Assembly: GCA_963281155.1 (NCBI GenBank)
Contig: CAUJLY010000001.1
Coordinates: 3,038,001-3,102,000, forward strand
DNA length: 64,000 nt
Direction: 5' to 3'
From: Rhabditophanes sp. KR3021
Taxonomy: Eukaryota; Nematoda; Chromadorea; Rhabditida; Alloionematidae
Below, piece after piece: positions 1 through 64,000 of the stretch (position 1 is the first letter of the stretch; the number at the start of each line of letters is the position of its first letter). Under the pieces are notes generated by a model that saw nothing but the letters and a program-made list of their open reading frames with translations, did not search any database and had not been told where the DNA came from. The position numbers and the translations under genes are program-made.

Positions 1-231
1 GTGTAACTAATTAAAAAGCAACATTTATTTAAACGAGAAACTAATGAATGCAACTCTTAATATCGACAGAACCATGAATTTATATAGCCAATCACTTGTC
101 ATAATTTAAAACATAATATTGATATTTAATTGTTCCGTAGCTTGTAACATTGAATTTCGAAGTTCTTTATAATGATATTGACGTATTATTTAGAGTATGA
201 TAAATAACAAGAATAAATTATTAAATACTTG

Positions 232-1256
232 CTATCTACTATTTTTTATAACAGTTTTTGAAAGCTTGTATCGATATATTTGGTATATTCTCTCAAAAGG
301 AGATATTAAAAAATATATACACACATAACAAAAAATCCAGGTTCCATTCCAAATCTCTTTTTCAGATTGTTTTGAAATAAAGAAAACGTAAAATAAACAT
401 ATAGATACTATAACAAAGAATCCAATTATGAAAATTGTAGGTAGTAGAAGGATCATGCGTATTTGAAAAATATTCTTTTTTAATTGGAGTTTTGTTACTT
501 GTCTTGCATTAACAGATAATCTTTTCATTTGCTTTTCTATTTCATGGTAATAAAATTTAATCATAACTGCGAAAGTTAATATTACTAATATTACAACAAA
601 AATAGCAATTATTATGACATGATTGTTTAAAGACAAAGTAAAATTAAGTAGTATAACATTTGTCAACTTATTTATTTCGATCGACTCATTGAAAACCTAA
701 AAAATACTTATATTTAAGTTACAATTGAACTTACTTTCTGAATAATTAAATCATTCTCAGCTTCTGGCAGCAAAAATGTATGGACCGAACAAATTCCACA
801 TATTGGTATTATCAGATAAATTGTGCCATACATCATTTTTTCATACTTATTCGTGTAAAAAACTGGCTCTTTTCGACAAAAGACATTATATTTTGATAAA
901 AAACTGAGAATTAATGTAAATGGCAGATAGTAAAAGTTTAATATTACTAAGAAAGCGATACTAAATATAATATTCTCATTGTTTATATATTTTATCAATC
1001 CGTTGATAGCAAAGCTAGGAAACGATCCAACAACTATTGGCTGTCCAATTATACTCATTCCAACAATAAAGAAGGCGTCGGTTAAACGTGTATATTTTGC
1101 TATCACAACAAATTCATTCATGAATTTAGGTGGTTTAAGGTGCATGTATAAAAATGCCCAAATATTTACAATAAACCCAATTACTCCTATTGTATTCATT
1201 ATACATGAATAAAACGTCACGTTAATTAATGGAGGGTTGTTGTAGACAATATCCAT
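232..1256 (-). CDS. SRH-like 7TM chemoreceptor
   Basis: Two-exon gene on the minus strand: exon 1 is 1256-735 and exon 2 is 696-232, joined by a 38-bp intron that starts GTAAGT and ends TTTTTTAG. The splice keeps the frame and gives 328 aa. Hydrophobic segments fit seven transmembrane helices; exon 1 carries helices 1-5 and exon 2 the rest. A Pro-Glu motif at the end of the fourth or fifth segment (HTFLLPEAEND) followed by IIQK resembles the IPxQ...A region of nematode serpentine receptor class H proteins, and the QLKKNIFQIR stretch before the next helix also fits that class. The probable role is chemosensation at the sensory-neuron membrane, known for the family and not shown here. The class assignment is moderate; that it is a nematode 7TM receptor is firm. 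Confidence 0.75.
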
Positions 1257-3306
1257 AATAAAAACTCTTTTTTGAAATAATGATTTGTAAAAAGTAGCTC
1301 TTCAAATTTTAATTGAGTAAATCTAAGTTTGGCTGCAAACATTATGTACTGGTCTAACAGAATCTATTTTTCTATAAATTTTAAATTTATATAGCTGGGG
1401 AATCACATATAATGTACATATTTAGTTAATGTTGTCCATATAAAAGAAATAATTAATTTGAGTAGCGGTATTTTTTATTGAAAATATAAATAATTTAGCA
1501 TAATGTTTAAGAATTTAGGTGCGACATGCTTTATAGTTTTTGAATCACACTAAGCAAAGTTTATCACAAAAATATTAATTCGTTTCCGTTCTCGGACCAC
1601 CATAATGTAGCCTATGAGGTCGATAGATGAATAGGATAGGGAAACGTGGGCAAAGGACAAACAAGATAATCAGATGACTGATTTATTATACTAATATAAG
1701 TACATATATGATAAATAAAACATATTAAATATACGTATTAAGATGTATACGTCATCACCTTTAACAGCTTCATTGAAACTGCCTTTGAAGATAAATTCAG
1801 AATCAAAAAATTGTCTATTTAAGAATTGGACTGACATCGGCTTGACCTCAAGGAGAAGCACTAACCACTATACTAAATAGGCATTTACAATTCTTTTAAT
1901 TCGTTCTTCATTATTTGGAAAACATATGTCATTAAATTTCTTCTGGTTACTTACGATAAAACAATACTAAATGGAGCAAATAAAAAATGTATTAGAGATG
2001 TACTCACTATAACTCATCAAAAAAGGTTGTAACATCACACAAGAATTTCATTTTGAAATGAAACGTTTTATTCAGTTCATCAAAGACACTGATTCCTTGG
2101 AAAGAAGCATTTAATCATAGTTTTAAAGGATTTATAAGTATAAAAGATAAAAACTTGATCGTGGGTCTCTTAAGATGTAGATCCAAATTTGAATGTTTCG
2201 AGATTAAACAATAATACTAAGAGATGAACATAAATGCAAACAAATTCAATAAGTCATACAAATTAACAAACACGTGATTAAAAGATGAAAAGAATGTCAT
2301 TGTTTTGATTTGGTTTTCAATCAGAGAGTAAACTGGCCTTATATCAACATGCATTTCGAGAAATGTCATGGTTATGCTGCAAAACAGTTAAAGATAAATT
2401 ATCCAAGAGTAAAATAAAGTGCAGTGAATACAAGAAACGAAAGCACAAGTTAGGATATAAGAACTTTGTTTACAGACAAAAGCAGTTAAGAGAAGTAAAC
2501 TCATCCCCACAGCAGAAGATGTTCTCTTCGGGTTCTTTCCTTACGAAGTGCAGTGAGTGATTAGGTGATAGTCGTGTTAGTGTATGCTACACAGAATGGT
2601 GTCTATTGTTGGTTAAATGAAGGTTATTTATAGGTGTTTTATCATCTTGTTTACCACAAATGTTCTTGGTAGAACCATTCACTTCACAAGGAAACCAATT
2701 ACCAGTTCTAGCGTTATGATTATACTTTTTAAAACTAATAAAATAATTGTTTCGTCGGCTTAACCTCCTTATATTATGTTTCTTGAACGACTGACTCTAT
2801 TGAATATAATGCCCAAAATAATTTGGTTAGTGGCCGGGAGATGGATAAGTTAAATATATAAAGTTCGGCTTTCTAAGGATTCGACCATATTTTTACTAAA
2901 TAATTTCATGTTAATGATCTTACTTATTTTGTAGACACATTAATGGACTATCAAATGTACTCGATTAGATAAATACATACTTACATATATTAGAACATTT
3001 TACAGACAAGAGTTTATAATTTCAACAATAAAATATACACACTTAAGATTTTCTAATAATGTAAATATAACTAGACATCATATCTTGTCATCATGTCCTT
3101 TATCACTACCCAAAAACAAAAGTTCAACGGCTTTAGGATGTTTGCGTCTTTCCATTCTTAGCAAGCCGTTATCAGTTTGTTTATATGAACATATAAAGAT
3201 CACCTGAAATACTACAAACGTCTGGATTAAGCGGATTAGACTTTCCATAATGGTTCAGTATATAAGATTTTCTGTTTCCAAAATTACCTCATCATCTTAA
3301 TTAATA
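1257..3306. other. Intergenic, no supported gene
   Basis: About 2 kb of AT-rich sequence between the SRH-like receptor and the protease gene. It holds a tRNA-like relic at 1815-1880 and one 65-codon open frame at 2363-2560 (Lys/Cys-rich) that has no recognisable domain, no clear splice sites and no supporting context. A short complementary pair (CGTTTCC near 1581 and GGGAAACG near 1640) could form a hairpin, but nothing identifies it. Confidence 0.5.
1815..1880 (-). pseudogene. tRNA-like relic
   Basis: Read on the minus strand, CTATTTA at the 5' end pairs perfectly with TAAATAG at the 3' end, like a 7-bp acceptor stem, and the next bases (GTATAGTGGTTAGTGC) match the A-box/D-arm of nuclear Asp/Glu-type tRNAs closely. 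The B-box (GGTTCGANTCC) is not recognisable and the anticodon arm does not fold with a 5-bp stem and a 7-nt loop. The most likely reading is a decayed tRNA or a tRNA-derived repeat, not a working tRNA gene. Confidence 0.4.
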
Positions 3307-4564
3307 ATGCAATTCTTAGTATTTTGTTCTATTCTTTCAATGGCAACTGCCAGGTTTAGTTACTTTGTTGGAGATTCATTCGTCCATGATGATAAACATC
3401 GAGTGTAAGCTAAGCAATAAATTAAATTATCTAATTTGTTTAGTAAATCACACCTGCGACCTGTTCATCTTCATAGTGAGGATGAAGTAAATGCTCACAA
3501 GGAGTGGAATGATTTTAAGAAACTTCACCAAAAAGTATATCTTCATCCAAGACACGAACACATCCATAAACTGGAGTACTTTAACAATCTTCACATGATC
3601 AACAAGCACAACGAAGACTTCAAAAATAACCTCACGACTTTTGACATGGAGGTAAATGCCTTCTCTGACATCACTGAAATGGAGTTCGACAAATTAAGCG
3701 GTTCCGCTCAGTTTAATTCAACGCACCATGATCTGTATTATAAGGATAATGAGGACGAAGATGTTGACAATTTGGCAATGGCTCCATTTAGTGTTAAAGC
3801 TGCCCCGGCTAAGTACAATGCTTGTGACAAAGGATTATGTGGGCCCATTAGATATCAAGGAGCGTGTGGATGCTGTACTGTTGTTTCGTAAGTTGGTAAA
3901 TTAAAATTATTATTACAATAGTTTAGAGCTCTTGCCGTTCTTGAAGGTCAAGTCAAGAAAAAGTCTGGAAAACTATATAAATTTTCTATTCAAAATGTGC
4001 TTGATTGCCAAGGTGGTGATGGCTGCAAGGGAGGATGGATGCCAACAACGTAAGTCGCTTTTCAAATAAACTAAATAAAATAATTATCTTTCAGTTATGA
4101 CTACGTCAAGAAAACTGGCGGAGTCGATCTAGACTCAGATTACCCATACGTTTTGAAGGACACAGGCAAATGTAAGCTAAACCAAAAGAAAAAGATCAAG
4201 TTCGGAGTTAAGAGTGTTGTCAACCTAAAAAGCAAAGATCCAAATGGACTTGCAGCTAAAGTAGTCTCGGTGGGACCTATTGCAACTGGGATGTATGCTT
4301 CATCCAAGAAGTTGTTAAATTACAAATCCGGAATTTATTCTGATACTGCTTGTAATGGTAAAAATATCAATCATGGAGTTGTTGTTGTTGGGTACGGGCC
4401 TGGATATTGGACGATTCGCAACTCATGGTTTGTTATACGCAATTGTTTAATTATTAATTAATCGTTACAGGGGGAATACTTGGGGAATGAAAGGTTACTT
4501 TAACATTGTTAAGGGAAAGAATATGTGCCAAATTGAAAAATCACCCAATTATGCAACTGTTTGA
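3307..4564 (+). CDS. Cathepsin L-like cysteine protease (C1A)
   Basis: Five exons (3307-3404, 3444-3887, 3927-4049, 4095-4427, 4471-4564) join in frame to 363 aa. The N-terminus is a hydrophobic signal peptide. The propeptide shows an I29-type inhibitor domain (EWNDFKKLHQK... and VNAFSD). The mature domain has the oxyanion Gln171, catalytic Cys177, His315 (INHG) and Asn331 (RNSWG); the spacing of Cys and Gln and of His and Asn matches papain exactly. The family hydrolyses peptide bonds in lysosomes or after secretion. Odd point: the residue after the catalytic Cys is Thr, not the near-invariant Trp, so the motif reads CGCCT instead of CGSCW. The acceptor chosen for exon 3 (GTTTAG at 3921-3926) is the one that restores the papain-length block ending ALAVLEGQ. 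Expressed activity is unproven. Confidence 0.88.
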
Positions 4565-4734
4565 TACTCCTACTATCAGCCATTAATTATTAATAAAATC
4601 TTTTTAACGAAAATTTAATGCTTTCTGTACATCCTATTTTACAATATATTCCAGAAAAAATGTGCATACCAGTTAAAACATGTAGAAATAAAGTTCAAGC
4701 CATGATGATAATTGAAATAATACGTAATTATATT

Positions 4735-5064
4735 TCAGTTTGATAAGAATATCAATTTCAACTTTTTATTTCCCCCTATATAATTCTTAAATTCCGTAAA
4801 TCCGTCATGTAATAATTTTTTGTAAGTTTTAAAATGGCTTTCCAGGCCGCTAGACCAGACGTATAAAAAATGTCTGCTCAGTTTTCCTACTTTGCAAGTT
4901 GCTCCATTATCATCAGAAGTAAAATAAGGGTCGTATTTTGATTTCTTTCTTTTCGCAGGATTAAGGCCAACGGCTCAAAAATGTGAAAGAGTACTACCCG
5001 CGTCTGAAATTTGAGATCCATCATGGGTTGCACCGTTGTTGTTCCTTTTGCGTGACTGAGTCAT
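4735..5064 (-). pseudogene. Degenerate BED-finger-like reading frame
   Basis: On the minus strand an ATG at 5064 opens 29 codons, meets a TGA, and continues in the same frame for 79 codons to a stop at 4735. The second part looks like an eroded BED-type zinc finger: KYDPYFTSDDNGATCKV, then GLESHFKTY. The second Cys of the expected CxxC is Gly and the last His is absent. BED fingers are common in hAT-type transposases and in domesticated transcription factors. A 24-nt GT...AG segment around the TGA (GTAGTACT to TTTTGAG) would remove the stop and keep frame, but that is shorter than the other introns here. It is either a relic or a small unusual gene. Confidence 0.4.
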
Positions 5065-7004
5065 GAGTATATCTACTTAAACAACCCACGTTTTAAAGAA
5101 ATGCAAAACAATATGTTGAATAAACGTACTTTTCCAATCATACAGACATATGGTAAAAAATTGAAATTGCTAAAAGATATCAACAATATCCATTAGGTTT
5201 TTTCCCATCCAGGAACAGGTATAGTATATACATTTACTTGTATAGGAAAAAGACAGAGATATAGTATTGGATGTTTTTAGTTACTTTCATACTACCTGCT
5301 GTTGACGAAGGTTCCCCTTGCCACACATTCCAATGCTATTTTTATAAATTTATAAATGTTTTGGTTAATATATTATTAAAATAGATCCAAAAAGTGACTA
5401 CTACCTACTTATCACAAAACGACGACACCTTTTTCACTAATACACGGTGGTGAAATGTATGCATTGTAGCAGGTCCACGTCAAATCTTCCGTTGTAATGG
5501 TCTAACCATTTTAAAAATAGCTGAATTAGATAAAAATAAGGTTTAAACTGTAGTTTGTTAGCATATCGTGTCCACGAGCCCTAGAAACACCCTATAACAC
5601 CAGATTTTTTAATAAATGTTTTATTCTAAATTGTTTAACTCGTGCTTTTAGATAATGTTTTTATAGAAAACTGAAGCTTTTGTTCAAAGTAATGATTATT
5701 TTGGACTTAAAAGATAGGCTTTTATTTGAATTAAAGAAAACACTTTATTTAGACAAAAATTATAACAAAAAAACAAGATATATACAATTTATTACAAAAT
5801 TAGAAAAAAAGTCAAAACATGTCCTTTCTTTCGACTTTTCCTGCTTGATAGGTTTGGGCCTGGGTTGATTTCTTTGTTTCATTAGATTCAGTTTTCCTGG
5901 GCTTTCTAATGACTATTTTTGTGAACGTCTATTGCGAGTAGATTTTGAGATATTGACTACAATGCCGAAAAAATGACAAATTTTACCACCGTATTACAAA
6001 ATAATCTTGCAAAAAAAGAAATGACTATTTACACATCTCAAATAAACATTAACACGTTTAAAATAAATAAAACAATATTGTTGATATTAAGCACATTTAT
6101 TAGTAAAGATGAACCATCTTTCCACCAAAACATTCCTGACTGTTAAACCATCAAATGACCAAGATACCCCCTTTCCAAGCAAAATAGTGATAGGAGACTG
6201 GGTGGTCAGTGATCATACTTCCACATTTGTTAACACATTTTATTGAGACCTTCACCTCACCATTGTCCCCAAGTCATAATCCCCTTATCATATCCTCAAC
6301 TGCGCACCACTAATTTATTTTCCCTTGTTTACCCATTATCTGTTATTGTAAATGTATGTCCTATTTATAGAATATCACCCTTGTTGCTGGAACTACCGAA
6401 AGCAACTTCCCGGACGTCTTAAGCAATTGAAGAGTCCTTATTTCGTAAGTATCTACCCCATTTATTAATCCCTTTAAACAGCCATCCTTGTCAAAGGTGG
6501 CCACGAAATTTTATAGTGTTATTCTTAATAGAGTGAATTTATGAAGCGCTTGTGTTATTTTATACAATCCTGTCAGCAACTCCCTCGATTCCCTGACTAA
6601 AGTTAGAAATTTTTACTTATTAATCTCACTTAACAGCTCTTTTTACTTCATTTCTTATCATCCATAAACACAAAAACAAAATTGTCACCGATTTGTTTCA
6701 ATCAACGTAGACAACAAACGAGAAATCACAAATAGGTCTTCATTTTACACAAAAAAACAAGTTATTTCTATTAAAAAGCTATCATCTTTCCACATAATCA
6801 GTATCATTTTGTTCATAGTTGTGTCTTTTGCACATTTAATCTTCCTCTTTCAACCCATCGAGATGATCTATAGTCAGAGAACAAGTTTTTGTTCAAATAT
6901 TGTCAGGGTAACGTCACTATAAAAATACAAATTTTGGCTATATAAATGAGTTGATTTTTATATTACAATCACTTTACATATATTTAGTATTTAATTTACC
7001 AATC
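5065..7004. other. Intergenic, no supported gene
   Basis: About 1.9 kb upstream of the GST gene. One 62-codon open frame (5680-5868) is low-complexity Lys/Leu and has no homology that I recognise. Both strands were scanned around the more GC-rich patch at 6110-6300 and no frame stays open. The 3' end holds the GST promoter. Confidence 0.5.
6939..6946 (+). promoter_or_regulatory. TATA-like box of the GST gene
   Basis: The bases TATATAAA lie about 60 bp upstream of the GST start codon, a plausible core promoter position with a short 5' leader. The call rests on sequence and spacing only. Confidence 0.35.
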
Positions 7005-7731
7005 ATGCCATCAACTACCAACTACAAGTTTAGCTATTTCGATGTATATGGAAGAGGTTAGTAATAAATGGTTTTATTAATAGGAACTTATTGTTTCTAG
7101 GAGAAGTTTGTCGTATTCTTTTTAACTTGGCTGGTGTTAAGTTTGAAGATAAACGTTATACTTTTGCTGAGTGGCCAGAACATAAAGATGCCGCTCCATT
7201 ATTCAAGCAACTTCCACTTTTGGAGTTTGAAGAAGATGGCAAAAAACATGTTTTAGCTCAATCTAAAGGTATTGAAATATTTTTGGCTCGTCGTTTTGGA
7301 TTTATGGGAAAAGATGACATTGAAGATGCTGAAATTGCTCAATATACTTTGGGTAACTTTTAATTAACAATTTATATTAGTACCATTTCTTTTTAGGTAT
7401 TGATGATCTTCGTCCCCACTGCGCATCAGCTATACTTGAAAAAGACGAAGAAAAGAAAAAACAACTGTTAGCAGAACTTATCCCAGTACATATGGTTCCT
7501 TTTCTCAACAGATACAACAGCTTTATTGCCAAAAATGGTCATGGACACTTAGTTGGAAACAAGACTACATTGGCCGATCTTGCGCTATTCCACATCGTCT
7601 GGGTTGTCACCAACAAATATGGACTTGCCATTCCAAAGGAAGCTACTGATCTTGCTAAACTTTTCGAAAAAGTTGGAAGTGATGCTACATTACAAGCTTA
7701 CATTGCCACTCGTAAAGATACTCCTTTTTAA
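7005..7731 (+). CDS. Glutathione S-transferase, sigma-like
   Basis: Three exons (7005-7056, 7101-7352, 7397-7731) give 212 aa, the usual length for a cytosolic GST. The thioredoxin-like N-domain begins NYKFSYFDVYGRGE, which places the likely catalytic Tyr at residue 11, and contains QLPLLEFEEDGKKHVLAQS, the cis-Pro and glutathione-binding QS region. The C-terminal helical domain includes LVGNKTTLADLALFHIVW, with the conserved N-capping box Asp. The family conjugates glutathione to electrophiles or acts as a prostaglandin isomerase; nematodes have many such enzymes. It lies 107 bp upstream of a cytochrome P450 remnant on the same strand, so phase I and phase II detoxification genes are adjacent, though the P450 is incomplete. 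Confidence 0.93.
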
Positions 7732-7838
7732 ATTGTTATAAATGAATTAGCTTTTCTCTTTAATACAATAAACACTAAATATACAAATTTTGTTTAAAAT
7801 AATTGTATAAATTAAAAGCTTTAAATAATAAAGTGCAG

Positions 7839-9291
7839 TAGATGTTGGAGTTATCATGTCTTCGGTTTGTTTGAAAAGTTAGAATAAATTTATTTTCAAA
7901 ATTTAGGGAGATATGTGGCAAGCTCAACGTCGTTTGACTCTTAAAATTATGAGAGACTTTGGCATGGGGCGACCAATGATGGAAGATAAAATTTTGTTGG
8001 CAATTAATGACTTAACACAACATATGGATTCACTTGCAGATAAAGATCACGTAGATTTTCCAAGTATAATTCACTTAACAATTGGCAATATAATTAATTC
8101 TATCACTTTTGGGTTCATGTATCCATTTAACGATGCTAAAGAGTTTTATAATTTTACACATATAGTAGATGAAACTATGAATAGCTCATGTCGCTGGGAG
8201 TTTAAAGTGTTGTCAATGTTTCCTAAACTAGCTAATTATTCTATTGTAAAAAATGGCATATTTAGATCATTCTTCAGTCAAAATAAAGAATTGAGAAGAA
8301 TAAATAGTGAAAGAGTTGCAAAAGCCAAAGCTTGTTTTAAACCAAATGAAGAATCCCAAAATTTTGTCCATGCTGCATTAAGAGAAATTAATTCAGTAGA
8401 TTCAAACTATAACTTCTTGGACGACACCCATATTACCGGAATGACGTTTGATATGTACTTGGCTGGGCAAGAAACTAGTAAGCTTTTTATAGTAAATATT
8501 AATTATTAAGTTTAGGTACCACAACAACCAAATGGTTTATTCTTATGTTAATGAAGTATCCAGAAGTTCAACAAAAAGTATTTGAAGAAATATTTAACGC
8601 CGTTGGTTTAGAAAATGAAATCAAACTTTCCCATAAAAATCAACTTCCATATACAATGGCATTTATTAATGAAGCACAACGCTACTGCAACATAGTCCCA
8701 CTCGTACCAGTAAGTCATTTTTAGAGTTTTGCTGAAAAATCGTTTTTTAAATTTAGCCAATCAAATTTAATATTTTAATTTCAGGGTCATTTATGTACAA
8801 AAGATACTACAATTCAGGGTCACTTTATTCCTAAAGGCACTGTTGTTCAACCATTCTTTTATGGAAGCAATTACGATGAAACTGTTTTTGAAGAGCCATA
8901 TGAATTTAAACCTGAAAGATTTCTTTTAGAAGATGGAAAAACTCTTAATAAACAATTGTATGATCAGATGTACAGTTTTGGCAGAGGTGCAAGAGTTTGT
9001 GCTGGACAAAGTTTAGCTATGATGGAACTTCAGGTAAGGATAATAAATAAATGAGTATATGTTTTGATTTGATTATTTTGATCTTGCTAATAATCTCTAT
9101 CACACTATTTCAGTTGATTCTGCCGGCGTTAATACAACGATATGAATTTTCTCATCCTCATGGGGAAATTGACTTATCTTCCCAATTTGGTGGAATTCTA
9201 GGTAAGTTAATAATTATTGCGTTAATTTAAAGTTCTCACTTTTATTTTAGCTCCAAAAAATTTTACTTGCAAGATTGTTAGAAGAACTTGA
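7839..9291 (+). pseudogene. 5'-truncated cytochrome P450
   Basis: Exons at 7839-7864, 7907-8477, 8516-8709, 8785-9033, 9114-9201 and 9251-9291 splice in frame. Visible landmarks are GDMWQAQRRLTLKIMRDFG (helix C, CYP2/CYP33-like), AGQETSTTT (I-helix oxygen-activation motif), FKPERF (the PERF motif) and FGRGARVCAG (haem-binding loop with its Cys). Everything from the I-helix on is intact, with no stop or frameshift. What is missing is the first 110 or so residues: membrane anchor, proline hinge and helices A-B. Only 107 bp separate the first usable acceptor (CAG at 7836-7838) from the GST stop codon, and that gap encodes none of it. The gene is therefore probably a truncated copy, unless a distant upstream exon exists. 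Confidence 0.8.
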
Positions 9292-10246
9292 TTGATTATT
9301 TAAAATTAATATAGACATTAAGCACGTGTATTTTCATTTAAAATTTATTCGCATATAATAAATGTTATAACTATCCACATAAATATTATTTGTTTACGCA
9401 AGTGTTTCCTAAATTTAACCAAAGACATTGCCTTTTTTCAGCCTTGTAATCAGGTCAGGTATTTTTCAGGTTCGATGAGGAATTATTTTTTGAGTACCAG
9501 GTGTGAATTTGTAAACCTGATTTATTTTAGCAAGATTTTTTGTGTTTGTTTAATCGAAATTATGCTAAAATGTACATTTTTATGTATTTATCAAAAGAAT
9601 TACGTTACTTCAATCAGCCCTGATAAAGCTCATACAATCACTTTAAACAGAAGCCGTTGAAAAACGCTTTTAAACATTTCAAAAAATATTAAATCTTTTT
9701 ATTATGACCAGATTCGGAATACATCTTTTCAAGACTTCTTTTTTTATCATTGCCTTGCAGGTGGCTTATTCAAAAAAATAATCAAGAAATGATTAAAAAG
9801 TGATCAAAAGTAAAATGATCAAGAAAATGATCAAAAGTAAAGTGATCAAGAAAATGATTAAATTTTGATCTGATCATTTGCAACACTGTCCATACATATA
9901 AAACATATAAATACATGTTTAGCATTATTTTGTGATACTTTACAAAAAAGATAAAACTAAAAGGAGTATACATAATCATTGTTGATAGAGTCAATGAATA
10001 TGATCTTAATATTTTTTGACTTCTCTGCAATTTAGTTATTGCTATCTCGAACCTCTCCTATCAATCAGCTTCCTCCAATCTTTTCTTTTAATCAACTTTC
10101 GTAAATATTTACTTGTAATCAACTTCCTCCAATTAATTATTTGAATATTTCCAAGCATCAAATACCAATAACGTTTAAATCATTAAAATTGTGTCTATAC
10201 ATTTTTAATCTACAACACAAGAAACTACTTTCGATGCTCAAGCATA
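9292..10246. other. Intergenic with a short tandem repeat
   Basis: No gene is supported. Two open frames here (9475-9660 and 9782-10030 minus) look spurious; the second simply translates a tandem repeat into HFLDHFTFD-like repeats. Confidence 0.5.
9785..9868. repeat. Short imperfect tandem repeat
   Basis: A unit of about 27 bp, built from TGATCAAAAGTAAA and ATGATCAAGAAA blocks, occurs two to three times in a row. TGATCA is itself palindromic. No gene uses it. Confidence 0.7.
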
Positions 10247-10250
10247 AGTA

Positions 10251-10257
10251 TATAAAA
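10251..10257 (+). promoter_or_regulatory. TATA-like element of SL RNA gene A
   Basis: TATAAAA lies 30 bp upstream of the first base of the spliced leader. The same element sits at exactly -30 in the other two SL RNA genes, preceded by a partly conserved block (AT..TCA..AT..G) that could be the proximal sequence element. Confidence 0.5.
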
Positions 10258-10280
10258 TGACAAATAAATGTAACTGAGAC

Positions 10281-10372
10281 GGTTTACAAAACCCAGTTTG
10301 AGGTTAGTATGCGTTCAGTATTCTATAAGAATTCTGTAAGCAAATTTTGGAAGGAGATTTGAAAAGATCTCT
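10281..10372 (+). ncRNA. Spliced-leader RNA gene A (SL1-like)
   Basis: A 22-nt leader starting GGTTTACAAAACCC and ending AGTTTGAG is followed directly by the donor GTTAGT, like the nematode SL1 precursor (GGTTTAATTACCC, then AAGTTTGAG, then GTAACA). About 40 nt downstream is a perfect Sm-binding site, AATTTTGG at 10343-10350, and the RNA ends in a hairpin with stem GAGAT/ATCTC (10354-10371). SL RNA donates its leader by trans-splicing to the 5' ends of mRNAs. The gene differs from copies B and C in the leader (a C in the A-run) and in the inter-stem region. Its TATA-like box is at -30. The 3' end is estimated from the hairpin. Confidence 0.85.
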
Positions 10373-10494
10373 AATGAAATATTGAAAATAACAAATAACT
10401 GTTACATTAACAAAGGAATGACTCGTTTAAATGTGTGTATGCATTATTCAACTACCCAGCGTAAAGGCCTACTTCCAATTGTCAGATATGTGTG

Positions 10495-10501
10495 TATAAA
10501 A
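10495..10501 (+). promoter_or_regulatory. TATA-like element of SL RNA gene B
   Basis: TATAAAA at -30 relative to the leader of gene B, preceded by a block alignable with the one upstream of genes A and C. Confidence 0.5.
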
Positions 10502-10524
10502 GGCTGGTAAAAACCGACTAAGAC

Positions 10525-10617
10525 GGTTTAAAAAACCCAGTTTGAGGTTAGTATGCGTTCAGGATTCTATATGAATTCTGTTACCAAATTTTGGAATGAG
10601 ATTTGAAAAGATCTCTA
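10525..10617 (+). ncRNA. Spliced-leader RNA gene B (SL1-like)
   Basis: The 22-nt leader starts GGTTTAAAAAACCC and ends AGTTTGAG at 10546, followed by donor GTTAGT. The Sm site AATTTTGG is at 10587-10594 and the 3' stem GAGAT/ATCTC spans 10598-10615. Its layout is identical to gene A, 244 bp upstream. Donor, Sm site and terminal hairpin are all intact, so it is expected to be functional. It forms the left edge of the 1.1-kb duplication. Confidence 0.87.
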
Positions 10618-11200
10618 AAAAATGAAACTTTACAGGATAATATCTTAGATTCACATTTGTGGTTATCCTCATTTATTCATTTAGATGTATCTTTTATAGT
10701 GAAAATGGTTATCATTAAATTTGTGTATTAACTTTAAAATTTACAATAATCACATTTAAACAAAAGTATCCACACCATTAAAATGACAAGATAATACAAG
10801 TTTTGGTATCATAGTGAAATGGTATTGTGGAAAATCAAAGTTTAACATAATTACGCATGAATATACAAATTCTTGAAAATAAGTAAATATTTCACAATCT
10901 ATCAAGTTATTTAATAGTTTTAAGATTTTATTAAAGCTACTTAGAATAGCTATATCTTCAAAATAATATTGTAGAAAAAGTATTGCTTAAGAATAAATAA
11001 TTGTTAAGTTGTTTTAATAGTTACACTATTTGTAAATTTTTCATCAAAACCAATGATTTTAAACTACCTGTATTCAATATGTACGAGTAAGTGTCAAAAT
11101 ATTTTAATGAGTTGTCTGTAAATTTGTATAAATACTATTACTTCCAATAAAGAATTTTACTGTAAAGAAAATAAGAACCCAATTTTCGATATTAATAAAA
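10618..11200. other. AT-rich spacer within the duplication
   Basis: No gene is seen. The same spacer follows SL RNA gene C at 16394-16970, with high identity; it therefore belongs to the duplicated block and probably contains the promoter of the 7TM gene. Confidence 0.5.
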
Positions 11201-11600
11201 ATGCCAAATTTGGATTTGTTCTGCTATGATGATTTAACATTACACTTGACTGACATATCAACTTTCGGAACTATTCTATTTAATTTATGTATGATATTTG
11301 CTTTATTATGCTATGTAAAGATCCAACGAAGGGATATATTAAGTTTCTGTTATTTACTAGAATATACATTATATTCTTTGCTATTTTAATGGGTATAATT
11401 GTCAGACCAAGAATATATTTTGATTTATTCGCCTGTACTTGTACAGGATTTATTAAGACGTTTGAATCATTTGGATGTTCCTTGGGGGCTGTAAGTCGTA
11501 ATAGATCTATTTTGTAAAATTAACTCTGTTTTTATACATTTATTTCGATGGCTTTTTAAATGAATTTTTTTTTCTTAGTTGTGATTTACTTATTCATAAA
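11201..11600 (+). pseudogene. Truncated copy of 7TM gene
   Basis: This matches the first exon and the junction region of the 7TM gene at 16971-18086. Relative to that copy it lacks a few in-frame codons after residue 8, and it has lost one T after the TGCTATGT stretch near 11310, which shifts the frame. The homology ends near 11605, where minus-strand SRT pseudogene sequence begins. It cannot encode a receptor. Confidence 0.8.
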
Positions 11601-11615
11601 ATGTACTTCATTTAA

Positions 11616-12196
11616 TTAATCAGACTCTACTGTAGTATGTCTTTTTGGAATCAAATAATATGGATTAAAAAACCACGCCCATGAATTTTTTGATGAATAT
11701 AATATCAGAGGTGTAAAAAGGACTATTGATAAAGAGTACAAAACGGAAATAAGTATCCATACTAGAGTTTTATTTCCTTCAAATAGCATTCTTGCCCACT
11801 CTTATCACAAACGTCTAGACAACGATTGAAAGCAAGTACAAGAAAAATAAGGTTACTTGCAAACCATCCAAAATCGCCGATCATTGCCGAAATATATATG
11901 AGTTTTTGATTTGAACAATTGTAAGATATCCGGTAACTACGCCACATACTGCTAAAGCTATACAATCAACATATGGAATATATAACATAATCTTTAAACA
12001 CGAATTTTACAATGTTCTTTTTTGATAGTATTTTTATTATGGGAATATTTAAAATTATAAAAATTATGCCTAAAGAAGCATAAATAATTCCAAGAATCAG
12101 ATTAGGTTCTCCTTCAGTGTACCATTCTTCTAGACTTAATACATCACATGAATATTTTTCATTAATAGTACTTGGCAAAAAATTAATCTGAAACAT
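11616..12196 (-). pseudogene. SRT-like chemoreceptor pseudogene
   Basis: Starting at the ATG at 12196 the minus strand encodes MFQINFLPSTINEKYSCD..., clearly homologous to the intact SRT-like gene at 12833-13912. The frame breaks after about 70 codons, resumes in another frame (ISAMIGDFGWFASNLIFLVL), breaks again near the FE(R/G)NKT region and stops at GTAGAGTCTGATTAA (about 11616). At least three indels are needed, and the last third of the receptor is missing. The 60 bp upstream of the ATG also match the intact gene, so the promoter was duplicated too. Confidence 0.85.
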
Positions 12197-12832
12197 GATT
12201 TTAAGTTTAATATTTAGTCTTCACAGCTGAATAATGAATTTTATTTTGACCAGATAATTAGTTCAATCTGAAGATGATAATTATGTCAATATTGTATTTC
12301 AAATTTATATACTAATTTAAAAACAAGACTTTTAAAATGTGAATAATATTAAACTGCAATTCCAAAAAGTATTTTTTGCTAAAAAAGATTATGGTAAAGG
12401 TAGAATAAAAATAATTAAACTATTTTCACAATATTTATACCATTTGTTTAGATTATTTAAAATGATTGTTTTGAGCAAATAACATTTTATAATACACAGT
12501 TGACAAACTCTGAATCATGCCTTTAAAAAAGCAGCATGTATAATAGACAAACAAAATATAAAAACATCTTACTTTATTATAACCAAACTTTCCTCTAATA
12601 AAGCTCATATATCTGCTAAGCTTCTAATACAATATGTAGAGGATCAAACTAGTTATTTGATGCGTACAAATGTACTGAATTTTTACTTAAATAGCCTAAA
12701 ATATTCGCTTGTTTGAAGATATTTTAAATTAAATAAAGTGTTTTTAAGTATAGGTTTCTTTTAAAATAAAGTATGATTCAAATTGTATTAAATTCAAGTA
12801 TATATGTACATAAATGAGACCATTTCGTTTTG
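12197..12832. other. Intergenic, upstream of pseudogene
   Basis: AT-rich sequence with no open frame of note. The first 60 bp at the 12197 end resemble the promoter-proximal sequence upstream of the intact SRT gene (13913 onward). Confidence 0.5.
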
Positions 12833-13912
12833 TTAAATTATTTGAGTTGGTATAGTATGAACTTCTTTTTTTGTTGTTTTAGTTTGTTTAATTGTCTTTT
12901 CAAAATAAGGTTTCAAGAATTTTGGGCAAAAATCTTTGTAAATATGATTATGAATTGTTTTGTTGAAGAAATATAAACTAATTGCTCCACTACAATGTGT
13001 CATTATCCATCCAATCTGTCCAAGTACGATAATATATTTTCCAATGTTAATAAAATTCATAATAATATAAGTAAATGCGGCGATTAAGGACATACTAAAT
13101 TATGAAATTAGAGATATTATTACTTATAATTTGTGAAACACTTACCTACAAATCAGTGTTGATTGAATTAATAAACTTTTTTGAGATTTTGATATTGTAA
13201 AAGTTGTTTGCTTATTTTTAAATTTGTAAAATATCATCATGATAAAAACTGTGTAAAGACCTATCAAACCAATGATTAAAACAAAATTATTTATAGAATG
13301 TGCCTCATTAATATAATCGGACTCTACCGTGGTATGTCCTTTTGTAATTAAATGAAATGGATTGAAGAACCATGCCCATGAATTTTTTGATGAATATATT
13401 ATCGGAGGTGTAAAAAGACACATTAATAAACCATACACAAATGCCATCATTAACCATACTACAGTTTTATTTCTTTCAAATAAATATTTAGCCCACTGTT
13501 TATTATAAACGTCCAGACAGCGGTTGAATGCAAGTACCAAATAAATAATGTTGCTTGAATACCATCCAAAATCGCCGAAAAATCCCGAAATATATATTAA
13601 CTTGGGATTTGAACAATATACGGCTCCAATAATTGTAAGATATCCTGTTACTACAGCACACACTGATAAAGCTAAGCAGTCAATGTAAGAAATATATAAC
13701 ATAATCTTTAGGCAAGATTTGTTGGAATATTCTTTTTTTGATAATATTCTTATTATTGGAATATTTAAAATTATGAAAGTTATGCCCAAAGAAGCATAAA
13801 CAATTCCAAGAATCAGATTAGGTTCTCCTTCAGCTTGCCATTCTTCTAAACTCAGTCCATCACATGAATATTTTTCATTCAGAAGGCTTGGTGAGAAATT
13901 AATTTGAAACAT
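12833..13912 (-). CDS. SRT-like 7TM chemoreceptor
   Basis: Two exons on the minus strand, 13912-13146 and 13094-12833, joined by a 51-bp GTAAGT...TTTAG intron, give 342 aa. The N-terminus has YSCDGLSLEEWQAEGEPNLI and continues through ISYIDCLAL, GAVYCSNPKLIYISG and LVLAFNRCLDV, which are characteristic blocks of nematode serpentine receptor class T. Exon 2 carries the last helix and an FNKTI-like motif before a Lys-rich tail. The frame is open throughout, in contrast to its neighbour pseudogene at 11616-12196. It is probably a sensory-neuron chemoreceptor, known for the family only in general. Confidence 0.85.
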
Positions 13913-14638
13913 GATTTTAAATTTAATGTTTAGTCTTTGCAGTTAAATAAATTATTTTATTTTGACCGGATAATAAGTTTGTTTATTTAATTTAGAATCA
14001 CAATATAGTTAACTTAAAACTATAATTTCCGCGAAAACATTAAAGAAGCTTGCATATTTATTAATAATTATGAGTTAGGTAAAATTATGATGATGATAGG
14101 CTGAAATTAATTAAATAAAATGAGTTTATTTTATAATATATACCTTTTTTGCTCAAACTTCCTCGTAAATATTAATTAGAGTTCTTTTAAAATTAGGTCA
14201 AAATAACATATTATTGTTATTAAAATGTCGTGTAATTGAACTTTTATTCTAATAACCTAAATGTATGCTTGTTTTTTATATTTAAAATTAAATCAAATGT
14301 TTTTAAAGTATGGATGACTTTTAAGAATAAAACAAGATTCAATTTGTATTAAAGTAAAGTACATAAATGGTATTTTTAATTTGTATGCCTGCTCGATTGA
14401 TATATTTCTTTCACAATTAATAAGAATATTTAATAAAGTGAAGTGCAAAATTTTGGGACATTATTATTTTTGCCCATAACTTAAAATATAATGATTCAAC
14501 TGAGACATGTTTAGTGTCAAAAGATGCACCTTAAAATGTACTATAATAAAGGCTTTTAAAGTATTGACTTATTTAAATGTAGGACATATAATTAACGAAA
14601 GTTTATTTCTACATGGTGCAAAATTTTGGGACATTTTT
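13913..14638. other. Intergenic, no supported gene
   Basis: AT-rich spacer between the SRT gene promoter and the transposase-like pseudogene. No open frame, RNA gene or repeat beyond homopolymer runs was seen. Confidence 0.5.
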
Positions 14639-16260
14639 TTATTTACTACGTAAACAAGTTTTCCGGAAAACTTTTGCCCCAGTACTTTTGAGATTCAATT
14701 CGAACATTTCCAATTTCGTTAAATCAACTTCCATATTAACATCTCCGTGTTTACTATCTAAATCGCCGTTTTCAATTTCATCACCTTCTGAATCTACATC
14801 AGAATCTTCCCTATGTTGTTTTTCTTCAGTTTCTTCATTTTCACTATCTTCAACATCATCTTCATTTTCTTCACCATTATCTTCATCACATTCATCAGTT
14901 GAGTCCATTAAATCTTTATCAAGGTTTTTAAGGTATTCTTCGATCTTGTCATACGTACTTTCAAATATGCCCATTAGTATATGAAGAAAGGGAAAATGTA
15001 TAAGTTCAGATTTGATTTTGAAAATTGGTGGTTTATCTAATAAATACTTTCTTAAAGGAAATTTTATCGCTGCATCTATTCGGCTAATACCTTCTCTGAA
15101 ATATCTCCATTTCTTTCCCTTTCTACGAACCTTTGTTTTGGAAATGCATTTAATGCAAGGGAAGGAACAATTAGGACCTTTGTGTCCAATAACAGCGCAC
15201 AAAAATGTATAATCACCAGTCAGATGTAGGCTAATTGGATAGAATTTGTTGGGACTTAGCTCAATCATGGTAAAACTTTCGAGTTGTTTGGCAATATCTT
15301 TGTAACAATGACTCATGTTAAGGTACGTGTCTGAACCATACATAAGTGAGATCAAAGTTATATTATTTATGCCATTGGTAAGTTTCTTGTCATTCACACA
15401 TTTGATTAAAATCCCAAGTTTTGTAGTTGTCGAGCCTTTGTCTCCAACTAAGCAAATTTTAACCCCATCATTTACCAAACCCAAAGCGTTATTTTCAACA
15501 ATTTATTTATTCTGTCAGACAATATTTCTTGAATATTTTCAACTTCAGCATGAGGTATGAAATTGATTGTTTCACCATCAGCATTTTTTATTGCTACCGA
15601 TGAATAACTAACTCTCCCTTTTTGGATTCCTTTTTTGAACAAATTTACCTTTCTTACATCGGGTAATATATAAAATCCCAATCCTTTCAATATTTTTTTG
15701 ATTAAGCGGTAGTTGTGAAAAAATAGGCTTAATTGAATCCAGAAAAGGGCTGCTTCTTCAATAGTTAACTTTATAGAATGGTCGTCAGTTAGTCGTTTGC
15801 ATAAATCATCGACAAGTTGGTTTTTATTCTCAACACCACCATTTATTTTTTGAATGAAGTCAATAACTAAGGCTTGTCGTTTGTACTGACCACTAAGATA
15901 AAGTTCTTTATAACAAGTTAGCTCACGTTTTTTGGCAATGCCTTTAAAGTAATCTTCAAGTTTTTGTTTACTGTTGTTAGTTTACTTTCAAGCAAACGAT
16001 TTAATGAATCTTTTTTCCTTTTGAGCTTTGTATCATCCTAAAAAATAATAAATAATATTTATGAACATACTTCACGAAGAGATTTAAATTTGTCCAAATT
16101 AATCTTCAGACTAATGATCTCATTCTCCAACTCTAATATTCTTTGCTCAAAGGTTAATTTTTATTTTATTTGGTCTTTAACAGTATTTTCTAATTTGATC
16201 TTTGACAATATTTTCTAATTGGTCAACTTGTTCTCTTAATAATAATTTTTCCGATTTTCA
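14639..16260 (-). pseudogene. Coiled-coil/DDE transposase-like pseudogene
   Basis: Minus-strand coding fragments follow each other in three frames. Around 16260-16065 there is a coiled coil (QRILELENEIISLKINL) ending at a GTATGT donor, with the matching TTTTTTAG acceptor near 16036. 15965-15490 encodes a globular part (GFYILPDVRKVNLFKKG). 15484-14639 carries VGDKGSTTTKLGI and LTGDYTFL...GHKGPNCSFPCIKC, then a long Asp/Glu-rich tail. The two GD motifs and the PC..C block resemble a family of DDE-type transposase-like proteins scattered in invertebrate genomes, distantly recalling RAG1/Transib/Chapaev types; that assignment is from memory. Frameshifts near 15490 and 15965, and stops near 16180, show it is broken. 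Confidence 0.6.
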
Positions 16261-16270
16261 CATTAGAATG

Positions 16271-16277
16271 TATAAGA
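16271..16277 (+). promoter_or_regulatory. TATA-like element of SL RNA gene C
   Basis: TATAAGA at -30 relative to the leader; genes A and B have TATAAAA in the same place. Confidence 0.45.
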
Positions 16278-16300
16278 GGTTGGCTAAAACTGACTAAGAC

Positions 16301-16393
16301 GGTTTAAAAAACCCAGTTTGAGGCTAGTATGCGTTCAGGATTCTATAAGGATTCTGTTAGCAAATTTTGGAATGAGATTTGAAAAGATCTCTA
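16301..16393 (+). ncRNA. Spliced-leader RNA gene C, GC donor
   Basis: The leader (16301-16322) is identical to that of gene B, the Sm site AATTTTGG is at 16363-16370 and the 3' stem GAGAT/ATCTC at 16374-16391 is intact. The base after the leader is different: the donor reads GCTAGT where A and B have GTTAGT. A GC donor is rare and usually weaker, so this copy may be inefficient or silent in trans-splicing. Otherwise it is as complete as the others. Confidence 0.82.
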
Positions 16394-16970
16394 AAAAATA
16401 AAACTTTACAGGATAATATCTTAGATTCACATTTGTGGTTATTCTCATTTATTCATTTAGATGTATCTTTTATAGTGAAAATGCTTATCATTAAATTTGT
16501 GTATTAACTTTAAAATTTACAATAATCACATTTAAACAAAAGTATCCACACCATTAAAATGACAAGATAATACAAGTTTTGGTATCATAGTGAAATGGTA
16601 TTGTGGAGAATCAAAGTTTAACATAATTACGCATGAATATACAAATTCTTGAAAATAAGTAAATATTTCACAATCTATCAAGTTATTTAATAGTTTTAAG
16701 ATTTTATTAAAGCTACTTAGAATAGTTATATCTTCAAAATAATATTGTAGAAAAAGTATTGTTTAAGAATAAATAATTGTCAAGTTGTTTTAATAGTTAC
16801 GCTATTTGTAAATTTTTCATCAAAACCAATTATTTTAAACTACCTGTATTCAATATGTACGAGTAAGTGTCAAAATATTTTAATGAGTTGTCTGTAAATT
16901 TGTATAAATACTATTACTTCCAATAAAGAATTTTACTGTAAAGAAAATAAGAGCCCAATTTTCGATATTA

Positions 16971-18086
16971 ATGAAAATGCCGAATTTGGATTTGTTCTGT
17001 TATTTATTTGAATGCTATGATGATTTAACATTACACTTAACTGACATATCAACTTTCGGAACTATTCTATTTAATTTATGTGTGATATTTGCTTTATTAT
17101 GCTATGTTAAAGATCCAACGAAGGGATATATTAAGTTTCTGTTATTTACTAGAATATACATTATATTCTTTGCTATTTTAATGGGTATAATTGTCAGACC
17201 AAGAATATATTTTGATTTATTCGCCTGTACTTGTACAGGATTTATTAAAACGTTTGAATCATTTGGATGTTCCTTGGGGGCTGTAAGTCGTAATAGATCT
17301 ATTTTGTAAAAGTAACTCTGTTTTTATACATTTATTTCGATGGCTTTGTATATGAATATGTTTTTTCTTAATTGTGATTTACATATTCGTAAAAATGGTT
17401 TTTTGAACAAAAGTAGTTTACTTTATTTAAGTTATAAACAGATATGTCTCTATTGTTCATCCATAATTTTTGGAGTCATTGCACTCTTTGGACTATTCAA
17501 ATCAAACCTAACCCGTGAAGACTTGTTAAAAGTGGTTCATAATGCAACACACATTTTTGTTTTGGATAAATCAGATAGATCATTTATAGGCTATAATCTT
17601 AATTTAATTATTGGAAAATTTGTTATAATTTTATGTTCAGTAGTGATCATTATAATGTTTCTAATATATTGCGAAGGATATTTTACATTAAATCAACATT
17701 TTAAAGAAAGATTAGATAAAATTAATAATCTTAAAACCAAACAAAAATATGTTCACGTTTTACGATACTACAATTTACAAGCAATTGGTTCAACATTATT
17801 TTTTAAAGTTCCAACATTTGTTGCTATATTAATAACATACTTTTTTAAGGATCAACCATCTTTCAAATTCTGGTTTTATTTCGCCAACAATATACCATTT
17901 ATTTCAATGTCAGTACTAAATTATAATTCTTTTGTTGTTTTGTGGTATTATTTGCAAATTCAACATTCTAAGCAAGTGGCAATCATCCCTGTTTTAACTG
18001 TTAATAAAAATGCAATAAGACAATCTACAACGAAATGTTTTGACGAAACTATTCATAATATTTTTATTAAATACCTTTTAAAATAA
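16971..18086 (+). pseudogene. 7TM chemoreceptor, junction broken
   Basis: The first part (16971-17282) encodes about 104 residues with two or three hydrophobic helices; a GTAAGT donor follows GCT at 17282. The second part is open from about 17316 to 18086 and encodes the remaining helices (ICLYCSSIIFGVIALFGLF, NLIIGKFVIILCSVVIIIMF, and a last pair ending LWYYLQIQHSKQ). The only AG acceptor in range that enters this frame, at 17311-17312, is followed at once by an in-frame TAA. The other copy has TTTTCTTAG at the place where this copy has TTTTCTTAA. Either the acceptor was lost or I have missed the true splice. The receptor class is unassigned. Confidence 0.6.
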
Positions 18087-18884
18087 ATTGGCATTTAATT
18101 GTAATGCGAAACTTTTTTTATTTTAAAGACAAAATAATTAACACAAATATGATATTACCCTAGTCCAGCTAGAACTTTCCAAATATTCATTAGGTAAGTA
18201 ATGGTACAACAACTGTTTCTTCAAGATAAAAATTGCAGATTACATAAGCAAAAATGTTCTTAATTTTTACCTTAGTAATAAGTTTTTATGGTGAAAAATG
18301 TCTTGTTTGAACTTAGTATCATTTGTTACTTTGGATTATCGCTTTTTTAGTAAAATAAATCTTAACAGATTGATGAATAATGTTTTTAGAGGAGTAATTA
18401 ATGCTTTCAAAATTGCTTAAAATATCTATTTTTACTGCCTGATGTATCCTTAAGTTCTCTGAACCCATTTCAATAGTTCATCGTAAAGATATTTTTATTC
18501 AGGGTGGGAAGAAAAGTGTTAGCTAAATATGTATGATGTATGAATAATAGCACAAAGTTTAAGCATACAAGGATGTATAAAAAAATCAGTTCGTTGACAA
18601 ACAATCGCAATATGTAAACATCATAAACAGTAAACAATGATTACTATACTAATACACCTAAACTGATTACACTTTTAACGTAACAATTTAATAGTACATG
18701 TCAGGCTAATCTAATATTAAAATTCGAAGTTAATCCAATATTAAAATGAAACTGCTGGAAAATATTGTTCTATTATCAGACACCTTTATCATGTTTATGT
18801 TATTGAATTTAATATTTGCCTAGAGGTTTTACATTTTTTATACTGATAAGGAGTTTTTTTGTTGTTTACAAGTCAAATAATTTT
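18087..18884. other. Intergenic, no supported gene
   Basis: About 800 bp of AT-rich spacer with no open frame. A short direct repeat (AATCTAATATTAAAATT and AATCCAATATTAAAAT) lies near 18708-18745. Confidence 0.5.
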
Positions 18885-18894
18885 GATATAAAAG
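18885..18894 (+). promoter_or_regulatory. TATA-like box of the Ala-rich gene
   Basis: GATATAAAAG lies about 45 bp upstream of the start codon at 18934, consistent with a strong core promoter and a short 5' leader. Confidence 0.4.
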
Positions 18895-18933
18895 AAACAT
18901 AAAATATATTTTAAATCAACTGATCAATTCATC

Positions 18934-19395
18934 ATGCAATTCAATATCACTAACATTCTTTTAGCTACTATTCTAATTTCTAGTGTTGTATCACAAGGAA
19001 CCCCATCTGCAGCTGTAGGACAAATCCAAACTGCCGAAAGCACAGCCAATCAAGTAATCAAAGATGCCGCAGCAGCAGCTAAGGCCAATATTGAAGCTAT
19101 TGGACAAGCCGCAACACCAGATTCCGTAGCAGCGTCAGTTGCCGAAATTAAAGCTACCGAAAACACATCGATTGGAGCAGCTTCCGCAACCGCATCAACA
19201 GCTAGAGATGAAGTAAAAGCTATTGCCAAATCAGCTTTACCATCAGCAAGTGTAGTAGAAAAGTTACTTATTAAGACGGCTGAAAACAAAGCTATTAACT
19301 CAATAACATCAACTGAAAAATCAGCAATTGCAGGTATTAAGGCAACTGCCAAAAGAGTAACTGCACAAATAACAGCAAAAGGAACAACTCATTAG
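18934..19395 (+). CDS. Small Ala-rich secreted protein
   Basis: A single exon of 153 aa. Residues 1-20 form a clear signal peptide ([13 protein letters not shown], cleavage likely after SQG). The rest is about one third Ala with regularly spaced Lys, Glu, Thr and Ile, as in an amphipathic helical repeat ([34 protein letters not shown]). No Cys is present after the signal. I recognise no domain; it could be a secreted helical surface or cuticle-associated protein. The intronless structure and strong-looking TATA box suggest high expression, which is inference. The open frame on the other strand is a shadow of its codon pattern. Confidence 0.75.
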
Positions 19396-19657
19396 ACGTT
19401 TAAAATCTTTATTATGGCTAATTTATTATTAGCTTATTGTTTCATTGCTTTAGCAAAGCAGAATGGAAATTGTTAAGACTTTAAATTCGTGAAATAAAAT
19501 TCATTGTTACTATTTATTTTAACTGTAAACGAGATCAAATTAATATTTTCATGTGAATACATCGAGTCGTTGAACTTATGAAAATGAAGTTACAAAAATG
19601 TTTATTTTCTGTTATTATTTAATCAAACAACAATTTATGATACGAATATGTACTATA

Positions 19658-20661
19658 TTAAGTATTTCTTGGTAAATGTATAATCGGTGTTGTTGTTTGT
19701 ATCTTTTTAAGTTTACAGCAAAACAATTTAGGAATTAAATTATTTCTGATATGCTTTCGTATCGAAGGATTAATAAAGCATAAAAACAATTGCACTTGAC
19801 CCATGACTAAATTTGAAGGATATTTCAATACATTTTGACAACAAAACACCAAGAGTTGATAAATCTAATAACAAATAAGCAGATGTAGTAACTAATGTAA
19901 ATGAACAAATTATTCCTGTTTGAAACAGTAATCTTATTGTTGTATTTGAAACTGTCCTTATCACTATTGGTGCCTAATTTTATTGTAATTGCTATTGTTA
20001 TATAAATGTAGATTGGCGTTAATGTTGAAGCAATCATATAATTGTGAATTTGATGAGCATTGTTGATATATGAAAAATCCTTAGACACATAAACGTTATT
20101 CAAAAGTATATATGGATTATGATTCCAAACCCCTGCTTTTGAATTAAATAAAAGTACAGGAAAAAATAATGTAATAAATAGAGAATATATCATGGACAAT
20201 CCTATCCAAATCCAAGTTCGAAAGCCATCAAATAATAGTTTACCATATGTAGAAAAACATGTTTCAATTAGTCTGTTGATTGCTAAAAGAATCTCTAGTG
20301 ATGTATTTCCTATCCATCCAAACATTACAAATATTCCAGCTGTATAAATTAAGATTGGATTTGAGCAATAAAAAAAATTGTTGAAAAGCATAAAGGAAGT
20401 TAATTCTCCAGTCATAAAAAGTGTTACAAAATTTATAAGGGATGAAACAAGTAAAATTTTATTGCAGGGATATTTTATAAAGTTTTTACCTGATATTGTT
20501 ATGAGAGTAAAAATATATAATATATGGAAGAAAAATGCCGGTATGAAACTGAAAATTGTATTAAAATAATTTGGATTCGTAGAGATAAGCAGATCATTTA
20601 TGTTTATTGTATTGCAATTATAATAATTATTTAAAATATAAGGATCTAGTATAAAAAACAT
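19658..20661 (-). pseudogene. SRT-like receptor with two frameshifts
   Basis: From ATG 20661 the minus strand encodes an SRT-like receptor: YNCNTININDLL, FFYCSNPILIYTAGIFVMFGW, LEILLAINRLIE and a central loop ending AITIKLG. Near 19965 the homology passes to the -1 frame (TVSNTTIRLLFQTGIICSFT...HGSSAIVF), and near 19787 to the third frame (CFINPSIRKHIRNNLIPKLF), which holds the expected last helix and IR motif. There is no room for introns at either switch. A one-base excess in the run of five T near 19790 would explain the second. It is a recent pseudogene or the consensus has base-call errors. Confidence 0.72.
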
Positions 20662-22696
20662 TTTAAAATAACTTAATTATTGACAATATTGGCCTTTATT
20701 TTGACTGTCTATAAAAGCTTTTAACAATACGTTTATTGAGAAAAATAAGTAATTATAGCAATTTATTATTTAATTAGACCTAATTAATTAAATCAAAAGT
20801 GTGTGGTGTTAATTTAATGTAGTTCTGACTATTAAGAATGAGATAATTTAAAATTCTTGCATTTACTCATTATCACCTTGTGAACTAATTCAAAATTTAA
20901 TATGTCTTATGATTTCAAAACATGTACACTTGTTGTTATTAAATTCAAGGTGATTTAAAGTTCTTGGCATTTAATAGTGAATATTTAATCTAAGACTCTA
21001 AAAGACATTAAAAAAAGATCTTTCATCCAGCAATTGCAATTCATTAATATTATTTCATTCTGCATGGATTTTCTAACTTCAAGAACCTTTTTTCTTATTG
21101 GCTATCATTTTATAAATATCTTGATAAAAATTCTTCATTCTTGAACTGCCTAATACACTCTTTGCTATATTAATCATTCACTAAATTTAAATCGTAAGAG
21201 CAATTAATTACAAATTGCTTTCACATAATCAAAGCAATCATTTTATTTAACTATTCATTACAGCAATTCAAATTATTTTATAATGAGTATTTAAAATAAA
21301 ACTTTGAGATACTTGACAAAAAGCCTTGAGTAAGGTTTAAAAAAATTCGAGCCGACGAGACTATCATGATTCAAGAATTTAAACTTACAATATAATATGG
21401 CAATAATAAATTTATTACACTTGTACAGATAAAAACTTATAAAATCAAATTCTATTTGCTTAACGTTTATGTCTAAACAAGCTACAGTAGCTGGAGAAAT
21501 TAATTAAACGATAAAAAAGAAAATTTATTCCCAGAAGAGGAATTATTTTATATAAACTAAGAACATACTTAAAGAAACTATTTTTGTTTACCGAATAAAA
21601 TTGATGCAATTTTAATTTTTTAATAAAACAATTACCATTTTTAGAATATTTCGAAGGATTAGTAGTAATTTTTAAATTCAACTATTGTTACTATTCGTTA
21701 CGTTAAAGTGTATATTACGTATTTTTGAATTACAATATAATTTCTTTGGAATTTCCTAAATTTTTCGGTTCTTAGTAAGTAGAAAGATAAAAAGAAGGGA
21801 ATTTAAAGTTGGAGTTATTGAAGCAAGACCTAAGAAAACAGTTGCTGTTGTGGTACAACTAATCAGGTAATTCATTTATACTTAGTTAATTTATATCCTG
21901 AATATTCATCGTCATTTCTTGTACTTCATTGTTCGAAAAAGGAATTTAATGGCTGGCATTTTTAAATAAGTTTTTAAAGTTACTATTTTCAATAATCTAA
22001 CTATCTTATTGTTAATATTTTAATATCAATAATAAAATTGTTTTATTATTACTATATTTGCAGATATTTATGTAAGGTAATTTGGCTATTTAAAATTTAA
22101 AAAATTCACATAAAAATGTGTTTAAAGAGTTTTTATAAAATTAACAAAATTATTCTTACTAAAAGGCATTGAAGTTCAAATAATTATCCAATAGAATTTC
22201 ACTTATTGAGACCACTACAATCAAAATGTTATCTTATGTAAATATGTAAAATTATTTTGATGTAAATATGTATAAAAGTAATCTGACCAATATAACTAAA
22301 TACAGAAGTACAAACATTAATAGTTACTATGACTAGACAGACTAATGACCTAAAAGCGTCAGTCATAATTTTGCTGCTAATATATTAAACTCATAAATGA
22401 GTTTGTTACCATTTTTTGAACTTTTAGAATATTATATGTAGCATAATAAGTTGCAAATACAAATAAATTTGATCACTTTTACTTGACAAACTTAAACTTG
22501 TAAAATATATACACATGTATAGATATATACCAATTTTACTATTTATGTGAGATTAGTTAAATAAATAATTAGTGGACAATGCTAACTGAAAATTAACTAT
22601 GACATTTTAAATGTCAAATAATGTTATTTAGGCAGATGAATGTATAATTGTGGATGATATAAATACTTAATATTACAAGCTAAGCGATTAATTAAT
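20662..22696. other. Intergenic, no supported gene
   Basis: Two kilobases of strongly AT-rich spacer. The single 73-codon frame on the minus strand (21460-21681) is low-complexity Lys/Ser/Phe and is not convincing. No RNA gene was found. Confidence 0.5.
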
Positions 22697-23667
22697 ATGA
22701 TGCTATTAAACTTTATTAGTGTTACCTGTATTGTTGCTTTTATTAATTTAGTTTATTCACAAGGAGCAGCAGTTGTTGGTGAAGTTTGTTCTACCACAGC
22801 TTGCTTCCTACCTTAGTGTGTATTCCAGGTCAGCCGGCAAATCAGAGATGCGTTAAAGCATGTACAATGGTAAGTACAATAAATTATTTTTTAATTTTCA
22901 AAATGTAGAATTTGTATAGGACACTGATTGTAATGCTGATGGAACAAATATTTGTAAAGTTGCTGGAGCACAAGGAGGAACAGCTACGGCCACAGCACGT
23001 TTTTGCACCACTTATCCTTTACCAGTAGATTCATGCAACTGCAGCTACATGTACAACTCCAGTCGGCGCAAAATGCAGTGATCTTACATCTATATCTGCC
23101 TTCCTTCCCCTCTTGCAATAAATCAAGCTTGTGCTGAAAATTTTCAATGCCCTACTGGATCTACTCTGTAATCCTGCTACTACTCCTCATGTTTGTACCA
23201 CAATTTGCACAAGTACGTCAAGCATTATTTATTCTTTAATTTAATGATTTCTTAGCTGATGCTGATTGTGGAGGGAACAACTGTAACTGTTGGAGCTTGT
23301 GCTGGAACCCCTGTCAAAGCATGTACAAATTTTGGTACTGGAACAGCTTGTAATGCAGCTACAGATACAGCTGCTGCTACTTGTACTACTGGCTCATGTA
23401 ATCCATTTAGTTTCATCTGTGCAGCCTACAACTACTACTACCACTACTACAACAGAAGCCACAGCAACAACTATTGTTGGAAGTGTTGTTGGTTTAAGAA
23501 CCCTAGGTCAAAGTTGCATTGTAAATACTGCTGGAACTGACTGGTTGTCTTCCTGGATTATCTTGTAATCCATCTGCTTTTAATTTAGCTGGTAGGTATG
23601 AATTTTATCATATTTGTAATAAAAAAGTTCAGGAGAAACTATTTGTACAAGTTCATGCATCATCGGT
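22697..23667 (+). CDS. Cys/Thr-rich secreted protein, disrupted, 3' end in gap
   Basis: An N-terminal signal peptide (LLNFISVTCIVAFINLVYSQ) is followed by short Cys-rich modules on separate exons. Modules end in similar motifs just before donors: CVKACTM|GTAAGT (22869), VCTTICT|GTACGT (about 23210) and TICTSSC (23650). A Thr run (TTTTTTTTTEATATT) sits at about 23430-23470. Between modules the frame jumps at least five times without splice sites (near 22800, 23040, 23160, 23270 and 23420), and the gene runs into the 500-N gap at 23668. The product would be a mucin-like or Cys-rich extracellular protein. The frameshifts may be consensus errors at a contig end and not biology. Confidence 0.55.
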
Positions 23668-24167
23668 NNNNNNNNNNNNNNNNNNNNNNNNNNNNNNNNN
23701 NNNNNNNNNNNNNNNNNNNNNNNNNNNNNNNNNNNNNNNNNNNNNNNNNNNNNNNNNNNNNNNNNNNNNNNNNNNNNNNNNNNNNNNNNNNNNNNNNNNN
23801 NNNNNNNNNNNNNNNNNNNNNNNNNNNNNNNNNNNNNNNNNNNNNNNNNNNNNNNNNNNNNNNNNNNNNNNNNNNNNNNNNNNNNNNNNNNNNNNNNNNN
23901 NNNNNNNNNNNNNNNNNNNNNNNNNNNNNNNNNNNNNNNNNNNNNNNNNNNNNNNNNNNNNNNNNNNNNNNNNNNNNNNNNNNNNNNNNNNNNNNNNNNN
24001 NNNNNNNNNNNNNNNNNNNNNNNNNNNNNNNNNNNNNNNNNNNNNNNNNNNNNNNNNNNNNNNNNNNNNNNNNNNNNNNNNNNNNNNNNNNNNNNNNNNN
24101 NNNNNNNNNNNNNNNNNNNNNNNNNNNNNNNNNNNNNNNNNNNNNNNNNNNNNNNNNNNNNNNNNNN
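23668..24167. other. Assembly gap, 500 N
   Basis: Exactly 500 N, the same length as the gap at 41869-42368, so this is a placeholder for an unknown distance. Nuclear sequence is on the left and mitochondrial sequence on the right. Confidence 0.99.
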
Positions 24168-24391
24168 CTTTTTTGCTTTTGTTAAATAATTATGTTTCTG
24201 TATTAACTAAATTAAATAAATTTAATGTTTTTATTTTTGGTTTAGTAAGAATTTTATTAAGATGATTAGGTCAATGTCATGTAGAAGATCCTTATGTGTT
24301 TTTTAAGAATTTTATTTTCTTTTTTATATTTTTATTTTGCTTCTTTTATTTATTATTTACTCATTTTTTTACTTTCCATTTATTTAAATAA
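24168..24391 (+). pseudogene. cob: cob 3' fragment, copy 1 (contig edge)
   Basis: This is the last ~75 codons of cytochrome b, starting at the gap edge. Compared with the complete copy at 32588-33691 it contains several single-base insertions (for example GTTAAATAAT for GTAAATAAT, one extra T in GTGTTTTTT, and extra bases in CTTCTTTTATTTATT). These break the frame. The pattern fits unpolished contig-end sequence. Confidence 0.9.
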
Positions 24392-24447
24392 TGAATTTAG
24401 TATAAAAATATACATTAGATTTAGATTCTAAAGATAAAAGATTCATT
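24390..24447 (+). tRNA. trnL1: trnL(UAG), copy 1
   Basis: Acceptor AATGAAT/ATTCATT, anticodon stem TTAGA/TCTAA with loop TTTAGAT, anticodon TAG. It is identical to the copy at 33690-33747. Confidence 0.9.
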
Positions 24448-25221
24448 ATATTTCATAATTTTCATATTTTAAGTTTATCTAGTTATCCTTTTTTAATCTT
24501 TTTTAACAGCTAGAGGTTTAACAACTTCTTTAGTAGTATTTTTTAAATATGGTTTAGTTTTCTAGAGTATTTTTTTGTTTATATTGCTACTATTTTTGTA
24601 AGATTTGCTTGATCTAAAGATATTACTATAGAAGGTTGTATCTGGTTATCATAATTTCTTTGTTATAGATGGTTTTAAATTTGGTACTGTTTTATTTATT
24701 TTTAGAGAGTTTATATTTTTTTTTAGAATCTTTTGAACATTTTTTGATGCTGCTTTAGTTTCCAGTTTCATGATCTAGGTGAAACTTGATCTCCTATAGG
24801 TTTAGAATTAGTTAATCCTTTTGGAGTTCCTTTACTAAATACTGTTATTTTATTAAGAAGTGGTGTTTCTGTTACTTGAGCTCATTATAGACTTTTAAGT
24901 AATAAAAATTGTACTCTAAGAATAGTAATTACTATTGTTTTAGCTGCAATCTTTACAGCAGTTCAAGGTATAGAATATGCACAAGCAAGATTTTCTATTG
25001 CTGATGGTGTATTTGGGAGAATTTTTTATTTAGCTACAGGATTTCATGGTGTTCATGTTTTATTTGGTGGTTTATTTTTATTTTTTAATTTAATTCGTTT
25101 AGTTAAAAATCATTTTACTTTTAATCATCATCTAGGTTTAGAGTTTGCTATTTTATATTGACATTTTGTTGATGTAGTTTGATTATTTTTATTTGTTTTT
25201 GTTTATTGATGAAGATATTAG
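24448..25221 (+). pseudogene. cox3: cox3, copy 1, with insertion errors
   Basis: The same gene as 33748-34515 but 6 bp longer. Single-base insertions lie in the first half (TTTTTAACAG for TTTTACAG, GTTTTCTAG for GTTTCTAG, TTTATATTGC for TTTATTTGC, GGTTGTATC for GGTTTATC, GTTTCCAGTTTCATG for GTTCCAGTTCATG). From about 24790 on it is identical to copy 2. Read literally it is frameshifted, but the intact copy 300 codons away in the same molecule shows this is end-of-contig error. Confidence 0.88.
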
Positions 25222-25279
25222 CTATTTTAGTTTAATTTTAGAATATGTAACTTGTAATTACAAGGTTAATTGTAGCTAT
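25219..25279 (+). tRNA. trnT: trnT(UGU), copy 1
   Basis: Acceptor TAGCTAT/GTAGCTA and anticodon stem TGTAA/TTACA around CTTGTAA (anticodon TGT). It overlaps the cox3 stop by 3 bases, as in copy 2. Confidence 0.88.
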
Positions 25280-25280
25280 T

Positions 25281-26508
25281 ATAGAATTTTTTATCTTATT
25301 TTCTTTTTCTCTTTTAAATCCTTTTATATTTTTTATCTTTTTATTTTTATTTTCTTTTTGAAGATTAAATGTATTCAGATGACAAGGACTATTTTTTATT
25401 TTAGATTCTTATAACTTTGTTATTTTAATTTTTATAAGAATTTTTATTTTTGGATTAATTTATTTAAGAGAGAAAAATACTAATTTATTACGTTTGACAC
25501 AAATTTTGATTTTTATTTGTGTAATATTTTTTATTCCAAGAAATATTATTAGTTTATATATTTTTTTTGAACTTTCTATATTTCCTATTTTAATTATATT
25601 ATTAGGTTATGGTTCTCAGATTGAAAAAATTAATTCTAGTTATTATTTATTATTTTATGCAGCTTTTTGTTCTTTTCCATTTTTGTTTGTTTATTTAAAT
25701 CTTGATTTTTCTTTTTTAATGGTTTATTTTGATTGTGTTTTATCTTGAGAATTAACATTTATTTTAACATTAGCATTTATAATAAAATTTCCAGTTTATT
25801 TTTTACATCTTTGATTACCTAAAGCTCATGTTGAAGCACCTACTACAGCTAGAATATTATTGGCTGGTTTATTATTGAAATTAGGAACTGCAGGATTTTT
25901 ACGTATTTTAAAAAGCATTAGTTTATGTCATATTAATATATGATTATTTATTGCTTTTATTGGTATAATTTTAGCAGCTTTTAGTTGTATTTTTCAAAGA
26001 GATGCTAAAGCTTTAGCAGCTTATTCTTCTATTACACATATAAGATTTTTATTATTTTCTCTTTTGTTTATTAATTTAACAGGTAAAACTAGAAGATTAA
26101 TTATAATAGTTGCTCATGGTTATACTTCTACTTTAATATTCTATTTTATTGGAGAATTTTATCATATTAGATCTTCGCGTATATTATATTTTTTAAATAG
26201 TTTTATAAATTCTAGGATTTTAATAAGGACATTTTTTGCTCTTGCATTTCTTTCTAATAGAGGAGTACCTCCTTCATTATCTTTTGTAGCTGAATTTATA
26301 ACTATTAGAAGAGGTAGAATTTTATTACCTTTAAGATTCTATTTAATCTTTATTTATTTTTTTGTAGCTTTTTATTATTCTCTTTATATTATTGTAATAT
26401 CTTTTTATAGGAAAATCTTTTATTAATTTTAATAACTGAAATGTAGGTATTAGCTTTCCTTTAATTTTTATATGTTTTAATCTATTTTGATTTAATATTT
26501 TTTATTAA
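25281..26508 (+). pseudogene. nad4: nad4, copy 1, one-base insertion
   Basis: Identical to nad4 at 34575-35801 except for one extra T near 26402 (ATCTTTTTATAGG for ATCTTTTATAGG), which shifts the last ~35 codons. It is very probably a base-call error in a T run, since the same gene is open in copy 2. Confidence 0.88.
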
Positions 26509-26550
26509 AAGTAATTAACTTTAAGAGTTTAAATTTTTTTAAATTGCTTT

Positions 26551-28125
<1,575 letters not shown>

Positions 28126-28130
28126 TAAAA

Positions 28131-28188
28131 AAGTCTTTTAGTATAATTTAGTACATTTAATTGCAGATTAAAGAGTTTAAAGGACTTA
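28131..28188 (+). tRNA. trnC: trnC(GCA), copy 1
   Basis: Acceptor AAGTCTT/AGGACTT (one G-U), anticodon stem TTTAA/TTAAA around TTGCAGA with anticodon GCA; T arm replaced by a short loop, as in nematode mitochondria. Confidence 0.92.
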
Positions 28189-28242
28189 AGTGTAAAATAG
28201 ATTTTCTATATTCAATTACGGTTTGAAGAGATTCCACACTTT
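28188..28242 (+). tRNA. trnR: trnR(ACG), copy 1
   Basis: Acceptor AAGTGT/ACACTT and anticodon stem TTCAA/TTGAA around TTACGGT, anticodon ACG, the usual nematode tRNA-Arg. It abuts trnC with a one-base overlap. Confidence 0.9.
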
Positions 28243-28244
28243 AA

Positions 28245-28300
28245 TTACAATTTAGTTTAAATAGAATTTTTGTTTTTGGTACAAAAGGTTTAATTGTAAA
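28245..28300 (+). tRNA. trnQ: trnQ(UUG), copy 1
   Basis: Acceptor TTACAAT/ATTGTAA (7 bp, perfect) and anticodon stem TTTGT/ACAAA around TTTTGGT, anticodon TTG. Confidence 0.88.
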
Positions 28301-29892
28301 TTAATAATTATGTATTTTTAGTTTTCTTAGGTTTTATATTTAGAATTTTAATAGTTTTTTGTTTTCCATTTTTTAAATTATCTTTGTTTTTTTTAGATTG
28401 AGAATTTTTATCTTTTAAATTTAATTTTTTCTTTAACAGAGTATTATTTTCTTTTATTTTAATATTAGTAACTATAAGTGTTTTAGTTTATAGTTGTTAT
28501 TATTTAAATGGAGAAGCAAATTTTTATTATTATTTTTTTGTATTATTAGTTTTTGTAGGAAGAATATTTTCTTTAATTTTTAGAAATGGTGTTTTTTCTA
28601 TATTGGTAAGATGAGATATATTAGGAATTTCTAGATTTTTTTTAGTCTTATTTTATAATAATTGAGATAGATGTAGAGGTTCTATAAATACAGTTCTTAC
28701 TAATCGTTTAGGTGATTTTTTTATATTTATTTTTTTTGCTTTAAGATTTTTTAGAGGATTCTATTTTATTAGATTTTCTTTTGTAGCTATTACTCCTGCT
28801 TTATTTTTAATTTTAACAGCATTTACTAAAAGTGCTCAATTTCCTTTTAGAGGTTGATTACCTAAAGCTATAAGAGCTCCAACTCCAGTAAGTTCTTTAG
28901 TCCATAGAAGTACTTTGGTTACAGCAGGTTTAATTTTATTAATAAATTTTAACGCCTTAATATTTTCTAAAAACATTATAAGAATAGTTTTAGTAGTAGG
29001 AATCTTTACTATATTTTTTTCTAGGATTACAGCTTTGTTTGAAGAAGATTTAAAAAAAGTAGTAGCTTTAAGAACACTTTCTCAAATAGGATTTTCTATA
29101 GTAACTTTAGGTTTAGGACTTAATTTTATTGCTCTAATTCATTTATTAAGCCATGCATTATTTAAAAGATGTTTATTTATACAAGTAGGTTATTTAATTC
29201 ATTGTTCTTTTGGTCAACAAGATGGACGTAATTATAATAATTTAGGTAATTTACCTTTTTTTATTCAAATTCAAATATTAGTAACTTTATTTTGTTTATG
29301 TGGATTAATATTCTCAAGAGGTGCTGTAAGAAAAGATTTTATTTTAGAGATATTTTTTTCTAATAATTTTATAGTATTTTTTTCTTCAATATTTTTTATA
29401 GCAGTATTTATAACTTTTGGTTATAGTTATCGTTTATGAAAAAGATTATTTTCAACTTTTAATAAAAGTATAGATCATTTTAGTAATAGAGTTCTAATAA
29501 ATTATCTTAGATTATTTTTAGTTATTTTTTCTATCTCCTTTATTTGATGAATTAATACTAATTTATTATTTTTACCTTCTTTATTTTTATATTTAGATTT
29601 TTATGCTCCTTTAATATTTTTATTCTTATCATTTTTTATTATTTTAATTTCTGTAAAGTTTATTTTAAAGGAAGTTAGTTTTAAATTTTTAGGAGATTAT
29701 TTACCTAAATTATCTATTTATTTCTTAATTAATATAAAAAGAACTGATTTATTTTTGAATAAATTAAATTTATGAGGATTTTCTTTTTTTAGTAGTCTAA
29801 GTTTTTTAAGTAATAGATTTATAAAAAATTTACATTTTAATAGTATTACCTTTTTAATCTTTTTATTATTTTTAATATTTTATATAGTTTAG
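28300..29892 (+). CDS. nad5: NADH dehydrogenase subunit 5, copy 1
   Basis: 530 aa from an ATT start to TAG, using TGA as Trp and AGA as Ser. NAD5 is one of the proton-pumping membrane subunits of complex I. Visible family blocks are SWDMLGISSFFLVLFYNNWDS, LTNRLGDFFMF, LTAFTKSAQFPFSGWLPKAM and APTPVSSLVHSSTLVTAG, the conserved antiporter-like core with its Lys. The start is taken as the first in-frame ATT after trnQ, overlapping its discriminator base; the stop overlaps trnK by 11 bases. Length is normal for nematodes (about 527). An in-frame section is visible in the standard code only where TGA is absent. Confidence 0.95.
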
Positions 29893-29939
29893 TCTATAAA
29901 GGACAATTAATTTTTTTAATTAAATATAATTACTATATT
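29882..29939 (+). tRNA. trnK: trnK(UUU), copy 1
   Basis: Acceptor ATATAGT/ACTATAT (perfect), D-stem GTC/GAC, anticodon stem TTAAT/ATTAA around TTTTTTA, anticodon TTT. It overlaps the end of nad5 by 11 bases. Confidence 0.85.
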
Positions 29940-30023
29940 GATTTTTATTCTCGTTTTAGCTATAATAAATAATTGTGTGCTATAGAGTGTAAAATCTGGC
30001 AATAGCCTAACAAAAAGTCAAGC

Positions 30024-30062
30024 CCTTCTCTTTTTGGTTTCTTTCAGGGTGACAGCACACTG
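30024..30062 (+). repeat. Inverted repeat, left arm
   Basis: Starts CCTTCTCTTTTTGGTTTCT and ends GACAGCACACTG. It is the reverse complement of 32367-32405 with 37 of 39 positions matching. The last 18 bases nearly form their own hairpin. The arms enclose 2.3 kb of AT-rich non-coding DNA. Confidence 0.9.
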
Positions 30063-30507
30063 AAGAGAAAGCTGGAGTATTTTTAAAACTAAAATATTTA
30101 ATATCTTTATTTTATAATTATCTAATTTATATAAAAAATATATTTAATAAAATATTTTAATATTAGTTTAACTTTAGCTTACAAAATGAGGGACTATATT
30201 AAACTTAATCGCAGGGTACTATGTAAATACAATAACACAACATAATCCACCGCTGTCAAAAAAACTTCAAAATTATATTAATGTAGTATTAAAATATATG
30301 ATTATGACAAAAGGGCTTTCGTAAAACTCTTAAAAATAATTATATTTTTTTTAATTAATTTAGCAAAAAGAATATGATATGATCTCTGGGCTTTTTTAAA
30401 ATCTTTAAAAATATTTTATATTTTTTTTGTTTAAATATTATTGAATAAGTTAAAGTTGTACTTAATTTTATATCAATATTTAAAAACTATTGTTTTTCTA
30501 GATTTTA

Positions 30508-30568
30508 GGACGAGTTGTAGCCCCCTACCTACAAGTCATACTTTTTTATGTAGATTTTTAGACTATAA
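30508..30568 (+). repeat. Hairpin direct repeat, unit 1
   Basis: About 60 nt, almost identical to 32062-32122, containing TTGTAG-CCCCCTAC-CTACAA, a 6-bp hairpin with a C-rich loop in otherwise extremely AT-rich DNA. It resembles the GC-rich hairpin elements that spread in some fungal and algal mitochondria. Confidence 0.85.
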
Positions 30569-30689
30569 AAAAGAGGCTTATTTTTTAGATATTTTACTAT
30601 ATTTTTTAGAATACTTCTATGTATGATTTTATTATAACTTATTAATTTTCAAGTGTAATTATTACTCTCGTGCGCACGCGCGTTTTATT

Positions 30690-30738
<49 letters not shown>

Positions 30739-30960
30739 TACGTATATATATATATATATATATAATATATATTAATATATATAATATAAATATATATATA
30801 TATATATATTTATATTATAATATAATATATTAACATAGTTAATATATTATTATATATATATATATATACTACGTATATATATATATATATATACTATATA
30901 ATATATTAACATAGTTAATATATTATTTTATATATTTACATAATATATTAACATAGTTAA
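30690..30960. repeat. TA array with palindromes
   Basis: Long runs of (TA)n broken by TACTACGTATA, and then three copies of a TAATATATTAACATAGTTAA unit that folds TTAAC/GTTAA. The neighbouring GCGCACGCGCG run differs between the two circle copies (ACACACAC at 39965). Confidence 0.85.
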
Positions 30961-31881
30961 TATATTATTTCATATATAAAAAAGAATGTTTATATTTATA
31001 TATTATACATTTTATGTATAATATATAATATAATAACACAAACTAAATATAAATATCTTAAGATATTTATAGCTACTTATTATCAATTTATATTTATATT
31101 ATATATAAAGCTTATTAATAATAATATAGAAGAACATATAATATTATAATTTTATTATAATATTATATTAATTATAGTTACAATATTAAAAAGTCTTATA
31201 ATATGTTCTTTTCTACATTAGTAGAGAAAAGGACAAATATTATAATAGACTGTTAATACAGTAAAGAAACTCTCAAAGATCTTAAGTGCTTTCTTTAGAA
31301 AGCAATCACAAACTAAGACACAATTTTAAAGAAAATAAGAAAATATTAAAAATGTTTAATATTCTACTTATCATATTCTACTTTTATTTAAATAAAACTT
31401 ACTATAAAAAAAGTAAAAAAAATCAATACACCCACAACAAAACCTTCAAAAAAAAAGTCTTAAATTATAAGTACAGGGTGGTGGTGTATATATATCTATG
31501 TAAATCTTATTAATATTCTACTTTCTATAATACTTTCCTTTTATATTAAACCTAGAGGTTTATAATATTATTTGTTAAATATTTATAATAGTATTAACTT
31601 TAGTTAATACCTTTTAAACATATTAACAATAGTTAATATGTATATAAATAATATATTATTTTATAATATATTATTATAATTATTAAAAATTATTATTATT
31701 ATTAATAACTATAAATTATTATCTTTTTCTTTTATTCTTCTTTTATAAATTAATCTTTTAAGATAGTTAATTGTTAATTAACCATAAAATTTATAACTTT
31801 CTTTTTATTGTATTAATTTTCTATTTTAATAAAGTTTTGTTAAACTTTTGTTGCATATTTCATTGGGCCTTCCTATTTGAA

Positions 31882-31912
31882 ATTTTATTAAACGGATTTT
31901 GTTTAATAAAAT
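31882..31912. promoter_or_regulatory. 12-bp perfect hairpin
   Basis: ATTTTATTAAAC and GTTTAATAAAAT pair perfectly over 12 bp around the loop GGATTTT, near a small GC patch (TTGGGCCTTCC). A stem like this with a T-rich loop is what a light-strand origin looks like in other animals; here it is only a candidate. Confidence 0.4.
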
Positions 31913-32061
31913 ATGTTTCATTAAAATAATTACTTCGTCTTATTTTAAGATATTAGTTTTTTAATCTAATATATTTTTCTTAAAATTTATAAAATTATTA
32001 AATTTTTAAAAAGTGTTGTATCTTTTTATTCTAAATTATTATAAAAAGTTATATATTTTAG

Positions 32062-32122
32062 TACGAGTTGTAGCCCCCTACCTACAAGTCATACTTTTTT
32101 ATGTAGATTTTTAGACTATAAA
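32062..32122 (+). repeat. Hairpin direct repeat, unit 2
   Basis: Second copy of the 60-nt element at 30508-30568, differing at its first bases (GTACGAG for GGACGAG) and after the poly-A end. Confidence 0.85.
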
Positions 32123-32366
32123 AAATAGACCTTTTTTTACTATTATTTTTAATATTTTTTTTTAATATTTTTATATTTTTTAATGTTTTTATAAATCTTA
32201 TATAAGTTTTATATTTAATTTTTTTATATTTTATAATATTTTGTAGATCAATAAATTTATGTTATAAGTTTTATAAAATAGTTACTTTGTAACTAGCTTT
32301 GGTATTCTAGCAGTATAAAGATTTATTAGTTTTTTACTATTTATTTGAAGTCTGCCGGTTTATTAT

Positions 32367-32405
32367 CAGTGTGCTGTCACACTGATAGAAACCAAAAAGA
32401 GAAGG
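32367..32405 (+). repeat. Inverted repeat, right arm
   Basis: Reverse complement of 30024-30062. It begins with CAGTGTG-CTGT-CACACTG, a perfect 7-bp hairpin with a 4-nt loop. It lies 125 bp upstream of trnD. Confidence 0.9.
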
Positions 32406-32530
32406 ATTTAAGTGTAGGATCAACTCTCTCCTCTTGACGGTCGCGAATATAGAAATATTTAAGTTATAGTATTTAGGAATTCCGGGTCTACCTCTTTCCA
32501 AATAAGTTTTATTCTTTTTTTATTATTATT

Positions 32531-32587
32531 AAAGTTATAATATAAATTAGTATATTTCATTGTCAATGAAAAGGTTCTTTAACTTTA
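32531..32587 (+). tRNA. trnD: trnD(GUC)
   Basis: Acceptor AAAGTTA/TAACTTT (perfect 7 bp), anticodon stem TTTCA/TGAAA around TTGTCAA, anticodon GTC. It ends directly before the cob start codon. In most nematode mitochondria trnD lies in the cox1-cox2 interval, so its place before cob is a rearrangement. Confidence 0.92.
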
Positions 32588-33691
32588 ATTTCTGGTTTAT
32601 TAAATTTTGTTAAAGGTTTATTAATTACTTTACCTTCTAGTAAAACTCTTACTTTAAGATGAAATTTTGGTAGAATATTAGGTATAGTTTTAGTTTTTCA
32701 GTTAATTACTGGAACTTTTTTAGCTATGTATTATACTGCTGATAGTTTATCTGCTTTTAGTAGTGTTCAATATATTATATATGAAGTAAATTATGGATGA
32801 ATCTTTCGTATCTTCCATTTTAATGGAGCAAGATTATTTTTTATTTTTCTTTATTTACATTTCTTTAAAGGATTATTTTTTAGTAGTTATCGTTTGAAAG
32901 CAGTTTGAGTCTCTGGTTTAACTATATTTTTATTAGTAATAATAGAAGCTTTTATAGGCTATGTATTAGTTTGAGCTCAAATAAGATTTTGAGCTTCAGT
33001 AGTAATTACTAGTTTATTAAGAGTTATTCCAATTTGAGGTCCTATATTAGTTACTTGAATTTGAAGTGGATTCTCAGTAGGAGGTGCTACTTTAAAATTC
33101 TTTTTTGTTATTCATTTTTTAGTACCTTGAGGTATTTTAGTTGTTATATTAGCTCATTTAATTTTTTTACATGATACTGGTAGAACTTCTAAATTATATT
33201 GTCATGGAGATTATGATAAAGTTTGTTTTTATCCTTTATATTTTGCAAAGGATTCTTATAATTTGTTATTTTGATTAATTTTTGTTGTAGTAGCTTTATT
33301 ATTTCCCTTTTCTTTAGGTGATGCTGAAATATTTATTGAAGCAGATCCTATAATAAGACCTGTTCATATTGTACCTGAATGATATTTTTTATTTGCTTAT
33401 GCTATTCTTCGTGCTATTCCTAATAAAATTTTAGGTGTAGTTGCTTTATTAGCAAGTATTGTAATCTTTTACTTTTTTGCTTTTGTAAATAATTATGTTT
33501 CTGTATTAACTAAATTAAATAAATTTAATGTTTTTATTTTTGGTTTAGTAAGAATTTTATTAAGATGATTAGGTCAATGTCATGTAGAAGATCCTTATGT
33601 GTTTTTAAGAATTTTATTTTCTTTTTTATATTTTTATTTTGCTTCTTTATTATTATTTACTCATTTTTTTACTTTCCATTTATTTAAATAA
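32588..33691 (+). CDS. cob: Cytochrome b
   Basis: 367 aa from ATT (next base after trnD) to TAA in the invertebrate mitochondrial code. It is the haem-bearing membrane subunit of complex III. Recognisable parts are [16 protein letters not shown] at the start, [20 protein letters not shown] (two haem-ligand His), [19 protein letters not shown], a late [23 protein letters not shown] (the PEWY Qo-site motif) and a C-terminal [15 protein letters not shown]. Its length is normal. This is the only complete copy in the window: the contig both starts and ends inside or next to this gene. Confidence 0.96.
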
Positions 33692-33747
33692 TGAATTTAG
33701 TATAAAAATATACATTAGATTTAGATTCTAAAGATAAAAGATTCATT
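33690..33747 (+). tRNA. trnL1: trnL(UAG)
   Basis: Acceptor AATGAAT/ATTCATT and anticodon stem TTAGA/TCTAA around TTTAGAT, anticodon TAG (CUN codons). It overlaps the cob stop by two bases. The order cob-trnL1-cox3 is standard in chromadorean nematodes. Confidence 0.92.
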
Positions 33748-34515
33748 ATATTTCATAATTTTCATATTTTAAGTTTATCTAGTTATCCTTTTTTAATCTT
33801 TTTTACAGCTAGAGGTTTAACAACTTCTTTAGTAGTATTTTTTAAATATGGTTTAGTTTCTAGAGTATTTTTTTGTTTATTTGCTACTATTTTTGTAAGA
33901 TTTGCTTGATCTAAAGATATTACTATAGAAGGTTTATCTGGTTATCATAATTTCTTTGTTATAGATGGTTTTAAATTTGGTACTGTTTTATTTATTTTTA
34001 GAGAGTTTATATTTTTTTTTAGAATCTTTTGAACATTTTTTGATGCTGCTTTAGTTCCAGTTCATGATCTAGGTGAAACTTGATCTCCTATAGGTTTAGA
34101 ATTAGTTAATCCTTTTGGAGTTCCTTTACTAAATACTGTTATTTTATTAAGAAGTGGTGTTTCTGTTACTTGAGCTCATTATAGACTTTTAAGTAATAAA
34201 AATTGTACTCTAAGAATAGTAATTACTATTGTTTTAGCTGCAATCTTTACAGCAGTTCAAGGTATAGAATATGCACAAGCAAGATTTTCTATTGCTGATG
34301 GTGTATTTGGGAGAATTTTTTATTTAGCTACAGGATTTCATGGTGTTCATGTTTTATTTGGTGGTTTATTTTTATTTTTTAATTTAATTCGTTTAGTTAA
34401 AAATCATTTTACTTTTAATCATCATCTAGGTTTAGAGTTTGCTATTTTATATTGACATTTTGTTGATGTAGTTTGATTATTTTTATTTGTTTTTGTTTAT
34501 TGATGAAGATATTAG
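33748..34515 (+). CDS. cox3: Cytochrome c oxidase subunit III
   Basis: 255 aa from ATA to TAG, the usual nematode length. It is a structural inner-membrane subunit of complex IV. The N-terminus MFHNFHILSLSSYPF, the central FGVPLLNTVILLSSGVSVTW and the C-terminal HHLGLEFAILYWHFVDVVWL are typical. Tryptophans are TGA. The frame is fully open here, unlike the insertion-laden copy at 24448. The stop overlaps trnT. Confidence 0.95.
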
Positions 34516-34573
34516 CTATTTTAGTTTAATTTTAGAATATGTAACTTGTAATTACAAGGTTAATTGTAGCTAT
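34513..34573 (+). tRNA. trnT: trnT(UGU)
   Basis: TAGCTAT/GTAGCTA acceptor and stem TGTAA/TTACA around CTTGTAA; anticodon TGT. The cox3-trnT-nad4 order is conserved in nematodes. Confidence 0.9.
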
Positions 34574-34574
34574 T

Positions 34575-35801
34575 ATAGAATTTTTTATCTTATTTTCTTT
34601 TTCTCTTTTAAATCCTTTTATATTTTTTATCTTTTTATTTTTATTTTCTTTTTGAAGATTAAATGTATTCAGATGACAAGGACTATTTTTTATTTTAGAT
34701 TCTTATAACTTTGTTATTTTAATTTTTATAAGAATTTTTATTTTTGGATTAATTTATTTAAGAGAGAAAAATACTAATTTATTACGTTTGACACAAATTT
34801 TGATTTTTATTTGTGTAATATTTTTTATTCCAAGAAATATTATTAGTTTATATATTTTTTTTGAACTTTCTATATTTCCTATTTTAATTATATTATTAGG
34901 TTATGGTTCTCAGATTGAAAAAATTAATTCTAGTTATTATTTATTATTTTATGCAGCTTTTTGTTCTTTTCCATTTTTGTTTGTTTATTTAAATCTTGAT
35001 TTTTCTTTTTTAATGGTTTATTTTGATTGTGTTTTATCTTGAGAATTAACATTTATTTTAACATTAGCATTTATAATAAAATTTCCAGTTTATTTTTTAC
35101 ATCTTTGATTACCTAAAGCTCATGTTGAAGCACCTACTACAGCTAGAATATTATTGGCTGGTTTATTATTGAAATTAGGAACTGCAGGATTTTTACGTAT
35201 TTTAAAAAGCATTAGTTTATGTCATATTAATATATGATTATTTATTGCTTTTATTGGTATAATTTTAGCAGCTTTTAGTTGTATTTTTCAAAGAGATGCT
35301 AAAGCTTTAGCAGCTTATTCTTCTATTACACATATAAGATTTTTATTATTTTCTCTTTTGTTTATTAATTTAACAGGTAAAACTAGAAGATTAATTATAA
35401 TAGTTGCTCATGGTTATACTTCTACTTTAATATTCTATTTTATTGGAGAATTTTATCATATTAGATCTTCGCGTATATTATATTTTTTAAATAGTTTTAT
35501 AAATTCTAGGATTTTAATAAGGACATTTTTTGCTCTTGCATTTCTTTCTAATAGAGGAGTACCTCCTTCATTATCTTTTGTAGCTGAATTTATAACTATT
35601 AGAAGAGGTAGAATTTTATTACCTTTAAGATTCTATTTAATCTTTATTTATTTTTTTGTAGCTTTTTATTATTCTCTTTATATTATTGTAATATCTTTTA
35701 TAGGAAAATCTTTTATTAATTTTAATAACTGAAATGTAGGTATTAGCTTTCCTTTAATTTTTATATGTTTTAATCTATTTTGATTTAATATTTTTTATTA
35801 A
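34575..35801 (+). CDS. nad4: NADH dehydrogenase subunit 4
   Basis: 408 aa from ATA to TAA. NAD4 is a proton-pumping membrane subunit of complex I. Family landmarks are [18 protein letters not shown] (the conserved Glu in the pumping half-channel), [28 protein letters not shown] (antiporter Lys) and [19 protein letters not shown]. Only pieces of it appear open in the standard code because Trp is TGA. The start is the first ATA after trnT; an ATT three bases earlier is also possible. Confidence 0.95.
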
Positions 35802-35843
35802 AAGTAATTAACTTTAAGAGTTTAAATTTTTTTAAATTGCTTT

Positions 35844-37418
<1,575 letters not shown>

Positions 37419-37423
37419 TAAAA

Positions 37424-37481
37424 AAGTCTTTTAGTATAATTTAGTACATTTAATTGCAGATTAAAGAGTTTAAAGGACTTA
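37424..37481 (+). tRNA. trnC: trnC(GCA), copy 2
   Basis: Same sequence as 28131-28188. Confidence 0.9.
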
Positions 37482-37535
37482 AGTGTAAAATAGATTTTCT
37501 ATATTCAATTACGGTTTGAAGAGATTCCACACTTT
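37481..37535 (+). tRNA. trnR: trnR(ACG), copy 2
   Basis: Same sequence as 28188-28242. Confidence 0.88.
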
Positions 37536-37537
37536 AA

Positions 37538-37593
37538 TTACAATTTAGTTTAAATAGAATTTTTGTTTTTGGTACAAAAGGTTTAATTGTAAA
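37538..37593 (+). tRNA. trnQ: trnQ(UUG), copy 2
   Basis: Same sequence as 28245-28300. Confidence 0.86.
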
Positions 37594-39185
37594 TTAATAA
37601 TTATGTATTTTTAGTTTTCTTAGGTTTTATATTTAGAATTTTAATAGTTTTTTGTTTTCCATTTTTTAAATTATCTTTGTTTTTTTTAGATTGAGAATTT
37701 TTATCTTTTAAATTTAATTTTTTCTTTAACAGAGTATTATTTTCTTTTATTTTAATATTAGTAACTATAAGTGTTTTAGTTTATAGTTGTTATTATTTAA
37801 ATGGAGAAGCAAATTTTTATTATTATTTTTTTGTATTATTAGTTTTTGTAGGAAGAATATTTTCTTTAATTTTTAGAAATGGTGTTTTTTCTATATTGGT
37901 AAGATGAGATATATTAGGAATTTCTAGATTTTTTTTAGTCTTATTTTATAATAATTGAGATAGATGTAGAGGTTCTATAAATACAGTTCTTACTAATCGT
38001 TTAGGTGATTTTTTTATATTTATTTTTTTTGCTTTAAGATTTTTTAGAGGATTCTATTTTATTAGATTTTCTTTTGTAGCTATTACTCCTGCTTTATTTT
38101 TAATTTTAACAGCATTTACTAAAAGTGCTCAATTTCCTTTTAGAGGTTGATTACCTAAAGCTATAAGAGCTCCAACTCCAGTAAGTTCTTTAGTCCATAG
38201 AAGTACTTTGGTTACAGCAGGTTTAATTTTATTAATAAATTTTAACGCCTTAATATTTTCTAAAAACATTATAAGAATAGTTTTAGTAGTAGGAATCTTT
38301 ACTATATTTTTTTCTAGGATTACAGCTTTGTTTGAAGAAGATTTAAAAAAAGTAGTAGCTTTAAGAACACTTTCTCAAATAGGATTTTCTATAGTAACTT
38401 TAGGTTTAGGACTTAATTTTATTGCTCTAATTCATTTATTAAGCCATGCATTATTTAAAAGATGTTTATTTATACAAGTAGGTTATTTAATTCATTGTTC
38501 TTTTGGTCAACAAGATGGACGTAATTATAATAATTTAGGTAATTTACCTTTTTTTATTCAAATTCAAATATTAGTAACTTTATTTTGTTTATGTGGATTA
38601 ATATTCTCAAGAGGTGCTGTAAGAAAAGATTTTATTTTAGAGATATTTTTTTCTAATAATTTTATAGTATTTTTTTCTTCAATATTTTTTATAGCAGTAT
38701 TTATAACTTTTGGTTATAGTTATCGTTTATGAAAAAGATTATTTTCAACTTTTAATAAAAGTATAGATCATTTTAGTAATAGAGTTCTAATAAATTATCT
38801 TAGATTATTTTTAGTTATTTTTTCTATCTCCTTTATTTGATGAATTAATACTAATTTATTATTTTTACCTTCTTTATTTTTATATTTAGATTTTTATGCT
38901 CCTTTAATATTTTTATTCTTATCATTTTTTATTATTTTAATTTCTGTAAAGTTTATTTTAAAGGAAGTTAGTTTTAAATTTTTAGGAGATTATTTACCTA
39001 AATTATCTATTTATTTCTTAATTAATATAAAAAGAACTGATTTATTTTTGAATAAATTAAATTTATGAGGATTTTCTTTTTTTAGTAGTCTAAGTTTTTT
39101 AAGTAATAGATTTATAAAAAATTTACATTTTAATAGTATTACCTTTTTAATCTTTTTATTATTTTTAATATTTTATATAGTTTAG
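37593..39185 (+). CDS. nad5: NADH dehydrogenase subunit 5, copy 2
   Basis: Same 530-aa frame as 28300-29892, second passage round the circle. Confidence 0.94.
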
Positions 39186-39232
39186 TCTATAAAGGACAAT
39201 TAATTTTTTTAATTAAATATAATTACTATATT
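39175..39232 (+). tRNA. trnK: trnK(UUU), copy 2
   Basis: Same sequence as 29882-29939. Confidence 0.84.
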
Positions 39233-39982
39233 GATTTTTATTCTCGTTTTAGCTATAATAAATAATTGTGTGCTATAGAGTGTAAAATCTGGCAATAGCC
39301 TAACAAAAAGTCAAGCCCTTCTCTTTTTGGTTTCTTTCAGGGTGACAGCACACTGAAGAGAAAGCTGGAGTATTTTTAAAACTAAAATATTTAATATCTT
39401 TATTTTATAATTATCTAATTTATATAAAAAATATATTTAATAAAATATTTTAATATTAGTTTAACTTTAGCTTACAAAATGAGGGACTATATTAAACTTA
39501 ATCGCAGGGTACTATGTAAATACAATAACACAACATAATCCACCGCTGTCAAAAAAACTTCAAAATTATATTAATGTAGTATTAAAATATATGATTATGA
39601 CAAAAGGGCTTTCGTAAAACTCTTAAAAATAATTATATTTTTTTTAATTAATTTAGCAAAAAGAATATGATATGATCTCTGGGCTTTTTTAAAATCTTTA
39701 AAAATATTTTATATTTTTTTTGTTTAAATATTATTGAATAAGTTAAAGTTGTACTTAATTTTATATCAATATTTAAAAACTATTGTTTTTCTAGATTTTA
39801 GGACGAGTTGTAGCCCCCTACCTACAAGTCATACTTTTTTATGTAGATTTTTAGACTATAAAAAAGAGGCTTATTTTTTAGATATTTTACTATATTTTTT
39901 AGAATACTTCTATGTATGATTTTATTATAACTTATTAATTTTCAAGTGTAATTATTACTCTCGTGCACACACACGTTTTATT

Positions 39983-40033
<51 letters not shown>

Positions 40034-41840
40034 TACGTATATATATATATATATATATAATATATATTAATATATATAATATAAATATATATATATATAT
40101 ATATTTATATTATAATATAATATATTAACATAGTTAATATATTATTATATATATATATATATACTACGTATATATATATATATATATACTATATAATATA
40201 TTAACATAGTTAATATATTATTTTATATATTTACATAATATATTAACATAGTTAATATATTATTTCATATATAAAAAAGAATGTTTATATTTATATATTA
40301 TACATTTTATGTATAATATATAATATAATAACACAAACTAAATATAAATATCTTAAGATATTTATAGCTACTTATTATCAATTTATATTTATATTATATA
40401 TAAAGCTTATTAATAATAATATAGAAGAACATATAATATTATAATTTTATTATAATATTATATTAATTATAGTTACAATATTAAAAAGTCTTATAATATG
40501 TTCTTTTCTACATTAGTAGAGAAAAGGACAAATATTATAATAGACTGTTAATACAGTAAAGAAACTCTCAAAGATCTTAAGTGCTTTCTTTAGAAAGCAA
40601 TCACAAACTAAGACACAATTTTAAAGAAAATAAGAAAATATTAAAAATGTTTAATATTCTACTTATCATATTCTACTTTTATTTAAATAAAACTTACTAT
40701 AAAAAAAGTAAAAAAAATCAATACACCCACAACAAAACCTTCAAAAAAAAAAGTCTTAAATTATAAGTACAGGGTGGTGGTGTATATATATCTATGTAAA
40801 TCTTATTAATATTCTACTTTCTATAATACTTTCCTTTTATATTAAACCTAGAGGTTTATAATATTATTTGTTAAATATTTATAATAGTATTAACTTTAGT
40901 TAATACCTTTTAAACATATTAACAATAGTTAATATGTATATAAATAATATATTATTTTATAATATATTATTATAATTATTAAAAATTATTATTATTATTA
41001 ATAACTATAAATTATTATCTTTTTCTTTTATTCTTCTTTTATAAATTAATCTTTTAAGATAGTTAATTGTTAATTAACCATAAAATTTATAACTTTCTTT
41101 TTATTGTATTAATTTTCTATTTTAATAAAGTTTTGTTAAACTTTTGTTGCATATTTCATTGGGCCTTCCTATTTGAAATTTTATTAAACGGATTTTGTTT
41201 AATAAAATATGTTTCATTAAAATAATTACTTCGTCTTATTTTAAGATATTAGTTTTTTAATCTAATATATTTTTCTTAAAATTTATAAAATTATTAAATT
41301 TTTAAAAAGTGTTGTATCTTTTTATTCTAAATTATTATAAAAAGTTATATATTTTCTAGTACGAGTTGTAGCCCCTACCTACAAGTCATACTTTTTTATG
41401 TAGATTTTTAGAGCTACTATAAAAAATAGACCTTTTTTTACTATTATTTTTTAATATTTTTTTTTAATATTTTTATATTTTTTAATGTTTTTATAAATCT
41501 TATATAAGTTTTATATTTAATTTTTTTATATTTTATAATATTTTGTAGATCAATAAATTTATGTTATAAGTTTTATAAAATAGTTACTTTGTTAACTAGC
41601 TTTGGTATTCTAGCAGTATAAAAGATTTATTAGTTTTTTTACTATTTATTTGAAGTGTGCCGGTTTATTATTATTCAGTGTGCTGTCACACTGATAGAAA
41701 CCAAAAAGAGAAGGATTTAAGTGTAGGATCAACTCTCTCCTCTTGACGGTCGCGAATATCAGAAATATTTAAGTTATAGTATTTAGGAATTCCGGGTCTA
41801 CCTCTTTCCAAATAAGTTTTATTCTTTTTTTATTATTATT
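39233..41840. other. Mitochondrial non-coding region, copy 2
   Basis: Second reading of 29940-32530. Up to about 41350 differences are few: three G-to-A changes in the alternating CG/CA run at 39965-39975, a 2-bp length change before 40581 and one extra A near 40750. From 41350 to the gap, insertions accumulate (about ten in 500 bp, including 4 bp in TTATTATTATTCAG). The right inverted-repeat arm lies at 41676-41714. Confidence 0.85.
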
Positions 41841-41868
41841 AAAGTTATAATATAAATTAGTATATTTC
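41841..41868 (+). tRNA. trnD: trnD fragment at contig edge
   Basis: First 28 bases of trnD (AAAGTTATAA...TATATTTC), cut off by the gap at 41869. Confidence 0.85.
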
Positions 41869-42368
41869 NNNNNNNNNNNNNNNNNNNNNNNNNNNNNNNN
41901 NNNNNNNNNNNNNNNNNNNNNNNNNNNNNNNNNNNNNNNNNNNNNNNNNNNNNNNNNNNNNNNNNNNNNNNNNNNNNNNNNNNNNNNNNNNNNNNNNNNN
42001 NNNNNNNNNNNNNNNNNNNNNNNNNNNNNNNNNNNNNNNNNNNNNNNNNNNNNNNNNNNNNNNNNNNNNNNNNNNNNNNNNNNNNNNNNNNNNNNNNNNN
42101 NNNNNNNNNNNNNNNNNNNNNNNNNNNNNNNNNNNNNNNNNNNNNNNNNNNNNNNNNNNNNNNNNNNNNNNNNNNNNNNNNNNNNNNNNNNNNNNNNNNN
42201 NNNNNNNNNNNNNNNNNNNNNNNNNNNNNNNNNNNNNNNNNNNNNNNNNNNNNNNNNNNNNNNNNNNNNNNNNNNNNNNNNNNNNNNNNNNNNNNNNNNN
42301 NNNNNNNNNNNNNNNNNNNNNNNNNNNNNNNNNNNNNNNNNNNNNNNNNNNNNNNNNNNNNNNNNNNN
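41869..42368. other. Assembly gap, 500 N
   Basis: Exactly 500 N. Mitochondrial sequence is on the left; nuclear sequence resumes on the right. Confidence 0.99.
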
Positions 42369-43613
42369 ATTTACTTTAATAGATTTTAAGTGAATTTAGG
42401 TTTGATCACAAATGAAGTATATCGTAAAACATTTTTTTGATTGTGAAGAACAAAATAACTATTTAATATTACATAATAAAATGGCATACAAATTTTGCCC
42501 CATATAAAAGACGAGTAAGAATGAGTTAAGTATTTTGTTTCTGATTACAAAAGATTTATCGTTGTGATCACAATATAATAAACTTTATAGATACTCATAC
42601 TATCCTGGGAGTACTGCTTTTCTTGAATGAAATTATGTTGTGAATAAGTTTTTAAGAAAAAAAGACAATGTGGTTTTTGCCATTAGCTAGGTTGCGCACA
42701 TCTTTTTATTATGATCGTATCTATTTAATTGCTGCTGAATGAGTTTTTAAGAGTACGTTTAGATTATTTTATGTGATCAAAGTGGATTTTGAAAGACATT
42801 GGAAGTTAATATAATAATCATAAATAAGTTAGTTTAAATATTTTTATTTGAATCATTTATGGAAAACATATGTACTGGTCAATTTTTGAAAGATCTTTTA
42901 ATAATCTCAATATTATTTTTTAATCAGTGATTTGGTTGTGCTTGTTGTATTATTTTGGTAATAAGTGAGATTAAATTATAAAATATTGCTGAGTTTTTGA
43001 ATTGCACTCTAAAGATGTTAGATTACATTTTTACGAAATGCTTTGGCATTCATTTATTTTTGCAAAGAAAAATGGCCCAATATGTATTTAGAACATCTGT
43101 ACGGTATATTCTTGATTATGTTTCATGCATGGAATCTTGAAGGTTTAGGCGTTTGACTTTCAGTGCCTAGTAAGTTTTAAAAAATGTGGTATTCTTAGGT
43201 TGATAAAGAATGCTGTACGCTGTAATTGTTGTATGTATAAGTACTCTTTTTAGCAAACGTCTAGCATATCATGTTTCTTTTAGCAATTGCAAGTTTATTA
43301 GTATTAAGTTTTAAAATACAGATCTTGCTTAACATGATTGAACTTGATTTTATTTTAATCTTCCAAATCAGAGATGATGTATTCGTTATAAATGTGCAGT
43401 TTAAGAATATCGCCTAAATAAATTGCAGAATCCATAAGCAGTATTGAAATGCGTAAAAATGGATGAACTATGAAAGCGATTTAAAAGTTATTTGTATTCA
43501 AACGTAGGTATCAAGTACAACTAATATCCCACCTAGATAAAATTGGAACAACATGTCTTTATTTAAATTAAAAAAAGCTTTTTAAATATTTTTATTGCCA
43601 TATTTCTGCTATA
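42369..43613. other. Intergenic, no supported gene
   Basis: 1.2 kb of nuclear, AT-rich spacer upstream of the acyl-CoA dehydrogenase-like gene. No open frame longer than a few dozen codons and no RNA gene were recognised. Confidence 0.5.
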
Positions 43614-45563
43614 ATGCTTCGGCAATCGTTTAAATTAAATGGATTATCCAAAAATATTCACCTAGTTGGGCGTTTTTTATCCACAGACCAATCTATGCCG
43701 GTAATCAAGGAAAAAACGGAAGTGGTTCAAACATCTCTCGGAGCATTGAAAGCAGCTATTGAAGAAGCTAAGCTTCCTGTTGAAAAGTATTCTCTGACTC
43801 GTGGTCTATCTTCAAACAAATTTGAGAAGGATTTTTTTATCTTTCCTGAGTTTAATGAGACGGAGGATGTGGATGAAATCAAACAATATTGCACCAAATT
43901 TAGAAATGATTTGGAAGAAAGCTTGAGATGTACGCACGAAGATGACGATGTCTTGCCAGGTGAGACAATCACAGCTCTTTTGAAAAATGACGTATTAAGA
44001 ACATTTGTGCCAAAAGAGTTTGGAGGTTTAGCTTTTTGCCAAAAGTCCCAATTAAAATTGTTTGAGGTTTTGGGATTAGACTTTTCGGTCTTTCAAATTG
44101 TTAACAACACAAGGCTGGCTATCCAACTGTTAAATATTTACGGTACTGAGGAACAAAAGGAAAAATATTTGCCTAGTATTGCGGAAAATTTGTGTCAACC
44201 AGCCATCTGCTTATTCGAAGAAGAAGAATTCGACTTTGCCAACATGAACACAGAAGCTCACGGAATTTCAAATGAAAATGCGAAAATTTCTGGCCGTAAA
44301 ATAAACGTAGTTAATGGTAGAACGGCCGATCTGTTCTTTGTCATAGCCAAGAAAAAAATGCATTCAGGTGAGAGTACTATCAATTGTTACATCATTGACA
44401 AAAAGAACTTAAACGGCGGATCAATTAAAATTGAAAAAAGCAAACCTTTGCTAGGTCTACAATGTGTGGAATACTCGACAATTAAGTTTCAAGATGTTGC
44501 TGTGACTAATGATAATATCTTGTCTGAGTCATTGGATGATTCCAATGGGGTCCTGCATGAGATAATGTATAGGAATAAGTTGCAATTTGGAGCTTGTGTT
44601 GTAGGGTTTATGAAAAATTTAGTTCGGGATCTATCGCTTTATTGTAATTCCACTGTTAGAGGGAATAAAAGACTTGCCGATAAACCAGCTATCCAGAAAA
44701 TTATTGCCGATGTTTCAATGAATTTATATGCATTGGAAACAGCTTGTTATTATATCGGTGGTTTAGTCGATGAAAACTTGATGGTTTTAACTGATATTGA
44801 GGAAAATATCATCAACAGAATGACAGCAAGGGTATTGAAACATACCTTAACTACAACAATCGAGGTTGCAGGTCTGTCCAATGCAAATGGCTACATGAAT
44901 AAAGAAAAAGTATGCAAAGATATTCTAACTTTATTGGCAATGAATAATGCAGAGATGAATTTGGTTGAACAAATCAGTCTAACAACTATTCAAAGCTGGG
45001 CCAAAAGCCAGCACATCAACAAGATAACGAAGACATTGTCTCCATTAAAAGCATTGAGGCTAGCCAAGTCAGTAGGAGATTTCAAAAGTCCAAAGCCCAT
45101 TCATTACATCGCGGAACACGTCCATCCTTCTCTTCAAGTGGCGTGTAAAAGTTTAGAAGACACCATGGCTCGTATTAATATGGTAATTGACAAAATTGTT
45201 AAAGAAGAGGGTAAAAATTTACAAGGTGATTACTTTACATTACAATCATTGGCAAATATTATCGAATCCAACATGGTGATGTCTTCGTGCATCGCTCGTG
45301 CCAGTAGATCTTATTCAATAGGCCTTAGGAATTCTGACCTAGAATTAGCATGGACCAATTATTATTGTACAAATGAATCAAAGAAAAATGAAATCGAAAT
45401 GGAGGCTCTCTTAGATTGTAAGCTTTAGTGTAATAACAATTATTTAACCTTAATTTTAGACCTCGGTTTTATTAGAATCAATCCAACATTTGCAAACATC
45501 GGAGCAGCAGTCTTAGATTCCGGAAAATATTTAATCGAAAGCCCAATTGAGCGTAATTGGTAA
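43614..45563 (+). CDS. Acyl-CoA dehydrogenase-like protein (VLCAD/ACAD9 type)
   Basis: Two exons, 43614-45417 and 45460-45563, give 635 aa, the size of VLCAD and ACAD9. The first ~25 residues are Arg/Lys-rich and lack acidic residues (LRQSFKLNGLSKNIHLVGRFLST), a likely mitochondrial presequence. The ACAD N-domain (VPKEFGGLAF), middle domain and C-domain are all present, followed by the extra helical region that marks the VLCAD/ACAD9 branch and anchors it to the inner membrane. In the segment equivalent to the family's RDxRIxxIFEGTNxILR, this protein reads KDILTLLAMNNAEMNL, so the catalytic Glu is missing. It may act in complex I assembly, as ACAD9 does, and not in beta-oxidation; that is inference. 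Confidence 0.8.
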
Positions 45564-46057
45564 CTGGCAATTTATAATTTTTAGTTGAACAAAATATAAT
45601 AAAGTTGGATTGTTAATTAAAACTACAAAAAATTGTTTTTACATATTTTTTTCTTTCAAACCCAACTCAAATTAGATAATGCCTAATTTTGTAAAGAAAA
45701 TTTCATTATGACGTAGCACAAACTACGATAAACCCGAATGCAGATAAATCATTTTTAAATAAGAGTTTAATTTTTTCGATAAATTTAGAAAATATCTTCT
45801 GCTGTTGCCATTATTCAAAATTTTTAACATCATTAAAGTAAATGTCAAATATTTTCAATAATAAGTTAAGTGCAATCTCAAAAGGTCTATACGCTCCCTA
45901 AGCATATTATTATGAAATAAAAAGACTAATTAATTCATAATTTATTTAGTTTCTGATTACTTCCGCTGTAATTCACTCTTTTTGGGTTATAATTGTGTAC
46001 GATAATTGGGTTTACTGATAAAAAGAGTTCGTTAAATTTCGTGATTCAGTTTCTAAA
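45564..46057. other. Intergenic, no supported gene
   Basis: About 490 bp of AT-rich spacer. Nothing recognisable apart from the presumed promoter of the receptor at 46058. Confidence 0.5.
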
Positions 46058-46996
46058 ATGGAGCGCAATAACATGTTTGTTTTGAAATTATGGTGCGTAC
46101 TTGGAATCTTGGCTAGTATATTTTGTTTGACTAACTTTGTTTTTGGGATGAGCATGGTTATAAGGAGAAACAACATTCATATTCATTTTAGATGTTGTTT
46201 GAGTGTATTGTTGATATCATTAGCTCTTCGATCTATTTTTGGAACTTGTTATGATATGTTAGCGTTTATGGAGGCAAACGTTGACAACAAAATAATCCCA
46301 TTTCAAGATGATATTATTACTTGGATTCAAGATTCTAGGGCAATACTCAACAATATCGTAAGATTTGGAACAGTCTTTATTATGGTTGAGAGATTCATTG
46401 CAACCAGGTCTAGAAGAGCGTACGAAAATTCAATTAATCACTATGGATTTGTTATTGGACTACTTATAACTATCCTGGCTTCGTATGGAATTAAGAAAAT
46501 GAGAAATATCTCTGGTATGACAAACATCCTATTTTCCATAATTTTGTTTATAATCGAAACACCTATCCCCGTTTTTTATTTTATATTATTAAATACAAAT
46601 AGGAAACTGTCAAAAAAAAGTTCTGCAACCCAACGTCAATTGACCGAAAAGTGGCAAATTTATGAAAACATTGTATTATTAAAAAGAACTTCGACCTTAA
46701 TGATTTGTGTCATTATTTCACAATACGTCATAAACATTATAATGACTGCGGTTAATTGCTTTAATAACGGAGCACAAGCTACCTTATTGGAATTAGTGAT
46801 ATATTATGGAATTCGGGATTTAGCAGCAGGGTATGGAATATTGGATTTTGTATTAAATGAATCCCCGTTTAATTTAATTTTTAAAAAGCTAACGTCTAAA
46901 CTCCAACCCAAGGTAAAAGTATCACATTTTTCAAGTACCATTAACAATGAGAAGCAGATTGCGCTTCATTTTAAATGCATAGAAAAGGATTGGTAA
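46058..46996 (+). CDS. SRE-like 7TM chemoreceptor
   Basis: Single exon, 312 aa with seven hydrophobic segments. The VERFIATRSRRAYENS block after the third helix matches the class E (SRE) signature (xERxxAT....YE), and the C-terminus ends IALHFKCIEKDW, like the conserved YF..LK..W tail of that class. Another gene of the same kind is at 51322-52395. Introns are absent in both. Nematode chemoreceptors act at sensory cilia; ligands are unknown. Confidence 0.8.
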   Translation: MERNNMFVLKLWCVLGILASIFCLTNFVFGMSMVIRRNNIHIHFRCCLSVLLISLALRSIFGTCYDMLAFMEANVDNKIIPFQDDIITWIQDSRAILNNIVRFGTVFIMVERFIATRSRRAYENSINHYGFVIGLLITILASYGIKKMRNISGMTNILFSIILFIIETPIPVFYFILLNTNRKLSKKSSATQRQLTEKWQIYENIVLLKRTSTLMICVIISQYVINIIMTAVNCFNNGAQATLLELVIYYGIRDLAAGYGILDFVLNESPFNLIFKKLTSKLQPKVKVSHFSSTINNEKQIALHFKCIEKDW

Positions 46997-48264
46997 AATA
47001 CATATAATGCAACAACCATAAATTAAATTTTGGTGTGTTTTTTAATTGCATTTATCAAATTGGTATTTGGTGATAGTGTAGTTATTGACAGATTAGAGGT
47101 AGCGACCTTTATTTCCTGTGGTTCTTTTTCAACTACATCAAAGCAGCTGTAATACTTTAGGCAATGGGATGATTAGTCGGTACTTTTATGTCGAGAACGT
47201 ATGAAAAATATAAGTCTCCAAAATTGTGTTACACCCACGCCACGGTAGCTGTCCCATTTGCTTTTTAATAAGAATATTGATAGACACCAAGACGACGACT
47301 TACGCCATATACATGTACTTAGGGTTAGTCCTAAAATTGCCAATTTTTGTGGATATTTGTTAGTGAGATATATTAACAACAAATCCTAAAAAGTCCTCAA
47401 TATGATTCGATGGTTTTGGATTTTTATTACATTTTGTGAATTGTTTACATCCGTTAAGTCCAAATAAACAAATTAATTTTGAAAAACTGTTGACAACTAA
47501 ATTTTATAGCCTTTGTTGTGGAAAGAATAAAGAATGGCAGAAACTTATGATAAAGAATCACATTAACGTGTTAAATATCACAGTAACTTTCATAAAAATT
47601 GTATCACGACTTCCTAAATTTAACAGTAATTTACAAAAAAAGATTATTACTTCCTAAATTTAACAGCAACTTACATAAAAATCACATCAAACTCATAAAT
47701 TTAACAATCACTTACATATGCATTCACATTTAGATTGGATTCCTGAATTTATCAATAAATTACATACATAAACTTATCTTGGCAATAAAAAAATCACTTA
47801 AACTTAAATTCCAATGACAAATTGTTTAAGTTTTATTACTTGTAGTAAACAATTACATAAAATAGTAATCTCAAATACGTTTGTAGCTTATTAAAAGTGA
47901 TTTACCTGGCACCCGTTTGATACTTGACAACGGATATATTATTAAATTGGTACATAATAATTGATGTCACTTATATTTGATACGAGATAATGGATATACC
48001 ACTTATTAGGCACTCATTTAGGTGATTAATTGGCCCCAGTTTGGTAAAAATCATTATAAAAATGGTTTTGAGTAAATCATCTTTATTGGCAACATTTACT
48101 AACACTCTGATAATGGAAGTATAAATAGGAATAATCAAAGTAGGAAAATATCAGTTTTTTCCAAAGAATCTAGAGCACTGCTATATTAAGTTACTATCTA
48201 ACTTCTACTGAACTTCCATCAAAAAGCTTTTATACTACTACCAAGTTTTACAAAATCATTCACA
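46997..48264. other. Intergenic with imperfect repeats
   Basis: No gene is supported. Two open frames (47173-47382 minus, 47436-47657 plus) have no recognisable domain. An imperfect tandem repeat occupies about 47560-47720. Confidence 0.5.
47560..47720. repeat. Imperfect tandem repeat, ~40 bp unit
   Basis: The core TTCCTAAATTTAACAG, then TTAC, recurs at 47611, 47651 and in weaker form near 47692 (CATAAATTTAACAATCACTTAC), with an earlier degenerate unit at about 47570. Confidence 0.6.
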
Positions 48265-48560
48265 ATGTCTGCATCAAGTATCATTGTCATTCTTATCTCT
48301 CTTTGGGTATTCAGTACTGTTGCCTTCATAATTGATATTTATTTGGCTTTCTCCATGTTGAATGCGGATGAAGAAACTACCAATAGCTTCTTAACGTGCC
48401 AACATATTGGTTTTATCTGCATTACCACTCTCTTTTATGTTACCCAAAAATGTTTAGGCCTCCCTGAGAGTTGCCCGGGAAGCTCAAGCTGAAAACGAAA
48501 CTGAATTTGAAAGCATTACAATGGATCAGGAGAAACAAGAAAAAACTGAGGAAAATAAAT
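48265..48560 (+). CDS. Small two-helix membrane protein, hypothetical
   Basis: From ATG 48265 there are 75 codons with two hydrophobic segments (SSIIVILISLWVFSTVAFII and IGFICITTLFYV) separated by an acidic loop. The literal frame ends GSSS at 48492. The +1 frame over the same end encodes a more protein-like, acidic tail (RVAREAQAENETEFESI, then MDQEKQEKTEENK) closing at 48558-48560. A GTTTAG acceptor lies at the switch, but no suitable donor keeps the frame, so the two may be separated by a one-base error. No domain recognised. Confidence 0.45.
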
Positions 48561-48660
48561 GAGATGGTGTTTCAGAATAATAAATATAATCTAAAAAGCA
48601 ACAATTTAAATACTACAATAAACTGGAGCTGTAAATTTGGAGAATTTCTTAATTAACATT

Positions 48661-49787
48661 TTGATAACATTTCTCAACGCTTGTGTATGTGTGCCAATTT
48701 TGAAGATATTTTTGTGTCACTCTTATGATTTTGATAACGAATAAATAAATGTTATATCCATAAAATGTTATTCCTTCTTAGGCACAGCTTTATAAAACGT
48801 GTAAAATCTTTTTATATCTCTCACTCTTGTAAATCATTTTATATAAGCCATGATAACACTTTCATTCAATTAATAAGTTACTTATGTACATTCTTGACAC
48901 GCCAAATTTAATATAATATTTTTGTTGTCTTTTTGAATCGCGTCAACAAAGATTCAATGTTTAATCTTATCTTTTTATCCAAAGATCCTTCTTTGCGGTC
49001 ATTAAAGATGCAAACGTTATTATCAATAGCCTGACACTCTTTTTAATTTATACATTTATATATGTAAATTAAAAATGAACTTTGTACTATTCTAAATGAG
49101 GTTCAAACTTCATAATTAATAAGAGTAAGATCTTTGCTATATTATGTAATTTCTCAATGTTCCGCAACTTACCCAAATCTCCGATCGCTTACCAGGTGTA
49201 TTTAATAATATAAATATTAACTATTTAGTACAAAAGTGGTACAAAAATCGAACACATTTGTTCCGTCAAAACATAATTTATTGCGTAATTTATTTTATTC
49301 CCTCGATACTTAATCTCCCTGCCATTTCCTTGTTGTAATAACATTACAAGTTGAAGCTTGTGAACATCCTTATGAAAAGTACCTACATTCAAATACCCAT
49401 GAAAAAATGTTTACGAAATGGTTCTTTGGTATAGGAAGGCATTTACTTCTCAAATTGAGCTAATTTTAAACATCGGGCAACGGCATTTTTAATAAGTTGC
49501 CCTAATAAATTTAAATTCACACCATAATATACATTTTTAATTACTTGACATAATCCCATTCGTTTCAAGCAATAAAGTCTTTCCGTATATTGTTCGATAC
49601 AATTTAAAGTGTGTGTCTATGACTTCCAATTTGTAATAAAAAACTTAGAATACACTTTAATTTATGTAGACACATAGCAAGCACGATTAGCTGTTAATAA
49701 TCCTTTAAATTGATGCGTATTCCATGTTAAATTACTACGAATTGTTTTTAGAAATATTTTTGAAACTTAGCTAAGCATATTTTAAGG
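48661..49787. other. Intergenic, no supported gene
   Basis: 1.1 kb of AT-rich spacer upstream of the nuclear receptor gene. No gene recognised on either strand. Confidence 0.5.
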
Positions 49788-51081
49788 ATGACTGATGCAA
49801 GTGCCCTCACCTTGATAGAAAAGAGGTGCATGATTTGTGAGGAAAGAACAACTGAGACTCATTACAATATAAATTGCTGTAATAAATGCCGGGTAAATTA
49901 ATAAGTAACATTCTAGTAAAAAAGTTATAATTTGTTGGTATTTAGGTTTTCTTTCGACGATATGTCAACAAAATAGACCGTTCTATTTGTTTGTATAATA
50001 AAAACTGTGACCTTACTCAATTTAAGAAGTGCCAATGGTGTAGAGCTCAAAGATGTTATTCGAGTGGAATGACCGATGCAGGTAAGTTCGTTGCTTCTAA
50101 ACTTAAGCTTTTATTTATATGCCAGCTGTGAAACATTATAAACAAATAAAAGATGACGTTCAAACTAAAAAACGAGCAGAAAAGGCAGTTATTTTTGGAG
50201 TCGGAAATATAAGTGGCAGAGTGTTGTTCAAGGGTGCGAACAATTCCAAAATTGCTATCATTTCAAATATACCGCACCATGAAACATTTAACCAAGCTAT
50301 TTCCAATTTATTTTACACGGAAAAGAAATTCCATAAGTTTAGAGATTCAACTTACAGAAAAATTTCTTTGCTTAATGTATCTCTAGATGAGCTGTTTGAA
50401 AGGCCTTGTGAATTGGGGATGCTTGATCGTTTCAATTTTGAGATTAAAGAAGAACATACAAATACTTTCACCAAAGACAATATTCACGCTCAACACCTTT
50501 TCGATAGTGCCTTTTTAGCGCTTGACTTTGTAAAAATGTTTGACATGTTCAACGAGCTCAATTTAGAAGATAAAAAAGAATTACTTCACTATGTTAGTCC
50601 AGCTGTAATTTCAATAGACAATTTATATTATTCTTGGAGGAAAGAATATTCATGCGTCCATTTTCCAGATGGCCATTCTCCTCTTGCAGCGATGAAGGCT
50701 CCCTCAAGTTTAGATGTGTTATTGTTAGTGACAACAGTAGATATAACAAAAAGACTCAAACCGACTCTTGAAGAACATTGTTTTATCAAGATGTTAACCT
50801 ATTGTAACGCTAATTGCTCACAAGCTTTATCAGACAAGGCAAAAATATTTTTAATTAGGGAAAAGGAAAAATACAGTCATGCTCTTCTGCAGCATCTTCA
50901 ATTTTTACATGGTCAAGTTCCAGGGGCTGTCCGATTTAATGAAATAATTCAATTTATCGGGACTATGTTTGATATCGGGGACAAGTTACGTATGTACTAT
51001 AAATATATTGTTGCTATGTCAAGCAAGCAAATTAAAGAGGAAGGAAAAATTGTCCATCCTTTGATTTGTAAAGTTATATAA
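49788..51081 (+). CDS. Nuclear hormone receptor
   Basis: Three exons (49788-49892, 49946-50081, 50126-51081) give 398 aa. The DNA-binding domain is split over exons 1-2: the first zinc finger has Cys14, Cys17, Cys31 and Cys34 in the canonical C-x2-C-x13-C-x2-C spacing, then VFFRRYV. The second has Cys50, Cys56, Cys64 and Cys67, with seven rather than nine residues between the second and third Cys; KC is replaced by RC and GM follows. Exon 3 encodes a helical ligand-binding-like domain (FDSAFLALDFVKMFDMFNEL, LLHYVSPAVISIDNLYYSW). It should bind DNA in the nucleus; target genes are unknown. Nematodes have many such divergent receptors. Confidence 0.9.
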
Positions 51082-51321
51082 ACGTAAATCACCTGCATTG
51101 ACGTATTTTGAAAATGTATTTATATTTATTAGTGTGTTAGGCAGCTTTTTATGTTTTCATAAAAAATTGAATAAAATTGAATTATTGCTAAATGTTTAGT
51201 GTAATCTACGTGTTCTTTTTGTAACAATTGTTACACAATTGCATTTACTAGTTTAGGATGTAAAGCACGCTTTAAGATATTTACTAATTAATTACGTTAG
51301 TGACTATAATTGGGGATTGAA

Positions 51322-52395
51322 ATGAAAACTGGAATGGAAGTTATAATATTTATTTACATTTTCATCCGTTTTTTTCTGAGCATGGATGAAATATTAACTA
51401 ATTCCACTAATCGGAGGAAATGGAAAGCATTAAACGGCATCGAATTGGCATTAGCTTTATTTTACTTTAATTCCGCTCTTGTTTTCTTTTGTTGCATGAT
51501 CAAAGTGGTAAAGTTAATCAAAAGGACAAGCAAATGGCATATCAACTTTCGGAAAGTTTTTTTATTTTTTGTCCTTTTAATGTCAATTAGGGCATCTATT
51601 GGAATTTTTGATGGAGTTATTGAAGTTTATCTGTACTTATTTGGTAGAAAGGGAATAAAATTTCGAAATGATTCAACGGAAATTTTGTCAGCAATACGTA
51701 GTATCATAAATAACTTAGTCAGGCTTTCAATGTATCAACTTATCTTTGAACGTGTATTTGCCACCCGTTTTCGTCATATCTACGAAAAAGTCAGCAATTC
51801 ATATATCATTTTGATATCATCTACTGTATGCGTATTCATAGCAGCTGCATTTTATTCAAGTAATACGTTTTTTGGTTTAAATAAAGCAATTCAAGGATCT
51901 CTTCTTGCGGCTTCTAATATTCCAATGCCATTTTTAATTATTTATGTGAAGAGGAAAAATTACAAAGTCTCAGCAATGGCCAATTTTAAGTTACTTGATT
52001 TGAACGAAAAGTTTTTGATTAGGCAGAATTTGTGTCTGCTGAAGAGAAGTTTGTCTTTGATTATATCAGTGTGGTTATTTCAAATAGTTACTGATTGTTT
52101 GTTTTTATCCTTTTTCATAATAAAAGATCTTGAAATTCAGAAAATGTTGTCAACAGCCTTGTATGCAATACGAGATTACGGCGCTGCATATGGTTTAATG
52201 TATTATTATTCAAATGAAGAGCCTATACAAAAATTAATCAGAATTACCAAGAAACGTGTTGCGTCCAAAGATGCTTCAAAAGTTTCATTGAATAGAGAAT
52301 ATATTCATACAAAAACTGCTCAAGAGATTCATCTTGAAAACAGAAAGATACAAACAGATGCATATTTTCAAAAGATCAAAAATGACTGGATGTGA
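51322..52395 (+). CDS. SRE-like 7TM chemoreceptor
   Basis: Single exon. The ATG at 51322 is used; the frame is open a little further upstream without another ATG. 357 aa with seven hydrophobic segments. LIFERVFATRFRHIYEKVSN after helix 3 and a C-terminal TDAYFQKIKNDW match class E receptors more exactly than the gene at 46058. It lies 240 bp after the nuclear receptor gene, on the same strand. Sequence similarity to the 46058 gene is low, so the two are old relatives. Confidence 0.85.
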   Translation: MKTGMEVIIFIYIFIRFFLSMDEILTNSTNRRKWKALNGIELALALFYFNSALVFFCCMIKVVKLIKRTSKWHINFRKVFLFFVLLMSIRASIGIFDGVIEVYLYLFGRKGIKFRNDSTEILSAIRSIINNLVRLSMYQLIFERVFATRFRHIYEKVSNSYIILISSTVCVFIAAAFYSSNTFFGLNKAIQGSLLAASNIPMPFLIIYVKRKNYKVSAMANFKLLDLNEKFLIRQNLCLLKRSLSLIISVWLFQIVTDCLFLSFFIIKDLEIQKMLSTALYAIRDYGAAYGLMYYYSNEEPIQKLIRITKKRVASKDASKVSLNREYIHTKTAQEIHLENRKIQTDAYFQKIKNDWM

Positions 52396-52651
52396 CTTTT
52401 AACCCCATATTCTTTTTTCGTTATCTAAACTCTCTGAAAATTAATGTTAATCTTGGATAAAAAATAGATATTTTATAATGCTCTTTTTTATATTTGTGAA
52501 GCTATCGATTCATTCCAAGGGATCTGAAATTTAAGACACTTGCTAAGATTTACTGTTGAATGCACTCTTTCTAGGGGAAACAAAAATGCCTGTTCACAAA
52601 ATTCAGCGCCGTGGTCCACCGCGTAGTACTGAAATACTGCCGTTACTAATA

Positions 52652-52831
52652 TACAATGAAATCTGTGTTTAGTGAACACTGAATATAGTGAACATCTGTT
52701 TATAATAAGTAAAATATTTTTGGTATTTGGTTGGCTTTAGAGTTAATTTACATTGGATATAATGAACAACTGTCTATAGTCAATAAAAATCTCGGTCCCT
52801 CCGGTGTTCACTAAACTCAGATTTTACTGTA
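52652..52831. mobile_element. pogo/mariner-like MITE, ~180 bp
   Basis: The two ends are inverted repeats of about 30 bp, 26 of 30 matching: the left starts TACAATGAAATCTG and the right, reversed, starts TACAGTAAAATCTG; both continue GTTTAGTGAACAC. Each outer end is a TA, the usual target duplication of the Tc1/mariner/pogo superfamily, and the internal GGGACCGAGATTTT and repeated AGTGAAC/TTCACT blocks resemble Tigger/pogo ends. There is no coding capacity, so it is a non-autonomous copy. Confidence 0.8.
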
Positions 52832-53116
52832 TTTGACATTTTTAGTAAGAACATAATAAATATTACATATTTCTGCAATTTTGTTTGATTAAGGAAGAAA
52901 ACTGTTGTTTCTATTTTAATGTTGAATTCGAATATGATTTATTTTTGAACGCATTGAAATTATTCTTTCTTGGGTCATTATTTATAAGATCCGTGATTTT
53001 CCCAAGACCTTTCAATACACTTCTTACAAATTATTTATTAAACAATCAAAAAGTGTTAATTGCAATATATTATAAACAACCTATTAAATGTAAAAATAAA
53101 TTTGATAATATAGGAG

Positions 53117-54669
53117 CTAATTCCTTTTATTGAAAGCAGTTAAGTACCCTTGACTATCATACAGCCCATTTACGTTCTTACAGACTATATATAATACATA
53201 ATTACCTCCATTTTCAAATTTATGCAATCCGTAACCTTTGATATCCGCTACAAATTGATTGTAGTTGGAATTTAAGACGGAAAGTGGCTTTTTAGTATGT
53301 TTAATAGAACTCAATATAATGCCATCAAGTTTAATAGAATTAATATCGCTTCCATTTTGATCAGCATAGAATTCAATATAGCAATCTTTTGCTAAACTGA
53401 AAAATTGAGTTGTTCCGGTTACCCATTCTGCAGTGCTTGGAATATAATGTCCATAGTGACCATAACTTGTAATAGCATCACCTGGCTGCAAAATGGAGCC
53501 CAATCTGTAGGTTATGGATTTATAAACGCAAAAATAGGTTTCTATAAACTACCTGTATGTACTCATTTGCCCACTAGTTGAAGTAAATGCTATTTCATCA
53601 ATTAGGTCAAGAGTTGTAAGGCCAATATTGCTAACAATTTCATCTTTTCCCTCAGTATTGCCAGAATTATCAAAAACGGTTATTTTTAAAACTTCATTAC
53701 AATCAAAGCCCATATTTGGTGGAGACACATATAATCTTGTAGTAAAATCACTAGTAATCATTCTTTGGTCTGGTTTGGCTAGCAAAACATTGCACTTTTT
53801 CTTTGTAGATGAAATCGGCATGAAAGTCAAGTAATCAGATTTGCAGGTTTTGCCACATAAACTATCAACATTATTAGTTGTAGCCCAAGGCGAAACGAAA
53901 GTAAGCATTATATTTTTGCTTGCCGTAATAGTGAGTGTCACATTGAAATCATAGTTGAATCCTTGATACAAATCAATACTAACATAATATTGTTTCTGTC
54001 CAAGGGCTGTTTTGTAGTTTACACTTTTGTTGGAAAATAATTGCCCGTTTGAGTAGCCAATAACATTGATATCAATAGAAGATGTCAAATCAATTGGCAA
54101 GAATGCAATGGCTCCTTTGACTGAACTGTCGGTACTTGGCAACGATAATGTATACTCAGTACCGCCATTTTGAATGGAAGGAATATTAAATAGATCACCC
54201 CAGGTGTTGATGGGGTCATTGACTCTCCCAATAAGCTTCACCTCCTCAGTACATGAAACAAATATCCTGAAGTCTTTTGAAAGTGTGTCGAAGAATTGGT
54301 TTCCTGTATAGTTAGCGATGGATATGACTTCATTAATGTTTAATGATATCTACAAATAAGTACTTTTATGCTTTTGTTTATGTTTTTTACCTCATTTGTC
54401 TTTCCGTATAAAGCAGTATTTTTACGAGAAACTACTTGATTATCTGATTTTTGAGTATATTTAAAGGTGCAAACCGAGTCCGTAGTAGAAGGAATCACAA
54501 TAACTGTTGTCGTAGCAGCAGGAGATAAAGGAATAAACTGATCTCTGATAAATGAGAATATAAATTCTTTGCCATCGGAATTGGCTGCTTCAGCAATATT
54601 GCACACTAATCCACAGACAAATAAAAGAGCCAAATTGTTTGATAACATTTTAAATGATAAATGCTTCAA
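53117..54669 (-). CDS. Secreted IgGFc-binding-domain-like protein
   Basis: Three exons on the minus strand (54669-54391, 54349-53553, 53504-53117) join in frame to 487 aa. A signal peptide covers about residues 8-28 (MLSNNLALLFVCGLVCNIAEA). The next part, SDGKEFIFSFIRDQFIPLSP and then ATTTVIVIPSTTDSV, matches the start of the IgGFc-binding N-terminal domain family known from mucus proteins and expanded in nematodes. The rest is rich in beta strands with few Cys (LCGKTCKSDYLTFMPI) and ends with a jelly-roll-like repeat of the same pattern. It is probably an extracellular or surface protein; binding partners are unknown. Intron lengths are 41 and 48 bp. Confidence 0.7.
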
Positions 54670-54903
54670 ATGAATGTTCTATGATTTTTATAGAAGAGTT
54701 TTATCTTATCAATTAGCTTCATAAAAAAATAAGTTTATATCATTTTGAGTTGATAAAGCATAATTTAAAATGTAGTGCTATCATTGCATTAAATAAATCA
54801 GGTATAATAAACATGGGGAAGTTTCCAAAAAAGAATGGTAATAAAATTACATTTTTCGTTGCATAAGTTCGTAAATTTTATATGTCATTTGAACTAAATG
54901 TTT

Positions 54904-55896
54904 TTAGTTCATTATAGTTGTTACTGCTTCACGATTACTCTTAATCCATTTGAATATTCGAAAATTGAGAACCGTACTTCTTATGGAAGGATTCAAGCAT
55001 AAATAGATAATTCCATTTGCACCTTGTACCGCCAATCCCATTAAAAGTGAAAAGATTAAGTAAGCTTCGCTGACAGGAAAATACTGGGCATAAAGATAAA
55101 CAATGGAACACGATGTTAATATTAAAGAATTTGTAAAAACTGTAGCAAAAACCGCTTTTGTATGATCGCCGTCTGATGAAGAAAAAGTAATTCTCTTTTT
55201 AATTTGAATTCTATAAAGAAAGCAAACTGCGAAGATCGAATAAATGGAAAACAAAACAACCCCAATAAAAATGTTGTGATAATATTGAGACATATTTGTG
55301 TATGCTGGTAAATCTTTGTATTCATAATGAAAGTATGGATCATAGAAGTAATTATATGCATAACTTGTGAAAAAGATAGGTTCTGTGAAAAAAAGATAAT
55401 AAGCTCCATAGCCTAATCCAACGCTTATCCAGACATACAGAATGAATCCGTCAAATATTATTTCTTCTGCTTTAGTAAATGCTACTGCCAAACAACGGTT
55501 GATTGCTAAGATGACAGTAAGACAATGTGTAGCCATATAAAATCCAAGAACTGAGCTCCCAACAAAATAACTTAAAGGTATGTTTGAACAATACACGAAA
55601 CCACTTAAAGCGAAAATGCCACCGCAAAAGCCCATTAAAATCAAGTTTAGCAAGTCGCATATGCATATAGAGATCATTATTTTATATCCATTGTAACGCC
55701 GATGATTCTTATCAATCATAGCAAAGAGGCACAGCATATTTGCTATTAAATATATTGCTGAAATGATAATGTAAAACACGCCTATTAATATACTTTTTTT
55801 GGCCGGGTCATTAATCATTTCTTGTGTCAAATGATCACAATTATGCTTATGGTCAAAGAAAATATAATTAAAAAGATTGTAGGTTTTCTTTTCCAT
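54904..55896 (-). CDS. SRT-like 7TM chemoreceptor
   Basis: Single exon, 330 aa, fully open. It starts with an Asn/Cys-containing extracellular end (HNCDHLTQEM) and shows the class T blocks YNGYKIMISICICDLLNL, GFVYCSNIPLSYFVGSS and VILAINRCLAV, then ANGIIYLCLNPSIRSTV before the tail. Compared with the SRT-like gene at 12833 it has no intron and is only distantly similar. It is the only SRT gene in the window without an intron or frameshift. Confidence 0.88.
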   Translation of the reverse strand: MEKKTYNLFNYIFFDHKHNCDHLTQEMINDPAKKSILIGVFYIIISAIYLIANMLCLFAMIDKNHRRYNGYKIMISICICDLLNLILMGFCGGIFALSGFVYCSNIPLSYFVGSSVLGFYMATHCLTVILAINRCLAVAFTKAEEIIFDGFILYVWISVGLGYGAYYLFFTEPIFFTSYAYNYFYDPYFHYEYKDLPAYTNMSQYYHNIFIGVVLFSIYSIFAVCFLYRIQIKKRITFSSSDGDHTKAVFATVFTNSLILTSCSIVYLYAQYFPVSEAYLIFSLLMGLAVQGANGIIYLCLNPSIRSTVLNFRIFKWIKSNREAVTTIMN

Positions 55897-57031
55897 TATA
55901 GATGAATTTTTACGACTGATGCTTCAATAAATGAGCATTGAATAAATATTTCCCATTTTATATTTTCAGTAACGTACTTGATGACATTAAGTTTTCAAAT
56001 ATTAGAACAGTTAAACTGAAAATATTATTATTTTGAGTTTTATATATTTCGATATTCGTATAAGTTCATTTTTATAACATTTAAATACAGTCTGGTTTGA
56101 ATCAAGATGATATTAGACAAATTAAAAATATGCGTATGCGTAATTAATAAAAGGACTACAGATTATCATTTAAAAATAACAATGTTAAATATCTATACCA
56201 GAAATGATATTACTTATAAAAACTGTCAGTATTTATTATTATTGTGAGATTTTTGAAAGCATAGGTTTGTTCCATATTTTTTCACCTTATTTAAGCATAG
56301 TGTTCTACCAACAAATTTAAAGGAGTAGATTAGCGATACTTTGAATGTTACTAATTAAATCTACATTCTAAAGCTTATTTTAAAATAATTTCACATTTAA
56401 ATAATTTTTGTTATTAAGGGATTAAATTTGTTCTCTTCTGTAACACTTTTCATAATTGTTTTAATTAGAAATATGCAAAATGTGAGTGATTTACATAACT
56501 ACGCAAACAATAATTGAGTAGTTAAATGGGTGGCGGTTTTACTTAAATACTTTATTAATTCATAGGGTCTAGGAACGAACAGTTTCAATTATAATATGCT
56601 ACTTTGTCACGCTCTTGGCACAACTAAGTATATAAGCAAAAGAATATGAAGGATCAGGTAGATATAAATTGCTAGGTTAAATTAAAATAAACTTAAAGTT
56701 TTCATTATTAAATTCACAATCATATTTATTTAGTTTTAATTACTATCAATAAACCTCATGTTTTAAACACGAAAAATATGTTCCAGTCCTTTAACTGAGA
56801 ACAGTTGTATCATTATTCTAAAACAGTTGATTTTAATTTGTTCTTTTGTACATTTACTTTTGAAAGTTTGAAAAGTAAAAATTGCAATTCAAAAAGAAAT
56901 TTGAAGATATACATCGTTTCCCGAGACTCCTCATTTAATATTCAATCTTCATTTAAAAATAAATATAAATCAATTTTTCTTCTTTTGTGTTCTTTTTTGA
57001 TCAAAATTTGAAATTAAAATTAGATTGACAC
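55897..57031. other. Intergenic, no supported gene
   Basis: 1.1 kb of AT-rich spacer. The 68-codon frame at 56805-57011 is Phe/Ser/Lys-rich and not convincing. It ends at the tRNA gene. Confidence 0.5.
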
Positions 57032-57104
57032 GCCTCCCTAGCTCAATTGGTAGAGCGTTAGACTTTTAATCTAACGGTCGCGGGTTCGAGCCCCGCGGGG
57101 GGCT
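57032..57104 (+). tRNA. tRNA-Lys(UUU), nuclear
   Basis: A complete cloverleaf: acceptor GCCTCCC/GGGGGGC (one T-G), D-arm AGCTCAATTGGTAGAGC, anticodon stem TTAGA/TCTAA with loop CTTTTAA (anticodon TTT), T-arm GCGGG-TTCGAGC-CCCGC. Both internal promoter boxes are intact (TAGCTCAATTGG and GGTTCGAGCCC). No intron. GC content is far above the surroundings, as expected. Confidence 0.98.
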
Positions 57105-57363
57105 TAGGTTTTTGCTGTAAATAAGCAAATATCCGTAGCTTCAATTATTAATAATGTTTCGCGCAAAGGTTCCTTGTTACTTCTCAAGTTATTAACTTAC
57201 TTTCTTTTGAAGTTTTTCGTTATTGATATCCAAATACGTTTTAGAATTTCGCCGTAATTCATTTAAACAAGTTTTAAATGATTATTGTTTGATCCAAACT
57301 TCGACAAATTAACGGTAAATTGCGAATATACTAAATTCTTAGTGGTACGATTTGTTATGACAA

Positions 57364-57695
57364 ATGAGAAGGAAAAGTAAAATTAGTAATAATATAATGG
57401 AATGTTCGTATTTGTTTTCCAGCCCACTTTGTTCACCTAATAACAAAACTGATTTTGAAGTTTCTTTTCCAAATGATTATAATATAGACCTTCATTATTT
57501 CTACCCGTTTCATAACATTTCTTATATCACGAAAATCAAGGAGATAATAATTGTAAATATAAAATTATCGATGCTGCTTCTATTCATGTAAGCGATGAAA
57601 AATTCAAGGAAGTCGGTTGTATAGCCAAACAAAATAGTCATTATAATGTTGTAAATATTTGTACATTTACCATTCCTAAAAATGAAACGTTCTAA
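57364..57695 (+). pseudogene. Coding-like remnant, unknown family
   Basis: Two overlapping frames look protein-like in turn. The first runs from the ATG at 57364 or 57397 (CSYLFSSPLCSPNNKTDFE..., NDYNIDLHYFYPFHN). The second, in the -1 frame, continues from about 57515 to the stop at 57693 (NNCKYKIIDAASIHVSDEKF, then VGCIAKQNSHYNVVNICTF). No GT-AG intron joins them. It may be a frameshifted gene or a fragment. No domain recognised. Confidence 0.35.
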
Positions 57696-58363
57696 TTTTG
57701 ATTTTTTAAAGTGCGTTTAAAACCAAGCATAACTTTTGAGTGGGTGATTTTTTAATGCCAATTACTCAATTGAAAATTGCTTGCTATTATTTTACTTTTA
57801 AAACATTTCCAAATAATGTCATTTGAAATCTTTAACAATGTGCACAGATAATTTTGTTGTGCAAAATAAAAAATTGTTATGTTAACATGAGTCATAAAAT
57901 GTTTATACATATTTCAATTTCGAAAATATAATCTCTATAGTGTGACATCAACAATAGAATAACATCCTCAATTAAACGGTACTTGAATAATAATAATTAA
58001 CTTAACTGTATCACGTAAATAATATTTATTTTTACAATATAAATATGTTCATAGTAGTTAGTTTCAATTTTGAGAATAACCTTATTACAAAAATACGGAT
58101 TACACTAAATTCATTCGGCTAAACATAATATTTGTTTTAAAAGTATCTTTTAAAAACATCAGCATCCAATCTAATATTTTAATAATAGGGGCACTGAAAA
58201 CACAATGATCAATTCCAAAAGATGATCCATTAATCAAGCATTCACGTGAATATTCTGAAGCAGGAGTTGTTTGTCATAGCATAATTAATAAAGACCACGA
58301 ACAATAAAAAGTATATAAAATAAATGTTCGGAGCATATTTATTCATCCTTTCATTCTACTACT
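57696..58363. other. Intergenic, promoter of secreted protein
   Basis: AT-rich spacer; no gene seen. GTATATAAAATAAATG at 58311-58326 is a TATA-like element about 50 bp before the next start codon. Confidence 0.45.
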
Positions 58364-58782
58364 ATGCAATCAAAAAGTTTTATTTTGATTACTGCTATTA
58401 TTAGCATCTCCTTAGCTGAACTTCAAAGACAAAACATCCAAGGAGAAGGGAATGAAATAAGAGGAGACAAAGAAATGAATAAAGAAGGTTATGAAGAAGA
58501 AGAGAGCATTTTCCAGCATGTTTACAAAATGCCACTGAGGCTACTAAGGCAGGAGTTGAAGATCTTTGGCGTAATCATACTTTAAGTAGGAATGCTATTT
58601 TAAATGCTGTTAATCTTTTAGTCGGAAATGATAGTGCTGCTGTTCAAGTAAGAAACGTAAAGTAAATAAAATACATCATTTTATTTTAGACGGCTTATGC
58701 CACATTTCAAACTGAAGAAGTAAACGAAGAAACTACCATTCAAACCAGAATTACATTTGTTAATATAAAGTCTAAATTTTAA
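58364..58782 (+). CDS. Small secreted protein, hypothetical
   Basis: Exons 58364-58487, 58517-58647 and 58690-58782 give 115 aa. Residues 1-18 are a signal peptide (KSFILITAIISISLAE). The first intron would be only 29 bp (GTTATG...TTTTCCAG); using it restores a sensible reading (EACLQNATEATKAGVEDLWR) that continues through the second intron to the stop, while reading through gives an early stop at 58585. The mature protein is acidic and Asn/Thr-rich with one Cys. No domain recognised. A partial, non-coding echo of exon 1 (GGAGACAGAAATATGCATAAAGAAGG) occurs at 58898-58925. Confidence 0.6.
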
Positions 58783-59211
58783 TGATTCGCATATGAAGAA
58801 ATGTAAGGAATAGACACGTGTAGTCAAGGACTTTATTCAAAACAAAGTGAATGGTAAAAAAACGTGTAATAATAAATGAACGGGGAATATATAAAAAGGA
58901 GACAGAAATATGCATAAAGAAGGAGATGAAAATATAAAAGACTGCAGTTAAACTATATTCCAATTCAGGAGAACCGGAATAGAGTTTAAGCATTAATAAT
59001 ACAATTATGATCAACATCATTTCGATCTTCTAGAGGAAGTTACAAAATATATTTATGATACTCAGTTAAAGTATACTAATGAACAAACAGCAGAATTTAA
59101 ATATTAAACATTTATTAGCCCGCCGTAAATAATGAAAAATGGCCTAACAATTGCTAAAAATAATTATTCTCCTTTATATTGACTTGTTTTAATTGAAATA
59201 TATTTAGTGCT
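58783..59211. other. Intergenic with an echo of exon 1
   Basis: Spacer between two convergent genes. It holds a degenerate copy of part of exon 1 of the preceding gene (58880-58950). The 82-codon minus-strand frame is a shadow. Confidence 0.45.
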
Positions 59212-60882
59212 TTAATACGGAATCCCCCATTGATAGTCATCCAAAATATAAAGTTTTTTATATACTTCCCAGTCCATAACACTAGCCAAATAAATAAACT
59301 TAAATCTTTTTGGAAATTTTTCTTTAATTTTCAAATGCTTGAAGGGATTTTGAATCAATCCGCATTTGCACTCAGTATCAGAAAAGTGACGTAGAAGTTT
59401 TAGTTCTTTTAATTTTATGGAATTATTATCATTTTCCAAAATTCCTATTTCTCCGGGATTAATTCCATATTTTCTCGCGCAACAATTAATCTCCAGTATG
59501 CGCAAACTATCTGGATATTTGAAATTTGTCTTATAACGGCAACTCAATTGGAGAATTTGTAATTTCGAAAAGGGGAGAAAATAGTTTTCATCATAAGATT
59601 CAAAACTTTGATCATTTTTTTTCAATTTTAGCCTTAAATGTACAAGATTTGGAAAAGCCAATGCCAAAGAATTTCCAAATGTACTCAAATCAATTGATAG
59701 ACTGGTAAAGATTAAGGAATTTACAGTTTTCGGCAAAGCACATAGAATTTTCATAGTTAGACTTTCAGGATCATTAGTAATTTCTGAGTCCATTTCTGAT
59801 TCGCAAATTAACGTTTTAAGAGATTTTAAATATCTCAAAGAAAATAAAATATTTTCAAGCTGCCAATTATCAATATCTGTTACGTCTTCAACATTGCGTA
59901 TAGCCAGGACATTGAGATTAGCAAAACACGAGTATATGGATTTCTTTTCAAAATTTTTAAGAAAATCTCTGTAGTCAATTTCATAATCCGTTTTAACATA
60001 ATTGTATTTAGTTATTTCCTCTAGCTTGTACATTTTTAAGGGGCTTAGCATTTCGCTTTCAAAGTCAACAGACAGTCTAACCTGAACATTTGGATTGCTT
60101 GGTTTTCTCATAAACTCAAAGAGAGGATATATTTCATTCAAGTCAAAGCAAAAAATATTTGCATAAAACGATATTTTGGTTAACTTAAAAATCTTTGACT
60201 GGATTCTGTAAAATAGTTTTACCATTTTCTTTTGGCTATCAAAATTGTCATAAAGGATTTTGATATTGATATTTACTTCTTTAACATGTGGCTTGGAACC
60301 TAGGAAGAAAATCTCCCACTCTTCAAAATTGTTTAAAAGTAATTGGGTTTCCATTTCAGAGTCAATTATTATTGAGACTTTCTTTATTCTTTTTGTGACA
60401 AGGACATCCATTAGTCTATCAAAATTCAGAACGAACTTTATCATGTTTTGATCCGTATAATTACTTAAAATTATTTCAATGTGATTAACATTAATAAATT
60501 TTTGTAAAAAATGTTTACCGATTTCCTGAACATACTCCACTAAATTGATATCTTCAAATGAGAGAGATAGCCAAAGTGTGTTTACATGATCCCGAGATTC
60601 TTCAGATGTTTCGTTGATAATCTTTATTGCTTCTTCTTTGTGTTCAAAACTACGACCAAGTATTTCTCTTCTATGATAATTCGATTGCATTATAAATAAT
60701 GTTTTTGCCTGATATGGAATAGTTCCGTCTAATGTAGTCGATTTTAACGAACTGACTCTATTGTAATTTAAAATGGATGTTTCAGCCATCTTTGTCATTA
60801 ATGACAAATTATTCACACAAGCTGCAAAAATATGTGGCTGTTTAAGGGCAATTATGCGGCATTCATGTTGAACTTCATCCAT
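59212..60882 (-). CDS. 556-aa Leu-rich protein, hypothetical
   Basis: A single exon with an open frame of 556 codons. The second half carries irregular Leu/Ile-rich repeats with a spacing like LRR proteins (LNVLAIRNVEDVTDIDNWQL, LRYLKSLKTLICESEM, LVHLRLKLKK, LQILQLSCRYK, LRILEINCC, LKELKLLRHF). The first ~60 residues could be a degenerate F-box-like adaptor but I cannot show it. Clade IV and rhabditid nematodes have large families of F-box/LRR proteins used as substrate receptors of ubiquitin ligases; membership is inference. No signal peptide or membrane segment is visible. Confidence 0.75.
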   Translation of the reverse strand: MDEVQHECRIIALKQPHIFAACVNNLSLMTKMAETSILNYNRVSSLKSTTLDGTIPYQAKTLFIMQSNYHRREILGRSFEHKEEAIKIINETSEESRDHVNTLWLSLSFEDINLVEYVQEIGKHFLQKFINVNHIEIILSNYTDQNMIKFVLNFDRLMDVLVTKRIKKVSIIIDSEMETQLLLNNFEEWEIFFLGSKPHVKEVNINIKILYDNFDSQKKMVKLFYRIQSKIFKLTKISFYANIFCFDLNEIYPLFEFMRKPSNPNVQVRLSVDFESEMLSPLKMYKLEEITKYNYVKTDYEIDYRDFLKNFEKKSIYSCFANLNVLAIRNVEDVTDIDNWQLENILFSLRYLKSLKTLICESEMDSEITNDPESLTMKILCALPKTVNSLIFTSLSIDLSTFGNSLALAFPNLVHLRLKLKKNDQSFESYDENYFLPFSKLQILQLSCRYKTNFKYPDSLRILEINCCARKYGINPGEIGILENDNNSIKLKELKLLRHFSDTECKCGLIQNPFKHLKIKEKFPKRFKFIYLASVMDWEVYKKLYILDDYQWGIPY

Positions 60883-61972
60883 TTTAGATAATAAACTAAT
60901 TCAAGAAAGTTGTTACTGAAAAATGAGATAATTATTTAAGAGAAAAAAGTACTTTAAATAAGACTAAACGATGCATATTTTACAAGTAATGAGCAATAAA
61001 TAATAAAGGGCGATTTAGATGATTAAACGTTCAAACTTGTTAATAACATAGTAGAATGATCTTGAATGTTAAATTTGTCGTTTATATACATGCTCGATGT
61101 AATTACCTTTCGATCATTAAAATAGTTTCATAATAGTAAAGTTGCAATCTAATCTAAATTTGTTTTTATATTACAGATGAAATCCAGAATCAGTAATATA
61201 CTATGGTCCAATTTATTAGTTTAATGAGCTAGATTAGCTTTGGACCATCAAAATAGATTAAGTAGTAATGAATATCATAACAATAAAAAGGATGTTTACA
61301 ATAATCAAAGGGATTTGGCACGTTAACTGGGCAATTTCTGTTACTTTTAATGGCTGAGCAATAGGAATCAATGAATAATACAGGAATTCATCGTCAATTA
61401 TCAAAAAGCTAATTATATTTAAAATAGTTGTAATAATTTAAACTTATACTTCCTACACATGTGTATTTTTGTGAAATGCAATTATAATTTTGGTAACATT
61501 TATGATTGTTTCTCGTACGTTAATGACACATATTAATTAATATTAATACTAATGCAGACTATCAATAAGCTACACTATTTGATTAAATTAATCTATTGAA
61601 ATTCCGAGGATTGTATTTTATACTAAGAAGTAGTAAATGCATTGTGTTATGATATCAATGTAACAAAATAAATATATTATACAAATGCTAATGAAATTTT
61701 TAATTCTTATTTTACAAGAGATTATTATAAATTTCATTCCGAAATGTGAGTAGAAATCACATAGAATGCTGGGCATTTACAAACCTTCAACTTGGTTTTT
61801 TAACCATTTCAGTATTGTAAGAGTAGTTGAATAAAAAATTAAATTAAAAAATGGATGATGGGAACAGTAACTACAGACCTATTATTTAATTAATGCACAT
61901 TTATTTATCAAAAATACATGCAAAAGTGTGTTTTATTGCCTTACAAGTAAATAATGTATATCATATTTGTCA
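60883..61972. other. Intergenic, no supported gene
   Basis: 1.1 kb of AT-rich spacer including the upstream region of the 556-aa gene. Nothing recognised on either strand. Confidence 0.5.
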
Positions 61973-62556
61973 TTACTTATAACTTTCAGTTTTCTGTTTC
62001 TTCTTATCAGTTCCACCATATTTGTCAGTTCTGTCTTTAGAAAGCATCGCGCTGCTTACAAGCTAAAATTATAAAATGAAATGTTTAAATAGTTCAATAA
62101 ACACTTACTCTAATTGCACTGACATAGTTTGGATCTTTCTTTCTAATTAGATAGCTTTCCTGAGCATAGTACAGAGTTCCAAGTAAAACGGTAGCAAACA
62201 TAGCTTTACTTCTCAACACATTGCATCGGTACTTTCTGACTAAAAGAGACGTTGTTACAATTGCACAACTTTTCTTAGATGCGAGCTAAAAAACATTATC
62301 AAAACGGTATATACTCTAACTCACCTGACGACACACAATGGACAAAATACAGAAAGCCCCGGTTCTTCGCGTTCCACTGACCCCATGAATTACTGTAGCA
62401 TGGGTTGGTAACTTGTTAGATCCGATGATGAGATTCTCATGAAACCAAACTTGTTTCATGAACAAAATTAAGTGTTCCAATTCACAACTGTAATAATTCG
62501 TTCTTCCTTTGCCAATTTGTTTATTAGTCGAAGCAAAATATAAAACACAATTAGTT
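61973..62556 (-). pseudogene. PTP-like C-terminal fragment, catalytic Cys lost
   Basis: On the minus strand an exon (about 62556-62325) encodes the last third of a protein-tyrosine-phosphatase domain: LEHLILFMKQVW, then THATVIHGVSGTRRTGAFCI. Two more exons follow (62285-62109, 62062-61973) with proper short introns and a normal tail (VTTSLLVRKYRCNVLR, then a Lys-rich end). The phosphatase signature HCxxGxxRTG reads HGVSGTRRTG, so the nucleophilic Cys is Gly, and no WPD loop is seen upstream. The first two thirds of the domain are absent; stops lie upstream of 62556. It is a pseudophosphatase fragment or the 3' end of a decayed gene. Confidence 0.6.
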
Positions 62557-62584
62557 ATTATTTATTAAGAAATGGGACCAAATA

Positions 62585-63210
62585 TTATTTTTTTAAGCAA
62601 AAATATTTGGATAATTTTGGATAATACATTTTCATTGCTTTAAATTGGGATTGGGCATGTTCAGTCTTGAGATTAGATTCTTCTGCAATTTTTAAATTAT
62701 TTAATTTATTGCTGACATTTTTGATTTTACTTTTAATGTCGACAACATCATGAAACACAGGAATTTTCGGTAAAGCAATTGGCGCGACTTTATTTTCTTC
62801 AATCCTTTTGGTATAATTTCCTTTTGAAAAGACAATATCTTTATTATGGCCTTTAATTTGCATTTTAGAAATGTTGTCTTTGTGCTTCTGAAAATTGTTT
62901 TTTCTTAAATTTACATTATTTCCTTTCTTCCCAAAATCTTTTTTCTCGATGTCCCTAGCTTTTGCCATATTTTGTTTTTTTGAGTTCTTCGCATAAGTTT
63001 TCTCCTCTTTGGCCAATTTAAAGTTATTAACTGAAAGAATAATTTTCCCATCTTTAACAATGCTTTTATGGCCCGCACATGTTACCTCCGCCAATGAGTT
63101 CCCAATTCTACATACAATTAATGAACAAACATTAAAAATTAATCTTACCTGTTACAAACATCATTTCTCAATGTATAGAGGACATCTTGTCTTGGATCAA
63201 TTTTGGGCAT
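62585..63210 (-). CDS. Lys-rich protein, hypothetical
   Basis: Two exons on the minus strand, 63210-63149 and 63107-62585, with a 41-bp GTAAGA...TGTAG intron; 194 aa. The N-terminus MPKIDPRQDVLYTLRNDVCN is followed by a short beta-like part (GHKSIVKDGKIILSVNNF) and a long, very basic, probably disordered region (KEEKTYAKNSKKQNMAKARD...). It could be a nuclear or RNA-binding protein, which is inference. Its stop is only about 30 bp from the open end of the PTP-like fragment on the same strand, so both might once have belonged to one transcription unit. Confidence 0.65.
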
Positions 63211-63600
63211 ATTAACAAATTTGCTTTTGACGGCTTAATAAATGATTAGTTTAAATATATTCTAGTGATAAGAATTGAGCAGTATTATTAGAAAGGGGTG
63301 ATTCTCAAAAAATAGAATGACTTTAATTTATATATACAAGTACGTGTATTTACTTAATATGAACACAATCAGGCTAACTGCGTTAAGATTCATTCATGTA
63401 TATCATCATAAAAAAGCGCAACTGCTAACCACCATGATCTTAATTGGAATAATATTCTCCCCACTTTTAAAAATGGGATAACTAGCACAGTATAAGATTG
63501 TATAAAACATTATTATGTAAAGATTATGTAGATGTAACACAGATCTATGGCGGTAATCCTTAGCTTTATTTATTTAATACTGTTTTCACGTGGATACGGT
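63211..63600. other. Intergenic, no supported gene
   Basis: AT-rich spacer between the Lys-rich gene promoter and the open frame at the window's right end. Nothing recognised. Confidence 0.45.
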
Positions 63601-63824
63601 TCGCCTATAAAGTACAAGACCTCTCAAATCCTGAGCAATTGCATGCTATGGAATGTGAAGTGAAACTACCTACACGTGTTTATACAATACTTATTATGGA
63701 AATTGTAGTTCTCAAACAAGTGAATGCCAAAGGGAAAGATTACTACTGCCTTTATGAATTGCTACAAATAATGGCTCAACTTGTGTCTCTGGATCTAAAT
63801 GAACCTTCCGATTGGGAAGGGTAA
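63601..63824 (+). CDS. Possible exon, unknown protein
   Basis: A plus-strand frame is open from about 63562 to the stop at 63822-63824. Its composition is protein-like (LSNPEQLHAMECEVKLPTR, then YYCLYELLQIMAQLVSLDL). An ATCCTTAG sequence just upstream (63556-63563) could be an acceptor; the first ATG is at 63639. No domain recognised, and no partner exon was found upstream. It may be a last exon or a fragment. Confidence 0.3.
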
Positions 63825-64000
63825 CTAATTAATTCTAGTAATAGACTGATAGTATTTAAATTATGGTCGACATTTGTATTCAAATACTTTACTTAATGAA
63901 AATAAAAGATCATACAAATATAATGGATATCTCTCTACCTATTGAATAAAACATTTTATGAAAAATATAAACTAAACAAACAACAGAGTATATTAATACT

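Follow-up and report, generated by a model that had tools for sequence, protein, structure and literature searches.

The mitochondrial genome of the nematode Rhabditophanes sp. KR3021 is described in PMC5945635, which refers to Hunt et al. 2016, as two circular chromosomes of 9.3 and 9.2 kb. According to that description, the longest non-coding sequence is 2.6 kb on each circle, and the duplicated region is identical. A second account, also drawn from Hunt et al. 2016, mentions two circles with a highly conserved gene order (PMC5011991). PMC5945635 counts KR3021 as an animal parasite, whereas R. diutinus appears as free-living in PMC10676810, a discrepancy that matters for the proposal tying parasitism to split mitochondrial genomes. 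Two-circle genomes are also described in the nematodes Ruizia karukerae and Globodera ellingtonae. The v.2 assembly of R. diutinus KR3021 has 44.8 Mb in six scaffolds with 32.16% G+C (PMC10676810, Table 1), and was made from Nanopore reads with NextDenovo and Pilon, followed by 3D-DNA without misjoin correction. In the main text of that paper, the string ‘mitochondri’ occurs nowhere.

The window analyzed here is a 64,000-nucleotide stretch of one scaffold. Our reading, to which we assign a probability of roughly 0.96, is that its central part is the 9.3-kb circle of the bipartite R. diutinus KR3021 mitochondrial genome, present as a 17.7-kb wrap-around contig mis-scaffolded into a nuclear chromosome scaffold. 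The two-circle mitochondrial genome itself is already known, as it has been in print since 2016 and again since 2018, and the sequence-only reading was right to recall a two-circle report for Rhabditophanes (PMC5945635, PMC5011991). Only the placement of the circle in the v.2 nuclear scaffold, with the second circle not found, and a trnN-like candidate appear to be new. As biology, the result adds little beyond agreement with the published genome and is ordinary for the species.

A wrap-around contig between two gaps

The window consists of three pieces, split by two exact gaps of 500 N:

23668..24167, no strand: exact run of 500 N, gap to the left of the mitochondrial contig
24168..41868, plus strand: mitochondrial contig, about 1.9 head-to-tail turns of the 9.3-kb circle
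41869..42368, no strand: exact run of 500 N, gap to the right of the mitochondrial contig

G+C content is 20.8% in the middle piece and 28.7% and 30.0% in the outer pieces. The coding parts of the middle piece show a steady negative AT skew and a positive GC skew, and the flanks differ. When the contig is aligned with itself, positions 24168-32558 match positions 33472-41868 with 99.6% identity over 8.4 kb, and the offset between turns, measured at six points, is 9293-9309; the repeat unit is 9293-9310 bp. A self-overlap of this length and identity indicates a closed circle of 9.3 kb, as the sequence-only reading had proposed.

Aligned with each other, the turns disagree at 38 of 8409 columns, of which 30 are gap columns. 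The differences concentrate towards the ends of the contig: 14 columns fall within its first 600 nt, 17 within its last 515 nt and only 7 elsewhere. Both cox1 and nad5 are identical in the two turns. The first-turn copies of cox3, nad4 and the contained part of cob carry frame-shifting insertions relative to the second turn, in which all five protein frames are open. Because the differences cluster at the ends and cox1 and nad5 are identical between turns, the pattern is better explained by poor correction of the contig ends than by an ageing nuclear copy.

Two sites of divergence were detected in the interior of the contig. The first, at 30674-30680 and far from the contig ends, consists of three G/A differences between turns within a short purine-pyrimidine sequence; the second, also away from the ends, is a TA indel of 2 nt at 30700. 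These differences may reflect heteroplasmy or an assembly error.

No junction between mitochondrial and nuclear DNA is present in the sequence, and both sides of the contig are 500-N gaps, of the kind written by 3D-DNA. With such a gap on either side of it in a nuclear scaffold, the contig most plausibly owes its position to an error of scaffolding: in an assembly scaffolded with 3D-DNA, a wrap-around contig would have been placed there by mistake. The v.2 assembly appears to hold a two-turn mitochondrial contig in one of its nuclear scaffolds and to be without the second circle, a combination that could mislead work on nuclear copies of mitochondrial DNA (numts), copy number and gene annotation.

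The nuclear flanks have features of their own. A 1.1-kb direct repeat with 95% identity is found at 10473-11601 and 16249-17394, and a further repeat (80%) at 11590-12263 and 13287-13979. The right-hand piece contains a nuclear-type tRNA-Lys(TTT) gene at 57032-57104.

Genes carried by the circle

The turn that runs from 32530 to 41839 contains, in this order, trnD, cob, trnL1, cox3, trnT, nad4, cox1, trnC, trnR, trnQ, nad5, trnK and a non-coding region. The five protein genes and the seven tRNA genes are all on the plus strand, and the protein frames are open under code 5, the invertebrate mitochondrial code:

32530..32588, plus strand: trnD (ARAGORN)
32546..33691, plus strand: cob open frame, stop to stop (Pfam PF00033, 6.9e-71; PF00032, 6.8e-25)
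33690..33748, plus strand: trnL1(UAG) (ARAGORN)
33706..34515, plus strand: cox3 open frame, stop to stop (Pfam PF00510, 8e-102)
34514..34572, plus strand: trnT (ARAGORN)
34545..35801, plus strand: probable nad4 open frame, stop to stop (Pfam PF00361, Proton_antipo_M, 3e-40)
35826..37418, plus strand: cox1 open frame (Pfam PF00115, 2.5e-136)
37424..37481, plus strand: trnC (ARAGORN, 3' end trimmed by eye)
37481..37535, plus strand: trnR(ACG) (ARAGORN)
37538..37593, plus strand: trnQ (ARAGORN)
37593..39185, plus strand: probable nad5 open frame (Pfam PF00361, 3.4e-42)
39175..39232, plus strand: trnK (ARAGORN)

The order cob-L1-cox3-T-nad4-cox1-C is the ordinary one in nematodes, and the closest named database proteins of COX1, after those of the window itself, are from nematodes. 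The open frame of cob overlaps trnD, so the true start of the gene probably lies downstream of 32546; in cox3, the first in-frame ATN codon is found at 33745. Two frames match the Proton_antipo_M profile. Position after trnT and length point to nad4 rather than nad2 for the first, and length suggests nad5 for the second.

The seven accepted tRNAs (D, L1(UAG), T, C, R, Q and K) sit at gene borders. Further ARAGORN predictions fall within nad4, within cob (minus strand, some modes only), across trnK, in the TA tract described below (one Met among them) and elsewhere in the non-coding region. The sequence-only reading had placed the feature at 32531..39232, which is correct to one base, the span from the start of trnD to the end of trnK being 32530-39232. 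It had also stated that the circle holds these five protein genes and seven tRNAs only; Pfam and ARAGORN bear out the genes, and the one candidate that it did not list is a trnN-like element.

A non-coding region with a trnN-like candidate

Between trnK and trnD, a single non-coding region of 2.6 kb was found, which may hold trnN. Its main features, together with the candidate, are as follows:

29940..32529, no strand: non-coding region, first turn, 2590 bp, 82% A+T, between trnK and trnD
39233..41839, no strand: non-coding region, second turn; contig-end differences in the final ~500 nt
30024..30077, plus strand: left arm of an imperfect 54-nt inverted repeat, 85% complementary to 32352-32405
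32352..32405, minus strand: right arm of the inverted repeat, pairing with 30024-30077
30671..31200, no strand: (TA)n-rich tract with tandem repeats, 91% A+T
31744..31797 (second turn 41040-41091), plus strand: trnN(GUU)-like element, candidate (ARAGORN, fold and shuffles, custom scan)

The arms of the inverted repeat lie near both ends of the region and probably correspond to the ‘39-nt repeat’ mentioned in the sequence-only reading. A 112-nt direct repeat (87%) is also present at 30496-30607 and 32049-32160. The longest open frame listed in the region has 88 aa, and Pfam detected nothing at its cut-off in 5 of the small open frames. Two Rfam matches, both below gathering scores, were a tRNA over trnT and mir-568 in the TA tract.

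The trnN-like element is predicted to fold with acceptor stem, D arm and anticodon arm but without a T arm, and it is as well formed as the accepted tRNAs. In a custom tRNA scan it shares the best score, 34, with trnL1; among 40 block-shuffled sequences of 1.33 kb, scanned on one strand, none attained that score and one attained 33. The scan is, however, no clean detector, since it recovers five of the seven accepted tRNAs (T and K are missed) and yields four matches, with scores of 28-32, in or beside the TA tract. ARAGORN, for its part, predicted one or more tRNAs in 21 of 60 sequences obtained by dinucleotide shuffling of the region that contains the element. Because tRNAs arise that often in shuffled sequence, the element stays a candidate only. 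The KR3021 gene clusters given in PMC7229770 include trnN+trnF; beside the trnN-like element, neither ARAGORN nor the custom scan predicted a trnF. Possible readings of the element are an eighth tRNA gene on the circle, a relic and a product of chance.

The 2.6-kb region is the most likely site of the replication and transcription start of each circle; its copies would be kept identical by recombination or gene conversion between them. A more speculative proposal, which we consider rather doubtful, is that the shared region, bounded by the 54-nt inverted repeats, is not purely non-coding but carries a working trnN(GUU), and that this tRNA-bearing module anchors replication or recombination of both chromosomes. 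If that were true, each circle would bring its own trnN. The trnN-like element and the inverted repeats of the shared region make a small, testable lead.

The second circle, rival readings and known systems

The searches for the rest of the gene set covered the 44,845,725 bases of the assembly, in six contigs; assembly-wide searches score the best candidates only. Profile searches of the six scaffolds with HMMs for COX2, NAD1, NAD3 and ATP6 gave no match. The PF00361 profile matched nad4 and nad5 in both turns and nothing else, and therefore no nad2 was found. Profile searches with COX1, COX3, NAD4 and NAD5 gave matches in the mitochondrial contig only. As method controls, the COX1 and COX3 HMMs and a Strongyloides COX1 protein (74% identity) all recovered that contig. 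A COX2 of Rhabditophanes sp. KR3021 exists in public records; used as a protein query, with no same-query control, it had no match in the six scaffolds. For ribosomal RNAs, Rfam gave no match at E values up to 1, and none of six rRNA motifs surpassed the best of 50 shuffles, both without a nematode positive control. The non-coding region, used as a query against the six scaffolds, found no further copy outside the mitochondrial contig, and its only match there was a stretch of 99 bp with 73% identity in scaffold C6. Beyond this assembly, the contigs of other genomes that KR3021 COX2 matched bore bacterial titles in all of the best 80 of 454 relatives, with identities of 34-49%, and were set aside; among viral contigs COX1 gave 6 pattern matches and no relative.

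The circle thus carries a partial gene set: five protein genes were found on it, and the HMMs for COX2, NAD1, ATP6 and NAD3 were silent. Among the genes that the sequence-only reading had declared missing, the absence of cox2, nad1, nad2, nad3 and atp6 is upheld by HMMs, while that of nad4L, nad6 and the rRNAs was weakly tested, by open-frame length, Rfam and motifs. The second circle for which that reading suggested a search did not turn up: the six scaffolds yielded none of cox2, nad1, nad3 and atp6 and no extra copy of the non-coding region, and the second circle is therefore not directly observed. The genes missing here should, judging from print, sit on the published 9.2-kb circle.

Two other explanations deserve consideration. 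One is that the contig is a tandem nuclear copy of mitochondrial DNA at a chromosomal site, as its location within a nuclear scaffold and the frame-shifting insertions in the first-turn cob, cox3 and nad4 might suggest. Yet the gaps on both sides leave no junction to nuclear DNA, cox1 and nad5 do not differ between turns, the second turn keeps its five frames open, and of the 38 differing columns, 31 are no more than about 600 nt from a contig end. Furthermore, the searches of the assembly gave no full copy elsewhere, and the coding parts have just two other matches there, of 84 and 49 bp. We regard a nuclear copy as highly improbable. As for the two short matches, one lies at C4:1153361-1153444 (93% to 35732-35815, which covers the nad4 3' end with the following spacer) and the other at C4:5169014-5169062 (88% to nad5, 38218-38266); they are probably numts.

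The other explanation takes the 9.3-kb unit for a mis-assembled part of one ordinary mitochondrial genome. That the remaining gene set was not found in the assembly is compatible with this view, and for the same reason the assembly does not by itself show the two-circle structure. Against it, the contig covers the 9.3-kb unit nearly twice, and from trnK through the non-coding region to trnD no gene was found except the trnN-like candidate. In addition, the same strain has been reported with circles of 9.3 and 9.2 kb (PMC5945635; two circles also in PMC5011991). A mis-assembled single genome seems to us just as improbable as a nuclear copy, and both explanations were rejected on the evidence set against each. 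The interpretation of the circle as one chromosome of a multipartite mitochondrial genome, put forward from the sequence alone, is supported, as it fits the size of 9.3 kb, the 2.6-kb non-coding region and the trnT+nad4 pair given in print.

The comparison with known systems can be summarized as follows. Globodera ellingtonae is likewise a nematode with two circles that have a non-coding sequence in common (PMC5011991). Its circles are larger than the circle found here (17.8 and 14.4 kb), with shared pseudogenes and with long spacers between almost every gene. Ruizia karukerae, also a nematode, has two circles of similar size (7,659 and 7,647 bp) with a common stretch (PMC5945635). Unlike the region described here, that stretch is 1,010 bp long and contains cox2 and three tRNAs, and its circles lack an abnormally long non-coding region. 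The closest match is the published KR3021 genome itself. Of the KR3021 clusters listed in PMC7229770, trnT+nad4 is present on the circle as an adjacency, and the other five were not found there by ARAGORN and Pfam. Compared by printed dimensions and clusters, the two show no difference; compared by printed descriptions, they share the 9.3-kb circle, the 2.6-kb non-coding region and the trnT+nad4 adjacency.
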